In this document: piece by piece, positions 1 through 64,000 of the stretch
How the letters are laid out: each line of letters begins with the position of its first letter
Position numbering within the stretch: the stretch's first letter is position 1
DNA from: Sorex araneus
Lineage: Eukaryota > Chordata > Mammalia > Eulipotyphla > Soricidae
Assembly (NCBI RefSeq): GCF_027595985.1
Contig: NC_073307.1
Location: 45,765,094 to 45,829,093 of the forward strand
DNA: 64,000 nucleotides
Direction: 5' to 3'
Program-made: the position numbers and the translations under genes
Notes under the pieces: model-generated
The model's input: only the letters and a program-made list of their open reading frames with translations
What the model was told of the DNA's origin: nothing
Databases searched by the model: none

Positions 1-613
1 AGTCTTTGTAAATTAAGAGGATATGTGTATTCCCTTGTTAATTTGACTCAAAAAATTAAATATCTGGAATTTGACTATTGGCTGTAATCATTATTTTTAT
101 AATTAACACGCTTTTAAAATTAAAGAGTTGGATTAAAAAGAAACTGTTAACAAATGGATTTGTGCTCAGAAAGTACTTTAAAGTTGTAGCTGAGCTGATG
201 ATGTAGACTGTCTCTCCTTTAGATAAGCCTCGAATAAGGTGGACTTTGAAAATCTAATTATACCCAAGATCCCATTCCGTTGTGCTTACTCATGTGGGAC
301 CAGTCTGAAAGGCATCAAGTGGACTCACCCGTGAATCATCTCTTTAATGTAACAAAACCTTAGCTAGAAAAGTAGGAAGGATGTATCGGTTGCTAAGAAA
401 ATGTAGATCAAGAAAGTGAATAGTCTATTATTAATAAGATCTAAGTGCGACTCATATAAGTGTCACATAATTTTTGGAATTGATGGGAAGTATGAAACAC
501 GTCTTTAAGTTGGTTACAGGTCTCAATAAATACCTAAGATGTATCGAGCTCCATATAGTTTTAGAATGTAATTTTATAAAGAAGGTGGAGATCCAAACTC
601 CCTTGATCATGTC
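1..613. other. Upstream flank of SPINK6
   Basis: AT-rich single-copy-looking DNA with no recognisable repeat or coding exon. As the immediate 5' flank of a TATA-containing gene it should hold the proximal promoter, but I cannot name binding sites with confidence. Confidence 0.5.
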
Positions 614-621
614 TATATATA
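614..621 (+). promoter_or_regulatory. Probable TATA box of SPINK6
   Basis: TATATATA lies 95 nt before the SPINK6 ATG at 716. A start of transcription about 30 nt downstream would give a 5' UTR of roughly 65-75 nt, similar to the arrangement at the second SPINK gene in this window. The run is AT-rich, so the call rests on spacing. Confidence 0.5.
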
Positions 622-715
622 CATCTTAGTATATGTACCCGTGCTCTGCAAAGTGTCTTGACAGAGAATCAGAGGTGGACAAAGCACCCTTGATCTGAGT
701 GAGCCAACTAGCATC

Positions 716-773
716 ATGAAAATATCAAGTGTCTTTCTGTTCCTCTCACTGACTCTTTTCTGCTTTTTCTCAG
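716..773 (+). CDS. SPINK6: SPINK6 exon 1 (signal peptide)
   Basis: Begins at ATG 716 and encodes 19 residues plus one base of Gly20 before the donor GTGAGT at 774. The ATG is followed by Lys and a long hydrophobic run, the standard signal-peptide pattern, and no better upstream ATG is in frame. Confidence 0.95.
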
Positions 774-3700
774 GTGAGTTGTTTTCTTAAAATTCAGTTC
801 CATATTTATAAGGAACCTAAAATGTTAAGTGTGTTTGTCATCATGTTTCAAACTTTGAATAATTTTGACATGGGAGACCAATTCTAAGATCATTACAATA
901 ACGATAATATTGTGATGATGAAAATGATGACATTGATAATGATAAAGTTAACTTTCATTTAGCGTATGTTAGGTTCTAGGCATGTTAAGGACTTTAAGCA
1001 ATATCTGCAAAGTACATACCAAGGTACACAAAAAGTACCTAACATAATGGTGAGGACAAAGTAAGTATTTAAGAAATACCATTATAAAAGTTTAGTAGGA
1101 ATAATACTAGATTGTACTCAGACGTGAATATTCATCCTGCTTCAGCTTTGACATTTCTTACAGATGAAACTTTGGGAAAATATTTTCTCTTCCCTTCAGA
1201 TAAAAACAAGTTAAAAATGTTATAATGATGATAAAATTATAATAATGAATTTTTTTCTTGGTTACAAAATGACTTGGAAAGGTTGCAATAATATAGCCTT
1301 CCAGGACTTATTTGACTTTCATGTGAATTTCCTAATAATCTGTATTTTAGTTACCAGTCATACTGCTGTAATAAGGTTGGTCAGCTCAACCTTAACATGA
1401 TCATTGTGGGAGATGGTTAACTTCCTACTAAATATAAATTATTTTTTCCTTATTTCCAGTAATAGTATACTAGGTTTTTCTAACTATCTTATCATGATGG
1501 TTAACAAACTCTGGAGGACTGTATTTATTCATATACTTCTATAGTAAATTTAATTTGAGTTTTATATGTATAAGTGATGCAGGAAATAGGAAATCCATAG
1601 AAATAAGCAGAGATGAAAATTTGAGCAGGGTATAGCAGGTTTAAACCCCAAATTATTATTTTTTCAATATTGTAGCTAGCCATTTTAGTTAAAATTGCAT
1701 GAAGTCATAAAGATGGAGGAATAGATAGAAAATTCTGTTAAAAATGTTATTATTTATTGTTGATTTAGAGGAATGTAGTACAAGAAATGAATCAGAAGGA
1801 TAATGAGTTTTTGCTCACCAGTCTAGATTTTTGCCAGTTCATTAAAATTTAATGTAGAGAACAGAGAAGCAAGTACTGTCCTAAAGAATAAGAACATTGA
1901 ACATAAGAACATAAGAACATTGGTCAAGGGTCTTGAATGCTTTAATAGTACAAGGGTAAGGTAACTGTGTACATCAAAACCTTAAGAATCAATACTATTA
2001 AAGGAATACACTCAAACTACAATAAATAATTTTTCAAAATAATGAGTTTGCTGAAGAGACAGGGTGAGTATGGGAGGAACTTTGGGACATTGATGGAGGG
2101 ATGCTGACATTGGTCCAATATTTTAACTTCAAACTGTTGGTTGGAGTTGAAGTATTATATGCTTGGAACTTTATTATTTAATGTTTAAAATTCATAGTGC
2201 AAAATAAAAATGCATGAAAATGAAAGAAGAATAAAGCAACAAGGTTAATCCCTTCTCCAACTGTCTGTAGCAAATAAAGGCTTTGGAGATAGACAATATG
2301 CATTCTTCTTGGAATACCAAAATTAGAAAAAAACTTTCTCTTTTTGGCTCTTGGATCACAGCTATTTATGCTAAGGGATTATGCCTGGCTCTATGGGGTG
2401 CCAGGTATTGAACCTGGGTCAGCCATGCACAAGTCAAGTGTCTTTCCCACTGTACTATATCTTAGTCCCATAACTCAAAAAAACTTTTTAATCCAATTTC
2501 TCCAAAGTTAAACCAGGGATTATCATTTCATTCCCAAAGTAATAAAATGGTTGACCCAGAACTGTAAGATGATGTTCCAACTCCTTCAACTATTTCCTTT
2601 TATCACTCCAACCTCAAATAATTATTATCCCATCAGGGTTCATTTTGTCACCTCTTTTCCAAGTTTCTACTGCCACCTGTGAGGTAAGCAGAGATAAAAA
2701 AAAATAATTAAAGTAACTGTGTCTTGGCTTGTTGGAATGAACAAGACCAAATATCATTTCTGGCTTGAGTATTACACATTCAAAAATTATAGTTTGGTTT
2801 TTCTGTTGTTTTTTTCCAGGTGTCTACAGTCAAGGACAGGTTAGTGCTTACATTTTTCTATTCTTCTGACTTGGGTGATGATTGATAAATGCTTTCTGGC
2901 TAAAGGGAGGTTTGGTTATAGTTAAAAGAAAAAAGTATGAATGAACAGGTTAAATGCAAAATAATCCATGTAAGAAATTATTTTTTCTTAAGTACAATTT
3001 TAACATGAATATGACACTTTCAGATTTAAATGCCTAAATGGTAATCCTTAGAGCTGAGTAAAGTAGAATGAATATAAGTAAAACCAAGATGCATTTGTTA
3101 ATATTTATGCTCTATCACAGATTTCACTGAATGGATTTGGGCAAATTAAGCATACTTTTCCAAAGCCATGTAAATGGGATAATATTACTTATTTCATAGA
3201 ATTAGACCTAAGTTTTATAAACTATGGGTTCATTTGGAATATTATAAAATAATTAGTTATTAGAAATTAATGTTTTGATGTTTTAGAACAGAGATCATTT
3301 TCTTTATTTAGAATTGAAACAACTAAGAGTAGATAGTAAACTTGATTACTCTTTAGTACTTAACATACACTTATTGAACACTAACTGAAGTATAATTTAG
3401 TTTAAAAATTGGTATAACCACAGATGATATTTACTCTGGATTGCTTGACAGTGACAATGATACAGCTTTTTCCCTAACACATTTACCAAATTATTTTTAA
3501 GGTATTCTTGTTGCACACATAGTCTATATTTAAAACCCAAACTTCTCTCTGAAAATAGAGTATTTTGAACCTTGCAGGAAATGAAAACTGAGAGAATAGT
3601 AGAATGATTGCATTGACTTAACAATAAATGTTGAGCTGTTTATAGGCAGTATAACCTGGATCTGGTGGAAAGGACTCGAGACAAAAGAATATATTAAAAA

Positions 3701-4770
3701 AATAACAATTTCAAGGGAGAGAGACAAGTTAAGGCTTTATTCTGAGAGCAGACTGAGAAATCTGAAGAATGAGGTTAGGAAAACAGAAAAATTATAATGT
3801 AAAGCTAATCTAGGATAAAAGATAAAGAGCTATATATTAAACAGAAAAGAATAGTGAACTTTATTTTATTTGAGGGGCACACCCAGCAATGCTCAGGGAT
3901 TATTTCTGACTTTGCACTCAGGAATCACTCCTGGTGGTGCTCAAGGGAAAATGTGGAATTCAGGGATCAAACCTGGCTTGGCTACTTGAAAGGCAAGGGC
4001 ACCACCCACTCTACTTTCTCTCTGTCCCCAATTTTAATCAGATTGTTGAGGAGAGGTGTTCTGTACACTTCTGACCATTAGAAATTAATTTATATTTTTA
4101 AAATTTGATGAAGACTAAAGTCTAGGCAAACATCACTGACAAAATACAGTTTAAAAATATATATTCTAGGGGGCTGGAGCGATAGCACAGCGGGTAGGGC
4201 GTTTGCCTTGCACGCGGCCGACCCGGGTTCGAATCCCAGCATCCCATATGGTCCCCTGAGCGCCGCCAGGGGTGATTCCTGAGTGCATGAGCCAGGAGTG
4301 ACCCCTGTGCATCGCCGGGTGTGACCCAAAAAAAAGCAAAAAAAATAAATAAATAAAATAAAATAAAAATTAAAATATATATTCTAAGAGAAAATAACGT
4401 GTATAAAATTCTCTTAAATAACAATAATTACTATTATTGAGAAACATGAAACATAAAAGATAATAAAAGGAGAGAAACATAAAAGACAATAAAAAGATTA
4501 GAGAATAGCTAGTTGGATACTCTGTAGAAGCCAAAATATATGAGTAGCACAATCCTAACTAAATCATGAAAATGACTATAAATACTCTGTAGATTTACCT
4601 TGAAGCAATCAAATTCTTGGTAGTTTCAGGAGAATGAAAGGATGTGAAACAGAGAAAGTAAAGACACAGTTAGCTTAAGAAAATTGGTATGATAAGAAAA
4701 TAGCAGATTTAGCCACATAAACAGTTTCCTCAGTATAGTAAAGGAAAAGAATTTAACTCTATAGCACATG

Positions 4771-4819
<49 letters not shown>

Positions 4820-7800
4820 TGTGGCAGTGGGGGGGGCATTTGCAAATTTTTATTGCCTTTACTTTGGAACTAGAAACACTAGAATCAAATATAAATTACA
4901 CTGATGCTGCAGTTTATTAAATGACCATATAAACTAATTTTTCAGTTAGCTTAAATGAAATTATAGTCACCATTAACAAAGGTGATCCATCTGTCTGGTC
5001 ATTTCTATTCCAGATTATTTTAAGCAGTTGTATTTTGAAGAACCACCAGGGGTCAGGAAGGTACTAAATTCTGATACTCAATACCTAGTCTCAGGAAGCT
5101 GGACTGCCAAAGGACAGATGGAGGTGCTTGTTAAATCACTAATTTAATAGAAATATTAAAAACAAGGGCTGGAGCGATAGCACAGCGGGCTGGGCATTTG
5201 CCTTGCATGTGGCTGACCTGGGCCAACATGGGTTCGATTCCTCTGCCCCTCTCGGAGAGCCTGGCAAGCTACCGAGAGTATCTTGCTGCATGGCAGAGCC
5301 TGGCAAGCTACCCATGGTGTATTGGATATGCCAAAAACAGTAGCAACAAGTCTCATAATGGAGACATTACTGGTGCCCACCCGAGTAAATCGATGAGCAA
5401 CGGGATGACAGTGACAGTGATTAAAAACAAAATAGAGTAAAAAATTATGAACTACCAAAGTTCTTAAATGTGCTTCAGTTACATTGTTAATGTTCCTATT
5501 AGCTGTATTTCTCTTAGCAGGCTTTGACATTCTTGATGGTTTTGCAGTATTTTCATAAGATTTATTATTGAAAGAATCACATTGCCAACCTCCTGATAAG
5601 GATAAAATAACTTTTGTTTATTTGTTTATTTGGTTTGGGGTCATGCTCAAGGTTGACACTTGGCTTTTGTCTCTGGGCTCAAAGATCACTCCTGGCGGTG
5701 CTAGGAGAGGCAGAACCTTGTAGGGTGCCAGTGATCAAACCTCTAAAATCTAAACAGCTGACTTTTCAGTGAAAACAATGCATGTCCAGACTGAGGGTGT
5801 TTGTAGGACTATCTTTCCACCTTAAAAGTTTTCTCCTTAAGGCATTTAGGAGACTGAATGAAATTTCTGTGAATCCATTTGAAGTAGCCTCATGTTCTGT
5901 AAGGCTTCAGGATTGCCTTATAGATGAAATTAGACCCCGTTGGATTTTGCTCTTGAATTACGTTAGTTCCATAGCCCTCTTGCAAATGTTTCATTGCTCT
6001 GACTTGAACTAACTTCATTCTTGTTTCAGAGTCAGTTGTTTAGATTTTTAAAGGAGTCAAATCCTTTTAAAATGAAAAGTAAAAAAAAAATTGTGGTCAG
6101 TCATGAAAAGCATAAAGTTCAGAAAACCTAGACTACTTACTTCTTTTCAAGGTATTGGGTCTGTGATCTCTTTATAATCCCAAATCTGATACCATTTATT
6201 TTACTCTTGTTTCACAGTAAGGATTTTTGACTGGCTTTGCAAAGTTTTCTGTCACCTTCCTGAAATCCTGGGAATCTCAGAGATGGCATTTTCTGTGCCC
6301 AGCTATAACACTGATATTTCTCACACGGTGCATTAAAAGGAAACTCTAAATATAAGGGTTGAAGATTTGGTCAATAGTTACTGCTTCTCCCATCCAAATT
6401 TTTCTACCCTCACCCAAAGAATTGAAGAGTTAAGTGCTTTATTTAAACCACTCACTGAATAAGGTCTCTGACTACTGAATCTTGGGCCATCAAAACTGGA
6501 AGGTTCCTTCTACTTGATGTTGCATTTCTAAGAGTAAGAGAAGCTTTATGGAGTATAAGAGCTGCAGTTAGGGGGTTAGGGAAGGCTTGAAATTATAAGT
6601 TTAGTTTTTGCCTTCCTAACCCAGGACTATATAAAATATTCTATATTAATTTTCTACAAAACACATATGAACACATTTAACCTTATAAAAATCCTGGGAA
6701 TGAGGCACGAAAGCTGTTTAAAATATTTTTTTAAGTTGAGAAAATAGAGGTACACAAAATAAATGCTTTATCCAAAGTAAGAGAGCAAGTCGGTGGCAAA
6801 TATCAGAATGAATTCTTCTGATCTTCAGTTTAATTCAAGGAACATGGAAGCCACTACAATTTGAAAGTCTGAAATGAATTTTTTATTTGGTCAATTTGGT
6901 TTTGTTTGATGGAAATTTCTTCCTCTTCTATCATTCCAAGGGTGGGACCAATAAGAAAGGAAAGAGGCCATGGGGAGGGAGGTGGATTCTAGAAATTTTC
7001 CCGGTTAATGACCACCACAAGTGCCACTTCCTTATCTGTTTTCTAAAGGAGAAAGACGCCCATATTACAAGATCAGAAGGTCGGTTTCCACGTGGCTTAA
7101 GGAGGCGTCTCCTTCAAGTAAGAGACTTTATTTTTTTCTCACAGATCTGAGTACAGAAATACACACATCTGACTGACTTTCCCTTTTTCCTCACTTGCCT
7201 CAGTGTTTTTCTCACTGTGGTACGCATCACACATTGTCTTGTCATCATCAACATTCTACTTTTGCTTTTCTAATGAAAGTAAGTGCTGAGTTCTTATAAC
7301 AGTTCCTCTTTTCACCAATAATACCCAGCACTATTGTCTTCTAGATGTCAGTTACACAGAGACAATTTGAGATAAATAAAAGTGTTGATGATGATTGTAC
7401 TGGAGCGATGGCACAGCAGGTAGTGCATTTGCCTTGGACGTGGCTGACCTGGGTTCGATTCCTTCTTTCTCTCTCTCGGAGAGCCCAGCAAGCTACAGAG
7501 AATATCCCACCCGCATGGCAGAACCTGGCAAACTCCCTGTTGGCATATTCAATATGCTACAAACAGTAACAACAATTCTCACAATAGAGACTTTATTGGT
7601 GCCCGCTCAAGCAAATCAATGAACAATGGGTTGAGAGTGTTACAGTGTTACAGTTGATGATGATTCTTAGGCTTACTGGCCTTATAATTCAGTATATAAT
7701 CACCAATATGTGCACATTAATGACAAAGTAATGTTGCATTGTAATTTTCTGTAACTCAGGATGCATGTCCAAACAATCAATTTGTGTACAGACAACATGA

Positions 7801-10800
7801 AATTCACCATTTTAACTCAACACTGAATCTTAGCTGTCAAGAAAAAAAAATTCTCTATGAGTGTACTATCTGAAAGAGTTTCAACCTTCTATCCTTTTAG
7901 GAGAGCCAATGGGAAGGTCAGTGTTCTTGAAATAGTTTGGAAGGATGCAGGTATCTATGAAAGAATTGAAAGAAAGAGAAGTGGGAGAAAGCACAATATT
8001 GCTCAACCTGCCTAATAACACAAGTTGCCAAATTTCAGCAAAAAATGTATAAATGGTCTCAGGTGTCTTAAATCTGCTGTATCTAAAAATATTTTAGCAC
8101 TTCAAATGTTTTGCTTCCCTAGGCAACCGTTAGAGAGATTTGTCAGTTCATAAAGCTTTTCTAATGTCTATAGATATTCTGAATGTAAGGGATACATAGC
8201 AACCTTATAACCTATATAAAATTTTTATGTTTTTTTGTTCTGTCCATGAAGATGGCTTGAAAACCAACTTTAGTACATAGTTAGAATAGCAAATAGGTAA
8301 TGAAAGGAGTATGTACAAACACAGGTATCTAAGCTTCCAAATAGTGTGAAATATGCTTCCAAATCACTGTATCGCTGTCATTCCCTTTTTCATCAATTTA
8401 CTCGAACAGGCACCAGTAACATTACCATTTGTCCCAGCCCTGAGATTTTAGCAGCCTCTCCTTACTCATCTTTCCTAACAACTGGAGGCTCTTTCAGGGT
8501 CAGGGGAATAAAACCTGTTATTGTTACTGTTTTTGGCATATTGAATATGCCACAAGGAGCTTGCCAGGCTCTGCTGCATGGCATTAATAATCTACTAATT
8601 TCTTGAAGATAAGTATCACATCTATAAATGATTAATATATAATGGCTCACTAGATATCTCAATGTTTTTGTCAGACTAGAATTAGTTTCTTCATATTAGA
8701 GTAGTTTGCATATCATGAAGTAATTGGAAAAATGAGTATAATTTAATGGAACTAGGATAGGGGTAAAATAATTAAATATTCAAATATCACTTCAATCCTT
8801 ATACCTAATACAGAGTTAGTCATATTCTTGAAGCCAGAATAAAGTGACTCAAATATCATTTCCGACGAAACATTCATTATAATAAAAGTCAATGTTAAAG
8901 TTACAAACTACTTCTGAAAGAATATTTTATCTGAAGGTATATATTAGTGGAATGAGAGGTACTTCTATAGAGCCTCGTGCAATAATTATTTCGTAGTATT
9001 TGTGTGCTTCCCCAAGACTTGATGCAACCTTAGAATCTTCTAAACATGGCAGCTTGAGTAGTTATCACTACATTGTTATGTACTAAGTACATTGAGTTCA
9101 GGTTGTAACAGAAGACTCTGACATATGAGTTGAAGACATAGCTCAATGAGATAGCTCTCTGTACACAGAGCCTGGGTTTGATCTAGGCGATGTTTGGTTT
9201 CCTGAGCACCACTAGGATAAACATCTAGGAACTGATCCCATGGTAGTCCCTGAGAAGTGCTAGCTGTTGCCCCAAACCAAAATAAATAAATAAATAAATA
9301 AAAAGAACGTTGAGATATAGTACGTTAATATAAAAAACAGCAGTTTTCTTTTTCTTTTGTTTGCCTACTTTATATTAAACACTATGGTCTACAAAGTGGT
9401 TCATGATGCATTTGTTTCAGACATCTAATATTTCAACACCAATCCTACCACCACTGTCACCTTCCCCCCACCATTGTCACCATTTTCCCTACTACCCCTC
9501 ATACCTGCCCCTGTATAAAAATAATTTTATATTGTTTGTTACCACTGAATGTTAAAAAAGTACTTAAAAGGAAATTTGTGAAAATTCTTGTATCTCACTA
9601 TGGGGATATTAAGTCCTTGTCTGAGGGTTTACTAAGCTATGGTTGCTGCTTAGTTCTGTGTTCCTTTTAGTTGAGCTTAGGTGGTTTCCCACTCTATGAC
9701 ATTCCCATCTAATCCAGTGTGCTCCTACTGGGATATTAATATTGTAATGTTTGAAGATGTCTGGGAAATCCAGAATATTTAACAGTTTTATTTTTGAAGA
9801 ATGGATAAATGAATGTTGCAGTCACAGGAAAACCTAACAAGCTATTGGGTAACAACTGGGAGCTCCTTGCTGTCATCATCTGGAATTCCTATCAGTACAG
9901 AAAGATTGGAATTAATGGGATGAAAGTCAAATAACCATATAAGCTCCAAACTAATCTTATGTAGAGCAATTTAGAATTAGAAATAAAAGTTGAATCTGTA
10001 GTGTTTGTCTTTCTTATATATTTAAAATTTACTATTTTGCCTTACATCATTAATTTACTCTGTTGTCCAAAGACTGTTCTGAAATACAGCCCATTGCACA
10101 CAATGCACTAATGTCACAATTGATGCATTATCATTGATAGATTGATTGCGGTGAGTTTACAGACCCCAAGGTCTACTGTACCCGGGAATCTAACCCCCTC
10201 TGTGGCTCTGATGGCCAGACATATGGCAATAAGTGTGCCTTCTGCAAGGCAGTGGCGTAAGTATGATAAGCTTGAACTCTGTTTCTTAAAAATGCATTTG
10301 CAGAAAAAGATTGACATTTGCCTTCAAATATTCTAGAAAATCCTATTCATACCTCTATTAACATTAAATAAGTAAGCTAGATAAGTGGGAAGAAAACAAA
10401 CAATGAGAACAGAAAACTTACATAATAAATTATAAACTATGCATAATCTTGGCTTCTTAATTTTGTATTAAATTAGACTTATGGAGCCAGAGAAATGATA
10501 CAGAAGGTAGAGCACCTGACGTCCATGTAACTGTCACAGTCAGGACCCTGTATCAATACCCAGCACCACATATGGATCCTGGAGTATTGCCAGGGGTGAC
10601 AGAGCCAATAAAACACTAGATCCTAAGCACTCCTGCATAGGATCCACTCTCCCACCCACCCCCAATTTTTTTAGTTCTTCTAGGAAAAGTACTCCAAAAT
10701 GCATACAGAACTAATTTTCTATTTTTAATGAATTTCAGATAAAAACTTTCATTAATTTTTTTAACCAATTGTTTGCTTTTATTGCTATTGATTTGGAAAA

Positions 10801-12388
10801 TTTGAAGCAAGTTTTTAGAAATACAATGAAGTATGAAAATTAATCAAAATCAGGAACATTACAACTTGTTAAAATTTTATTGACAAAACAGTATTTAATC
10901 CAAATTATTTCAAAACGCTTTTTATATGTAAAATTATTTCTAAGACATGATTCCTACTAATTCTTTTCTTTCAATATGATGAAAAACACCTTTAAACACA
11001 AAGTAGAGGACAAATTTATCCTTTATTATTCAGACTATTCAAATTGAACTTGTAGTAAATTCTCTGCCAAATTAGACTGGGAATGGAACTAAGTATAACA
11101 GAAAACATTAGTCACATGGGTGAGGTCCAAGAATTGATCCTGAGCTCTACAGATAAAAAAAAAGATATTCTGAAAATAACCAATCACCAACATATACTGA
11201 ATTATCATGTTTATAGGTAGAGAACAGTTGCTATGAACTTTAACTTACATTATATCATTGTGTGAATTTCCAGATGGAATATAGTTTTTAATAAATAAAA
11301 GTTTACATTTACCTAATCTATCACTTTTTAGCCTGATTGCTTAAAAAGCATAAAATTATAATCCATGTTAAACTCAAATAAAAGTTATCTTTCTTTTTTT
11401 TTTTTTTTTGCTTTTTGGGTCACACCCAGCGATGCTCAGGGGTCACTCCTGGCTGTGCACTCAGGAATTAGTCCTGGCGGTGCTTGGGGGACCATATGGG
11501 ATGCGGGGGATCGAACTCAGGTCGGCCACATGCAAGGCAAACGCCCTACCCGCTGTGCTATCGCTCTGGCCCCAAAAGTTATCTTTCTTTATCACTGTCA
11601 TCATTTTCTCATGAGAGATTCTTCTATGGGTGTCTAAATTTCCCTCAATTTTGCCACAAAATTCCTAAACTCAGATATTCCGTAAATCCCTATAAGTAAC
11701 AACTGAGATAGTGCATAATTAAAATGAATAATATTTAATAAGCATTATATACAATAATTTTTATAATAAATTTATCTATTATGACTAAAGGGCTGGAGTG
11801 ATAGCACAGCAGGTAGGGCATTTGCCTTGCACACAGCCGACCTGGATTCGATCCTTCCGCCCCTTGTCAGAAGACATTATGACTAAGATTGTGACAAGGT
11901 TAGTCATGTTATGACTAATTAATACCAAACTTTTCCCAGAGGAAGAGTTGCAGGGTAAGATGAAATTTTATTTAGTGGATAATTAGTATGAAAGTCTGAA
12001 ATAAAATTTGCTATTCCTAATATGGTTTCCCAATTCCTAAGTGATTGAGCTTCTCTAGCAGCATGAACCACTAACACTGAAATCTCTGCCATTATTCTCC
12101 TGGTTCTTTCAACTTTTCCATTTTTATATATCTTTACTCTGAGAATGAATGCTTGAAATGGAAAGATGTAAGACACTTTAAAATCTGAAAACCGTTCAAG
12201 ACTTATGCCTTCTGAAATTTAGCCTATAAATACATTTAACTAACTATTGTCAAATTTTAGAATCAAATGATAGTCCCTGTTTCAACCTTCCCCAATTTGC
12301 TGGATATTACACCGAAAATGCATTTCTCTTTTTCACCTACAGGAAGAGTGGTGGAAAGATCAACCTAAAACACAACGGAAAATGCTGA
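716..12388 (+). CDS. SPINK6: SPINK6, Kazal-type serine protease inhibitor (4 coding exons)
   Basis: Exons 716-773, 2820-2839, 10141-10256 and 12343-12388 join in phase into 79 codons plus stop. Residues 1-20 or so are a hydrophobic signal peptide ([15 protein letters not shown]...), so the product is secreted. Residues 29-79 form one Kazal domain: cysteines at 29, 39, 47, 58, 61 and 79 (spacing 9-7-10-2-17) and the family core [12 protein letters not shown]. The expected P1 residue, two after the second cysteine, is Arg41 (C-T-R-E), fitting inhibition of trypsin-like kallikreins; human SPINK6 inhibits epidermal kallikreins such as KLK5 and KLK14. The core YCTRESNP and the CAFCKA stretch match human SPINK6 (80 residues) as I remember it; the shrew form is one residue shorter near the exon 2/3 junction. 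All splice sites are GT-AG, with no frameshift, and the gene looks functional. SPINK6 is confident; expression in skin is known of the family, not seen here. Confidence 0.95.
774..2335 (+). other. SPINK6 intron 1, 5' part
   Basis: AT-rich intron DNA. At about 2040-2215 there is a weak L1 3'-end-like stretch (phrase TTGATGGAGGGATGCTGACA followed by an A-rich end). Otherwise I see nothing recognisable. Confidence 0.45.
2336..2468 (-). mobile_element. Old tRNA-SINE remnant
   Basis: Reads as the reverse complement of the shrew SINE: degenerate CTGGCTCTATGGGGTGCCAGG, box-B complement TTGAACCTGGGTCAGCCATGC, and the GGCA-T-CCCACTGTACTAT head complement. No clear target duplication, so an old copy. 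Confidence 0.6.
2820..2839 (+). CDS. SPINK6: SPINK6 exon 2 (20-nt micro-exon)
   Basis: Preceded by a T-rich tract and CAG, followed by GTTAGT. It completes Gly20 and adds VYSQGQ, the signal-cleavage region and the start of the mature protein. Phase 1 in and phase 0 out fit exons 1 and 3 exactly. Confidence 0.9.
2840..3865 (+). other. SPINK6 intron 2, repeat-free start
   Basis: About 1 kb of AT-rich intron with no recognised repeat. Open frames here on the minus strand are short, low-complexity and without homology I recognise. Confidence 0.4.
3866..4030 (-). mobile_element. Old shrew-type SINE, A-tail class
   Basis: Reverse-complement body: GGGGCACACCCAGCAATGCT, CACTCAGGAATCACTCCTGG, then a decayed box-B region and CTCTGTCCCC. 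Diverged from the young consensus and lacking a clear target duplication. Confidence 0.7.
4169..4370 (+). mobile_element. Young SINE, A-tail class, with target duplication
   Basis: Full-length copy: tRNA-like head with box B GGTTCGAATCC, a unique body (ATCCCATATGGTCCCCTGAG), GGTGTGACCC, then an A-rich tail of AAATA units. Flanked by a ~15-bp direct repeat (AAATATATATTCTA) at 4153-4168 and 4371-4386. It sits in SPINK6 intron 2. Confidence 0.93.
4771..4823 (+). repeat. (TG)n microsatellite
   Basis: An almost perfect GT dinucleotide run with one TATG interruption, followed by a short G run at 4829-4838. Likely length-polymorphic. Confidence 0.95.
5166..5419 (+). mobile_element. SINE, RTE-tail class, with target duplication
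   Basis: Same tRNA-like head as the A-tail SINE, but after box B it switches to a different body (CCCCTCTCGGAGAGCCTGGC) and ends in a tail with GGAGACATTACTGGTGCCC and AAATCGATGAGCAACGGGAT, then GTGACAGTGA units instead of poly-A. ATTAAAAACAA flanks it at 5155-5165 and 5420-5430, so both ends are defined. A 17-bp motif occurs twice inside, at 5257-5273 and 5296-5312. Confidence 0.92.
5625..5745 (-). mobile_element. Decayed SINE fragment
   Basis: Contains GATCACTCCTGGCGGTGCT and a GGTGCCAGTGATCAAACC box-B-side remnant in reverse orientation. Head and tail are lost. Confidence 0.5.
5780..7383 (+). other. SPINK6 intron 2, 1.6 kb without recognised repeats
   Basis: The longest repeat-free stretch of the gene. 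At 6887-7150 there is an 87-codon open frame and a locally more GC-rich patch (6960-7110), but no splice signals, Kazal cysteines or homology I recognise. Could hold intronic regulatory DNA; nothing direct shows it. Confidence 0.4.
7397..7652 (+). mobile_element. SINE, RTE-tail class, with target duplication
   Basis: Head CTGGAGCGATGGCACAGCAG, body with CTCTCGGAGAGCCCAGCAAG and the tail TTATTGGTGCCCGCTCAAGC, ending in GTTACAGTGTTACA units. GTTGATGATGATT occurs at 7384-7396 and 7653-7665 as target duplication. Confidence 0.9.
7666..8360 (+). other. SPINK6 intron 2, unannotated
   Basis: AT-rich intron between two repeats, with no gene or recognised element. Confidence 0.4.
8364..8583 (-). mobile_element. 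Third RTE-tailed repeat family, copy 1 (hybrid type)
   Basis: Reverse orientation. The end at 8364 reads ATCGCTGTCATTCC...ACTCGAACAGGCACCAGTAAC, the RTE-like tail. It then has GAGATTTTAGCAGCCTCTCC and AGGCTCTTTCAGGGTCAGGG, which belong to the ~535-bp repeat, followed by GGCATATTGAATATGCCA and GAGCTTGCCAGGCTCTGC, which belong to the SINE body. A near-identical arrangement occurs at 42842-43065. Confidence 0.75.
8590..9120 (+). other. SPINK6 intron 2, unannotated
   Basis: AT-rich, no recognised element. Confidence 0.35.
9125..9304 (+). mobile_element. Old SINE, A-tail class
   Basis: Weak head (AGACATAGCTCAATGAGATA), box-B-like CCTGGGTTTGATC, body GTTTCCTGAGCACCACTAGG and a long AAATA tail. 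Strongly diverged. Confidence 0.6.
9370..9530 (-). mobile_element. L1 3'-end fragment
   Basis: CAACACCAATCCTACCACCA followed by CTGTCACCTTCC and CCATTGTCACC is the complement of the L1 3' UTR phrase seen elsewhere here (GGTGGTGGAGTATGGGCACT type). Old and short. Confidence 0.5.
10141..10256 (+). CDS. SPINK6: SPINK6 exon 3 (Kazal core)
   Basis: Acceptor GATAG at 10136-10140, donor GTAAGT at 10257. Encodes residues 27-64 plus two bases of codon 65, with five of the six Kazal cysteines and the inhibitory loop (C-T-R-E-S-N-P). Phase 0 in, phase 2 out. Confidence 0.97.
10480..10612 (+). mobile_element. Old SINE remnant
   Basis: GGAGCCAGAGAAATGATACA head, CCCAGCACCACATATGGATC body, then a decayed tail. 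Diverged and without clear duplication. Confidence 0.55.
10620..11375 (+). other. SPINK6 intron 3, unannotated
   Basis: AT-rich intron sequence. No gene or clear repeat seen. Confidence 0.35.
11397..11573 (-). mobile_element. Young SINE, A-tail class, reverse
   Basis: Starts with a T run and GGGTCACACCCAGCGATGCT, ends with the head complement CTGTGCTATCGCTCTGGCCC. AAAAGTTATCTTTCTTT is present at 11380-11396 and 11574-11590 as a perfect target duplication. Confidence 0.93.
11789..11875 (+). mobile_element. SINE head-only copy with target duplication
   Basis: Only the tRNA-like head (GGGCTGGAGTGATAGCACAG to box B and CCTTCCGCCCCTTGTCAG) is present, 87 bp. It is flanked by the direct repeat ATTATGACTAA at 11778-11788 and 11876-11886, so this looks like a discrete insertion lacking the body and tail, not a later deletion. 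Confidence 0.8.
12343..12388 (+). CDS. SPINK6: SPINK6 exon 4 (last coding exon)
   Basis: Acceptor CACCTACAG ends at 12342. Encodes [14 protein letters not shown] and the TGA at 12386-12388, supplying the sixth cysteine as the last residue, as is usual for SPINK proteins. Confidence 0.97.
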
Positions 12389-12575
12389 ATTAAAACCGGC
12401 ACTGTGACTGTACGAGCTGGCTATTGTCATCTTGTTCCTCCTGCCTACTTTTTCTTGTCTCTAGAAAATCCCTTAAATTTATAAACACTCATTACTCTGC
12501 ATAGATCTGGGGGAGTTCAAGATATATTTCTTTTGATTCATTTGTCAATAAAGTAAATGCCACAAAATCACAACC
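12389..12575 (+). other. SPINK6 3' UTR
   Basis: Follows the stop codon and runs to about 20 nt past the AATAAA at 12547. The exact cleavage point is inferred. Confidence 0.75.
12547..12552 (+). terminator. SPINK6 polyadenylation signal
   Basis: Canonical AATAAA 159 nt after the stop, followed by CA-rich then TG/T-rich sequence (TTATTTGTTTTATTTTG), as expected for a cleavage site. Confidence 0.85.
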
Positions 12576-12619
12576 AGATTATTTGTTTTATTTTGAGACC
12601 AGGAAAATATAAAGATACA

Positions 12620-12863
12620 CTGTCACTGTCATCCCGTTGCCCATCGATTTGTTCGAGTGGGCACAAGTAACGTCTCTTATTGTGAGACTTACTGTTACTG
12701 TTTTTGGCATATCCAATACACCATGGGTAGCTTGCCAGGCTCTGCCGTGCGGGCGCGATTCTCTCGGTAGCTTGCCAGGCTCTCCGAGAGGGGTGGAGGA
12801 ATCGAACACGGATCGGACTCATGAAAGACGAATGCCCTACTGCTGTGCTATGGCTCCAGCCCA
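12620..12863 (-). mobile_element. SINE, RTE-tail class, reverse
   Basis: Begins with the tail complement ACTGTCACTGTCATCCCGTT, contains GGCATATCCAATACACCATG and two GTAGCTTGCCAGGCTCT motifs, and ends in CTATGGCTCCAGCCC. AAGATACA flanks it (12612-12619 and 12866-12873). It lies about 45 nt beyond the probable SPINK6 cleavage site. Confidence 0.88.
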
Positions 12864-12899
12864 TGAAGATACAAGATGGAATAATTATTTTGTTATAAA

Positions 12900-13546
12900 C
12901 TTGAACGTTATCCTGCTCTACTATACCAATAACCACATAGTCACTGTAGAATCGTAAAAACATCTACTCCACTCACTAATTTTAGAATTTAAATGTTGAT
13001 AATGGAAGCTTTTTAACCTTAGGATTAAATAAATATTATGGTTACAATAATTTAACAGTGTCTGTATTTATGTCTTTAACATAGCATTTGGTTTTTCTAA
13101 TTTCAGAAAAATATTTTACATAAAAATAAAACATGTTATCCCTCTGGAAATTGTTTTTTTTTTATTTTAGTTGAATGGTGAATTTGGAATACATACTATA
13201 TAGACGGTCATTATTTTTCCCCCAATATCATCATAGGATCTAACAGATAGAATGAAGCAGCAACATATACAAAACATAGTGAATATTCAGTAAATACTGG
13301 CAGAGTTTCTGAAGTAAGTAAGTTTAGAGTTAGTTAACTGATCTTAATCATGAAATGAGAGAAGTTGATCAAATGTGACCAATCCTAAGGCCTAAGGGAA
13401 GCTTAACTACTTACTGCCAAATGATGGGTGGGAATATATATATTTCCTATGGAGAGATCATAGCTTAAAGAACCAAAGAAGCTTAGAAAAATGAATGAAG
13501 TCATCATGTATCCTATTTCAATTTATATTGTTAAATTCTAGTTACT
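12900..13546. other. Intergenic, unannotated
   Basis: AT-rich, no recognised element or exon. Confidence 0.35.
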
Positions 13547-13559
13547 AAAGTAGTATGGT

Positions 13560-13768
13560 GGGCTGGAGTGATAGCACAGGGGGTAGGGCGTTTGCCTTGC
13601 ACACAGCCATCCCAGGTTTGATTCCTCCGTCCCTCTAGGATAGCCCGGCAAGCTACAGAGAGTATCTCGCCTGCACAGCAGAGTCTGGAAAGCTACCTGT
13701 GGCGTATTCAGTATGCCAAAAACAGTAACAAGTTTCACAATGGAGATGTTACTGGTGCCTGCTCGAGC
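13560..13768 (+). mobile_element. SINE, RTE-tail class, cut short in the tail
   Basis: Head GGGCTGGAGTGATAGCACAG and normal body, but it stops inside the tail at GTGCCTGCTCGAGC. AAAGTAGTATGGT at 13547-13559 and 13769-13781 flanks it, so the last ~35 bp were absent when it inserted. Confidence 0.85.
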
Positions 13769-13789
13769 AAAGTAGTATGGTACTGTCAT

Positions 13790-14470
13790 AAAAACAGACG
13801 TAGACAAATGGAAGAAGCAGAGAGAGAGAGTTCAGAAATAACTTCACATATATGCTATCAAATAATCTTTAATAAATGTGCCCAAAATACATAATATAAT
13901 GGATAACATTTTTGATCAACAGATTTGGTAATTCTAGTTAATTGATGTAAAAGAATAAAATTGGATCCTTACCTTACACCATACACAAAAGTTAACTTGA
14001 AATTAGTCAAAGGAGAGAGTGGATGTTATGATAGGGGGTGTGATGTTGGAATGTTGTATTCATGAAATTCTAGCATTGGGAATATTTAGTATAAATTGCA
14101 GTGCCTTAAAAAAAAGTACAGTGTAATTTGAGCACATACAAAAAAGGTTAGTTTAAAACTTAAATTTAAGATCTTAAACATAAGATCTGAAATTGTAAAA
14201 CTCCTGCAAGAGAACTTAAGAAACAAGAATTTTTTTAGTTTCTTGACATTAGTCATTGTAATTCTTTCTTGGTATTTCACAAATTCATACACAATTTGAA
14301 GGAAAAGAAACACATGATAATACATTAAATAAAAAAATGTTTCTGCATTGTACAATTTTTTGAGAGGCTTCTACTGTGATTGGACAAAATATTGAAATAT
14401 ATATAACATTGGTTATATATTATATATATTTTTTGTTTTATATAACATATATATATTTGTTATATATATT
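13790..14470. other. Intergenic AT-rich tract
   Basis: Very AT-rich; 14395-14470 is a degenerate TA/TATATT run directly before the RTE fragment. No gene. Confidence 0.4.
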
Positions 14471-14471
14471 T

Positions 14472-15609
14472 GTCTAACGTTCGTTGACTTAAAGAAGGCC
14501 TTCGATTCTGTTGAGACTGAGGTGGTCATCGAAGCCCTGGCCAAACAGGGCGTTCAAGCTCAGTATATCAAAATCCTCTGCAAGCTGTATTGTGGATTCA
14601 CCACCAGGATCTCACCATTCTACAAGGAAGTGATCATTGATATAAAGAGAAGGGTGCGTCAGGGTGATACCGTTTCACTGAAACTCTTCAGTGCCGCCCT
14701 TGAGAACATCATGCGATGACTGGAATGGGAAGGAATGGGAATGAAGATAGACGGTCGGCAATTACATCACCTCTGCTTTGCTGATGACAACGTTCTTATA
14801 ACACCAAACATTAGCCAAGTGGCACAAATGCTGACCAACTTCAACCACGAGTGTGGAAAGGTCGGACTGCTGCTGAATCTCAACACGACGATGTTCATGA
14901 AAAACGAACTGGTCCCTGAAGCTCCATTTGCTCTCAATGGAACGAACATCTCCGAATGCAGCAGCTATGTGTACCTGGGTCGAGGAATCAACATGAGGAA
15001 CACTTGGTGCCAGAACTGCGCAGGAGGAAGAGAGCAGCATGGAATGCATTCAAGAGTGTGGCAGAGGTGGTTAAGAGAACAAAGAACCTCCGACTCCGGG
15101 CACATCTTTTCGATTCCACCGTTCTTCCTGCACTAACATATGCCTCAGAGACCTGGGCCCTAAGCAAAAAGGATGAGAATGCTATTAGGGTATCCCAAAG
15201 AGAAATCGAAAGAGCTATGCTTGGAGTATCATGTCTCACTCAAGTGAGAGAAGGAATCCGGAGTTCTGACCTCCATCGATGGTCAAAAATCAGGGATGCT
15301 GTCTCGTTTGCCAAGACATCAAAAATCAGATCGGCCAGTCATGTAATGTGACTCAGAGACGACCGCTGGACTAGAGCTGTTACAGACTGGATTCCACAGG
15401 ATGTCAGAAGACCTCATGGCCTCCCACCAACTAGATGGTCAGATTTCTTCATCAAATCTCTGAATGAACGATTTGACGCTCTTCCTGTTCCTGGAGCGAG
15501 CAGATATCATTGGGCTACACTCGCACATGACAGGGACAAATGGAGACATTATTGGTGCCCGCTCAAGCAAATCGAAGATCAACAGGACTACAAGTGATAC
15601 AAGTGATAC
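14472..15609 (+). mobile_element. RTE-clade LINE, 5'-truncated copy
   Basis: Translates as the reverse transcriptase and C-terminal part of an RTE-type polyprotein: KKAFDSVE, VRQGDTVS, the catalytic box CFADD (at about 14,776), SETWALSKK, AMLGVS, WTRAVTDWIPQD and PTRWSDFF. An in-frame TGA at 14717-14719 and a frameshift near 15,000 break it. The 3' end has GGAGACATTATTGGTGCCCG and a repeated ACAAGTGAT, not poly-A, typical of RTE elements. A dead copy, not a host gene. Confidence 0.88.
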
Positions 15610-15755
15610 TTTTGTTTCTTTTGGCCACATGTGACAGTGCTCATGGCATACTCCTGGTTCTGCACCCAGGGATCACTACCGGCTGGGCTCAAGGACTTTA
15701 AGTGGTGCCAGGGATCAGTTCTGGCTCTACCCACAGTACTATCTCTCTGACCCTA
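15610..15755 (-). mobile_element. Old SINE fragment
   Basis: GGCCACATGTGACAGTGCTC, GGGATCACTACCGGC and a box-B-side remnant ending ACTATCTCTCTGACCC. It sits between the RTE copy and the L1 copy. Confidence 0.55.
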
Positions 15756-15791
15756 ATAGCCTGATTTGAAGTGGTCAAAAGGTCTGTAATA

Positions 15792-16969
15792 CAATACCCA
15801 TCAGATAAGGGGTTGATATCAATGGTATATAAAGCACTGGTTGAACTCTACAAGAAGAAAACATCCAACCCCATCAAAAAATGGGGCAAAGAAATGAACA
15901 GAAACTTTACCAGCGAAGAAATACGAATGGCCAAAAGGCACATGAAAAAGTGCTCTACATCACTAATCATCAGAGAGATGCAGATCAAAACAACCACAAG
16001 ATACCACCTCACACCACAGAGACTAGCGCACATCCAAAAGAACAAAAGCAACCGCTGTTGGAGAGGATGTGTGGAGAAAGGGACCCTTCTACACTGCTGG
16101 TGGGAATGCCTACTGGTTCAGCCCTTCTGGAAAACAATATGGATGATTCTCAAAAAATTAGAAATTGAGCTCCCATTTGACCCAGCAATACCACTGCTGG
16201 GAATATATCCCAGAGAGGCAAAAAAGTATAATCGAAATGGCATCTGCACATGTATGTTCATCGCAGCACTGTTTACAATAGCCAGAATCTGGAAAAAACC
16301 CGAATGCCCTAGAACGGATGACTGGTTGAGGAAACTTTGGTACATCTATACAATGGAATACTATGCAGCTGTTAGAAAAAAGGAGGTCACAAATTTTTTA
16401 TTTAAGTGGATCGGCATGAAAAGTTTCATGCTAAGTGAAATGAGTCAGAAAGAGAGAGACAGACATAGAAAGATTGCACTCATCTATGGCATATAGAACA
16501 ACAGAGTGGGAGACTAACACCCAAGAATTGTAGAAACAACTACCAGGAGGTTGACTCCATGGCTAGGAGGCTGGCCTCACATTCTGGGGAAAGGGCAACT
16601 CAGAGAAGCGATCACCAACTATAATGTAGTCGAAGGCCATGTGGGAGAAGGAAGTTGCGGGCTGAATGAGGGCTAGAGACTGAGCACAGTGGCCACTCAA
16701 CACCTTTATTGCAAACCACAACAGCTAATTAGAGGGAGAGAACAGAAGGGAATGCCCTGCCACAGTGGCAGGGTGGGGTAGGGGGAGATGGGATTGGGGA
16801 GGATGGGAGGGATGCTGGGTTTACTGGTGGTGGAGTATGGGCACTGGTGAAGGGATGGGTTCCCGAACTTTGTATGGGGGAAGCATAAGCACAATTGTGT
16901 ATAAATCCGTAACTGTACCCTCATGGTGATTCATTAATTAAAAATAAATAAATTTATTATTAAAAAAAG
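15792..16969 (+). mobile_element. L1 LINE 3' end (ORF2 C-terminus plus 3' UTR)
   Basis: An open frame to 16496 encodes about 235 residues of L1 ORF2: [50 protein letters not shown] and [16 protein letters not shown]. Then a 3' UTR with GGGCACTGGTGAAGGGATGG and an A-rich end. AAGGTCTGTAATA at 15779-15791 and 16970-16982 flanks it: a 5'-truncated L1 insertion. The unbroken ORF2 tail suggests it is fairly young. Confidence 0.93.
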
Positions 16970-16999
16970 AAGGTCTGTAATAGCATTTTCTAAAAAAAA

Positions 17000-17290
17000 T
17001 AAAATAAAGCATAAAAATGGCCACAAATTATACAAATAATTTGACATCACTAATGATTGGGGAAATACAGCTCAAAGCCACACACGTATTACCACACTCC
17101 TCAGACTATTATGAAAAATCAAATATATTTGATTAATATATATAATACATCAAACATGTGACAAGTTGACAATAATGTAAAGGAAATCTTATTAATTATG
17201 TAGTAATATAAATTTGCTTAGTTGTCATGAAAAACAGTATGGAAGTTTCTAAAAAAATTCAAAATACAACATGCCATTTGATCTGTCAGC
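17000..17290 (+). mobile_element. Old L1 ORF2 fragment
   Basis: Degraded match to the same ORF2 region (CATCACTAATGATTGGGGAA, AAAACAGTATGGAAGTTTCT). No intact frame. Confidence 0.55.
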
Positions 17291-17519
17291 CTCTCCAAGA
17301 CCCCCCCTGCAGTGTTCCGTCCTGGTGGGTTCCAGTATCGTACCTGGAGAGATGTCCAGACGTCACCAGAAATAGTCCCAGGCCACTTTCTCCCTAATTA
17401 CTGATTTGCTATTGTTTTATTGAGTTGTTATTGCACCAATATTCCTATGACATGTTGCTCTGTCAGAGTAATTTTAATCTTCCATAATGAGATAGAAAAA
17501 CATTTTCCATTTTTGGGAA

Positions 17520-17950
17520 AGGATTGGTATTAATTATTCTTTAAAAATTTGGAGAATTCACAGTGAAACTATCTGATCAAGGAACTGTCTTTGTTAGAAA
17601 GTTTATATTTTGTACTTAATTTACTTAACAAATACAGCCAAAATCAAATTTTCTCTTTCTTCATGAGATGGTTTTAGTCGGTTTTGTACTTCTGGAAACT
17701 GAAGCATTTCAATGATGTTATTTAATTTGTTCACATGCAGTTGTTCATTAGTCGTTTCTTTTGTAATTCTGTTAGTGTAAAATCACTGGTAATATTTTCA
17801 TTTACATTTTTTTCATTTTATTTATTTAGGGTCCTTTGTTTAATCTGTTAATATAACTAAAGTTTTACCAATCTTATTACTATTTTCAAAGAACCAAATT
17901 TTGGCTTTGCTGATTTTTTATACAGTGGTGTCATTTTAAAAAAATTTTCA
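17520..17950 (-). mobile_element. Old L1 ORF2 fragment, reverse
   Basis: Reads in reverse as the L1 reverse-transcriptase-proximal region; TTTCAAAGAACCAAATTTTG with TTTACCAATCTTATTACT is the characteristic complement. Heavily mutated. Confidence 0.55.
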
Positions 17951-18059
17951 TTGTGAGAGAGCCTTCATTTTAAGAATAGAAGTTTAGCTGACAAAGATTT
18001 TAGGCATTTCACTAAGCAAAATACGTTGTAGGAAACCATAGTATAAAAAGAGTTTTAAG

Positions 18060-18165
18060 TCAAGGCGATGCTGGGGAGGGGGGCCAAAGGAGATGCCATG
18101 GATCAAACCCGGGTTGGCCATATGCGAGGCAAACATCCTACCTGATATGCCAACACTCCAGCTTC
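18060..18165 (-). mobile_element. SINE head fragment, reverse
   Basis: GGATCAAACCCGGGTTGGCC, TGCGAGGCAAACATCCTACC and GCCAACACTCCAGCTT are the head complement. Confidence 0.6.
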
Positions 18166-18330
18166 TATTCCTCTTTTAATTTGAAATCTAACACCTAAAG
18201 ATTTTTTTGTTTGTTTTATTTTGTTTTCCAAACAAGCAAAAAATCATCCTAAAGTGTACTCGGTAATGTGCTGTAAAAGTTCACACTGAACATACTCAAA
18301 ACTACTTTAACTCAGCTAAGGTCATCTTTG

Positions 18331-18573
18331 GGCAGGAGCCATAGCACAGAGGGTAGGACGTTTGCCTTGCACATGACCAACCCGGGTTCGATTTTCCTAC
18401 ATCCCTCTCGGAGACCTGGGCAAGCTACCGAGAGTATCCTGCCTGCACTGCAGAGCCTGGCAAGCTACCTGTGGCATATTTGATATGCAAAAAACAGTAA
18501 CAACAAGTCTCACAATGGAGACGTTACTGGTGCCCGCTCGAGCAAATCGATGAACAATGGGAGGACAGTGCTA
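18331..18573 (+). mobile_element. SINE, RTE-tail class
   Basis: Head GGGCAGGAGCCATAGCACAG, body CTGGGCAAGCTACCGAGAGT, tail GGAGACGTTACTGGTGCCCG with AAATCGATGAACAATGGGAG. Over 47 bp of tail it matches the RTE copy ending at 15,609 at 40 positions (hand count). Confidence 0.88.
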
Positions 18574-18757
18574 GAGTGCAAGGTTACCTTTAATGCACTA
18601 TTATTGATTTCCCTTTTCTTAGGTTTATTTATTATTATTGTCTTTGACTAGTTCAGGGTTCATTTACTGCTTCTATTTGCCTGCCTTCTTAAGTTGTAAA
18701 GCTTGCTGACTAATTTGTGTTTTTTCTTATTTTCAAATACCCTATCATAAGTATCTT

Positions 18758-18998
18758 CACTGTCACTGTCACTGTCATCCCGTTGCTCATCGATTTGTTT
18801 GAGTGGGCACCAGTAACATCTCTCATTAGAGACTTATTGTTACATTTTTTGGCATATCCAATACGCATGGGTAGCTCTGCCTTGCGGGCTCGATACTCTC
18901 GGTAGCTTGCCGGGCTCTCCGAGAGGGGCAGAGGAATCGAACGTGGGTCGGCTGCATGAAAGGTGAACACCCAACTGCTGTGCTATCGCTCCAACCCC
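18758..18998 (-). mobile_element. SINE, RTE-tail class, reverse, with target duplication
   Basis: CACTGTCACTGTCATCCCGT tail complement at the left, CTATCGCTCCAACCCC head complement at the right. ATAAGTATCTT flanks it at 18747-18757 and 18999-19009. Confidence 0.9.
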
Positions 18999-19534
18999 AT
19001 AAGTATCTTATTATTTTAAATTTTATTATTAGTAATTGGCTAGTAACTCATTTTACAGATTAATTTTGTTACTATAGGCATCTTCTGCATGTTCCACCTT
19101 GGCAACACTTGGACATCAAGGTCCTAAGTTTTATTTTTTTTCCTTTTGCAGTGGTGCTGATCTTGGACTAGTGGGGCCCAGGGGCTACAAGGCCTCATCA
19201 CTCTGTGCTGGGAGTTGAATGCAGGTCCTTGAGTATGCGAGCCATATGCTCCACCCCTTTGAGATACTTCCTTAACACTTTGACTTTCCTTGTATCATGA
19301 ATGTACCAAATATTATTACCTTAAATATTTTGCTTTATTTTTGGAAAGTGGGAATGGGTGAAATAAGAATAAACTGTCGGTTTTAGACAAGATATGTCAT
19401 TTACTTGGTGTTAATAGATACATATGCGGTCAATATGTTAATTTTAATTTACAGTAAAATTTGCCTTAGACATTGTTGAATAGTTGTAGTATATACTGCA
19501 ATGACCAGACCGTATTTCTTTGTTTCGTTTGTTT

Positions 19535-19693
19535 GTTTGGTTTTGGCTTGGGGGACACATTTGGTGGTGCACTGCTTTTACTTCTGGGTTTGCACTAGGT
19601 GATCATTCCTGGTAGTGTTCCATCCACAGTGCTGGGAAGTGAAACTTACATGCTTTACCTACCTTATATGATTGCACTATCTCTCCGGCCCCT
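19535..19693 (-). mobile_element. Old SINE, reverse
   Basis: Ends in TGCACTATCTCTCCGGCCCC, with TGATCATTCCTGGTAGTGTT inside. Strongly diverged. A weaker remnant may lie at 19,150-19,260. Confidence 0.5.
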
Positions 19694-19817
19694 GACCAGA
19701 CCAGTATAAATCAACTGAGTGTAAATGAAAATGATGAAAAATGCATAAACTACAGACTAACTGCCCTTCCAACAAAAATTATAACAGCAAGCAGCACAAA
19801 AGAAAATGTGGGTTGAA

Positions 19818-20610
19818 CTTCTGGGAATATATCCCAGGGAGGCAAAAAAAGTATAGTTGAAATGACATTTGCACTTGTATGTTCATTGCTGCACTGTTTA
19901 CAATAGCCAAAATCTGGAGAAAACCCCAGTGCCCAAGTACAGATGACTGGTTAAAGAAACTTTGTTACTTCTACACAATGGAGTACTACTCAGCTGTTGG
20001 GAAAGATGAAGTCATGAAATTTGCATATAAGTGGATCAACATGGAAAGTATGTGAAGTGAAATGAGTCAGAAAGAGGGACAGATTGCACTGATCTGTGGA
20101 ATATAAAGAAACAGAATGGGAGAAGAAACACGCAAGTATAGTAGAGATAAATACCAGGAGGTTTGCTTCATGGCTTGGAAGCCAGCCTCACATGCTGGGG
20201 AAAAGGTAGCTCAGATAGAGAAGGGGACACCAAGTAAAGGGTGTTTGGAAGACCAGCTTCAGTTGGGAGATGCATGCTGAAAATAGATTATAGACCAAAC
20301 ATAATGGACACTCAATACCTCTATTGCAAACCACAACACCAAAAAGGAGAGAAAACAAAAGGGAATGCCCTGTCACAGAGGCAGGGTAGGGTAGGGGAAC
20401 GGGGGTGGGTGTGGTGGGAGGGATACTGGGATCATTAGTGGTGAAGAATGGGCACTGGTGGAGGGATGGGTACTCGATCATTATATGACTGATCGAGTCA
20501 TATATGCAAGTCATATATACATATATCATATATCGAGTCATGTACGCAAACATGAAAGTTTGTAAGTCTGTAACTGTACCTCCCGATGATTTACTAAAAA
20601 AAAGTTTAAA
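19818..20610 (+). mobile_element. L1 LINE 3' end, with target duplication
   Basis: Starts inside ORF2 (CTTCTGGGAATATATCCCAG, then the WYIYTMEYY-equivalent region, frameshifted), followed by the L1 3' UTR. A 16-bp direct repeat with one mismatch (GAAAATGTGGGTTGAA / GAAAATGTCGGTTGAA) flanks it at 19802 and 20611. The 3' UTR contains a duplicated TCATATA stretch near 20,480-20,540. Confidence 0.88.
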
Positions 20611-20799
20611 GAAAATGTCGGTTGAATTTGGTTGATATCCGGCCCACTCAAACCTGGTGTCACTTGCTTAGTCACATGTCTATGACAGCACACCCATAGA
20701 AACCACCCAGTTCTGCTTCTCTACACTGTAGCTATTGTCAGTGACTAGTGACTATCTGTCTTCTGCACTGCTCATATTTGCTTAACTTCACGTCTGCTG

Positions 20800-21215
20800 G
20801 GTGACAAGCAACATGTGGAAACAACTGAAGGGCCCAATGACAGAGTGAATAAGGAGGATATGGGACTTACACCCAACAGAATACAACACAGCTTAATAAA
20901 TTAAATCTTGCCTTTTACTACAACACTGATAGAACTGAAAAAGGTCATGCTAAGTGATATAACAGAAAGAAAAAAATAAACCACGTGGTTTCACTAACAA
21001 TTGTTTCATAAAGAAACAAATGAAGAACGATAATATCCAATGAAAGCTCTCAGACTGGGGATAGAACTGAAAGTTCCCAAAGCAAGAAGAATAGATGAAA
21101 AGGTTCCAATATTCAATACTAAGGATAAAGGCACTTTGGTGGTGGATGTTGTGTGGTAATATTGTATTTCTAATATGTATAGACATATACAATCTTAAAA
21201 TAAATTTTATGTCAA
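20800..21215 (+). mobile_element. Old L1 3' fragment
   Basis: TACACCCAACAGAATACAAC, TGCTAAGTGATATAACAGAA and TGGTTTCACTAAC are the decayed L1 ORF2 end and 3' UTR of an older subfamily, ending in a weak A-rich tract. Confidence 0.55.
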
Positions 21216-21226
21216 TTAAAAATCTA

Positions 21227-21464
21227 TCACTGTCATCCCGTTGCTCATCTATTTGTTAGAGCGGGCACCAGTAACGTCTCTCATTGAGGGACTTATTGTT
21301 ACTGTTTTTGGCATATCCAATACGCATGGGTAGCTTGCCAGGCTCTGCTGCACGGGCTCCATACTCTTGGTAGCTTGCCGGGCTCTCCGAGAGGGGCAGA
21401 GGAATTGAACTCAGGTCGGCCGCGTGAAAGGCAAATCCCCAACTGCTGTGCTATCGCTCTAGCC
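21227..21464 (-). mobile_element. SINE, RTE-tail class, reverse
   Basis: ATCACTGTCATCCCGTTGCT at the left and GTGCTATCGCTCTAGCC at the right. Short A-rich flanks (AATTAAAAA on both sides) are a possible target duplication. Confidence 0.88.
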
Positions 21465-21479
21465 AAATTAAAAAATATG

Positions 21480-22258
21480 AAAGGTAAAATAATATAGCTG
21501 AGATGAATTTTGGTGAATTATATTTAAATAATGAACTGTGAATTAAAACCAGGTAAAAGTCAGGGATAAGCCTAAATTCGAAATGAAGTGGGCTTCTGGG
21601 ATAATTGCAGGAAAACTAGTTGTGAGAAGTAAAGAAAGTTAATTCTCAATTTTGCTAGTGAAGAAATATGTAAAATCAACACAGGAAGGAAAACAATAGT
21701 GGGAGAGGGGACTCCACAATTGTCAAGTCAGAACAATAGCATAGTTCCCCAAATAATTTTATTTTTATCTGAATAGTTTTGCTTAATAACTACAAATCTT
21801 AATTTCTCATTAGGCAGAAAATTACTCATCAAATAAAAGCTAACTTATTTCTGCATACTTATTAGATGTGCAATGCTTTCAAAACAGTTTTATAGACCCA
21901 AGCAGACATTAAGTCTTTACTGAGTAACTAAAGAAGCTCTGAGCCTCTCCTATAGGTGTCATAACTAATTATAGGTTAATCTCTGGGACCAACAGAAAAC
22001 CATATTCTTTTATATGAGTGAAACCAGCAAAACATCATGAGCAAGTCCCTGTGTATTTCAGTCCATATTTCTAAGGAGACTGAGTCTTTTGTTTCCTAAA
22101 TCCTAGAATCTGCAAAAGTAACGAGTTTTTACTAACAATGAGTTATTTACACCCCTGATCTGTAGGAAACTACTACATGCTTATAGTAGTGAGATTTAAA
22201 AAAAAAAAAAACTGGGTATTTAAGAAACATACTGAGGAAAGTTATCTTTGGTAGAAGT
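21480..22258. other. Intergenic, unannotated
   Basis: AT-rich sequence with no recognised repeat apart from a 13-14 nt A run at 22,199. No exon found. Confidence 0.35.
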
Positions 22259-22784
22259 ATGAGGGATCATTTGTATCACTTGTCGTCCTGTTGATCTTCA
22301 ATTGCTGGAGTGGGCGCCAGTAACGTCTCTATTAGTCCCTGTCATGTGCGAGTGTAGCCCAATGATATCTGCTCGCTCCAGGAACAGGAGGAGCCTCAAA
22401 TTGTTCATTCAGGGTTTTGACGAAGAAGTCTGACCATCTCGTTGGTGAGCAGCCACGTGGTTTTTTGATGTCCTGTGGAATCCAGTCGGTAACAGCTCTA
22501 GTCCAGCGGTCGTCTCTGAGTCGCATTACATGACTGGACTATCTGATTTTTGACACCTTGCCAAACAAGACAGTGTCCCTGATTCTTGACCATCGATGGA
22601 GGTTGGAACTCAGGATTCCTTCTCTCACTTGAGCGAAACATGATACTCCTAGCATGGCTCTTTCGATTCCTCTTTGGGATACCCGAATAGCGTTCTCATC
22701 CTTTTGCGTAGAGCCCAGGTCTCTGAGGTGTATGTTAGTGCAGGAAGAATGGTGGAGTCGAAAAGATGTGCCCGGGAGATCCGG

Positions 22785-23215
22785 AGCTGCCTCACACGAA
22801 GCGGACCCTCTGCTCCTAAAGACTATGATCCCAGAGGTCTTCCAACTCATTTTGGCACCCAAAGTGGCTTCTTACAGAAATGCATCTAGACTGTGAACTG
22901 AGCTAAGTTATCAGAAATCCAAAACCGTGCAGCCTTTGTCGTGGCTGCAGGAGCTCATAGAGTCTTCATTCTCAGCAATGAAAAGAAATTATTAAATGAT
23001 GCCTTTTCAGCAGGCCTGGTTGTTGGGGAAAAATTCCAGACAACAATAGTGAGTTCTCTATTGAAATATGAATGTATTCAAAATATAGAGATAATAAAGT
23101 GAAGATCATTAGCTACTTAGGTGGGGGGTTGGGAGGGGGTTATATTGGGGTTCTTGGTGGTGTAGCATGTGCACTGGTGAAGGGATGGGGGGTTAATCAT
23201 TATATGACTGAGACG
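22785..23215 (+). mobile_element. L1-like short element inserted in the RTE copy
   Basis: Contains CTAGACTGTGAACTGAGCTA, CATTCTCAGCAATGAAAAGA, AACAATAGTGAGTTCTC and the L1-like end GCACTGGTGAAGGGATGGGG. It matches the elements at 56518-57345, 57975-58618 and 61025-61914. It breaks off without an A tail at GAGACGTAAACC. The surrounding RTE sequence resumes with a short repeat of TGTGCCC. Confidence 0.75.
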
Positions 23216-23824
23216 TAAACCTGTGCCCAGAGCCGGAGGTTCTTCATCCTCTTAACCACTTCTTCAACGCTCTTGAAGGTGTTCCACACTGCTCTTTTCC
23301 TCCTGCCCAGTAATGGCACCAAGTCATTCCTCATGTTGAATTCTCGACCCAGGTACACATAGCTGCTGCATTCGGAGATGTTCATTCCATTGAGAGCAAA
23401 TGGAACATCAGGGACTAGTTCATTTTTCATAAACTTCATTTTGTTGAGATTCAGCTGCAGTCTGACCTTTCCACACTCGTGGTCGAAGTCGGCCAGTATT
23501 TGTGCCGCTTGGCTAATGTTTGGAATTATGAGAACGATGTCATCAGCAAAGTGGAGGTGGTGTAGTTACTGACCATCTATCTTCACTCCCATTCCAATCA
23601 TCGCATGATGTTCTCAGGGATGGTACTGAAGAGTTTTGATGAAATGGTGTCACCCTGCTGAACCCCTCTCTTTACGTCAATGAGTACTTCCTTGTAGAAT
23701 GGTGAGATCCTGGTGGTGAATCCATAAGATAGCTCGCGGAGGATCTTGATGTACTGAGTTTGAACACCCTGTTTGGCTAGGGCTTCGATGACCTCTTCAG
23801 TCTCAACAGAATCGAAGGCCTTCT

Positions 23825-24008
23825 TTTTTTTTTTTTTTTTTTGGAATGTTTATTTATTTATTTTTATTTTTTTAATTAGTGAGTCACCATGAGGGTACGG
23901 TCACAAATTTACCCATCTTCGTGCTTGTGTTTTCCTCATACAATGTTCGAGAACCCATCCCTCCACGTGTCCATTCTCCACTACCAATGCATCCAGTATC
24001 CCGCCCTT
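23825..24008 (-). mobile_element. L1 3'-end fragment inserted in the RTE copy
   Basis: A T run, then GTGAGTCACCATGAGGGTAC and CCATTCTCCACTACCAATGC, the complement of the L1 3' UTR. It interrupts the RTE sequence between CCTTCTT and TAAATCGACGAACATT, contiguous in the copy at 55,150. Confidence 0.85.
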
Positions 24009-24649
24009 AAATCGACGAACATTAGACAGAGCGGCATCTTGAACTCTCGAGAAACTTCAATGAGTTTGGTCACCATGTGGATATGGTCTATCATGGTGAG
24101 TCCTTTTGGTAACCTGGCTTGCTCTCATGGCTATCCTTCGTCTAGTGTTCTGCCAATCCTATTCAGGATGACTCAAGTGAACAACTTGTAGACGACGGAT
24201 AACAGGCAGATTGGGCGATAGTTGCCGATGTCATGGATGTCTCCCTTCTTGTTCAACAGAACGGTCCTGCTGGTTTTCCATTGAGATGGAACCTTGCATT
24301 CGGACAGGCAGCATGTGAAGAGCCGAGCCAGTGTATTGACAAGTACTGGAGGCAGATTCCTCAGGTGTTCAGGTCTGACCTTGTTTGGACCAGGTGCTGT
24401 ACGTGTCTTTACTGATGAAACGGCATGTCGGATTTCAAAAGGGAGGATGTTGGGAATGACATATCTATCCTACAGAATTTTGTATGTGGGCAGGTGGATG
24501 TGGCTGTCAAAGAGATCTGAGTAGAAGTCATGAATAATCCTGTTCATTGCCCTTCTGGAAGATGTGATAGATCCATCAGGACATCAGAGGGCAGTCATCT
24601 TGGTCTTGTAGTTGGCGAAGGACAGGTGAGCATAACATGAGGGATACCA

Positions 24650-25078
24650 GACTCATTTTTCTCAAAAAGAAAAGAAAGACAGAGGGAGTTTTTCATTTAA
24701 TGCAATAACTTTTATTTTCAGTCGTATTATCACCTTTGTGGGCCCTTAACTACCTGTGTACTCACCATCGATTATATCTGTATCAGCAAATCACCTTTTC
24801 TCTTAGTGTATATATATTTTCAGTTATCTGGAAGTGCATTTCCTCCTGGTTTATAGAGTCCTGGCAAATAATAGGAATTGGACTTTAATGAATGCTATTA
24901 GCTTGGGTACTGTTAATGTGTTAAATCAAAACTCAATATCATATATGATAATAATAAAATTACACATATTTCATTTTAAGATAAAAAGAATAGGGATTTT
25001 TTCATATGGCTATGTATATTTTAGGTGGTTGTGTCATAAGGAAATAAGTTTCTAATTTGGGAGGGTTGTCAAATCTGG
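24650..25078. other. Intergenic, unannotated
   Basis: AT-rich. No recognised repeat or exon. Confidence 0.35.
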
Positions 25079-25079
25079 T

Positions 25080-25218
25080 AATTCTCAAGGGCTACTCCTT
25101 GATCTTTGTTCAGGATTAGTCCTAAGAGGTAGGGCATTGTATACAATGTCAAGATGCCAACCACAGTTAGTTGCATGCAAGGCAAAGACCTAAACCTTTG
25201 TACTTTATCATTAGCCTT
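25080..25218 (-). mobile_element. Old SINE, reverse
   Basis: GGGCTACTCCTTGATC, then GTTGCATGCAAGGCAAAGAC and a decayed head. Diverged. Confidence 0.5.
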
Positions 25219-25219
25219 T

Positions 25220-26050
25220 TTAACAATAACAGTTCTAAAGAAAGATATTATCCAATTTGGTCAAAACAAACTTTTAAATATACTCATTAATCTTATAACG
25301 AAGTAACTTGAACTTTGGTATATTTTTTACTGTGTTTTTGTTTCAAAACAAAATCAAGGCTTCAGATATTTTGCCCATTTTAGACAGAGCTTTTTGTTTT
25401 CTTATTAATGAGTCTTAATAATTTTTTAAATTTTAAATCACTGTTATGACCATGTTGCCCTTGCAAACTTGTTTTCTTCCTGTGACTCCCTGTTCTATTA
25501 TGAATACTAAACAACTCCCTATAGTTGGTCCTTTAGTATTATGATGTGGCTTCTATTTTATACTGTTATACCAATTGTCTGCTTTGAAATATTCTGGGGA
25601 TGTACGAGGAGTCATATGGCTGAGAAACACTGTTTTAGAGCGTAGTTCTGTGTCATATAAGGCTGCAACTCGCCATTCAGTAGTTTACCTTTTCAAATCC
25701 ACCTGCATGTTGATTACATTTTCTTAGTAGAAGTTACTAAGAGAAATCATAAAGTTTCTTAAGTCTCACCAACTATGTCTTTTAAAAATATTTCCTTGGT
25801 CTTGGTCCTAGTAGCTGAAAGGACATCACCAAACTCAAGGTTCTACAACATTTTCTACTGTTATCTTCCGTAATTTTAAAGTTGAAATAAACTTTAAAAA
25901 TATAGATTGTTTACCAATATTCACATTAATAATAATATAAATGTATAATAAATAACCTAGATTGGTTAATTTAAAATTAACCTAAATGACATATGTTAAT
26001 TAATTAGTTACATGTTGACTTTAGACAATGTTGGGGGCTTTTTCCTGTGA
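25220..26050. other. Intergenic, unannotated
   Basis: AT-rich DNA. No convincing gene; scattered phrases may be old L1, but not enough to call. Confidence 0.3.
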
Positions 26051-26054
26051 TGTC

Positions 26055-26260
26055 TACCTGTTCCAGTATCATTTATTGAAAAAGCTATATTTTTGTCATT
26101 CAATGGCATTTTGTCTTTTGTTCAAAGTGAGTTTCTTATATATATATATGTATAATTTCTGGACTGCCCATCCTATTTCACAATTTTTTCAACTCTGTTC
26201 CAATTACTGTTACTTTATATATATTTTCAAGGAGTATTGTATCCATCTAGATTTGATCTT
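26055..26260 (-). mobile_element. Old L1 fragment, reverse
   Basis: AGTATCATTTATTGAAAAAG, TCAATGGCATTTTGTC and TTTCTGGACTGCCCATCCTA are the complement of an ancient mammalian L1 3' region. Its apparent 85-codon open frame is chance. Confidence 0.6.
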
Positions 26261-26346
26261 CAGTGTGTTGACTAACAACTTATAATACTTTTATGTCCCA
26301 TGTTTCTTTGTAATTTATAATAATTTTACTTTAAATGAGTCAAATA

Positions 26347-26515
26347 GGGGTCAGAGAGATAGTACAGTGGATAAAGCTCCTGCCTTGCATGTGACCTACC
26401 CAGGTTCATCCCCAGCACCATATATGTTCCCCAGAGCCCCACCAAGAGAGATTGCTAAGTGTAGAGTCAGCACTGCTTTAAGTGGAAGTGGCCCTGCAAA
26501 ACATAAACCAATTAA
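26347..26515 (+). mobile_element. Old SINE, A-tail class
   Basis: GGGGTCAGAGAGATAGTACA head, TGCCTTGCATGTGACCTACC, CCCAGCACCATATATGTTCC body. Diverged. Confidence 0.6.
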
Positions 26516-26815
26516 AAAGCATAAAATAATGTAAGCACCATTAACTCTAGAAATAAGAATAGTGACATGTAAGCTATTGCTTTATACTTTGCAATATATG
26601 AATACTTAAAATATTAACATATATGCCTATTATATCAATTATATTCATTTTCTTCAGAAAATCCAAATTTATTTAATTCAATACTTTTATTTTTGCATAA
26701 TTATTGGAAACATTTTACTTTAAACTCAATAATGATAGGTGTGGTAATGTTTAGTCCTTATCATCTATGATTAACCTCTCTGTTACTTTTTTTTTTGAAG
26801 GAATTGGCTCCCAAG

Positions 26816-27066
26816 ATGTGCTCAAGGGACATGAGGGCTACACCCAGAAATTCTCAGTCAGCTTGGCAGATGACTCAGTGCAGGGGACAAGAATGCTTCT
26901 ATGCTGCCTGGAACCTGCCATGTTAGAGACAACCTCAGCCGCCACGGCAATTCTCACAATGCTAGAGGACAGCAAGGGTCATGCTTGGTGGTGTTCAAGG
27001 AAATCACACAATACTGGGCATGGAAACAGTGCCTGGCATATATAAGGTATGCATACTAACCCCGGT
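26816..27066. other. Unclassified repeat-like segment
   Basis: A 92-codon frame covers it, but phrases such as GGGTCATGCTTGGTGGTGTT and GCATACTAACCCCGG look like a decayed reverse SINE. No splice or domain support for a gene. Confidence 0.3.
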
Positions 27067-27565
27067 ACTATTTCCAGGGTATCTAGCCCACATATTAGTC
27101 CTTGTAATGAACACATACCTTATGTGAATTAGCCCTTAGTATATTTCCTTTCTGAATTCCTCCATATCATTTCTATTTTAGTATCAGTTTTAAAAAGCAT
27201 AAGCATTTAGAATAAACACAATGTTGCTAATTCTTTCCTGAAGAGTGGTAGGAATTTTTATATCTGTAATATTGATCAGATAGGTTTCAATTTTCAGAAG
27301 TCTGCGAACTAACCAGTAAAAGAACCCAATCCTACTAATATTGTAAAGCCTTCATCCTTCCCCAACTCTGCCTGGTAGCACAAATGCAGATTTAGTATTG
27401 TCTCTAACTTAACCAATTCATTACCAGTCTTAGTATCATAAAAAACAGTGAAATGATATCACCAGTGCAGGTTTTATAAAATGATGCAAGAGGGTCAAAC
27501 ATATTTTGATGGGCTGGAGCATGTGCTTTGCATATAGAGGTATAGATTTAACCACTGAATTGTAT
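27066..27565. other. Intergenic, unannotated
   Basis: AT-rich. A short SINE-head-like phrase (GGGCTGGAGCATGTGCTTTG) lies at 27,512. Confidence 0.35.
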
Positions 27566-27601
27566 TTGTACCACTGGAAATGACCTCTGGAGAATCAACA
27601 A

Positions 27602-28817
27602 TCAGAAGAGGATTCAGCACGATAGAACATATCCACACAGTGACCAAACTCATTGAAGTTTCGCGAGAGTTCAAGATGCCGCTCTGTCTAACATTCATCA
27701 ACTTAAAGAAGGCCTTCGATTCTGTTGAGACTGAGGTGGTCATCGAAGCCCTGGCCAAACAGGGCATTCAAACTCAGTATATCAAAATCCTCTGAGAGCT
27801 GTATTGTGGATTCACCACCAAGATCTCACCATTCTACAAGGAAGTGATCATTGATGTAAAGAGAGGGGTGCTGCAAGGCAATACCATTTCACCGAAACTC
27901 TTCAGTGATGCCCTAGAGAATATCATGCGATGACTGGAATGGGAAAGAATGGGAGTGAAGATAGACGGTCAGCAATTACACCACCTCTGCTTCGCTGATG
28001 ACATCGTTCTCATAACGCCAAACATTAGCCAAGCGGCACAAATGCTGGCCGACTTCGACCACGAGTGTGGGAAGGTCGGATTGCAGCTGAATCTCAACAA
28101 GACGATGTTCATGAAAAACGAACTAGTCCCTGAAGCTCCATTTGTTCTCAATGGAATGAACATCTCCGAATGCAGCAGCTATGTGTACCTGGTTCGAGAA
28201 ATAAACATGAGGAATGACTTGGTGCCAGAACTGCGAAGGAGGAAGAGAGCAGCGTGGAATGCATTCAAGAGCATCGAAGAGGTGGTTAAGAGAACGAAGA
28301 ACCTCCAACTCAGGGCACATCTTTTTGATTCCACCATTCTTTCTGCACTAACATATGCCTCGGAGACATGGGCCCTACACAAAAAGGATGAGAATGCTAT
28401 TAGGGTATCCCAAAAAGGAATCGAAAGAGCTATGCTTGGAGTATCACATCTCACTCAAGTGAGAGAAGGAATCCAGAGTTCTGACCTCCATCGAAGGTCA
28501 AAATTCAGGGATGCTGTCTCTTTTGCCAAGGCATCAAAAATCACATGGGCCGGTCATGTAATGCGATTCAGAGACCACCGCTGGACTAGAGCTGTTACCG
28601 ACTGGATTCCACGGGATGTCAGAAGACCTCGTGGCCGCCCACCAACTAGATAGTCAGATTTCTTTGTCAAATCTCTGAATGAACGATTTGAGGTTCTTTC
28701 TGTTCCTGGAGCGAGCAGGTATCATTGTTTTGACTACAGTAGGTCGCAACAGGGACAAATGGAGATGTTACTGGCGCTCGCTCGAGTAAATCGAAGATCA
28801 ACAGGATTACAAGTGAT
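27602..28817 (+). mobile_element. RTE-clade LINE, truncated, with long target duplication
   Basis: Encodes the reverse transcriptase to C-terminus of the RTE protein. The 234-codon frame 27949-28653 holds CFADDIVLI (catalytic Asp pair), KRTKNL, ALTYASETWALHKK, WAGHVMRF and [18 protein letters not shown]. Stops at 27795 (TGA), 27931-27933 (TGA) and 28651-28653 (TAG where other copies have TGG, Trp) kill it. It ends ACAGGATTACAAGTGAT without poly-A. A ~31-bp repeat with one mismatch, beginning ACCACTGGAAATGACCTC, flanks it on both sides. The best-preserved RTE copy here. Confidence 0.92.
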
Positions 28818-28849
28818 ACCACTGGAAATGACCTCCGGAGAATCAACAC

Positions 28850-29560
28850 AGGAGTAGCTGCTGAACACTTTTCAGTATGATCAGAAGTTAGCAAACAAAA
28901 AATGATTCTTCAGATTGCTATTCATACTTTAAACAATTAAATGTTAAAATACTGACAAATTTCTTTGTATAAAAGGTGATTTTTTAGGACATATTCAGAT
29001 TAGAACAAGATAGGCTAAACTAATTGATATATACATTCATGGAGTTAGTAAGTTTTACTTCTGAATCTTAATAATATTGTAAACCCATGGTTCCTCAATA
29101 AAAATTAATAATAAAAACAATACATAGTTGCTAGAACAAGAAACTATTTTTGACAATGTCAAGAGTTGCAGAAATTTAAACCATTAATCCAAGAAAATTC
29201 CTGAAAATTTTCTCTCTGTTATGTAGAGGAAAAATATGATTTTTAGAAGGCAAGGATACATATATAAAGAAAAATGTAAAGATTAAGGATGTAATATCTT
29301 AATTATAATTTTAAAAAGAAAATGTTGTGATGTAGAATATTATTCAACACCCTAGCCATTGCTTTCATGTGACATAAACCATTTGAATTGAACTGAGTCT
29401 TAAGTATAAAAATGTATACAGTGATGAATGGAAAGCTTGGAACACACTTGAAACAATTCTAGAAACAATGGTTGGAAGCTTGGGCAATTGTGAGTGGGGC
29501 AAAGGGCAGTTAGAATGGAGAAGGGAACAGTATGACAATAATAATTGGAAATGATCACTC
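28850..29560. other. Intergenic, unannotated
   Basis: AT-rich, no gene. The part next to 29,560 may belong to the following L1 fragment. Confidence 0.35.
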
Positions 29561-29652
29561 TGAACAAGAACTGAGTATTGAAAGTAGGTGAAGAAATATA
29601 CATACAACCTTTCGGTATCTGTATTGCAAACCATAATGTCCAGAAGGGGGGA

Positions 29653-29705
<53 letters not shown>

Positions 29706-29895
29706 GAGAGAGAAAGAAGTGCTGCCACAGAGACAGGGAAGAGGGAAACATGGGAGGGAAACTGGGGACACTGATGGTGGGAAATGTACACATCTGAGGA
29801 GACAGATATGAAAGGATGAGTGTTGGAACGTGATATGAATAAAACCCTATCATGAATAACCTTGTAACTATCTCACTGTGGTTAAAAAAATGTTG
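29560..29895 (+). mobile_element. L1 3' UTR fragment with internal (GA)n
   Basis: CTGTATTGCAAACCATAATG (compare the 3' UTR of the L1 at 16,700), then an AG-repeat expansion, then GGGACACTGATGGTGGGAAA and an ending CTATCTCACTGTGGTTAAAA. Open frames on either strand through the AG repeat are artefacts. Confidence 0.7.
29645..29712 (+). repeat. (GA)n microsatellite
   Basis: Near-pure GA dinucleotides inside the L1 3' UTR. Explains the Ser/Leu- and Glu/Arg-rich open frames there. Confidence 0.93.
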
Positions 29896-30099
29896 AAAAA
29901 TAGAGGGAGTAACTGGATGAGGAAATGCAGTGGTTTAAAGGGAGATGCCTGCATCACCCTTTGCTCCCAGAGGGAGGAGAAGGAAAGAATTAGAATGAAG
30001 GAGAAGGGAGAAGAGATAGATGAGAATCAATGGGGACAAAGGTCACGTGCATTCAGGTACTATGGTGTTGTAAAATAATATGGATTAAAAGGCAAATAA

Positions 30100-30980
30100 C
30101 ACCACTTAAACCATGAGTGAAAATGACACATAGGAAAAATACTGCAAACAGTCTCAACTGGCGGGGATGTGGAGGAAAATGAACCTTCATCTGCTGCTAT
30201 TAGGAATGTTGTCTGGTCCAATACCTATGGAAAACAACAAGGATGATACTCAGTAAATCTCAGAATCGAGCTATTACATGACCCAGCAATTCCATTTTAT
30301 CAATCCCCAGGACACAAAAACATTCATTCAAAAGAACATATGTTATTGCAGCAATCAGTACAATAGCTAAGATCTGGAATCAAACTAGATGTCCCGTGAC
30401 AGATAAGTAGATCATGAAGATATGGTATATATACACAATGGAAAACTACACACAGCTATAAAAAGTAATGAAATCCTACAATTTGCAGCAACATGAATGG
30501 ACCTGGAAGACATCATGTTATATGAAGTAAGCTGGAAGAAGAAGAATAAACACAGGATTATATTACTTATATGTGGTATTTAGAATAACTGGATGAGGGA
30601 ACGCAATGTTTTAAAGGGGGTATGCCCAAATTAACTTTGGTCCAAGAGTATAGGGAGAGGAAAGAAAGAAACAGTGGAGAGGAGTGGGAGAAGAGACAGA
30701 TGAGAAGCAATGAGGGCCAGGCCAGGGGAGTAGTTGATGTTAAGGTGATGCTAAGGAAGGGCAGAGTCAAATATCTAAACCATTATCAACAATACTGAAA
30801 TCAAGAGATCCAAACTTTAAAAATCGAACTTAGAAAGGTGCCTGTCAAGAGGGCAGGCTTAAGGGGTGTGAAGGAAATGGGAAGGAACCTGGGAACATTG
30901 GTGGAGGGAAGTTGACACTGGTGGTGCGATCAGTGCTACAACATTGCATGTCTAAAATTTATTTATCCATAATTTTGTAA
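30100..30980 (+). mobile_element. Old L1 ORF2 end and 3' UTR
   Basis: Decayed ORF2 landmarks in order: AAACAACAAGGATGATACTC, CAGCAATTCCATTTTATC, GCAGCAATCAGTACAATAGC, ATGGTATATATACACAATGG, and the 3' UTR phrase GGTGGAGGGAAGTTGACACT. An older subfamily than the copy at 15,792. Confidence 0.7.
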
Positions 30981-30999
30981 ATCACGGTGCCTTGATTAT

Positions 31000-33528
31000 A
31001 AAATATTCTAGTTTCAGCCAAACAGACCATATTTACCTTCCCATAAGAAATCACTTACTAAACCAGTAAAAAGATGATAAGAAAACAAAGATTTTATATA
31101 TCAGAATCAGGCATAGGTGCTTGGCCTCTTCGGGAATGAAAAAATGAGATGAGTCCTATGGTGGTGCCAGTTTACTTACTTGAGTCTCCAAGTTGTCACA
31201 TATTCAAAGTAAGCCCAATAAAGATGAAATCCAAGCAGACCAATTGGAGTCTTATAATACCCAACTCCATGAGTTGAAGATATCAGGCAAAATAAGACAA
31301 TTAGTTTACAGAATAGCTTTTATTATTATAGAATACCATTAGAGATCACCAGAGTATGAATAGCATGCAAGTATTTCTCTTTTATTATAGTTTAAAAAAT
31401 TTTTATAATGATAAAATTCATTCAGAAGAAAAATATACCATATGATACAGTTTAGTTATTGCAAAAAGAATTAACAAATTGGAGACATGATACTAGAAAT
31501 TAATAAAGATAAAACAAAAATGGAAAAAGAACTATTGAGGAGGACATAAGTAAGTTGTGAGACTTCATGCAACTTAGGACAAGGATGAGAAAGCAAAAAT
31601 ATATTTGAAGGAAAAATATTGATGAAAACCATATACTCGAAGATATCAATGGACTCCAAGTATAAAAAATAGGATAATCTTTAGTGTAGCCTGTCAGACT
31701 CCTTCCTCCCTCATAACCTTAAGGAAAGTCTCTGCCATTACTATTTTTTCTAAATTCAATCCCTCATTCTTATTTGCTTTTTTCCCCCAGTATTGTTCTT
31801 TGTTGTTGGAATACTGGTTATTCCTTTCTGTGACTCTGATTCTAATCCTAACACCAATCCCTGAGAAAACTGCTCCCCTCCTGTAATAAAATCACCTCCT
31901 CTCTTGTCCTTCCACCCTACTCTGTCAAAAGTGCTCTCTTTGATCTCTCCTTACTTATTTGCGTATAATTCAATCCAGTTGTATTTTCCTTCAGTCTGTC
32001 TGCTTCCCTTACACAACTATAAATTTACAGGACCTAATAAATTCCTGGAACAGGCTCCACCCAGCAAGTGTTTGAGACTATAATGAACAATGTAAACTAG
32101 ATGAATCTGCCTTTGTTGTCAGAGTATGTTTATCATTAGTAATATTTGAAGTAATTGGTGTTTTGTTATTTTTGAAGGAAGAAATTAATAATGAAAAGCA
32201 TATTTGGTGAATCTTTGTTGTCAGTATATTTGCATCGTCTAGTAATATTTGAAGTAATCAGTTCTTGATTATTTCTGAAGAAAAGAATTTTTAAGTCAGC
32301 AATAATAAAATATAAATGGTGTCTACAAGCTTCTATTTTCTGTGTACAGAGACATGTTAGTAAAATATTCATGGGTAATACCATAGCTTGTAGGTGCACC
32401 CATTTGTTTGTACAATTATGTGCATATGTTTATCTATTTGGTGGGGAAGATATCATTCAAATAATTAAGTGAGAAAATTAATTTTTAGATATTGAAAAGC
32501 ACTTTGAAAGCAATAAAGCATACTGATCTGATTGTGTGGGGATACTATCATCAACTTCATTTTTATTTTAATCATTATCTTTATTATTATTAGTGAAGTA
32601 ACATAGTTTACAATAGCATTAATATTTTTGCTTTATACATACAATGTTACTGCACCACATCCACCATCAAAGTACCAATAATACCTCATCACAGTCCTTA
32701 GTTTCCTCCGCTTGTCCACCCTTCCCCTCTTCATCCAGGTGGGGGAATACTTTAAATTACCGAAGAAGTATTTTCTGAGCAGTAATACTTGGACTTGTAT
32801 TTTTTTATTTAAAAAGAAAATATGATCCAATTGTTTGGGCCAGACATTTTTCAAAGGATGGGAGCAATATAGGCTAAGAACCTAAGGTGAAGATAACATG
32901 TGAACATGAGAAAGACAAAGCAGGCAAATGTGAACAATATTTACGCACAATGGCTAGATGTTACCTATGAAATACTTGTTGAATTACTTGCTATAAAAAA
33001 GTTAAGTAATACTCATCATGAATGTGTTGCCTAAAAACAAGTGGATAAAAATACAGCTCAATTTGTGTTCACCCTGAATAGCTAGTATTTTAAAATAGAT
33101 ACCTATTAAGGGATATGCTTAATTTATCCAAAAATTCCTCAACCTCAAGAACTCTCACATCAGCACTATTTTTCACCACATTATTTAATGTTGTGAATTT
33201 GTATCACATTTTATTTCCAGATGGAAGCTTCTGGTCCCAAAGTTTGATTAGCAGAAAATTCAAAGTATGCAAATTAGAAGAAATTGCTTTGGTTGTAAAT
33301 TATCACTGTGTGCTTATAAGCAAATTCTGAATGTGTTATGTGTAGTTTGTTTCAATGTGCCTAAGCATAATTTTCAACTATTGTTCTGGCCTGCTTAAAA
33401 ATGGGCTGAAATAATCTATAGTTTCTGGTGTCTCTATACACTGGGGAAATAGATTTCACAATCAGGGTGGAGAATCTGGTTGGCTGCCAGATATACAGGT
33501 ATTTTAGATGCTTGCATATGGATCCATG
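31000..33528. other. Intergenic region before the second SPINK gene
   Basis: Mostly unique AT-rich DNA. A pyrimidine-rich stretch lies at 31,680-32,030. A probable L1 3' end in reverse (CATCCACCATCAAAGTACCA) lies near 32,560-32,720. No exon fits. Being the immediate upstream flank, the last several hundred bases are the likely promoter region. Confidence 0.4.
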
Positions 33529-33536
33529 TATAAATA
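33529..33536 (+). promoter_or_regulatory. TATA box of the second SPINK gene
   Basis: A good TATAAATA 73 nt before the signal-exon ATG. Expected start near 33,560 and a 5' UTR of about 45-50 nt. It supports the choice of exon 1 below. Confidence 0.75.
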
Positions 33537-33608
33537 CAGCATGCAGAGTACTCATAGTGGTAAACCCTATTAAGAGATCCTCTCTAGACCTCACAAGCCT
33601 CAATGATT

Positions 33609-33669
33609 ATGAAGCCATCAGGCATTCTTCTGCTTTTGATCAGCATGTCCTATTTGTTCCTTTTTGTAG
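33609..33669 (+). CDS. Second SPINK gene exon 1 (signal peptide)
   Basis: ATG at 33609, twenty hydrophobic-rich codons plus one base, then the donor GTGAGT at 33670. Phase 1 out matches exon 2, a TATA box lies 73 nt upstream, and the start MKPSG parallels other SPINK signal peptides. Found by phase and splice logic; it is too short for an ORF search. Confidence 0.85.
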
Positions 33670-36600
33670 GTGAGTACTATATAGCATACATTTAGAATGG
33701 AATCCTGGACCAGATTGACTAATGTCAGTAGTCATGATATAATGCTATTGTTTGTGTTTATAGTATCAATGATAAGGATTATGATGTTGATTAATGATAA
33801 GGACAATGGTAACTGTCCATCACATTATTAAGAAGGAATATTTACTTGTAAACTAGCTACTTTAATTAAAGCTGTAATATTACACAAGAGATAGTTCATC
33901 CAACTATAAAAACAATTTTAGGTCTCAAAGATGAGATGGCCTATGAGAGGTCACGTGCTTCCCAAGAAACTAATCTAAGAGTTCCATGACTATTATGTTC
34001 CCCTCAACAGATAACACAAAGAGTATAATAATATGAATAAACTTAATTTTTAAAGGAAATACTTTAAAATGAAATTAATAATTCTCACCTAAAGTTTTTT
34101 TTTTCTTTTTGGGTCACACCTGGCGATGCACAGGGGTTACTCCTTGCTTTGCACTCAGGAATTACTCCTGGCGGTACTCAAGGGACCATATGGGATGCTG
34201 GGAATCAAACCCAGGTCGGCGGCATGCAAGGCAAATGCCCTACCCACTGTGCTATCGCTCCAGCCCCTAAAGTTATTTTTTTAAGAAACTCCTATTTAAG
34301 AACTTCAGTTAGCAGAATGTTTTCTAAGAAGTTTATGTTTTACTGAAAGCTGAGTGAGTTGTTCTTGTTTACTCTCCACTTAAATAATGAGAGTGAGGTA
34401 GAGAATGAGAGAGAGAGAGACAGAGACAGAGAGAGGGAGAGAGAGAGGGAGAGAGAGAGAGAAAGAGAGTCAGATAGAGGGGGGGAGCAGAGGAAGAGGG
34501 GGAGGAAGATAATCTAAACTCAGACTATGCCCTTGGAGAGAAAGAGATGAAAAGATAACGGAGTGATTTCAATGGATAATAACAAAACCCATAAATAACA
34601 AATATAGAAAATGGAACTTTGTACTTATAATTTTTTTAGTCTGTCCTCTAGCTCATTTATGTAGTTAAAAGCTGCATGTCCTGGTAAAATATTCTTTCTT
34701 TGGGTTTCAGTTCTTCATGTATAAAGAAAAGCCATTGTAATGGTCTAAGGGTAATTTTAGATGTAAATGCTGGAATGATTTGGAGGTGCAGTGTTTTATC
34801 AGTGTTTATTTCTTGTTGCAGAGGCTGTAAGCCAAGGAGGCTCCCAGGTAAGTGCTTCTTTCATAAGACCTTCATGGTCACAAGAGGTTGCCTTACAGCA
34901 CTGGCGATGTTAAACTGGGAAGTGCTATGGTTATTCCATCAAGTTCTCCTGAGTTCCTTTTACTGGTAGGGTGAGGAGGTGAAAAAATATCATGATATAT
35001 GGATCTAGAGAGTGTCATCCATGATGTAGTTGTGATTTTCTTAATAGGCAAAGAGACTTGAAAATTTACTTTCTTTTCTTTAAATTAGTCAAGAACACAA
35101 TTCCATATTAGGAGTATATATAGTCAAAGTCTCTAAAACAGTACAGTGTCTATAAAATGTGAAGTAAATATAACTTTGGATAATATTGAAAGTATAATGT
35201 AGGGACTTATAATAGATTTAACAGAATAATGATAAATATATTATTCTAGGCAAACTGGAGCATAACTTGCTCATGAAAGTTGCTGAGGATGCTGGTAAAA
35301 TGTATATTTTCACTCCCTACACAGATTTTTAGGGGGTTGATTTTACCAAGATATCTAAAAAATGATAATGTCCCCTTCTATTATTTAGAACAACTTAAAT
35401 AAACTTCACCATATTCTCAGCATCCATGGAACTCTCCAAGCATCGAACTCACTTTTACTCTCATATGTTCCCCTGGAAAGATTTACTGCCTTCTCTTTAG
35501 TATCTGTACTAGTTTTGTTAATATATTTGATACAAAATTTGTCATATTATTACCACTCATAGATAGTCTTCTATTTTAGTATATAAGAAATATTGGTTTG
35601 GGTTGGTTTATTTTTTTCATCATAGTGCTTTAAGATTAACACCAGTTTATAAGTATAATGGATAAATATGTAGATGGATAAAGGATACATGTAGAAACTG
35701 ATGAGTAGATTTTTGAATGACTGATTCAGCAAACATTAATTCTCAGAAGACTATCGGATGTAAGCTATAATATTGTTTCCACTTTCTAAAATTAGCTGAC
35801 TACATAATTTTTATATGTGCCTGAATTTTAAAGAACTAGACATCTTACCTGAAATTTTAGTTTAACATATATTGATTCACTGTCATCATCATCACTGTCA
35901 TCCTGTTGCTCATCGATATGCTAGAGCGGGCACCAGTAATGTCTCCATCGTGAGACTCGTTGTTACTGTTTTTGGCATATTGAATACGCCATGAGTAGCT
36001 TGCCAGGCTCTGCCGTGCAGACGGGATACTCTCAGTAGCTTGCTGGGCTCTCTGAGAGGGATGTAGGAATCAAACCTAGGTCTGCCGTGTGCAAGACAAA
36101 CGCCCTACCCGCTGTGCTATCACTCTAGCCCATAGGAAATATAAATACAAAAAATAATTACTAACATTTTACTTCATAATTTTACTGGATTTCTTTAAAA
36201 AACTTTAAATCCAGGTCCTGGAGAGAAATGATAGGAGTTAAGATGCATGTCTTGAATGTGACCAGACCAATTTTCTGGCACTCCACGGTCCCTGGCACCC
36301 ACTGAGCAGGAGCCTGAGCATGGAGCCAGGAGTGGCCCCTGAACAATGTTGAGTCTGGTCCAATCCCTCCCAAATCAAATCCAAGCACAAAGATTTGATT
36401 TTTAGAAATATGCCTAAAATAAAATATTGAGGATTTACCTAACTGCATGTACATAGATACCCATGGAAATATTATTATGTTAGCAAAATCATAGAATACA
36501 GACTAAGGATGTATGTAGCTCAACAATGGAATACTTTTCTTGCATGTGTGAGACTCTGGGTTCAAACCCTGTCACTACAAAGTGAAAATCATGGAATCAT

Positions 36601-39268
36601 CTTCCTTGTTCCTTAAAGGGAATTAATTAAAATTTGTACAACTATTTTTTTTCTTTTTGGGTCACACCTGGCGATGCACAGGGATCACTCCTGGCTCATG
36701 AACTCAGGAATTACCCCTGGTGGTGCTCAGGGGACCATATGGGATGCTGGGATTTGAACCCGGGTCAGCTGCATACAAGGCAAATGCCCTACCCTCTGTA
36801 CTATCACTCCAGCCCCTGTACAACTAATTTAAATGATAATTCAGAATATATACTAATTGACATTGAGAGATTTAAATGCATTTCAAGTTTAAAATCATTT
36901 CATAGAATGCTATAAATTATGTTTCCAATTTTAGAATCAACAATGAATATTATTAAATAACGATATGTAATTCATTAAATCTCTTACATTTTGATGTGTC
37001 TTATAAGGTGGAGGTTTATTAGCTCTGTTGATGGGTGTGGTTAGTAACTTTGTGTGTCCAAAGTTATGTTCTTGGAAAATCAATGTTACCCCACTAAAAA
37101 TAGAAGAAAAAAATTAAGCTTAGAAATTTTACTGAAGCATAACTTTTAGAATTTCTTTTTAGATTTTTGAGTCATACCCTGTAATACTCAGGGGTTACTA
37201 CTGGCTTTGCACTTAGGAATTACCCTGGCAGTGCTCCAAGGGCCATAGAGGCTGCTGGATATCAAACCCAGTTGGCTGAATGATGGTAAGCGCCTTAGCC
37301 GCTGTACTATCTCTCCTGCCCCAGCCTTTAGAGATTGTTTTCAATGGACTGAGTAGAGACACACTTGGAAAGGTGTAGAGATTCAAAATTTCAAGTGGAG
37401 TAGTGCAAGCTTTGTAAGAATCATTATACAATTGAGTAAAACAATTGAAGCATTGGTATCTACAATCTACATTCATATTCTGTTTCCCTCTTTCCAGGTG
37501 GTAGTGCGGTAGGTAGGGCATTTGCCTTGCACACAGCCAACACAGATTCGAGTCCTGGTATCCCATATGATCCCCCAAGTACCGCCAGGAGTGATTCCTT
37601 AGTGCAGAGCCGGAAGTAACTCCTGAACTTTGCTGAGTGGCCCCAAAACAAAAAATAAAAAATTATATTTAGTGAAGACTGAAAATAATTTAAAAACTGA
37701 TGTTGAAATCTAAATAGTAATAACCAATGAGACAACAATTTACATTAAAAAAATCCCTAAGAAAATGTAAGGATATATATATATGTGCATATTACATGTA
37801 TAAATATCAGTGACTGTAAAGAGAATAATCATTCAACATTTAGTATAAATAAAAATATATCATTTCACAAATTTATGATAGAGCATTATACCACAACACC
37901 ATACTTTTTGAAATGTGCACAATAAAGTAGAAAAAGTAAATAATAAAGAGTAAACGGAACATATTTATTATAAGGTTCCTTATTTATCTTTAACATAACA
38001 TATGGGAATAAAATGCATAGAGAAGATATTAAATAAAAACTAAAGTGCAAGTAATTGTTATTCAGGGTGCTAAAGCTGCATGAAAGTTTTACTTATTTTT
38101 ATTTTCAATGTATATTGAATATAAAAACAATAACAAACTTTTAAAGTATTATTTCTCATTCCTTAAGAAAGTTGAAAGCATAGAATTACCCATACTGTTA
38201 CTTTGTAAGGTGTATAGACATCTAAAAAAGAAGCACAGTTTTTGAAAATTTTTTTTATCAGTTCACTATTGATTTCTAATTTTGTGGAGTTTAGTTTGCT
38301 GTTTTCATCTATATGTGTATAGATATTGCCACCTCTATATCTCTCTCATGTGCAATATAAAGAAAGAAATATAGTAAGGGAACAAAATGGTGAAGGTATC
38401 ACAACAGAATTTTTTTCTATGGAACCGAATTTACCTAGGGGGTACAGGTTAATGGGTAGGCCCATTAGTGGGAGAAAGAGGGAACTTTGGTGAATGATGT
38501 ATGCATGAAAAGTATTATAGCAGGACTGTAAATCATGGTGCTTCAAAAAACGATTTTAAAACATGGGGCAGAGAGATAATACAGTGGGCAAGCTACTTCT
38601 TACATTCAGCCAACTTGAGTTAGATCACTGGCAATGCATATCATCACTCTGAGTCCCACCAGAAGTGATCACTGAGTACAGACCAAATGTAAGCCCTGAA
38701 ATAGTACAGCCTGGTGTGGCTCAAATTACTCCACCCATCAGAAAAAAAAAAGATTAAAAAAAGAGAGAGCTGATGAGTTCAATGCCAATTGTCCCAGAAT
38801 AAACAAAGAACTTGTTTTAATTACAGGTTTTTTGCAGCAATTATGAGAAACTAACTACAGATGGAAAATCCTGTCCCAAGACCCACAAACCCATGTGTGG
38901 CACTGATGGACAAACTTACAAGAATCCTTGTGAATTCTGCAAAGTAGCAAAGTAAGCACATGGAGACAACTTGAAACAGCACCTTAGTTGGGCTAGTTGA
39001 ATATAATAAGTTAAGGAAATGAGTTACTAAGTCATTACTATACTAAACTTAAACTTATTTACTATACTATACTAAACTTATTTAAAGCATTATCTAGAAA
39101 ATTCTTACTTAAATCATTGTTCCCAAACTGAGACCTAGAATATACATACATCTTCTTCCACATCATAGTTTTACCCCCTGTCTGTGTATTTCATCTCTGA
39201 ATCCCCTCTCTCTTCATTTCAGGGAACAGAATGGGAAGCTTGGTTTCAAACATGATGGAAAATGTTGA
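33609..39268 (+). CDS. SPINK-family Kazal inhibitor, second paralogue (4 coding exons)
   Basis: Exons 33609-33669, 34822-34847, 38827-38951 and 39223-39268 join to 85 codons plus stop. Residues 1-22 or so are a signal peptide (MKPSGILLLLISMSYLFLF). The mature part has one Kazal domain: cysteines 32, 45, 53, 64, 67 and 85 (spacing 12-7-10-2-17) with core CGTDGQTYKNPC. The expected P1 residue is Lys47 (S-C-P-K-T-H), so a trypsin-like protease is the likely target. Phases (1, 0, 2) and exon sizes mirror SPINK6, and the ends KH-DGKC and KH-NGKC are alike, so the two are tandem paralogues. The first cysteine interval is three longer than in SPINK6. I cannot assign an orthologue: SPINK6-like, or the rodent Spink11/Spink12 type, are possible. 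No defect seen, so probably functional. Confidence 0.9.
34097..34265 (-). mobile_element. Young SINE, A-tail class, in SPINK intron 1
   Basis: T run, GGGTCACACCTGGCGATGCA, then head complement GTGCTATCGCTCCAGCC. CCTAAAGTT flanks it at 34088-34096 and 34266-34274. Confidence 0.92.
34400..34515 (+). repeat. (GA)n-rich low-complexity tract
   Basis: Imperfect GA/GGA repeats ending in a GGGGGAGCAGAGG purine tract, in intron 1 of the second SPINK gene. Confidence 0.9.
34822..34847 (+). CDS. Second SPINK gene exon 2 (26-nt micro-exon)
   Basis: Acceptor TTGTTGCAG ends at 34821 and donor GTAAGT starts at 34848. Completes Glu21 and adds AVSQGGSQ. It is 6 nt (two codons) longer than the matching SPINK6 exon. 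Confidence 0.88.
34848..35875 (+). other. Intron 2 of the second SPINK gene, unannotated part
   Basis: AT-rich intron with no recognised repeat. The 34,700-34,969 open frame overlaps exon 2 but is out of frame with it. Confidence 0.4.
35876..36131 (-). mobile_element. SINE, RTE-tail class, reverse
   Basis: Left end TCACTGTCATCATCATCACT then GTCATCCTGTTGCTCATCGA; right end GTGCTATCACTCTAGCCC. The tail repeat is expanded to several CATC/ACTG units. Confidence 0.88.
36213..36385 (+). mobile_element. Old SINE remnant
   Basis: CCTGGAGAGAAATGATAGGA head and GAGCCAGGAGTGGCCCCTGA body. Diverged. Confidence 0.55.
36645..36816 (-). mobile_element. Young SINE, A-tail class, reverse
   Basis: GGGTCACACCTGGCGATGCA to TGTACTATCACTCCAGCCCC. 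TGTACAACTA at 36635-36644 and 36817-36826 is a perfect target duplication. Confidence 0.92.
37155..37321 (-). mobile_element. Old SINE, A-tail class, reverse
   Basis: GAGTCATACCCTGTAATACT, GCACTTAGGAATTACCCTGG and CCGCTGTACTATCTCTCCTG. Older than its neighbours. Confidence 0.7.
37497..37662 (+). mobile_element. SINE, A-tail class, slightly 5'-truncated
   Basis: Begins at GGTGGTAGTGCGGTAGGTAG, with TTTGCCTTGCACACAGCC and ATCCCATATGATCCCCCAAG, ending in an A-rich tail. Confidence 0.8.
37665..38560 (+). other. Intron 2, mostly unannotated
   Basis: AT-rich intron. 38,440-38,560 resembles an L1 3' end (GGGAACTTTGGTGAATGATG ... AAATCATGGTGCTTC) of an old copy. Confidence 0.4.
38565..38765 (+). 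mobile_element. Old SINE, A-tail class
   Basis: GGGGCAGAGAGATAATACAG head, AGTCCCACCAGAAGTGATCA body, A-rich end. It stops only ~60 bp before SPINK exon 3. Confidence 0.6.
38827..38951 (+). CDS. Second SPINK gene exon 3 (Kazal core)
   Basis: Acceptor AATTACAG ends at 38826, donor GTAAGC at 38952. Encodes residues 30-70 plus two bases, with five of six Kazal cysteines and the loop C-P-K-T-H-K-P-M-C. Nine bases longer than SPINK6 exon 3, all in the first cysteine interval. Confidence 0.96.
39223..39268 (+). CDS. Second SPINK gene exon 4
   Basis: Acceptor CATTTCAG ends at 39222. Encodes EQNGKLGFKHDGKC and TGA at 39266-39268; same length (46 nt) as SPINK6 exon 4. Confidence 0.95.
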
Positions 39269-39275
39269 TGTCTTC

Positions 39276-39281
39276 AATAAA
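39276..39281 (+). terminator. Polyadenylation signal of the second SPINK gene
   Basis: AATAAA begins only 8 nt after the stop codon, predicting a 3' UTR of about 30 nt. TTTGTCTCTTG downstream fits a cleavage region. Confidence 0.8.
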
Positions 39282-39299
39282 GCAATGTAGAAGTATCTT

Positions 39300-40160
39300 C
39301 AATTTGTCTCTTGCATCAGATTTATTCTTGAAATATGGCTTCTGTTGAATACATTTATCTCCTTAGTCCAAATACTTAATTAACATCTTAATTCTACTTT
39401 TTTAACATTAGTTATTTTGTATGGACACAGTAAGAGATACATTGAGCTTATAGGGATATCTGGCCACAGTGCTCAGGACAGATTAATCATTCCTAATCCT
39501 AGCAGGGTCCAAATCTAGTTATTGCTTTTGGAATCATGATAGCACTTGTCCATGACCGTGATCTTAACTTATAGTTAAGCATTATGGCACTTTGGCCAGG
39601 CCCATTTGGATGCCCGGGTAGCACATCGCTCACAGCTTGCACTAGGTTCATCTGGTCCCTTGTCGGGACCCTGCTTTGGGTGTGTTAAGAACTAAGGGCA
39701 ACTGAGACTTATGTCTCCAGAACAGATGCCCAGGGGGTAATAGTATTTGTAGTTAATTAATTCCCATGTTACAAAAGCATAGCATTAACTGTCTTCTTGT
39801 GCCCATACAAAAAGGACATTGCTCTGAATTAACTATGCAAAGTGCTTAAGGAGAAGAGAAAAACAATATTTACAAGACAACAGAGCACAAAGAAAGAAGT
39901 TAGAAGTTAACACAAAGGAGTGGAGCACTGTGATGGGAGTAACACAATAAACTTAAGCTCCCTGCAGCAAGGCAGAGAGGACAAACCAATGTTATCCTAT
40001 ACACCTCAATAAAAAGTTTAAATTAATGAAGCCTAATAGGACTACAATAAAAAGAAAATGCAAACATAAAGAAAAAAACACCAGAAATGTTTTTTAAAAT
40101 TCAAAATAGCCTTTCTCCATGGCTGCACAAAAATTATTTTAAATGTTTTTGGTATTGATA
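39300..40160. other. Downstream of the second SPINK gene, unclassified
   Basis: 39,590-40,020 has mixed base composition and phrases such as TCTGGTCCCTTGTCGGGACC that look like an unidentified repeat or LTR fragment. No exon found. Confidence 0.35.
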
Positions 40161-40163
40161 AAA

Positions 40164-40699
40164 CACGATCACGATCACAAAGTCCCGTTAATCATCGATT
40201 TCTCGAGCGGGCTCAGTAACCTCTCCATTCGTCCTTTCCCTGAGATCTTAGAAGTCTCTCTCAACTCGGCCCTCCCAACGATGTCGCACTGGAGGCTCTT
40301 TCAGGATGAGGAGAATGAGATCCAACTTGTTACTGGCTTTAGCATATGAATACACCATGGGTACCTTTCGAGGCTGTCCCATGTGGGCAGGAAACTCTCA
40401 GTATCTTGCTAGTTTCTCCCAGAAGGAGAAGTAGGTATAAAATATCGCTTCTGGGAGCTTGCTTTTAAGTCTCTGGATGTTGGCTGTTGATGGGATTACA
40501 CACACCTGGGTTCTTCTGCTTGTACCTTCATGCATGAGGCCTGTCTGAACATGTGGAGAGGAGCCTCGAGCATGGCTGTAGCTAGGTTCCGGTGGTCTTC
40601 AGCCGCCGGGAGCTCTGCTCGGGGTGGGGAGGGAAGCTGGAGCCCATCCCCTCCGAGGGGCCCCGGGGAAGACAGCCAGGTGTGCGGGCAAGAGACTCT
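40164..40699 (-). repeat. ~535-bp RTE-tailed repeat, copy 1
   Basis: Reverse orientation. Left: GATCACAAAGTCCCGTTAAT and TCGATTTCTCGAGCGGGCTC (RTE-like tail complement). Middle: AGGCTCTTTCAGG and GCATATGAATACACCATGGG. Right: GC-rich GCCGCCGGGAGCTCTGCTC and GGGGCCCCGGGGAAGACAGC. Matches 44842-45374 and 59427-59975 along the whole length. No protein seen. Confidence 0.85.
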
Positions 40700-41088
40700 C
40701 TGATAAAACAATGGAAACAAAATTGAGACATATGATAGTGAAAACTCGGCATAATTTATAGACAGGGATTATTTAGAGTATTTATGTAAATAAATCCTGA
40801 AAGTTAAAAAAGATTAAGGTACAAGGAAATTTGGAAAAAGGGTACTTCACAAATGCTTTTGTTCACAGAAGATTAATTATTCTTATACTAATAATTGCTA
40901 ATATAAACGGTTGTGAAAGATAACTTAAGGGTTTGAAAACTATTTTTACAAAAGCAAATAAATACATAATAAAGCAGAAAATCCAAAACTCTGAAATAGA
41001 AATAACTTTTCATATTTGAGGGTGAGTGAGACAGTTAATAAAGAGCTATGAGATCCAAATTACCTCATCAATATTTTATTTTATTATT
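40700..41088. other. Intergenic, unannotated
   Basis: AT-rich, no recognised element. Confidence 0.3.
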
Positions 41089-41089
41089 T

Positions 41090-41232
41090 ATCTTTTGAGC
41101 CACCCATGGCTATGCTCAAGACTTACTCTTGGCTCTGTTCTCATCATGCTAGAAGGACCACATGTGGTGCCAGGGATTGAACCAGGTAGACCATGCACAT
41201 GAGCACCTTAGCCATTGTACTCTTTGGCCCAA
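41090..41232 (-). mobile_element. Old SINE, reverse
   Basis: GAGCCACCCATGGCTATGCT, GGTGCCAGGGATTGAACCAG, CCATTGTACTCTTTGGCCC. Confidence 0.6.
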
Positions 41233-41234
41233 AG

Positions 41235-42236
41235 TTCATAGGAAAAGATTTCAGTGAACATACCACTTCAGGTGATAATTTGAAATTTTCTGGTCAAAAA
41301 GGGGCAGAGGGGAAGAGTACTGATCTATACAGAAGGGAAAAACCAAGAACACCATGAAATACGCTGTTGAAGAAAGGAGTTCCCAAAGTTTCAAACCGAG
41401 TGTATGGGAAAAATCAGATCAGAATTCAGATAGAACACTTCAGTATTACCAATGTCACTGCTCCTGAAACATAAGCTCTCCAACAAGTGGCAAATGATCT
41501 AGAATCTTTCTTCAGCTGAACACTGCTACCTTTTTTTTCTGGGTAACTGCCAAGGTTTTGAAAATTGAAATAGTTGACATAAAAATTGAATTTCTAGAAA
41601 CTTAAAAAGTAATATCTGTTTGCACAGTGAGAATATTCAGTACCAATGATGGGTAAAATAGTGAGTTACTTAGATGAGCCATTCACTCAGCTTTATTATC
41701 GTATAATAACTGCTGGTCTTGACAGACTACAAGACACTTATCTATACTTTAAGTTCTAGTATTTTTGAGTATCTCATTGAATACCGTTGAATTTTGAAAA
41801 TTTGTAGTATAGAGAAATAACATCAGTAGAAAGTCTTTTTAAAATGTTAATTTTGTCTCTCTCTGCTCTGAATTTGCTATACAAAAAAATGGTTTTCCAG
41901 CTACTTTTTTAATAACACGCTCACACCTGCCCTTTTTATAACTACCTTTAAAAATACTTCCTGAATTTAACTGTGTTAAAGGATGTTATCAGCTGCTTCA
42001 TCAAAATTTATTTAAAATTCCCCTGTCTCCTGTCAGCTTCAGACATTGATCAATTATAAATATGGATGAGTGCTAACAGCTAGCATTCACTGAGTGTTTG
42101 ATTGGTTTCCATAAGTAATTTTGTTCTTTATGTATGTTAACTGATGAAGTCTTTACAACAATCCAGTAAGTAGACATTATTATTATATTTACATAAAAGA
42201 ATCCTAAAGCACAGAGACTTATGGAAAGTCACCAAT
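41235..42236. other. Intergenic, unannotated
   Basis: AT-rich unique-looking sequence, no exon or repeat recognised. Confidence 0.35.
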
Positions 42237-42250
42237 AAGAGGCACAAACT

Positions 42251-42425
42251 GGGCTGGAGCGATAGTACAGCGAGTAGGGCATTTGCATTGCATATGCCTG
42301 ACCCGAGTTTGATTCCCGGCATCCCATATGGTCCCCCAAGCACCGCCAGAAGTAATTCCTGAGTTCAAAGCCAGCAGTAACCTCTGAGCATCGCTGGGCC
42401 CAAAAAAAGCAAAACAACAAAAAAA
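42251..42425 (+). mobile_element. Young SINE, A-tail class
   Basis: GGGCTGGAGCGATAGTACAG to an AAAAAGCAAAACAAC tail. AAGAGGCACAAACT at 42237-42250 and 42426-42439 is a perfect target duplication. Confidence 0.93.
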
Positions 42426-42600
42426 AAGAGGCACAAACTTGGCAAACCATTGCTCAATGCAGGTTAATGCTTAGTGTTCTGAGACATAAACAACAACAAT
42501 AAAAAAGGAAATAAGCATACTGACTATCAAACTCATTTCTAAGTATATATTTAAGCATATTCCAGTAATCATCTGTTAGTGTTATTACTGATATACTATT

Positions 42601-42745
42601 TCATGGCAGAGCCTGGCAAGCTCCCCGTGGCATATTCAATATGTCAAAAACAGTAACAAGAAGCCTCACAATGGAGATGTTACTGGTGCCTGGTCAAGCA
42701 CAGTGATGAACAACAGGACAGCAGTGCAGTACAGTGCAGTACTGA
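42601..42745 (+). mobile_element. SINE, RTE-tail class, 5'-truncated
   Basis: Starts mid-body (CATGGCAGAGCCTGGCAAGC), then GGAGATGTTACTGGTGCCTG and a tail with GTGCAGTACAGTGCAGTACT units, showing a variant tail repeat. Confidence 0.8.
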
Positions 42746-42841
42746 TATGCTATGCTATTTATGTTATAGCTATAAATATATTTCTTATCCTTAGACTTAA
42801 TCAAGAAGTTATGCCATCAGAGTGTCTAATAATTTTGTATA

Positions 42842-43065
42842 TCACTGTATCACTGTCATCCCATTGTTCATGGATTTCCTCGACCAGGCACCAGTAACGT
42901 CTTCATTTGTCCCAGGCCTGAGATTTTAGCAACCTCTCCTTACTCATCTTTCCCAATGATTGGAGGCTCTTTCAGGGTCAGGGGTATGAGACCTGTTATT
43001 GTTACTACATTTGGCATATCGAACATGCCATGGGGAGCTTACCAATCTCTTCCGTGAGATTTCAT
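42842..43065 (-). mobile_element. Third RTE-tailed repeat family, copy 2 (hybrid type)
   Basis: Same order as 8364-8583: TCACTGTCATCCCATTGTTC, GAGATTTTAGCAACCTCTCC, AGGCTCTTTCAGGGTCAGGG, GGCATATCGAACATGCCATG. The shared structure of two separate copies shows a real family. Confidence 0.75.
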
Positions 43066-43737
43066 ATTAGACCTCAATATCCACAGAAACAGAAACAGAG
43101 GGAAGAGTTTCACCCACCACTAGAAAATAGCTGAACTAGTTGGGGTCAGAAAGACAGGTACCAAAAGTGCTTTCTCTTGGCCAAGGGAGGTGTGTGAGTT
43201 TTTATAACACAAGAAGAAAGAAGAAGGGTGGAAAGGTTTGAAGTGGTGGGTCCACATGCAGGTAGGATGTGGCTGTGGCCTTGGGTGGCCAGCAGCCGCC
43301 TCCCCAGGCTCTTCTAGATGGCGGGCGAAGAATGGGCGACAAGCGGACTCCCCAGCATCATCCAATCTCTTGTTATATGGCGCTGTCATAGTCGTCATTT
43401 TGGCCCTAGTCATCAGAGTTCTGTCACCCAAGTCTCCTCACAGACATCAACGTCTCCAAAAGTCTCAATTACCCCCTCGCCTTCAATGTCTCATCATCGA
43501 CCTTCTCGTCCTCAACATCTAGTCCTCAGCATCTAGTCTTCATCTTCTTCCCAGAGTCTAGTTCCAGTCTCTTCCTCGGCAACTTCAACAATTCTCCTCT
43601 CAGCAATTCTCCTACACGTCTTACAACCATTCTGGTCTGACTGTCATTTCTCTTCTTCCAGTCTCTCTCTGTCCTCTCTAGTCTGTCTCTGGTCTTACTC
43701 CGTCATCTCAGTCTCCAGTCTCTACAACCCTTTACCT
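43066..43737. other. Unclassified GC/CT-rich segment
   Basis: Composition differs from its surroundings: a GC-rich patch (AGATGGCGGGCGAAGAATGG) then ~400 nt of TCT/CAGTCTC pyrimidine-rich sequence. Short frames on both strands have no domain I recognise. Could be an LTR or processed-RNA insertion; not identified. Confidence 0.4.
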
Positions 43738-43764
43738 CTCAGTTGGTTAGAGCGTGGTGCTAAT
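43738..43764 (+). other. 27-nt match to the 5' half of tRNA-Ile
   Basis: CTCAGTTGGTTAGAGCGTGG plus TGCTAAT equals the D-arm to anticodon-loop region of vertebrate tRNA-Ile(AAU) as I remember it. Neither the acceptor stem nor the 3' half follows, so it is not a tRNA gene. Confidence 0.6.
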
Positions 43765-43779
43765 TTTGTAGAAAGGAAG

Positions 43780-44350
43780 AAAAAAAAATACATTTTAAAA
43801 TCTTGGCCATTTCTCCTTCCCCAAACTCAGGGCAGAAACCTGAATCAGAACTTTTGAATCTTTCTTTCTTTTTTTTTTTTTTTTTGCTGTCTCCCAAAGT
43901 CATTCCATAGGGCTAGCTATCAGACTTAAATCCCCGAAATCATCCAAACATCAGAAGTGATAAGGACCCATCGATTTTGTGTCATTTTGAGAAACCTGCC
44001 TTCAGAAGTGGTGTTCTTGGCTTCTCCAGTTTTAATGCAGAAGTTCTTTTGACTTTGAGAAGTAAAATTGGCTTTGCTTCATATCCATCTCAGGGGTCAT
44101 ATCAAGAGTAAGAATCCACCAGCTGAAGAATTTTCCTAGAAATAAGGCACATATATGGAGGCTTCATTACAGACACAGTTCATCAAATCATTGCTTATGG
44201 TCAATTGCACTCTATCTCCAGGGATGGGGAGGGAAGAGGGACGGTATTGAAAGTTTCCATCTTATAATCCTGTGGTTGGTTCTCTAGGCAACAGTCCCTA
44301 CATAAGTTTCCAAAAATCAGTTCTTTGACCTATCATAATAGACACCTTTA
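43780..44350. other. Intergenic, unannotated
   Basis: Mixed composition with a T run at 43,869-43,885. No gene or clear repeat. Confidence 0.3.
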
Positions 44351-44351
44351 G

Positions 44352-44480
44352 GCTAGAGAGATAGTATGGGGGTTAAGGAGCTTGCCTTGCCTGGTGTTGA
44401 ACCCTGTTAGATTTTCATCATGACATCTAGTCCTCTGGATCCCCAGCAGTGATCCCTGAGTGCCACTGAGTGTGGCATTC
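44352..44480 (+). mobile_element. Old SINE remnant
   Basis: GGCTAGAGAGATAGTATGGG head, GAGCTTGCCTTGCCTG, CCAGCAGTGATCCCTGAGTG body. Confidence 0.55.
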
Positions 44481-44841
44481 ACAAATAATAATAGACACCT
44501 TTATGACTCTCCTCACAGGAAATTTTGAAGGCTTTAGGAGGCATCAATCAGGAATAATGAAACAAATAAAATATTAAAAACTTATAAATCATAATTTCCC
44601 AGCTTCCTTGAGCAGATATGTTAGTTTATTATTACTATGGTGAATTGTTTGAAATAATTATTTAATAACATAAGCTTGTGTTTCCTAATTAAACATATGT
44701 TACTAAAGTAAAATCTTAAATTAAATTAGATAAAGCATATAAAAACCTGCAATAAGTATAGCTATGTATTTATATGTAAGTGCATGGTCATTATACAGCA
44801 AAAAAAAAAATTCAGTTCCACTGATATTTGTGGGTTCAATT

Positions 44842-45374
44842 CATGAATCACGAATCATGAAATCCCATTGATCATCGATTTCTCGAGCGGGCTCAGTAAC
44901 CTCTCCATTTGTCCTATCCCTAAGATTTTAGAAACCTCTCTCCACTCGGCCTTCCCAATGATGCCACATTGGAGGCTCTTTCAGGGTCAGGGGAATGAGA
45001 TCCAACTTGTTACTGGATTTAGCATATGAATACACCATGGGTAGCTTGTGAGGTTGTCCCATGTAGGCAGAAAACTCTCAGTAGCTTGCTAGTTTCTCCC
45101 AGAGGGAGAAGTAGGTTATAAGATACTGCTTCTGGGAGCTTGCTTTTAAGTCTCTGGATGTTGGCTGTTGATGGGATTTCACACACCTGGGTTCCTCTGC
45201 CGGTACCTTCATGCGTGAGGCTTGTCCAAACGTGTGGACAGGGGCCTTGAGCATGGCTGTGGCTAGGTTCTGGTGGTCTTTGGCCGCCGGGAGCTCTGCT
45301 CGAGGCGGGGAGGGAAGCTGGAGCCCATCCCCTCTGAGGGGCCCCAGGGAAGACAGCCAGGCATGCGAGCAAAA
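44842..45374 (-). repeat. ~535-bp RTE-tailed repeat, copy 2, with target duplication
   Basis: 533 bp, same organisation as 40164-40699. GGGTTCAATT at 44832-44841 and 45375-45384 gives both boundaries: the 3' end is the ATCACGAATCATGA tail (complement), the 5' end the GC-rich side. So the family moves as a retroposon of about this length. Confidence 0.87.
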
Positions 45375-45394
45375 GGGTTCAATTAATTTCTTTT

Positions 45395-45975
45395 TTCATT
45401 TATTTTCATTTATTTTATTTTATGTTTTTGTAATTTTTTAATTGAATAACCTGTGAGATACAGTTACAAAGCTTTCATGTTTGAGTTTCAGTCATACAAT
45501 GATCGAACACCTGTCCCTCTACCAGTGCACGTTTTCCACCACCGATGTCCCCAGTATTTCCCCTTTTCCAACTCTCCCCCTGCCTCTATGGCTGACAATT
45601 TCTTCCATACTCTCTCTCTACTTTGGGGCATTATGGTTTGCAATACAGATACTGAGAGGCTATTGTGTTTGATCATTTATCTACTTTCAGAACAATCTCC
45701 CATCCTGAGCAATCTCTCGGACCATTATTGACTTAGTGATTTCTTCTCTATTCTAGCTGCTTTCTCTCCCAGCTCATGAGGCAGGCTTCCAAACATAGAG
45801 CATTATTCCTGACCCTTGTCTCTACTGTCCTATGGTGTCAGTCTCATATTATTTTATATTTAGCAAATGTCTCTCTCTTTCTGACTTATTTTATTTAGCA
45901 TGAAACTCTCCATGACCATCCACTTAGAAGCAAATTTCGTGACTTCATCTTTTCTAACAGCTACATAGCATTCCA
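45395..45975 (-). mobile_element. L1 3' end, reverse
   Basis: CTGTGAGATACAGTTACAAA, CCAGTGCACGTTTTCCACCA, CTCTCTACTTTGGGGCATTA, and ACAGCTACATAGCATTCCAT where the ORF2 end begins. The frames here are complements of L1. Confidence 0.88.
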
Positions 45976-46210
45976 TTGTCACAAAAGAGTTTTATTTAGT
46001 GACAAGGTTGAAGGTTGAGAAATGGTGGAATTATGTTTAAAGTAATCGTTTTGTCAGCTTGGTCTCAAGCAATGATTCTATAGTAAAAGATCAAGAAATG
46101 TTGCAGGAAGAACATTGAGACAACATTATTCTCTTGTATCTGTAGGCCATTAATCTAGGCCTGGGGGGGGGGGGAAGATACAAAACCAAAACTGAAACCT
46201 TCCTTGGGCT

Positions 46211-46388
46211 GAAAGCACTTGGATTTACATCCCAAAGACCAGGCAGGGCTGCCACAGGAAATCTACATGTCAATTACAAGCTAGGCAGCACCTGAAATCT
46301 GCATCCCAAAGACTAGGCTAGGCCAGAGACTGGAATCTACAATGTCAAGTCAGGTCTGGCTAGCACCTAAGATCTGAATGTCAAAACT
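46211..46388 (+). repeat. Degenerate minisatellite, ~36-40-bp unit
   Basis: About five loose copies of a unit around GAAATCTGCATCCCAAAGAC, GAAATCTACATGTCAA, GGAATCTACAATGTCAAG and AAGATCTGAATGTCAAA, each followed by an AGGC/CTAGGC phrase and a CACCTG-like start. Unit boundaries are approximate. Confidence 0.65.
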
Positions 46389-46460
46389 GCCTCTGAAATT
46401 ATTTCCAGAAGGCAGCTGAAAAGGGGAAAATATTCCTGTCTGCTGTACAGTGTCCCCAAC

Positions 46461-46461
46461 A

Positions 46462-46516
<55 letters not shown>

Positions 46517-46675
46517 GAAGGAAGGAAGGAAGGAAGGAAGGAAGGAAGGAAGGAAGGAAGGAAGGAAGGAAGGAAGGAAGGAAGGAAGGAAGGAAGGAAG
46601 GAAGGAAGGAAGGAAGGAAGGAAGGAAGGAAGGAAGGAAGGAAGGAAGGAAGGAAGGAAGGAAGGAAGGAAGGAA

Positions 46676-46772
<97 letters not shown>

Positions 46773-46773
46773 G
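46461..46773 (+). repeat. Compound (GAAA)n(GGAA)n(GAAA)n microsatellite, ~313 bp
   Basis: Three blocks: GAAA to about 46,514, GGAA to about 46,680, GAAA to 46,773, almost without interruption. It gives spurious long Lys/Glu-Arg or Phe/Leu-Ser reading frames on both strands. Confidence 0.98.
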
Positions 46774-46799
46774 ATAGGTTTCAGAACTGTCAGGATATT

Positions 46800-46965
46800 A
46801 TAAGTAGTTAGCATGCTTGTCCTGTAAACAACTCATGAGTTCAATCCCCAGCACCCCATAAGATCCCCTGTGTGCCGCCATGACTTATTCCTGAGTACAG
46901 AGCCAAAAGTAAGCACTGAGCATTGCCAGTGTGTGCTCCCCAAACTAAAAAAGAAAAATAAAAAT
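46800..46965 (+). mobile_element. Old SINE, A-tail class
   Basis: Decayed head, CCCCAGCACCCCATAAGATC, GAGTACAGAGCCAAAAGTAA, GAGCATTGCCAGTGTGTGCT and an A-rich tail. It abuts the microsatellite. Confidence 0.7.
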
Positions 46966-46969
46966 AGAA

Positions 46970-49325
46970 AGCAAAAAACAAAGAACACATTCCTTGAAGG
47001 ACAGCTCTTCTGAGGCACACTCCCTTGGTGTCTGTGAATCTAAACTAAAGGGTTCTGAGTAAGAATTCAACTAGCACATTTTCTGAACAATAAGATAAGG
47101 GCAGTTACTCAGAAGTTTGCTTGTTTGAATTTGTTTAATTTGAAGTTCTATTCTTAATTTCTTTTGATAAAGTTTCAGTTATTGTACTTCTCACAGGATT
47201 TTGATTCATTGCAAAATAATCTTGTCAGTAATATTATAATAATGATCTATTATTGCATAACAAATGACCCCCATATTAATGACATAAACCAAAAGCAATT
47301 GTCTCTTTTTCTGAAATTGAGGCAAAACCAGCAAAATGGCTTGCTTCTGCTCCATATAGTGATGTTAGTGGTTCTATTGGAATTAAAGATGATTGATGAT
47401 TTTAGGAACTTGAATGCAATTTCAGTTGGAGAGCTAGGGAGAGTTTTCTCTTTGTCTCTCTCTGTCTCTTTAGATTATTTTGACCAATCTTGCTAAGTTC
47501 TTTTGGTTGTTAAACAAAAAAGCCTAAGAGTAACTTAATTTAAAAAAAAGGGGGGATGCTTTTCTTGAAAGAAAAGTACTTAAATAAATTTGGGAAGCAT
47601 GCCTAATCAGCATAGAATGGGTAGTCAGCTTCAAAAAATGAAATTGGGTGTTATGATTTATACCTACTAGAGTCAGGATGAAATGGCAGTCTATATGTGG
47701 TATTTGTCCATTTTTTTTTACATTTGTGAGGAGAAATGGTGGAGATGTTCAACTGAAGAATGTAGAATTGATTTACATTGCCAGGCTCAAAAATCAAATT
47801 CAACAGGGATGTGTTTTTAGTACAGTAATGAGGAGAGAAGTGACTGTGAGTTGGGGAAAGTGCCTTTGTAGAATCTCCACTGACCAGTCAGGGTTGTGGA
47901 GTCTTTATCAGTACAATTATTTTAGGTCCTACCTTCGCCCAAGCAAAGAGGAAGGAGTGTAGTTAGGCAGTTTCTCCCAGAGAGAATTATTTTCTGAACT
48001 TCCACCCCTAAGCCAGGGTGGCCTTGTATTTTTATTTCCAGAGAGTCCTTCTAAGCTTTTATGGAAAAGAGAAGCGGCAGCATAAAGTTGCAAAAAGTTT
48101 TGATTATTTAATCACTAGACTTAGATCTAAAATGGCACACTGTCACAGCCAGCACATTCTCTTGCTGATAGAAAGTCACGTGACCAGTTCATTATCAAAG
48201 GGAGGAGAAATAGAATCTTTCTGTAACAGAGGAGCAACCTGAATGAGGAAAAATGTGGTGATTTGTTGGTGAAAATATTTGTAATAAATATGGGAAAAAT
48301 ATGCTCCTTCATTTAAAATTAAGAGAAATGTTTACTGGATGTTGTTGGGAAGATGTAAGTTTTGTGAAACACATAATAGAAAACTCAAATCTGAATGGTT
48401 CTAAATAGTATATCCAATGATCAACATGCAACTAAATTGCACAATATTGTCTTATTCATAGATATTATGATATAAATGTCATTGTAATTCTTTATAAGTC
48501 AGAAAGAGACTAATTTGAGGGTGAAGAAGAATTGTAATTGAGGTTTTCTCTCAAGAATTTTTAGTCTTCTACATCAAAAGATTTCCACATGATGAATAAC
48601 TCAGGAATAAGTCAAATATCTATTAGAATTAATTTAGTACATGATTATTATAATTATGTCTACTATACTTTATTATTCTTTAGTGACTTCACGTGTTATT
48701 AGCTAAAGTGAAGGCTGAAGTAATCATATTTCTAATCTCAAGCACTTTCATGTGTATAATAACATTAGTTAATATTAATGAAGAGTTTTAACACGTTGCA
48801 TATGTGCATAATTGAAGTAACATGGGAGAGGAAGAAGCAGGAGGAGAATCAGAGGAGAACGGAGATGGGAATGGAATAAACTGCAACTGAGACCAACCAG
48901 CCTGGCTCCCATTCCTTCTTTTGCCTGCCATCGCTATCGACCTCCCCGGAGTGGGGAAGCAGCATGAGACTACTGAACGTGGGTGGCAGAAGACATAAAG
49001 AGTGCTGCTGCCCCTTTTTTGTGTTTACACAAATAATCTCCATAAATAGTCATAAAATTAAACACACTGTATTTCAGTTTGCTTTGAAACCTTTTGCTCA
49101 ATGAATAAATTAAAATCTAAAACAGAGATGTGACCCAAGATTCTCTCTCAATTATTTGCTACTCTCTGATGCATAGCGTTCTGAAACGAATACTTCAAGA
49201 GGAACTATCAAGAGGGAATATCAGATGAAATGAACTTCTAAATCAACTGAAGAAATCACAAAAGACCTTAAGTTAGGTAGGAAACATCTGGTACTAGACC
49301 TTAGGCTTCATTAGTAACATTGAAA
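46970..49325. other. 2.3 kb intergenic, no gene found
   Basis: Mostly unique-looking AT-rich DNA. Around 48,820-49,020 a G/A-rich then GC-richer stretch with GGAATAAACTGCAACTGAGA could be part of an LTR, but no second end was found. No Kazal exon or other domain seen. Confidence 0.35.
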
Positions 49326-49338
49326 AATATTTCATGAG

Positions 49339-49508
49339 GGGCTGGAGCGATAGCACAGTGGGTAGGGCGTTTGCCTTGCAAACGGCCAACCTGGGTCCGA
49401 TTCCCAGCATGCCGTCCCCCAAGCATCACCAGGAGTAATTCCTGGGTGAAGAGCCAGGAGTAACTCCTGAGCATCTTCAGGTGTGACCCAAAAAAAGCAA
49501 AAAATATA
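49339..49508 (+). mobile_element. Young SINE, A-tail class, small body deletion
   Basis: GGGGCTGGAGCGATAGCACA to GTGTGACCCAAAAAAAGC. The body reads AGCATGCCGTCCCCCAAGCA, lacking the usual CATATGG. Imperfect flanks ATATTTCATGA / ATATTTCCTGA. Confidence 0.88.
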
Positions 49509-49509
49509 T

Positions 49510-51228
49510 ATATTTCCTGAGACTCAGTAACCAACAAACTAAAGCTTGTCACATGCTACATCCCTCTCCCAAAAAAAGTTGTAATGAAGAATAGTGGCTA
49601 ATGTGTTCATCTAAAGAAAGAAAATCAAGAGTTCAAGTTTCTTTCCCTTTAGTTGCTTGGCAATGGCTTTTTGAAATTAAGCTAAGTAACCAGATTCAAA
49701 TGCTGTAGTATATCCCATAATTTGAAACCCAGATCACTAAACTATATTCAGGAATCATTTTTTCCCACCAAACCACAGAAATACACAGCAAAATTTGACT
49801 CTTTCCATATATATTATTATGACTATTTTAGAAATAATAAGGGAGATATGTAAAAGAGAAAAATTGGAGAAAAGAAATAGGGAAATGAACTTAAATAAGA
49901 TCACATAGCTGAAAAGATAGAGGGAAACAATGACCTAGAATCACTTGACTAATATTATATCTCCCCTCACAAGCCTTAAAAAAAGGCAATCAGTGATCCA
50001 CATAAAGGGTTTATTCAGAAACTCAGTAATGGAAGAGAATGGCGAAGACTGTGTTCCTTGCAATAATCATGTGCTCTCTGTCTTCTTCACCAATGAGGCC
50101 TCAAATGTAGTTCATCCTATGTTCACCAGGAAAATAAAACAGAAGAATGCCAGACACTGCAGTGTTGAATCACTGGCCATCATTTCACTGAAAATAATGG
50201 ATGAAATTGACACGCATAAAGAGAAGGGTCAGTGGTCTGTGCTAGCTCAAAGACAAGGAATTCTCAGCTGCCTCTTGCTCATAGTTTTCACTGGTTACAT
50301 GTTAACAATAAAAAAGTAATAATTACCTATGGTAAGCAGTGTATCAAACGTTCTGAGTGAAATCCAGGGGTGATTAGTAGAAGGTTATAGCCTGGGAGAC
50401 TACTACATTAGCTAAAGGAACTAGGGACATTAAGGGGAGCTCAGGCATATTAAGCCCTTCTCTCTTGATCAAGTCTTGCCTTCAGTACCTTGATATAGTG
50501 TTAATGACTAGCCTACTGGTTATAAATTCTTTAACTCTTTAACTCATTATGTGAGCTCCTATTCTATGGGTCCTGTAATTTTATAATTTTTATCTGCAGG
50601 GAACTCTTTAGCCTCTGACTCATTTGCATTATGTTTTGAAAATTAATATTGATAAGGCTAGACAGGTTCACTAGTGATCCTTTATCTAGCCTTTACCTAG
50701 AATCCTTCTACAAGATGTTTTGGGCATCAACTCCCCTCATCTAATATTTCATTGTGCTGAGTATTTTCTGAGTTTGCATAAAGATAAAAATTTTTATACC
50801 TAAGTCTCAAAAGTTAATATATGCAATGTTCTAAGGATCTAAGAGTCAAAATCAATTTTAGAATCACTGATTTGCGATTATTAAACTTATAACAGCCAAG
50901 CCTTCAAGGTGGGATGGAACACGGGGTGATTGATGGAGGGATGAGGTCACAGGATGGTGGGGTTAGAGATGGGAACATTGTATTCCTGTAACCCTATTTA
51001 AAACAACTTTGTAAATCATGGTGTCTAAATAAAAACATTTAAAATAATTATTATTTAAAATAATCTAGTTTCACTTCCTTTCTCAAAGTTAATGTCATTT
51101 TAAGAATTCTGAAATAAGAAAATTCTTCCTATATTAGAAATTTGTTTAGATTCAGAATTAGGCAGCCTAATAGTATCTATCTTGTCATTCTAATTAATGA
51201 CATTCAGATCATGAAACAAATAGAAACA
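49510..51228. other. 1.7 kb intergenic with one uncertain open frame
   Basis: AT-rich. An L1 3'-end-like stretch (GATTGATGGAGGGATGAGGT ... AAATCATGGTGTCTAAATAA) lies at 50,905-51,045. A 124-codon + strand frame spans 49945-50319; it is unassigned and discussed in the findings. Confidence 0.35.
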
Positions 51229-51238
51229 TCACTCCTAA

Positions 51239-51416
51239 TTTTTTTTTTTTTTGGCTTTTTGGGTCACACCTGGCGATGCACAGGGGTCACTCCTGGCTCT
51301 GCATTCAGGAATTACCTCTGGTGATGCTCAGGGATCATATGTGATGCTAGGAATCAAACCTAGGTCTGCCATGTGCAAGGCAAACGTTCTACCAGCTGTG
51401 CTAACGCTCCAGTCCC
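51239..51416 (-). mobile_element. SINE, A-tail class, reverse
   Basis: T run, GGGTCACACCTGGCGATGCA, to GTGCTAACGCTCCAGTCCC. TCACTCCTAA at 51229-51238 and 51417-51426 is the target duplication. Confidence 0.92.
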
Positions 51417-51429
51417 TCACTCCTAAATC

Positions 51430-51955
51430 TTTTTATCAAAATTTATATTTCCTAATATCAATGCTACATGGTGTCTAGATGTCACCTTATCAAGGTCATC
51501 TTCTTTTGCACATGCTTCAGTTAATTCAAGTTTCTCTTACAAAAAAGAAACTTGTTTATGGCCAGTTGAAAATTCCTAAGTGATTTCTGCATTAGTTCTG
51601 TTTGTCATAGTAGCTTAAGGCAATTAAGTCTAGTAGTATAATGTTATCTTAAACATGAAGTTTATTGTCTCTGTTGCTTCATAAAAATACATTGTCATTG
51701 TTTCCTACTGTAGATGCTCATTACTTACCCAATTATTTATTCATTACCAAAACTAAATAAAATTGAAATTGCTTTTAAAGTTCAGTTTGAGATCAATAAT
51801 TAGGAAATAATTTATTTGTGGGAAAATATCATGAATCTCTACTGTAGATGTATAAACTTAGAGGATCAATAACAGTACTGACTGAAGATAAATCATCTCT
51901 TAATAAAAGAAAACGAATCACTTTCCCAACTGAGTTTCAGAATTTTTTTTCTGTA
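51430..51955. other. Intergenic, unannotated
   Basis: AT-rich, no recognised element before the L1 copy. Confidence 0.3.
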
Positions 51956-51959
51956 AGAT

Positions 51960-53215
51960 ATCTGACCCTAAAAAGACACAGTGACCGGAATACGAAGACA
52001 ATCTACAGAATGGGAAAGGGTATTCACCCAATACTCATCTGAAGGGGTTGCTATCAAGGATATATAACACACTGGTTGTACTCTACAAGAAGAAAACATC
52101 CAACCCCATCAGAAAATGGGGCAATGAAATGAACAGAAACTTTCTCAAAGAAGAAATACGAATGGCCAAAAGGCACATGAAAAAAATGCTCTTCATCACT
52201 AATCATCAGGGAGATGCAAATCAAAACAATGAGATACCATCTCACTCCACAAAGACTGGCCCACATCCAAAAGAACAAAAACAACCGGTGTTGGCATAGA
52301 TATGGAGAGAAAGGGACTCTCCTTCACTGCTGGTGGGAATACTGACTGGTTCATCCCTTTTGGAAAACAGTATGGATGCTTCTCAAAAAATTAGAAATTG
52401 AACTCCCATTTGACCCAGCAATAGCACTTCTGGGAATATGTTCCAGAGAGCAAAAAAGTATAGTTGAAATAACATCTGCACTTGTATGTTCATTGCAACA
52501 CTGTTTACAATAGCCAGAATCTGGAAAAAACCCAAGTGCCTAAGAACAGATGTTCGGTTAAAGAAACTTTGATGCATCTACACAATGGAATACTATGCAA
52601 TTGTTAGAAATGATTAAGTCATGAAATTTGCATATATATAAGTGTATCAACATGGAAAGTATCATGTTAAGTGAAATGAGTCAGAAAGAGAGGGACAGAC
52701 ATACATAGAAAGGTTGCACTCATTTGTGGAATAAAACAACAGAATGGTAGCCCAACACCCAAGAATAGTAGAGATAAGCACCAGGAGGAATTCTCCACAC
52801 CTTGGAAGTTGGCCTCACATGATGGGGGAAAGGGCAGCTCAGAAATATAAAGGACCACCAAGTAAAAAGTGCTTGGAGGTCCCACTTGGAATGGGAGATG
52901 CGTGCTGAAAATAGGCTATAGACCGAAGATAATGACCACTTAATACCTCTATTGCAAACCACAACACCCAAAAGGAGAGAGAGAGAGAGAGCGAAAGGGT
53001 ATGCCCTGCCACAGAAGCAGGGAGGGGTGGGAGGATAAGGTGGGGGTAGAGGGAGACACACTGGGATCATTGGTGGTGGAGAATGGGCACTGGTGGAGGT
53101 ATTCAAACATTGTATGACTGAAACATAACCACAAAAGTTTATAAATCTGTGACTGTACCTCACAGGGATCCATTACAAAAAATAAATTAAAAAAATAAGT
53201 AAAATTAAAAAAAAA
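51960..53215 (+). mobile_element. L1 LINE 3' end, frameshifted
   Basis: Covers the same ORF2 region and 3' UTR as 15792-16969: AGAAAACATCCAACCCCATC, CACTGCTGGTGGGAATA, TACACAATGGAATACTATGC, GGGCACTGGTGGAGG and an A-rich end. Indels and stops break ORF2 (for example within the REMQIK-equivalent region), so it is older. Confidence 0.9.
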
Positions 53216-53219
53216 CACA

Positions 53220-54112
53220 ATCTGTAAGCACTTATATCATTCTATGACTACCTTAAGACACCCCTGGTGAAAATAACTTAATGTACATAAACACCTAAAA
53301 CCCAATAAATTTCAGAAATAAACTCTAATATTCCTTTTACAATAATGGAACATGATTTTTTTCTGAGCACATTCTTCTCTTTAGTTCTTATGAACATAAA
53401 CAGGCTTCTTCATTCTTCATATTTATATTTCTCATCAAATATGGATGGGAATCAACAGCGGTGATAATTGGAGAATGTATTTGTAACTATATTTATTGTA
53501 TACTTAAAAGTTATATATCTGGTGTTTTATAAAATGGTGAAAAATTATTAATTTTATATCATTACTCTAAATCATAATCTAATGTGGCTACCAAAACACC
53601 ACTTTCTTTGATATTATTATTATTAATTATAATCCAATGTGGCTAAGAAAGAATTTTCCTGGATGTGAAAAGCCTGCTTTCAGTGCGATAAATAGGAAGG
53701 TGATACTAGAGCAGGATTGACTTTCTAAAACTTTTGCATACTTTTTGTGTGTAAAGAATATATGTATTGGTGGAAACATGAATGCATGGATCCAGGGATC
53801 ATCAATATTATTCTCATATCCTACACAAAAACATATAATAGTAGCCTCTAGTATGTCATAATAATAAAAATAGAGAGTAAACAATTTGAGGTATAGATAC
53901 ATCTTCGGTTGATTAAATAAGTGTGTTCATGGGGTAGGACAATCTGTGTATCATGCAATAGGTTATATAGCCTTCAGATAGAACAAATTTATAAGCCTAA
54001 AGTAGAAAAAGAATGTAACAAAGAATAGAACACAAGTAAACAAGTTAGGAACAATAAGACAAAGTGTAAACAGGGAATAGCTACATGCCAAGAAATAATT
54101 GGATGACATAGT
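53220..54112. other. Intergenic, unannotated
   Basis: AT-rich with no recognised repeat or exon. Confidence 0.35.
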
Positions 54113-55432
54113 AGAAATGTATCACTTTACTTGTATCACTTGTCATCCCGTTGATCTTCTATTTGCCTGAGCGAGCGCCAGTAATGTCTCCATTCGTCCC
54201 TGTCATGTGCTAGTGTAGCCCAATGGTATCTGCTCGCTCCAGGAACACAAAGAGCCTCAAACCGTTCATTCAGGGTTTTGACGAAGAAGTCTGACCATCT
54301 TGTAGGTGGGCAGCCATGCTGTCTTTTGACATCCCGTGGAATCCAGTCGGTAATAGCGCATTACATGTCCAGCCCTTCTGATTTTTCGACGCCTTGGCAA
54401 ATGAGACAGCGCCCCTGCTTCTTAATGGTTGACAGAGGTCGGAACTCTGGATTCCTTCTCTCAGTTGAGTGAAAAGTGATATTCCAAGCATAGCTCTTTC
54501 AATTCCTCATTGGAATACCCAAATTCTTGTCCTGTTTTTGTCGGGCCCAGGTCTCTGAAGGCCCTACAAAAAAGCGGCCTTCTTTGCCTCTCCATGCAGG
54601 GAGAATGGTGGAGTCGAAAAGATGTGCCTGGAGCCGGAGGTTCTTCTTCCTCTTAACTACTTCTTCGATGCTCTTGAAGGTGTTCTACACCGCTCTCTTC
54701 CTCCTGCGAAGTTCTGGCACCGAGTCGTTCCTCATGTTGAGTTCTTGACCCAGGTACACATAGCTGCTGCATTCAGAGATGTTTATTCTGTTGAGAGCAA
54801 ATGGAACATCAGGGACTAGTTTGTTTTTCATGAACACTGTCTTGGTGAGATTCAGCTGTTGTCCGACCTTTCCACACTTATTGTCGAAGCCAGCCAGCAT
54901 TTGTGACACTTGGCTAATGTTTAGTGTTATTAGAACAATGTCATCAGTGAAGCATTTCTTACCATTCCAGTCGCCACATAATGTTCTCGAGGATGGTCTT
55001 GAAGAGTTTCGGTGAAATGGTATCACCCTGCCAAACCCCTCTCTTGATGTTAATGATGTCCCTTTCTACTTCCTTGTAGAATTGTGAGATTCTGGTGGTG
55101 AATTTGTTTGAATGCCCTGTTTGACTAGGGCTTCAGTCTCAACAGAATCAAAGGCCTTCTTTAAATCGATGAACATTAGACAGAGCGGCATCTTGAACTC
55201 TCGAGAAACTTCAATGAGTTAGGTCACTGTGTGGATATGGTCTACCGTGCTGAGTCCTCTTTGGAACCCGGATTGCTCACATGGTTGTCCTTCATCTAGG
55301 GTCCTGCCTATTCTATTCAGGATGACTTGAGGGAACAAATTGTAGACGACCAACAAGAGGCAGATTGGGCGATAGTTGCCGATGTCGTGGATGTCTCCTT
55401 TCTTGTATAACAGAACGGTCCTGCTGGTTTTC

Positions 55433-55620
55433 TTTTCTTTTTTTTTTTTTTTTTTTGCTTTTTTGGTCTCACCCGGCGATGCACAGGGGTTACTCCTGGC
55501 TTTGCACTCAGGAGTTACTCCTGACGGTGCTCAGGGGACCATATGGGATGCTGGGGATCGAACCCGGATTGGCCGCGTGCAAGGCAAACGCCCTACCCGC
55601 TGTGCTATCGCTCCAGCCCC
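55433..55620 (-). mobile_element. Young SINE inside the RTE copy
   Basis: Reverse A-tail SINE (TCACCCGGCGATGCACAGGG to GTGCTATCGCTCCAGCCCC). CTGCTGGTTTTC is duplicated at 55421-55432 and 55621-55632 from RTE sequence, proving insertion after the RTE copy. Confidence 0.95.
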
Positions 55621-56517
55621 CTGCTGGTTTTCTGTTGGGACAGAACCTTGTATACGGGCAGGTAGCTTGGGAAGAGCCAAGCCAGTGTGTTGACGAGTAC
55701 TGGCAGCAGATTCTTCAGGTGTTCGGGTCTAACCTTGTCTGGACCAGGTGCTATATGCATCTTTACTGATGAAATGGTGTGTCAGATTTTGGAGGGGAGG
55801 AAGCTGGAAATGACATATCCATCCTGCGGAATTTGGTATGTGGGCAGGTGGAAGTGGCTATCAAAGAGATCTGAGTAGAAGTTGTGAATAATACTCTCTA
55901 TTGCCCTTCTGGAAGATGTAATAGATCCATCAGGATGTTGAAGGGCAGTCATCTTGGTCTTGTAGTTGGCAAAGGACAGGTGAGTGTTGCGAATACTTTT
56001 CCTGGCTTCTGCCGCGTCAGCCAACACTGATGTTCTTCTCTCTTTGATGTCTTCCTTTATCGCTTCTCTGCACAGCTCTGCAAGCTCGGACATTAGCTTG
56101 TGGTTGCCTGAGGCTCGTGCCAAACCACGTTGGTGAATGTGCTTGAGAGTTTCTGAAGACAGGCGTCTGTTTGTGGCTTTCCCACTCTCAGCATTCTTCG
56201 CAGTCATGGAGGTGCTGAACCAGTTGATCGTATTCCTTGTCGATGTTGTTAAGGACAGCTTCTTCCCAAGTTGCCACAATAGTGCCAAAGAGCTCCCAGT
56301 TGGTGGTCATCCTGGGAGTTCTCTTCTTAAACTTAAACTTTGCAGTCCTTTCTCCCCACTCTGTGAAATAGAATTTTGCACAAATGAGACAGTGGTCCAA
56401 TCCCATTTGGAATTTTGGGACAAAAGCAACATCAGTCAGGTGAAATCTTTGATTGAATATGATGTGGTCAGTTTTGCTGTGGAACTATCCATGGGAGACT
56501 CCCATGTCCATTGTTTA

Positions 56518-57345
56518 TTTATTTTTTTTAAAGAAATATTTTATTGAACCACCGTGAAAAAAAAGAAAAAAAATACAAAGCTTTCAGGTTTAAGTCACAG
56601 TCAAATACTGATTAAACCACCATCCCTTCACCAGTGCACCCTTCACCAGTGCACCCGTTCCACCACCAAGAACGCCAATACACCCCCCTCCCACCCCACC
56701 CCCCATCTAAGTAGCTAATGATATTCCCATTATTCTTTATATATATTGAGTACATTCCATATTTCCATACAGAACTCACTATTATTGATTGGAAATTTTC
56801 CCCAACAATCAGGCCTGCTGAATATGCATCATCTAATAATTTCTCTTCATTGCTGAGAGTGAAGACTTTTGTTTTGGGTTTCTAATATTTTAGCTCAGTT
56901 CACAGTCAAAATGGATGGCTGCAAGAATCCGCTCTGGTTCCAAAATGGGTTAGGAGACCTCAGGATCACAGTCAATAGGCGAGGAGGGTCTGTTTCTCGT
57001 GCTGCGGCTCCCGGTTCATCTCTGGGCGGAAGGCACGCGGGAACGCCCCCCCTCCCAGGCCCACCTACAGGCTACGTCACTAAAGAAAGTCCTACCTCCT
57101 GGTGGAGGGGTCCTAGAGGGTGGCTCTTACCACGTGGCTGCTACCGCTGCCGCCATTTTCGCTCAGAAAAATGGGGTGGAGAGGGAAAAAAATCCCTCCC
57201 TGGGCTGCACGAGGTTGTAGCTCAGTTCACAGTCAAAATGCAATGGCTGCAAGAATCCGCTCTGGTGCCAAAATGGGTTAGGAGACCTCAGGATCACAGT
57301 CAATAGGCGCGGAGGGTCTGTTTCTCGTGCCTCGGCTCCCGGTTC
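56518..57345 (-). mobile_element. L1-like short element with two ~328-bp units, inside the RTE copy
   Basis: Reverse orientation. L1-like 3' end at the left (TTTATTGAACCACCGTG, then CCCTTCACCAGTGCACC), GC-rich 5' part at the right. AGCTCAGTTCACAGTCAAAA occurs at 56892 and 57219, and CGGCTCCCGGTTC at about 57,005 and 57,333, a tandem unit of about 328 bp. CCCATGTCCATTGTTTA at 56501-56517 and 57346-57362 is a perfect 17-bp target duplication. Confidence 0.92.
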
Positions 57346-57599
57346 CCCATGTCCATTGTTTAGATTCGGCCTTCTGGAACTGTGAGTTACCATGGATGGT
57401 CTTGGTCAACATGATGAACTCAGACAGTCTCTTACCCTGTTCGTTCCATTCTAGCCCGTGGATCCCAATGTGGAGTTCTTCAGGAGACTTTCTCGGTCCT
57501 ATCTTGGCATTGAAATCACCGACAATGATCTTGTAGAAGATGTGGTCTTCTTTATAGAACTTTTCCATTTATACATTATAAAGAAATGTACAAATTTGT

Positions 57600-58960
57600 A
57601 TAAATATATGCCTTATCAAATTAGATTATGAAGAAAGAGAATATTTTGACAGATCATATGATAGACAGGGAAGTTATTTAGTAACCCAAATCATCCCACC
57701 AAGAAAAGGTTACTTTAAATAGCTTCAAATGAACTCAACCAGACTTTTAGGGGACATAAACAGTCATAAACAGTCTCAAAGATCTAAAGAATAGCTTACA
57801 ATAACACTTTCCAATGTTTTCAAGCAATTGAAGAGAAAATAACATTTTTAAACTCACTTCATAAAGAAGCATTATCTGATTACCAGAAAAAAGACATTAT
57901 AAGAAGAAAATCATAGTTTAATATTTGTGATGGAAATAGTCATAAAAATTCTCAACAAAAATGCTACCAACCAAGACCACCGAGATGTGATCCCGGGGGC
58001 CGCACGCATGTGCGGCCTCTCCGCAGCTGTACAAGCGTGAATCCAGACCCAGCAAAACCTCTTTCGGTGTGGGCAACTCCTCGCAGAATGTCTCCAGCCT
58101 GAGAACTAAGCCTCAGCCCCGTGCCCGCCCAGGAGAGGAAAGGTATTTCTCTCTCTCTCGCCTCTTTCTCTCCGGGGATGAAGGGCACGGTGGCCGCCAT
58201 ATTAAGACGACCACAGATTGGGTTTTCAAGCCTGCAATTATCTAATATCTGGAAGAAATCTCCCTGGACTTCTTGTTAAAGTACAGAAATTCAAAACCTT
58301 ATTTGTCATCACAGTAGGTCTGAATCTAGTGGAGTACTCCTAACAACAATAGTGAGGTTTGTGTTGAAATATTGAATGTAACCAAAGTGAACAGAATGTG
58401 AAGTGAAGCTTATCGGTTACAAGGTGGGGGGTGGGGGGGCGGGATGGGAGGTGTACTGTGTGTTTTTTTTTTTTGGTGGTGGTATATGGGCACTGGTGAA
58501 GGGATGGTTGTTTCAGCATTGTATAACTGAGACCTAAGCCCGAAAGCATTGTAATCTTCCACACGGTGATTTAATAAAATAAAATAAAATTTAAAAAATA
58601 AATAAATAAATAAATAAAAAAAATGCTACCAACCAAATTCAACAAATTTTTGAGACAAACTGAATTATTTAGTGAAATTAATATCACTAAGTCGGATTTA
58701 TTACTGGTTTATTACATAAGCAATAAGTATTACATAAGTCATGAAAGTATGACTTAACAAACATCAGTCAATGTGATAAATAACTACAACTACTTACCTA
58801 ATATTGTGAATGAGAGTACTGCTTCACTGCTCAGAACACTTAGAAACCAATGCTCCACACTTAGCATCAGCAAAAAAACAGGAATAATGAAAAGGGAAAG
58901 ATTCAGCTCTTTTTAACAAATAGAAAGAGAATTCCAGGTAAGTCCTAAGTACAACAGAAC
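57600..58960 (+). mobile_element. Ancient L1 ORF2 fragment, split by a younger element
   Basis: Decayed ORF2: AACACTTTCCAATGTTTTCA, AAAAAGACATTATAAGAAGA, AAAATTCTCAACAAAAATGC, then beyond the insertion CCAACCAAATTCAAC, GTCGGATTTATTACTGG and CATCAGTCAATGTGATAAAT. The pieces join at the target duplication of the element at 57975-58618. Confidence 0.7.
57975..58618 (+). mobile_element. L1-like short element, one 5' unit, complete with target duplication
   Basis: 644 bp: GC-rich start (GTGATCCCGGGGGCCGCACG), GAGAACTAAGCC, GGTGGCCGCCATATTAAGAC, TCTCCCTGGACTTCTTG, AACAATAGTGAGG, GGGCACTGGTGAAGGGATGG and an AAATA tail. The 18-bp repeat AAAAATGCTACCAACCAA at 57957-57974 and 58619-58636 defines both ends. 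No open frame of note: a non-autonomous element. Confidence 0.93.
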
Positions 58961-59127
58961 TTTGTTCCACCGAAGGATGACTTCTAGGCAACAAACTTCT
59001 TGATATTCACTGAACTGAGGAAGCTATTGGGGAAGTCAATCGCCTTTAAGAAATTAACGGGAAAAAATAGATAATGTATTCAAATCAAATTGAAGGAGCA
59101 AAAAACACAATAACAAGTAAAAGCAGT

Positions 59128-59368
59128 CATTGTCACTGTCATCCTGTTGCTCATCGATTTGTTCGAGTGGGCACCAGTAATGTCTCTCATTGTGAGACTT
59201 ATTTGTTTTTGGCATATCCAATACGCCACGGGTAGCTTGCCAGGCTCTACCGTGCAGGCGGGATACTCTCAGTAGCTTGCCAGGCTCTCCGAGAAGGGCA
59301 GAGGAATCGAACACGGGTCGGCCTCATGAAAGGCGAATGCCCCACCGCTGTGCTATCGCTCCAGCCCT
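59128..59368 (-). mobile_element. SINE, RTE-tail class, reverse, with target duplication
   Basis: CATTGTCACTGTCATCCTGT at the left, GTGCTATCGCTCCAGCCC at the right. GTAAAAGCAGT flanks it at 59117-59127 and 59369-59379. Confidence 0.92.
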
Positions 59369-59426
59369 GTAAAAGCAGTAGATTGGAAAAAAGAAAACAA
59401 CAAAAATGAATCCATGACCTTGAAGA

Positions 59427-59975
59427 CAATCACAATCACAATATCCTGTTAATCACTGATTTCTCGGGCAGGCTCAGTAACATCTCATTTCGTCCTTTCC
59501 CTGAGATCTTAGAAGTCTATTTTGACTTGGCCCTCCTAACGATGTTGCACTGGGGCCTCTTCAGGGTCAGGGGAATGAGATCCAGCTTGTTACTGGATTT
59601 TGCATATGAATACACCATGGGAAGTTTGCAAGGCTAGTCCCATGTGGGCAGGAAACTCTCAGAAGATTGGCAGTTTCTCTCAGAGGGAGAAGTAGGCTAA
59701 AGATGTGGCTGTGCGCTTCTGAGAGCTTGCTTTTAAGTCTCTCTCTGGATGTTGGCCGTTGATGGGATTACACACACCTGGGTTCCTCTGCTGGTACCTT
59801 CATGCATGAGGCCTGTCCGAACGTGTGGAGAGGGGCCTCCAGCATGGCTGTAGCCAGATTCCGGTGGTCTTCAGCCACCAGAAGCTCTGCTCGGGTTGGG
59901 GAGGGAAGCTGGAGCCCATCCCCTTCGAGGGGCCCCAGGGAAGACAGCCAGGCGTGCAGGCAAGAGACTCTTTAC
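59427..59975 (-). repeat. ~535-bp RTE-tailed repeat, copy 3
   Basis: CAATCACAATATCCTGTTAA tail complement, GCATATGAATACACCATGGG, GATGGGATTACACACACCTG, GGGGCCCCAGGGAAGACAGC. Same order as the copies at 40164 and 44842. Confidence 0.85.
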
Positions 59976-60164
59976 CTTGTAATTTAATATTTTCTGTACC
60001 TTATATCTATATATTTAAATTTTAATCTGGAAGCTAAATAAAAATCATTTCCTTTACTATTGTTTTATGTAACATTTTCCCTTACTTTCATTAAAATTCT
60101 ATTCGACTGTCTTTTTTTATTTTCTTCAGGCTTCTACCAAAAGTTTCCTCAGTCTTTAGCTTCT

Positions 60165-60325
60165 TTGGGCCTATGATACAGTGGGTAGGGCTGTTGCCTT
60201 GCACTTGGCGACCCCATATGTTGAAAATCCAGCACTCCTATATTTCCCCAGGCACTACCAGGAATAGTGCAGAGCCAGGAGAAACCCCTGAGCATTGCTT
60301 GGTGTAGTCCAAAAACAACAAAACA
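60165..60325 (+). mobile_element. Old SINE, A-tail class
   Basis: GGGCCTATGATACAGTGGGT, GTTGCCTTGCACTTGG, GCAGAGCCAGGAGAAACCCC, GAGCATTGCTTGGTGTAGTC and an A/CAA tail. Confidence 0.75.
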
Positions 60326-60329
60326 ACAG

Positions 60330-61005
60330 CAAATAAATTTTTTGCTTCTGCCTATGACTTAATCTGAAAGTGAGCATCCTAGGGTTAGATTATTGTTTAA
60401 TGGCCAAATATTACTGTAAATAGCAAGTTTCCTTCATCTATCAATACTTTATTACAAAGTGATTTTGAAATTAGGGCTACAAAATATCAACTGTTTTGTT
60501 GTATTCTTGGCTCTACAAGGATAGGAAACATGAAAGCATATGAATAGTTTGTCTCTGACCCACAATATGTAGTTTCGTTTCTAGGTTATTTAAATGGGTA
60601 TGACAAATGGAATGACTGTTTGACCAGATCCCAAAGCTAGTGTCCTTCTGAGGGTTTGAAGCTATGAGTTACTACTGCCACACTCTGGTAAATTCAGTCT
60701 CTGCACTATACCTAGCTCTTCTTTTGTCTGGAGAGAATCTTGGAAAGAGTTGAACTGAGAATATATATATACGTTTTAACATCATTGTTTTAAGATACAA
60801 AAAGAGAGTTGAATTTAGAAATGCATTTTGAAACTTATGAGTAGAAACTAAATAGAATATCAAGCATAGACAGAAATGTGAGGTTTAAAATGATATAAAG
60901 CTATTATCTTCTTGTCGACAGCCTGAAAAAAAAATAAAACCAAAAGCCTTCTTTAGTTACTAAAGTTGCAGAATATTTTCTATTTTAAAAGTTTATTTAG
61001 GTTTA
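60330..61005. other. Intergenic, unannotated
   Basis: AT-rich, no recognised element. Confidence 0.35.
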
Positions 61006-61024
61006 TTAAAGTTATACTACAGAT

Positions 61025-61914
61025 GTTTGTGCAGCCGCTCTGCTGCTGATCGACCACTATTCTGAGGCCAGCTAGACTACTTTTGGTCCCAGCAACTGCT
61101 TGCAGCCATGTCTCTAGACTGTGAACTAAGCCATAGCCTCACACCAGCCGAGGAGGGGAAAGATTCTTCTTTCTTGTTTTTTTTTCCCTTTCCGGGGAAA
61201 AGCAGCATGGCATCCGCCATATTATGGCATGGGAAGGAGAAAAAAAAAGTCAAGTTCAAGTCATGAACTTGAAACAGCGGGATGAGTGAGCAATCTTGGG
61301 CCGGGGGCAATACTAGCATGCGCTTCGCCGAGATTCGACCCGGGTGGCCACATGTTTGTGCGGCCGCTCTGCTGCTGATTGACCATGATCCGGAGGCCAG
61401 CTAGACTACTTTTGGTCCCAGCAACTGCTTGCAGCCATGTCTCTAGACTGTGAACTAAGCCATTGCCCCATGTTACCCCAGGAAGGGATTATGCAATTTC
61501 TAACATAAATCTCCCTGGACTTAATTACTAAAATACTAAAATACAGAAATCCTAAACCACACGGCCACGACTTCATATCTCTTCATTCTCAGCAATGAAA
61601 AACTAATTATCAAATCTTTCTTGTCAGTAGGGCTGTTTTTTTGTCTGGAGAGGGGGAAACTCCAATAACAGTGAGTTTTGTCTTGAAATATGGAATGTAA
61701 TCAAGGTAAGGAGAAAATTAAGTGAAATTTACCAGCTACGCAGGCGGGGGAGGTTGGGAGGTGGGAGGTATACTTGGGGTTTTGGTGGTGGAATATGGGC
61801 ACTGGTGAAGGGATGGGTGAAGGTGTTCGAGTATTGTATAACTGAGACATAAGCCTGAGAACTTTGTAACTTTCCACTTGGTGATTCAATAAAATAAATA
61901 AATTAAAAAAAAAT
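61025..61914 (+). mobile_element. L1-like short element with two tandem ~329-bp units, with target duplication
   Basis: 890 bp. GTTTGTGC-GCCGCTCTGCTG starts unit 1 at 61025 and unit 2 at 61354, and GCAGCCATGTCTCTAGACTG recurs in both. Then TCTCCCTGGACTTAATTAC, CATTCTCAGCAATGAAAAAC, GGGCACTGGTGAAGGGATGG and an AAATAAATTAAA tail. AAAGTTATACTACAGAT at 61008-61024 recurs at 61915-61931 with one mismatch. Unit 1 starts exactly at a unit boundary. Confidence 0.92.
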
Positions 61915-61931
61915 AAAGTTACACTACAGAT

Positions 61932-63283
61932 CTTATTTTGCCATATTACTTCAGGTAGTATTAATTCCATTAATTCTAGGCATTGGGGGCAGGAAATCAA
62001 GAAACAGAAGTCATAATAGGCTTAAAAGTTTTGATTAGAAAAGAATTTGACATAGCTATATATGTGAAATTAGTATAAATGAATAGTTTTTATGAATTTC
62101 TAAATTTTGATCATTTTAATTTCTAGAGAAGCTACATATTCCCTTGAAAGTTTTTTTAACCTTTAATATTCTTTAAGCCTCTAATCTTGAACACTAAAAG
62201 TAAACAGTAAAAGAAATGCAGCCCCAATGTTAACACATTTCCAAATATCAATCTCATATTAATCTTTTATGAAACAAGGACACGTAAAACCTTATCACAG
62301 AGTAGAACCAGAAATTACATAGATGGAAAAGAACTTTGTTTGTTTCAAGTAACACAATTGGAATTTATTGAAAATATGTATCCCACAAGGTCAGGCATTT
62401 ACATCAACCCTGGTTAGCAGAATCTATCAACTCTATCAATTCTATCAATCTATCTATTCTATCAATCCATGTAAGCATATATCAATGGTATTCATGATCA
62501 TCTCATTACTCTTTTTTTCTTGGTAGGAAACTTGAATTGTGACTATTCTCTTCTGTTTAAACTTCTTACATAAGTGTATACATGTACATTTTGCTGTATT
62601 CAATAACTGCATAATAGTACTGTTTGATCAGACCCCTTGAAGAATCCATATATATATATATATATACTCAAAGTGTAGGAAAAGGGAAATACAAATTATT
62701 ACCACAAGAACCACTACAAAATTCAAACTACATACTAATACACAGATTAATTTCTGGGAAGTTGATGTCTAATAAAGGAAATGATCTTTCTACCCCATGT
62801 GTAGTCATGTATTAAATCTCAGCAAAAATGAATGTGCCCTTTCACTTTAAAGGCAAGTTGGGAGAAAACAAATCACATGTATAATCCTTTTGGTATTTAT
62901 TCCTCTCCCTATACCCTTTATGCAACAATATGGCAAATTTTAGCCATCCTTTGGAGCTAGAAATGAAGGGAGACTGGTTATCCTCGTAATTACTAGGAGA
63001 AAAGCTGCTTAACAATCAAGGTGATCCGGACTTCTTACAAGTAAAAAACAGACTTCCTACTTTATATGTAGTTATACTCAGGGATAATTTATTATGATAC
63101 CTGAGATTATGCTACATAAAACAGTTCATAATATAAGGTATGATGCAAAGTATGCCATCCTAGAAGGTATGAAGATTAAGATTTGGGGTGGTATTACTTG
63201 ATAAACACATACTTTAGTTTCTTAATTGTTTAGGCAATATTGCATACTGAATTTTTACGATGTCAAATTCATGGACTTTTTGT
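61932..63283. other. 1.35 kb intergenic, unannotated
   Basis: AT-rich, with a TCTATCAA-type short tandem stretch at 62,415-62,470 and a (TA)n run at 62,648-62,665. No exon found. Confidence 0.4.
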
Positions 63284-63284
63284 T

Positions 63285-63455
63285 GGTGTTTAGAGATTTG
63301 GATGCCATTCCTGGTGGTGGTCAGGGATATTCCAGATCTACTGCTCAGAAGTGATTCCAAGTGATATTCAAAGGACCATTTGTGGCGCCAGAGATTTGAA
63401 CCAGTATTGCAGGATGCAAAGAAAGCACCCTAACCACTTAACCACTTCTCACCCT
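63285..63455 (-). mobile_element. Old SINE, reverse
   Basis: GATGCCATTCCTGGTGGTGG, CAGAGATTTGAACCAGTATT, CACCCTAACCACTTAACCAC. Diverged. Confidence 0.55.
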
Positions 63456-63534
63456 ACAAAATTCACATTTTAAAATGTTTTGGATAAAGTTTGTGACTTG
63501 AATTATTTTTATTAGCTTGTTTTAGTGAAATTTC

Positions 63535-63930
63535 AAAATTTTTTATTGAATCATCATGAGATACAGTTATAAAGCTTTTATAATTGAGTTTTAGTCATAT
63601 AGTGTTCAAACACATATCCCTCTATGGGTGTACATTTCTCACCCCAGTATCCCTTCTGCCACTCCCCCACTCCCCTGCCTCTATGGTAGACACTTTCCTT
63701 CCTATTCTCTCTCTACTTTGGGGCATTATGGTTTGCAATACAGATACTAAAAGGCCATTGTGTTTGGTCCTTTACCTACTTTCAGCACACATCTCTCATC
63801 CTGAGCTCTCCCTCCAACCATCATTGACTTAGTGGTCCCTTCTCTATCCCAACTGCCTTCCCCCCAGCACTTGAGGCAGGCTTCCAACTGTGGACCAATT
63901 CTCCTTGCCCTTGTCTCTACTGTCCTTGGG
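63535..63930 (-). mobile_element. L1 3' end, reverse
   Basis: TTTATTGAATCATCATGAGA, CCCTCTATGGGTGTACATTT, CTCTCTACTTTGGGGCATTA and GAGGCAGGCTTCCAACTGTG match the complement of the L1 3' UTR and the copy at 45395. Confidence 0.88.
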
Positions 63931-64000
63931 TGCGCCTGCCACAGAGGGGGGCGGGGAGGAGGTGAATAAAATGTTAGCATGAAAGTTTGTAAGTCTGTAA
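63931..64000 (+). mobile_element. L1 3' UTR, forward, running off the window
   Basis: CGCCTGCCACAGAGG and CATGAAAGTTTGTAAGTCTG match the forward L1 3' UTR (compare 20,549 and 53,010). It joins head-to-head with the reverse copy before it. Confidence 0.75.

Follow-up and report, generated by a model that had tools for sequence, protein, structure and literature searches.

A SINE of Sorex araneus that joins a Sor-type head to sequences matching both ends of an RTE-type LINE

Repeats in the window

The window, that is, the whole stretch of 64,000 nucleotides analysed here, lies at C6:45765094-45829093 in the 2.406-Gb genome of Sorex araneus, which is assembled in 65 contigs. It contains a SINE whose tail resembles the end of an RTE LINE (the RTE-tail SINE), copies of the RTE LINE itself, and headless elements in which the RTE 5'UTR is joined to the RTE 3' end and the tRNA head is missing. 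A self-BLAST of the window recovered all ten SINEs and all four RTE ends of the original prediction. The five headless elements, all on the minus strand, were absent from that prediction, as was the match between the SINE body and the RTE 5'UTR; both were found here by self-BLAST and consensus comparison.

Copies of the RTE-tail SINE, with the parts of the reference copy:
5166-5419, plus strand: reference copy, with the 11-bp target-site duplication (TSD) ATTAAAAACAA on both sides
5166-5241, plus strand: Sor-type tRNA-derived head of the reference copy, B box GGGTTCGATTCC at 5230-5241
5240-5356, plus strand: RTE-5'UTR-derived body of the reference copy, CCTC...CAACAAGTCTCAT, body match 5247-5349
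5357-5419, plus strand: tail of the reference copy, equal to the RTE 3' end, with the last ORF codons, the stop region and a short GTGACA repeat
5155-5165, no strand: 5' TSD of the reference copy, ATTAAAAACAA, from flank comparison
5420-5430, no strand: 3' TSD of the reference copy, ATTAAAAACAA, from flank comparison
7400-7647, plus strand: RTE-tail SINE (self-BLAST), TSD GTTGATGATGATT
12618-12865, minus strand: RTE-tail SINE (self-BLAST)
13560-13771, plus strand: RTE-tail SINE with a shortened tail, 33 bp aligned (self-BLAST)
18330-18570, plus strand: RTE-tail SINE (self-BLAST)
18763-18997, minus strand: RTE-tail SINE (self-BLAST), TSD AAGATACTTATG
21224-21464, minus strand: RTE-tail SINE (self-BLAST)
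35892-36131, minus strand: RTE-tail SINE (self-BLAST)
42602-42730, plus strand: RTE-tail SINE, 5'-truncated, without the tRNA head (self-BLAST)
59127-59368, minus strand: RTE-tail SINE (self-BLAST), TSD ACTGCTTTTAC

Copies of the RTE LINE:
27602-28819, plus strand: 5'-truncated RTE with the younger GAAGAT tail, RVT_1 in 27934-28650, 3' end match 28758-28816
14471-15600, plus strand: 5'-truncated RTE with a GAAGAT tail, 3' end match 15539-15597
22273-24630, minus strand: RTE in three aligned pieces with a GAAGAT tail, 3' end match 22334-22276
54133-57567, minus strand: RTE in three aligned pieces with a GAAGAT tail, 3' end match 54194-54136

Headless RTE derivatives:
8362-8574, minus strand: class C, a short 5'UTR block and the RTE 3' end
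42847-43056, minus strand: class C
44858-45400, minus strand: class B, a long diverged 5'UTR and the RTE 3' end, upstream limit approximate
40183-40700, minus strand: class B, upstream limit approximate
59587-59900, minus strand: class B, 5'UTR part, upstream limit approximate, the 3' part lying just below 59587

Single SINE and RTE copies of the window share stretches of 33-62 bp with 76-89% identity. An earlier hand count of 40 identities over 47 bp is exact for 18516-18562 against 15541-15587, although the coordinate given for it, 18,520, is off by 4 bases.

Structure of the RTE-tail SINE

The head of the SINE consensus carries the B box GGGTTCGATTCC and an A box that was identified by eye. 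It is nearly identical to the head of the classical Sor SINE over about 66 bp. ARAGORN calls tRNAs on such heads at 4175, 7402, 36739 and 55543, of which the one at 7402 belongs to an RTE-tail SINE and the other three to classical Sor. The head of the 5166 copy, which has a small internal insertion in the copy alignment, is not called. Among 88 Sor-type heads in the window and a 200-kb sample of the genome, 22 run into an RTE-type body and 66 do not. The two SINEs have only the head in common, the classical Sor body and A-rich tail being absent from the RTE-tail SINE.

The head meets the body at GATTCC/TCCGTCCC. Positions 65-175 of the SINE consensus match the RTE 5'UTR consensus with 108 identities in 111 positions (E 9e-52). 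The latter combines L019, the class D derivative of L012 and 16 further 5' regions, drawn from 40 matches listed for a query that consisted of the ORF-start region of L019. The near-full-length RTE in L019 has a block equal to the SINE body ahead of its ORF.

The tail, at positions 183-240, matches the consensus of the older RTE 3' ends at 58/59, the single exception being a gap and not a substitution (E 1e-26), and that of the younger ends at 54/59. Compared with another RTE 3'-end consensus, the SINE consensus gives an E-value of 2e-17. The parts of the SINE left unaligned to the RTE are the head of about 64 bp, about 7 bases at the junction and the last few bases of the terminal repeat. The E-values of 9e-52, 2e-17 and 1e-26 rule out a chance similarity of the SINE and the RTE. 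In the RTE consensuses, the segment shared with the SINE tail closes the ORF in frame, and the stop codon lies inside a terminal tandem repeat; the ORF end of the older consensus reads ...WRRYWCPLEQIDEQRDDK followed by the stop.

Because its body matches the RTE 5'UTR and its tail the RTE 3' end, the SINE is, as judged from these alignments, a classical Sor tRNA head placed on an internally deleted RTE. It has the pol III-type head, the RTE 5'UTR segment and the RTE 3' end by which a bipartite RTE-dependent SINE is recognized. The sharing of the 3' end with a partner RTE, proposed in the original prediction, is borne out, but that interpretation was incomplete, as it missed the 5'UTR-derived body, the coding nature of the tail and the closer, older RTE subfamily.

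The 5'UTR block at SINE consensus positions 65-175 contains the 18-bp motif AGAGCCYGGCAAGCTACC twice. A short candidate hairpin, GGCGTAT-TCG-ATATGCC, is largely retained in seven sequences of the family. The consensus fold of seven sequences largely keeps one hairpin, a result for which column shuffling was the sole control and in which CpG decay can mimic paired changes. Folded as a single sequence, the block has a z-score of -1.07 in the SINE form and -2.64 in the class B form. A structured tail was considered as a recognition signal and rejected, since neither the SINE tail nor the RTE tail folds clearly better than shuffled sequences do (z -1.38 and -0.04, respectively). Rfam, at its gathering threshold, gave no matches in the window. 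The terminal repeats of 55 SINE 3' ends are GACAGT in 27 cases, GCTACAGT in 11, GATACAGT in 5 and other forms in 12; these forms may mark subfamilies of the SINE.

The RTE LINE and its two types of 3' end

The LINE is presumably a member of the RTE clade, a name that follows the original prediction, the account of the shrew RTE in PMC6542046 and the form of RTE C-termini. The RVT_1 domain was found above the cut-off in two RTE copies, upstream of the shared tail. Exo_endo_phos_2 matched a decayed copy with an E-value of 1e-4, a match that falls short of the curated cut-off. Of seven RTE copies from the window and the sample that were viewed by eye, some have TSDs and others none that is convincing; the clearest is the copy at 27602, with a TSD of at least 30 bp containing one mismatch.

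The RTE ends are of two types, GATGAG (older) and GAAGAT (younger). Nine ends are present in the sample and the window: three are GATGAG (two in L015 and one in L016) and six are GAAGAT-like, one of them reading CAAGAT. In a tree of eight copies, from which the short ninth copy in L015 was excluded, two of the GATGAG copies form a clade with a support of 0.994. A genome-wide search with 34-base patterns, allowing at most one mismatch, found 748 GATGAG-type ends and 2,316 GAAGAT-type ends, the latter with a pattern that misses the GACTAC variant common in an RTE 3'-end consensus set; reversed-pattern controls gave none. The RTE consensus ends in the shared segment and a short tandem repeat, so that the LINE does not end differently from the SINE.

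The older consensus was made from 16 of the 100 GATGAG matches listed, of which 15 are preceded by RTE ORF sequence, whereas the remaining one (L108) belongs to a SINE. The younger consensus was made from the first 20 of the 100 GAAGAT matches listed. Two RTE consensuses of young copies are open across the translated stretch. In the older consensus that stretch is interrupted, further upstream, by two in-frame stops, so that this is a consensus of decayed copies. The 34-base pattern fixed most of the compared tail columns and left others, including GGTGCCC, free; the free columns are thus the real test of the tail match. In these columns the SINE and the older consensus both have TGGTGCCC, whereas the younger has TGGCGCCC.

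The tail is reached by 56 SINE copies, or 55 after the shortened copy at 13560 was dropped; the window and the unselected stretches supply 27 of these, and a search with the 5166 copy supplies the other 28. Their tails are GATGAG in 28 copies, AATGAG in 9, GATGAA in 8 and other types in 10, and none of the 55 is GAAGAT. The closest partner of the SINE is, by this comparison, the older RTE subfamily. The RTE copies of the window, to which the original prediction matched the tail, do share it, but all four end in GAAGAT and the SINE is closer to the older GATGAG type.

A stretch like CCACCGCCAYGCTCCAGGCTGCTTTCCG occurs twice in the RTE 5'UTR consensus (L069-L084), about 250 bp apart, with an agreement of about 0.5 to 0.7. 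The upstream part of the RTE 5'UTR may be tandemly built.

Headless derivatives of the LINE

In addition to classes B and C, headless elements of class D occur at L012:2931-2690 (minus strand) and L023:3296-3510; these keep about 30 extra bases of the ORF. The derivatives in L012 and L023 have a common internal junction, CCCCCAATA to GCCATTGGGC, with small differences, and thus represent a third deletion form besides those of the SINE and of classes B and C. Headless forms with other breakpoints hold RTE sequence that is absent from the SINE. According to a model for the birth of bipartite RTE SINEs, intermediates like these headless derivatives are to be expected (PMC7245038).

The 5'UTR of class B is clearly unlike the RTE 5'UTR consensus yet seemingly homologous to it (window 44858-45400 and 40183-40700, L010, L017, L022, L023 and L027). 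This hints at another RTE lineage with an autonomous member of its own.

Copy number and divergence

An unselected sample of 20 stretches of 10 kb, evenly spaced on contigs 1-3 only, contains 15 near-full-length RTE-tail SINEs, 53 classical Sor elements and 5 RTE 3' ends, the last number excluding two class D derivatives that passed the filter. Scaled to the genome with Poisson intervals, there are about 180,000 copies of the RTE-tail SINE (101,000-298,000), about 638,000 of classical Sor (478,000-834,000) and about 60,000 RTE 3' ends (20,000-140,000).

Divergence was measured as the distance of each copy from its own consensus, with CpG sites excluded. The SINE has a median of 0.064 (n=25, range 0.027-0.097), and Sor one of 0.096 (n=71, range 0.037-0.351). 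For the RTE, the medians are 0.080 in the older set (12 matches from the 16) and 0.077 in the younger (17 matches from the 20); both sets were picked by the 34-base motif, which was excluded from the measurement, and may lean young. In the window and the sample, the nine RTE ends are 0.069-0.131 from the nearer RTE consensus, on average above the SINE divergence. Two RTE ends of the window are at 0.038 and 0.056 from a consensus made mostly of close copies. The overlap in divergence fits, but does not prove, a shared activity of the SINE and the RTE. As Sor has the more diverged members, it is the most likely source of the head.

Insertion sites

Among copies with enough flank, TSDs above the 95% level of mismatched-flank controls were found in 32 of 50 RTE-tail SINEs and in 40 of 68 Sor elements. 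The SINE copies have TSDs of their own and are thus independent insertions, and an apparent sharing of the tail that arises only where SINEs inserted into RTE copies is therefore rejected. A stricter cut-off left 27 SINE and 34 Sor duplications. The window and the unselected stretches account for nine of the 27. The others are copies most like the one at 5166, retrieved by the search with it, in which the element is selected for but its flanking sequence is not.

Insertions of BovB and other RTE-clade elements have a Tn-TA signature, in which a T stretch lies about 10 bases upstream of the TSD and TA stands at its start, and human L1 prefers TT/AAAA (PMC13295347). The TSD starts with AAA in 0/27 SINEs and in 11/34 Sor elements (p 0.0007). 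TTT occurs within positions -15 to -6 in 13/27 and 4/34 (p 0.003), respectively, and T at -1 in 22/27 and 15/34 (p 0.004). Neither A at +1 (14/27 against 25/34, p 0.11) nor TA across the nick (12/27 against 10/34, p 0.29) differs between the two SINEs. When the SINE flanks are used as their own control, the excess of TTT is modest, with 13/27 at -15 to -6 as compared with 7/27 at -31 to -22. The frequency of T at -1 in the SINE is far above the T content of the flanks, 0.333 (p 4e-7).

Of 20 RTE copies, 7 overrun the extracted stretch and 13 have a 5' junction, 7 of the 13 having a TSD score of at least 9. These seven, for which the TSDs were scored without a shuffled control and one of which is a TA repeat, have TTT in 5/7, T at -1 in 6/7 and AAA in 0/7. 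The RTE differs from Sor in TTT (p 0.003); for T at -1 alone the difference (6/7 against 15/34) is not significant (p 0.09). In the target sites of the SINE, the T stretch and the T at -1 are established as RTE-like, and the A of TA is not.

No run of eight or more A was found in any of the 55 SINE tails within the 70 bases examined. Classical Sor shares the head but carries poly(A) and has an A-rich, L1-like start of the TSD. SINE copies truncated at the 5' end occur in L011, L013 and L027 and at 42602 in the window, as expected since target-primed copying predicts such copies. The RTE-like target sites, unlike those of Sor, give separate support to the earlier suggestion that the SINE was probably mobilized by the RTE.

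Origin and mobilization

The RTE-tail SINE is, with high probability, a bipartite RTE-dependent SINE, composed of a Sor head, an RTE 5'UTR block and an RTE 3' end, and copied by the RTE. It would be transcribed by pol III from the promoter in its tRNA-derived head. The endonuclease/reverse transcriptase of the RTE would then recognize the RTE 3' end of the SINE RNA, which would be copied into new sites by target-primed reverse transcription. The SINE itself may have been born from a headless mini-RTE and Sor RNA, by template switching or recombination.

It is very improbable that the SINE is instead copied by L1 in the manner of classical Sor, with the RTE-like tail as a passive passenger. The tRNA head is indeed that of Sor, whose poly(A) copies must presumably have been made by an L1-type machinery. 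However, the SINE tails lack A-runs, the TSDs do not start with AAA as 11/34 of Sor do, and the upstream T stretch and the T at -1 are as in the RTE copies. Mobilization by L1 is rejected on the target sites and the tail, this insertion signature largely refuting it. Even less credible is the reverse direction, in which the RTE took its ends from the SINE. Chimeras could in principle form either way, and nothing was found in favour of this direction. In the RTE, the shared tail is read in frame as the last part of an ORF, the 5'UTR block stands directly before the ORF start both in L019 and in the RTE consensus, and the headless derivatives, with their other breakpoints, keep RTE sequence that the SINE lacks. 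The derivation runs from the LINE to the SINE.

The identity of the LINE bears on its history. A horizontal transfer of RTE1_Sar between strongylid nematodes and the common shrew, Sorex araneus, has been reported (Dunemann and Wasmuth 2019, PMC6542046). It is highly abundant in Sorex araneus and was found only there among the mammals searched (PMC6542046). The main text of that paper has no occurrence of "SINE", "non-autonomous", "tail" or "short interspersed". The partner LINE described here is likewise an abundant RTE of Sorex and is probably RTE1_Sar, an identity that rests on the literature. It is unlikely that the LINE is an ordinary, long-resident RTE other than RTE1_Sar and that the SINE is thus unconnected with horizontal transfer. 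In favour of such a history is that the identity with RTE1_Sar comes from the literature and not from a sequence alignment; against it are the abundance of RTE1_Sar in this sole mammal and that of the RTE found here (24,479 first-look candidates in the genome). A Sor-type SINE also suits a shrew genome, Sor being described as a T-minus SINE of shrews (PMC8466645). On balance, it seems slightly more likely than not that a LINE shared with nematodes through horizontal transfer was exploited inside the mammal by the resident Sor SINE, by way of a mini-RTE consisting of the 5'UTR block and the last coding codons. This would have given on the order of 10^5 copies, in which the 3' end of the older RTE subfamily is retained.

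Relation to known elements and significance

The bipartite design is already known from AviRTE, hagfish RTEs and BovB, and the shrew SINE-RTE pair shares it. The bipartite structure of the BovB SINEs was reportedly described by Gogolevsky et al. in 2008, and the classical Sor SINE of shrews is said to have been described by Borodulina and Kramerov in 2001. Classical Sor differs from the RTE-tail SINE in its body, its poly(A) tail and its L1-like target sites.

The AviRTE SINEs of birds (ManaSINE1, GymnSINE and others) have, like the shrew SINE, a promoter head and a tail in two parts. Their tail is derived from the 5'UTR and 3'UTR of an RTE that birds share with parasitic nematodes by horizontal transfer (Suh et al. 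2016, PMC4844689). They belong to another RTE family and another class of hosts, and their 3' part is a 3'UTR of about 40 bp, whereas that of the shrew SINE is the end of the coding sequence. The hagfish elements SINE1-1_EBu and SINE2-1_EBu also combine an RTE 5'UTR with a 3' end, and their birth has been modelled as an internal deletion of an RTE followed by formation of a chimera with a headed SINE (PMC7245038); unlike the shrew SINE, they have 7SL or tRNA-UCON3 upstream parts and depend on other RTE families.

Bov-tA, Ped-1/Ped-2 and AfroSINEs are listed as SINEs dependent on RTE-clade LINEs (PMC3747384, Table 1). The BovB-type SINEs and AfroSINEs resemble the shrew SINE in having a tRNA- or 5S-derived head and an RTE-clade tail, although the LINEs are other members of that clade. 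Bov-A2 is a headless derivative with the LINE 5' end, comparable to the headless elements of the shrew, and the head of Ped-2 comes from the ID SINE, a parallel to the Sor head (PMC3747384). In that table of SINE-LINE pairs, published in 2013, no shrew pair was seen, and the word "shrew" is absent from the main text (PMC3747384). No account of the shrew pair was found in the open-access papers that were searched; the SINE family may already be catalogued in Repbase, Dfam or subscription journals.

A single genome here holds both LINE ends, headless derivatives, two LINE subfamilies and, as a control, an L1-type SINE with the same head. The shrew pair thus makes it testable which parts of the RTE RNA are needed by the RTE protein, and whether RTE SINEs always keep the 5'UTR block. 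If the proposed origin is correct, the same SINE design arose separately on the shrew RTE, on BovB, on AviRTE and on hagfish RTEs, and such separate origins would suggest that the RNA needs the 5'UTR block, which would then be no mere leftover. Should the LINE be RTE1_Sar, the pair would also show how far a mammalian genome can be reshaped by a horizontally transferred element by way of a SINE that depends on it.
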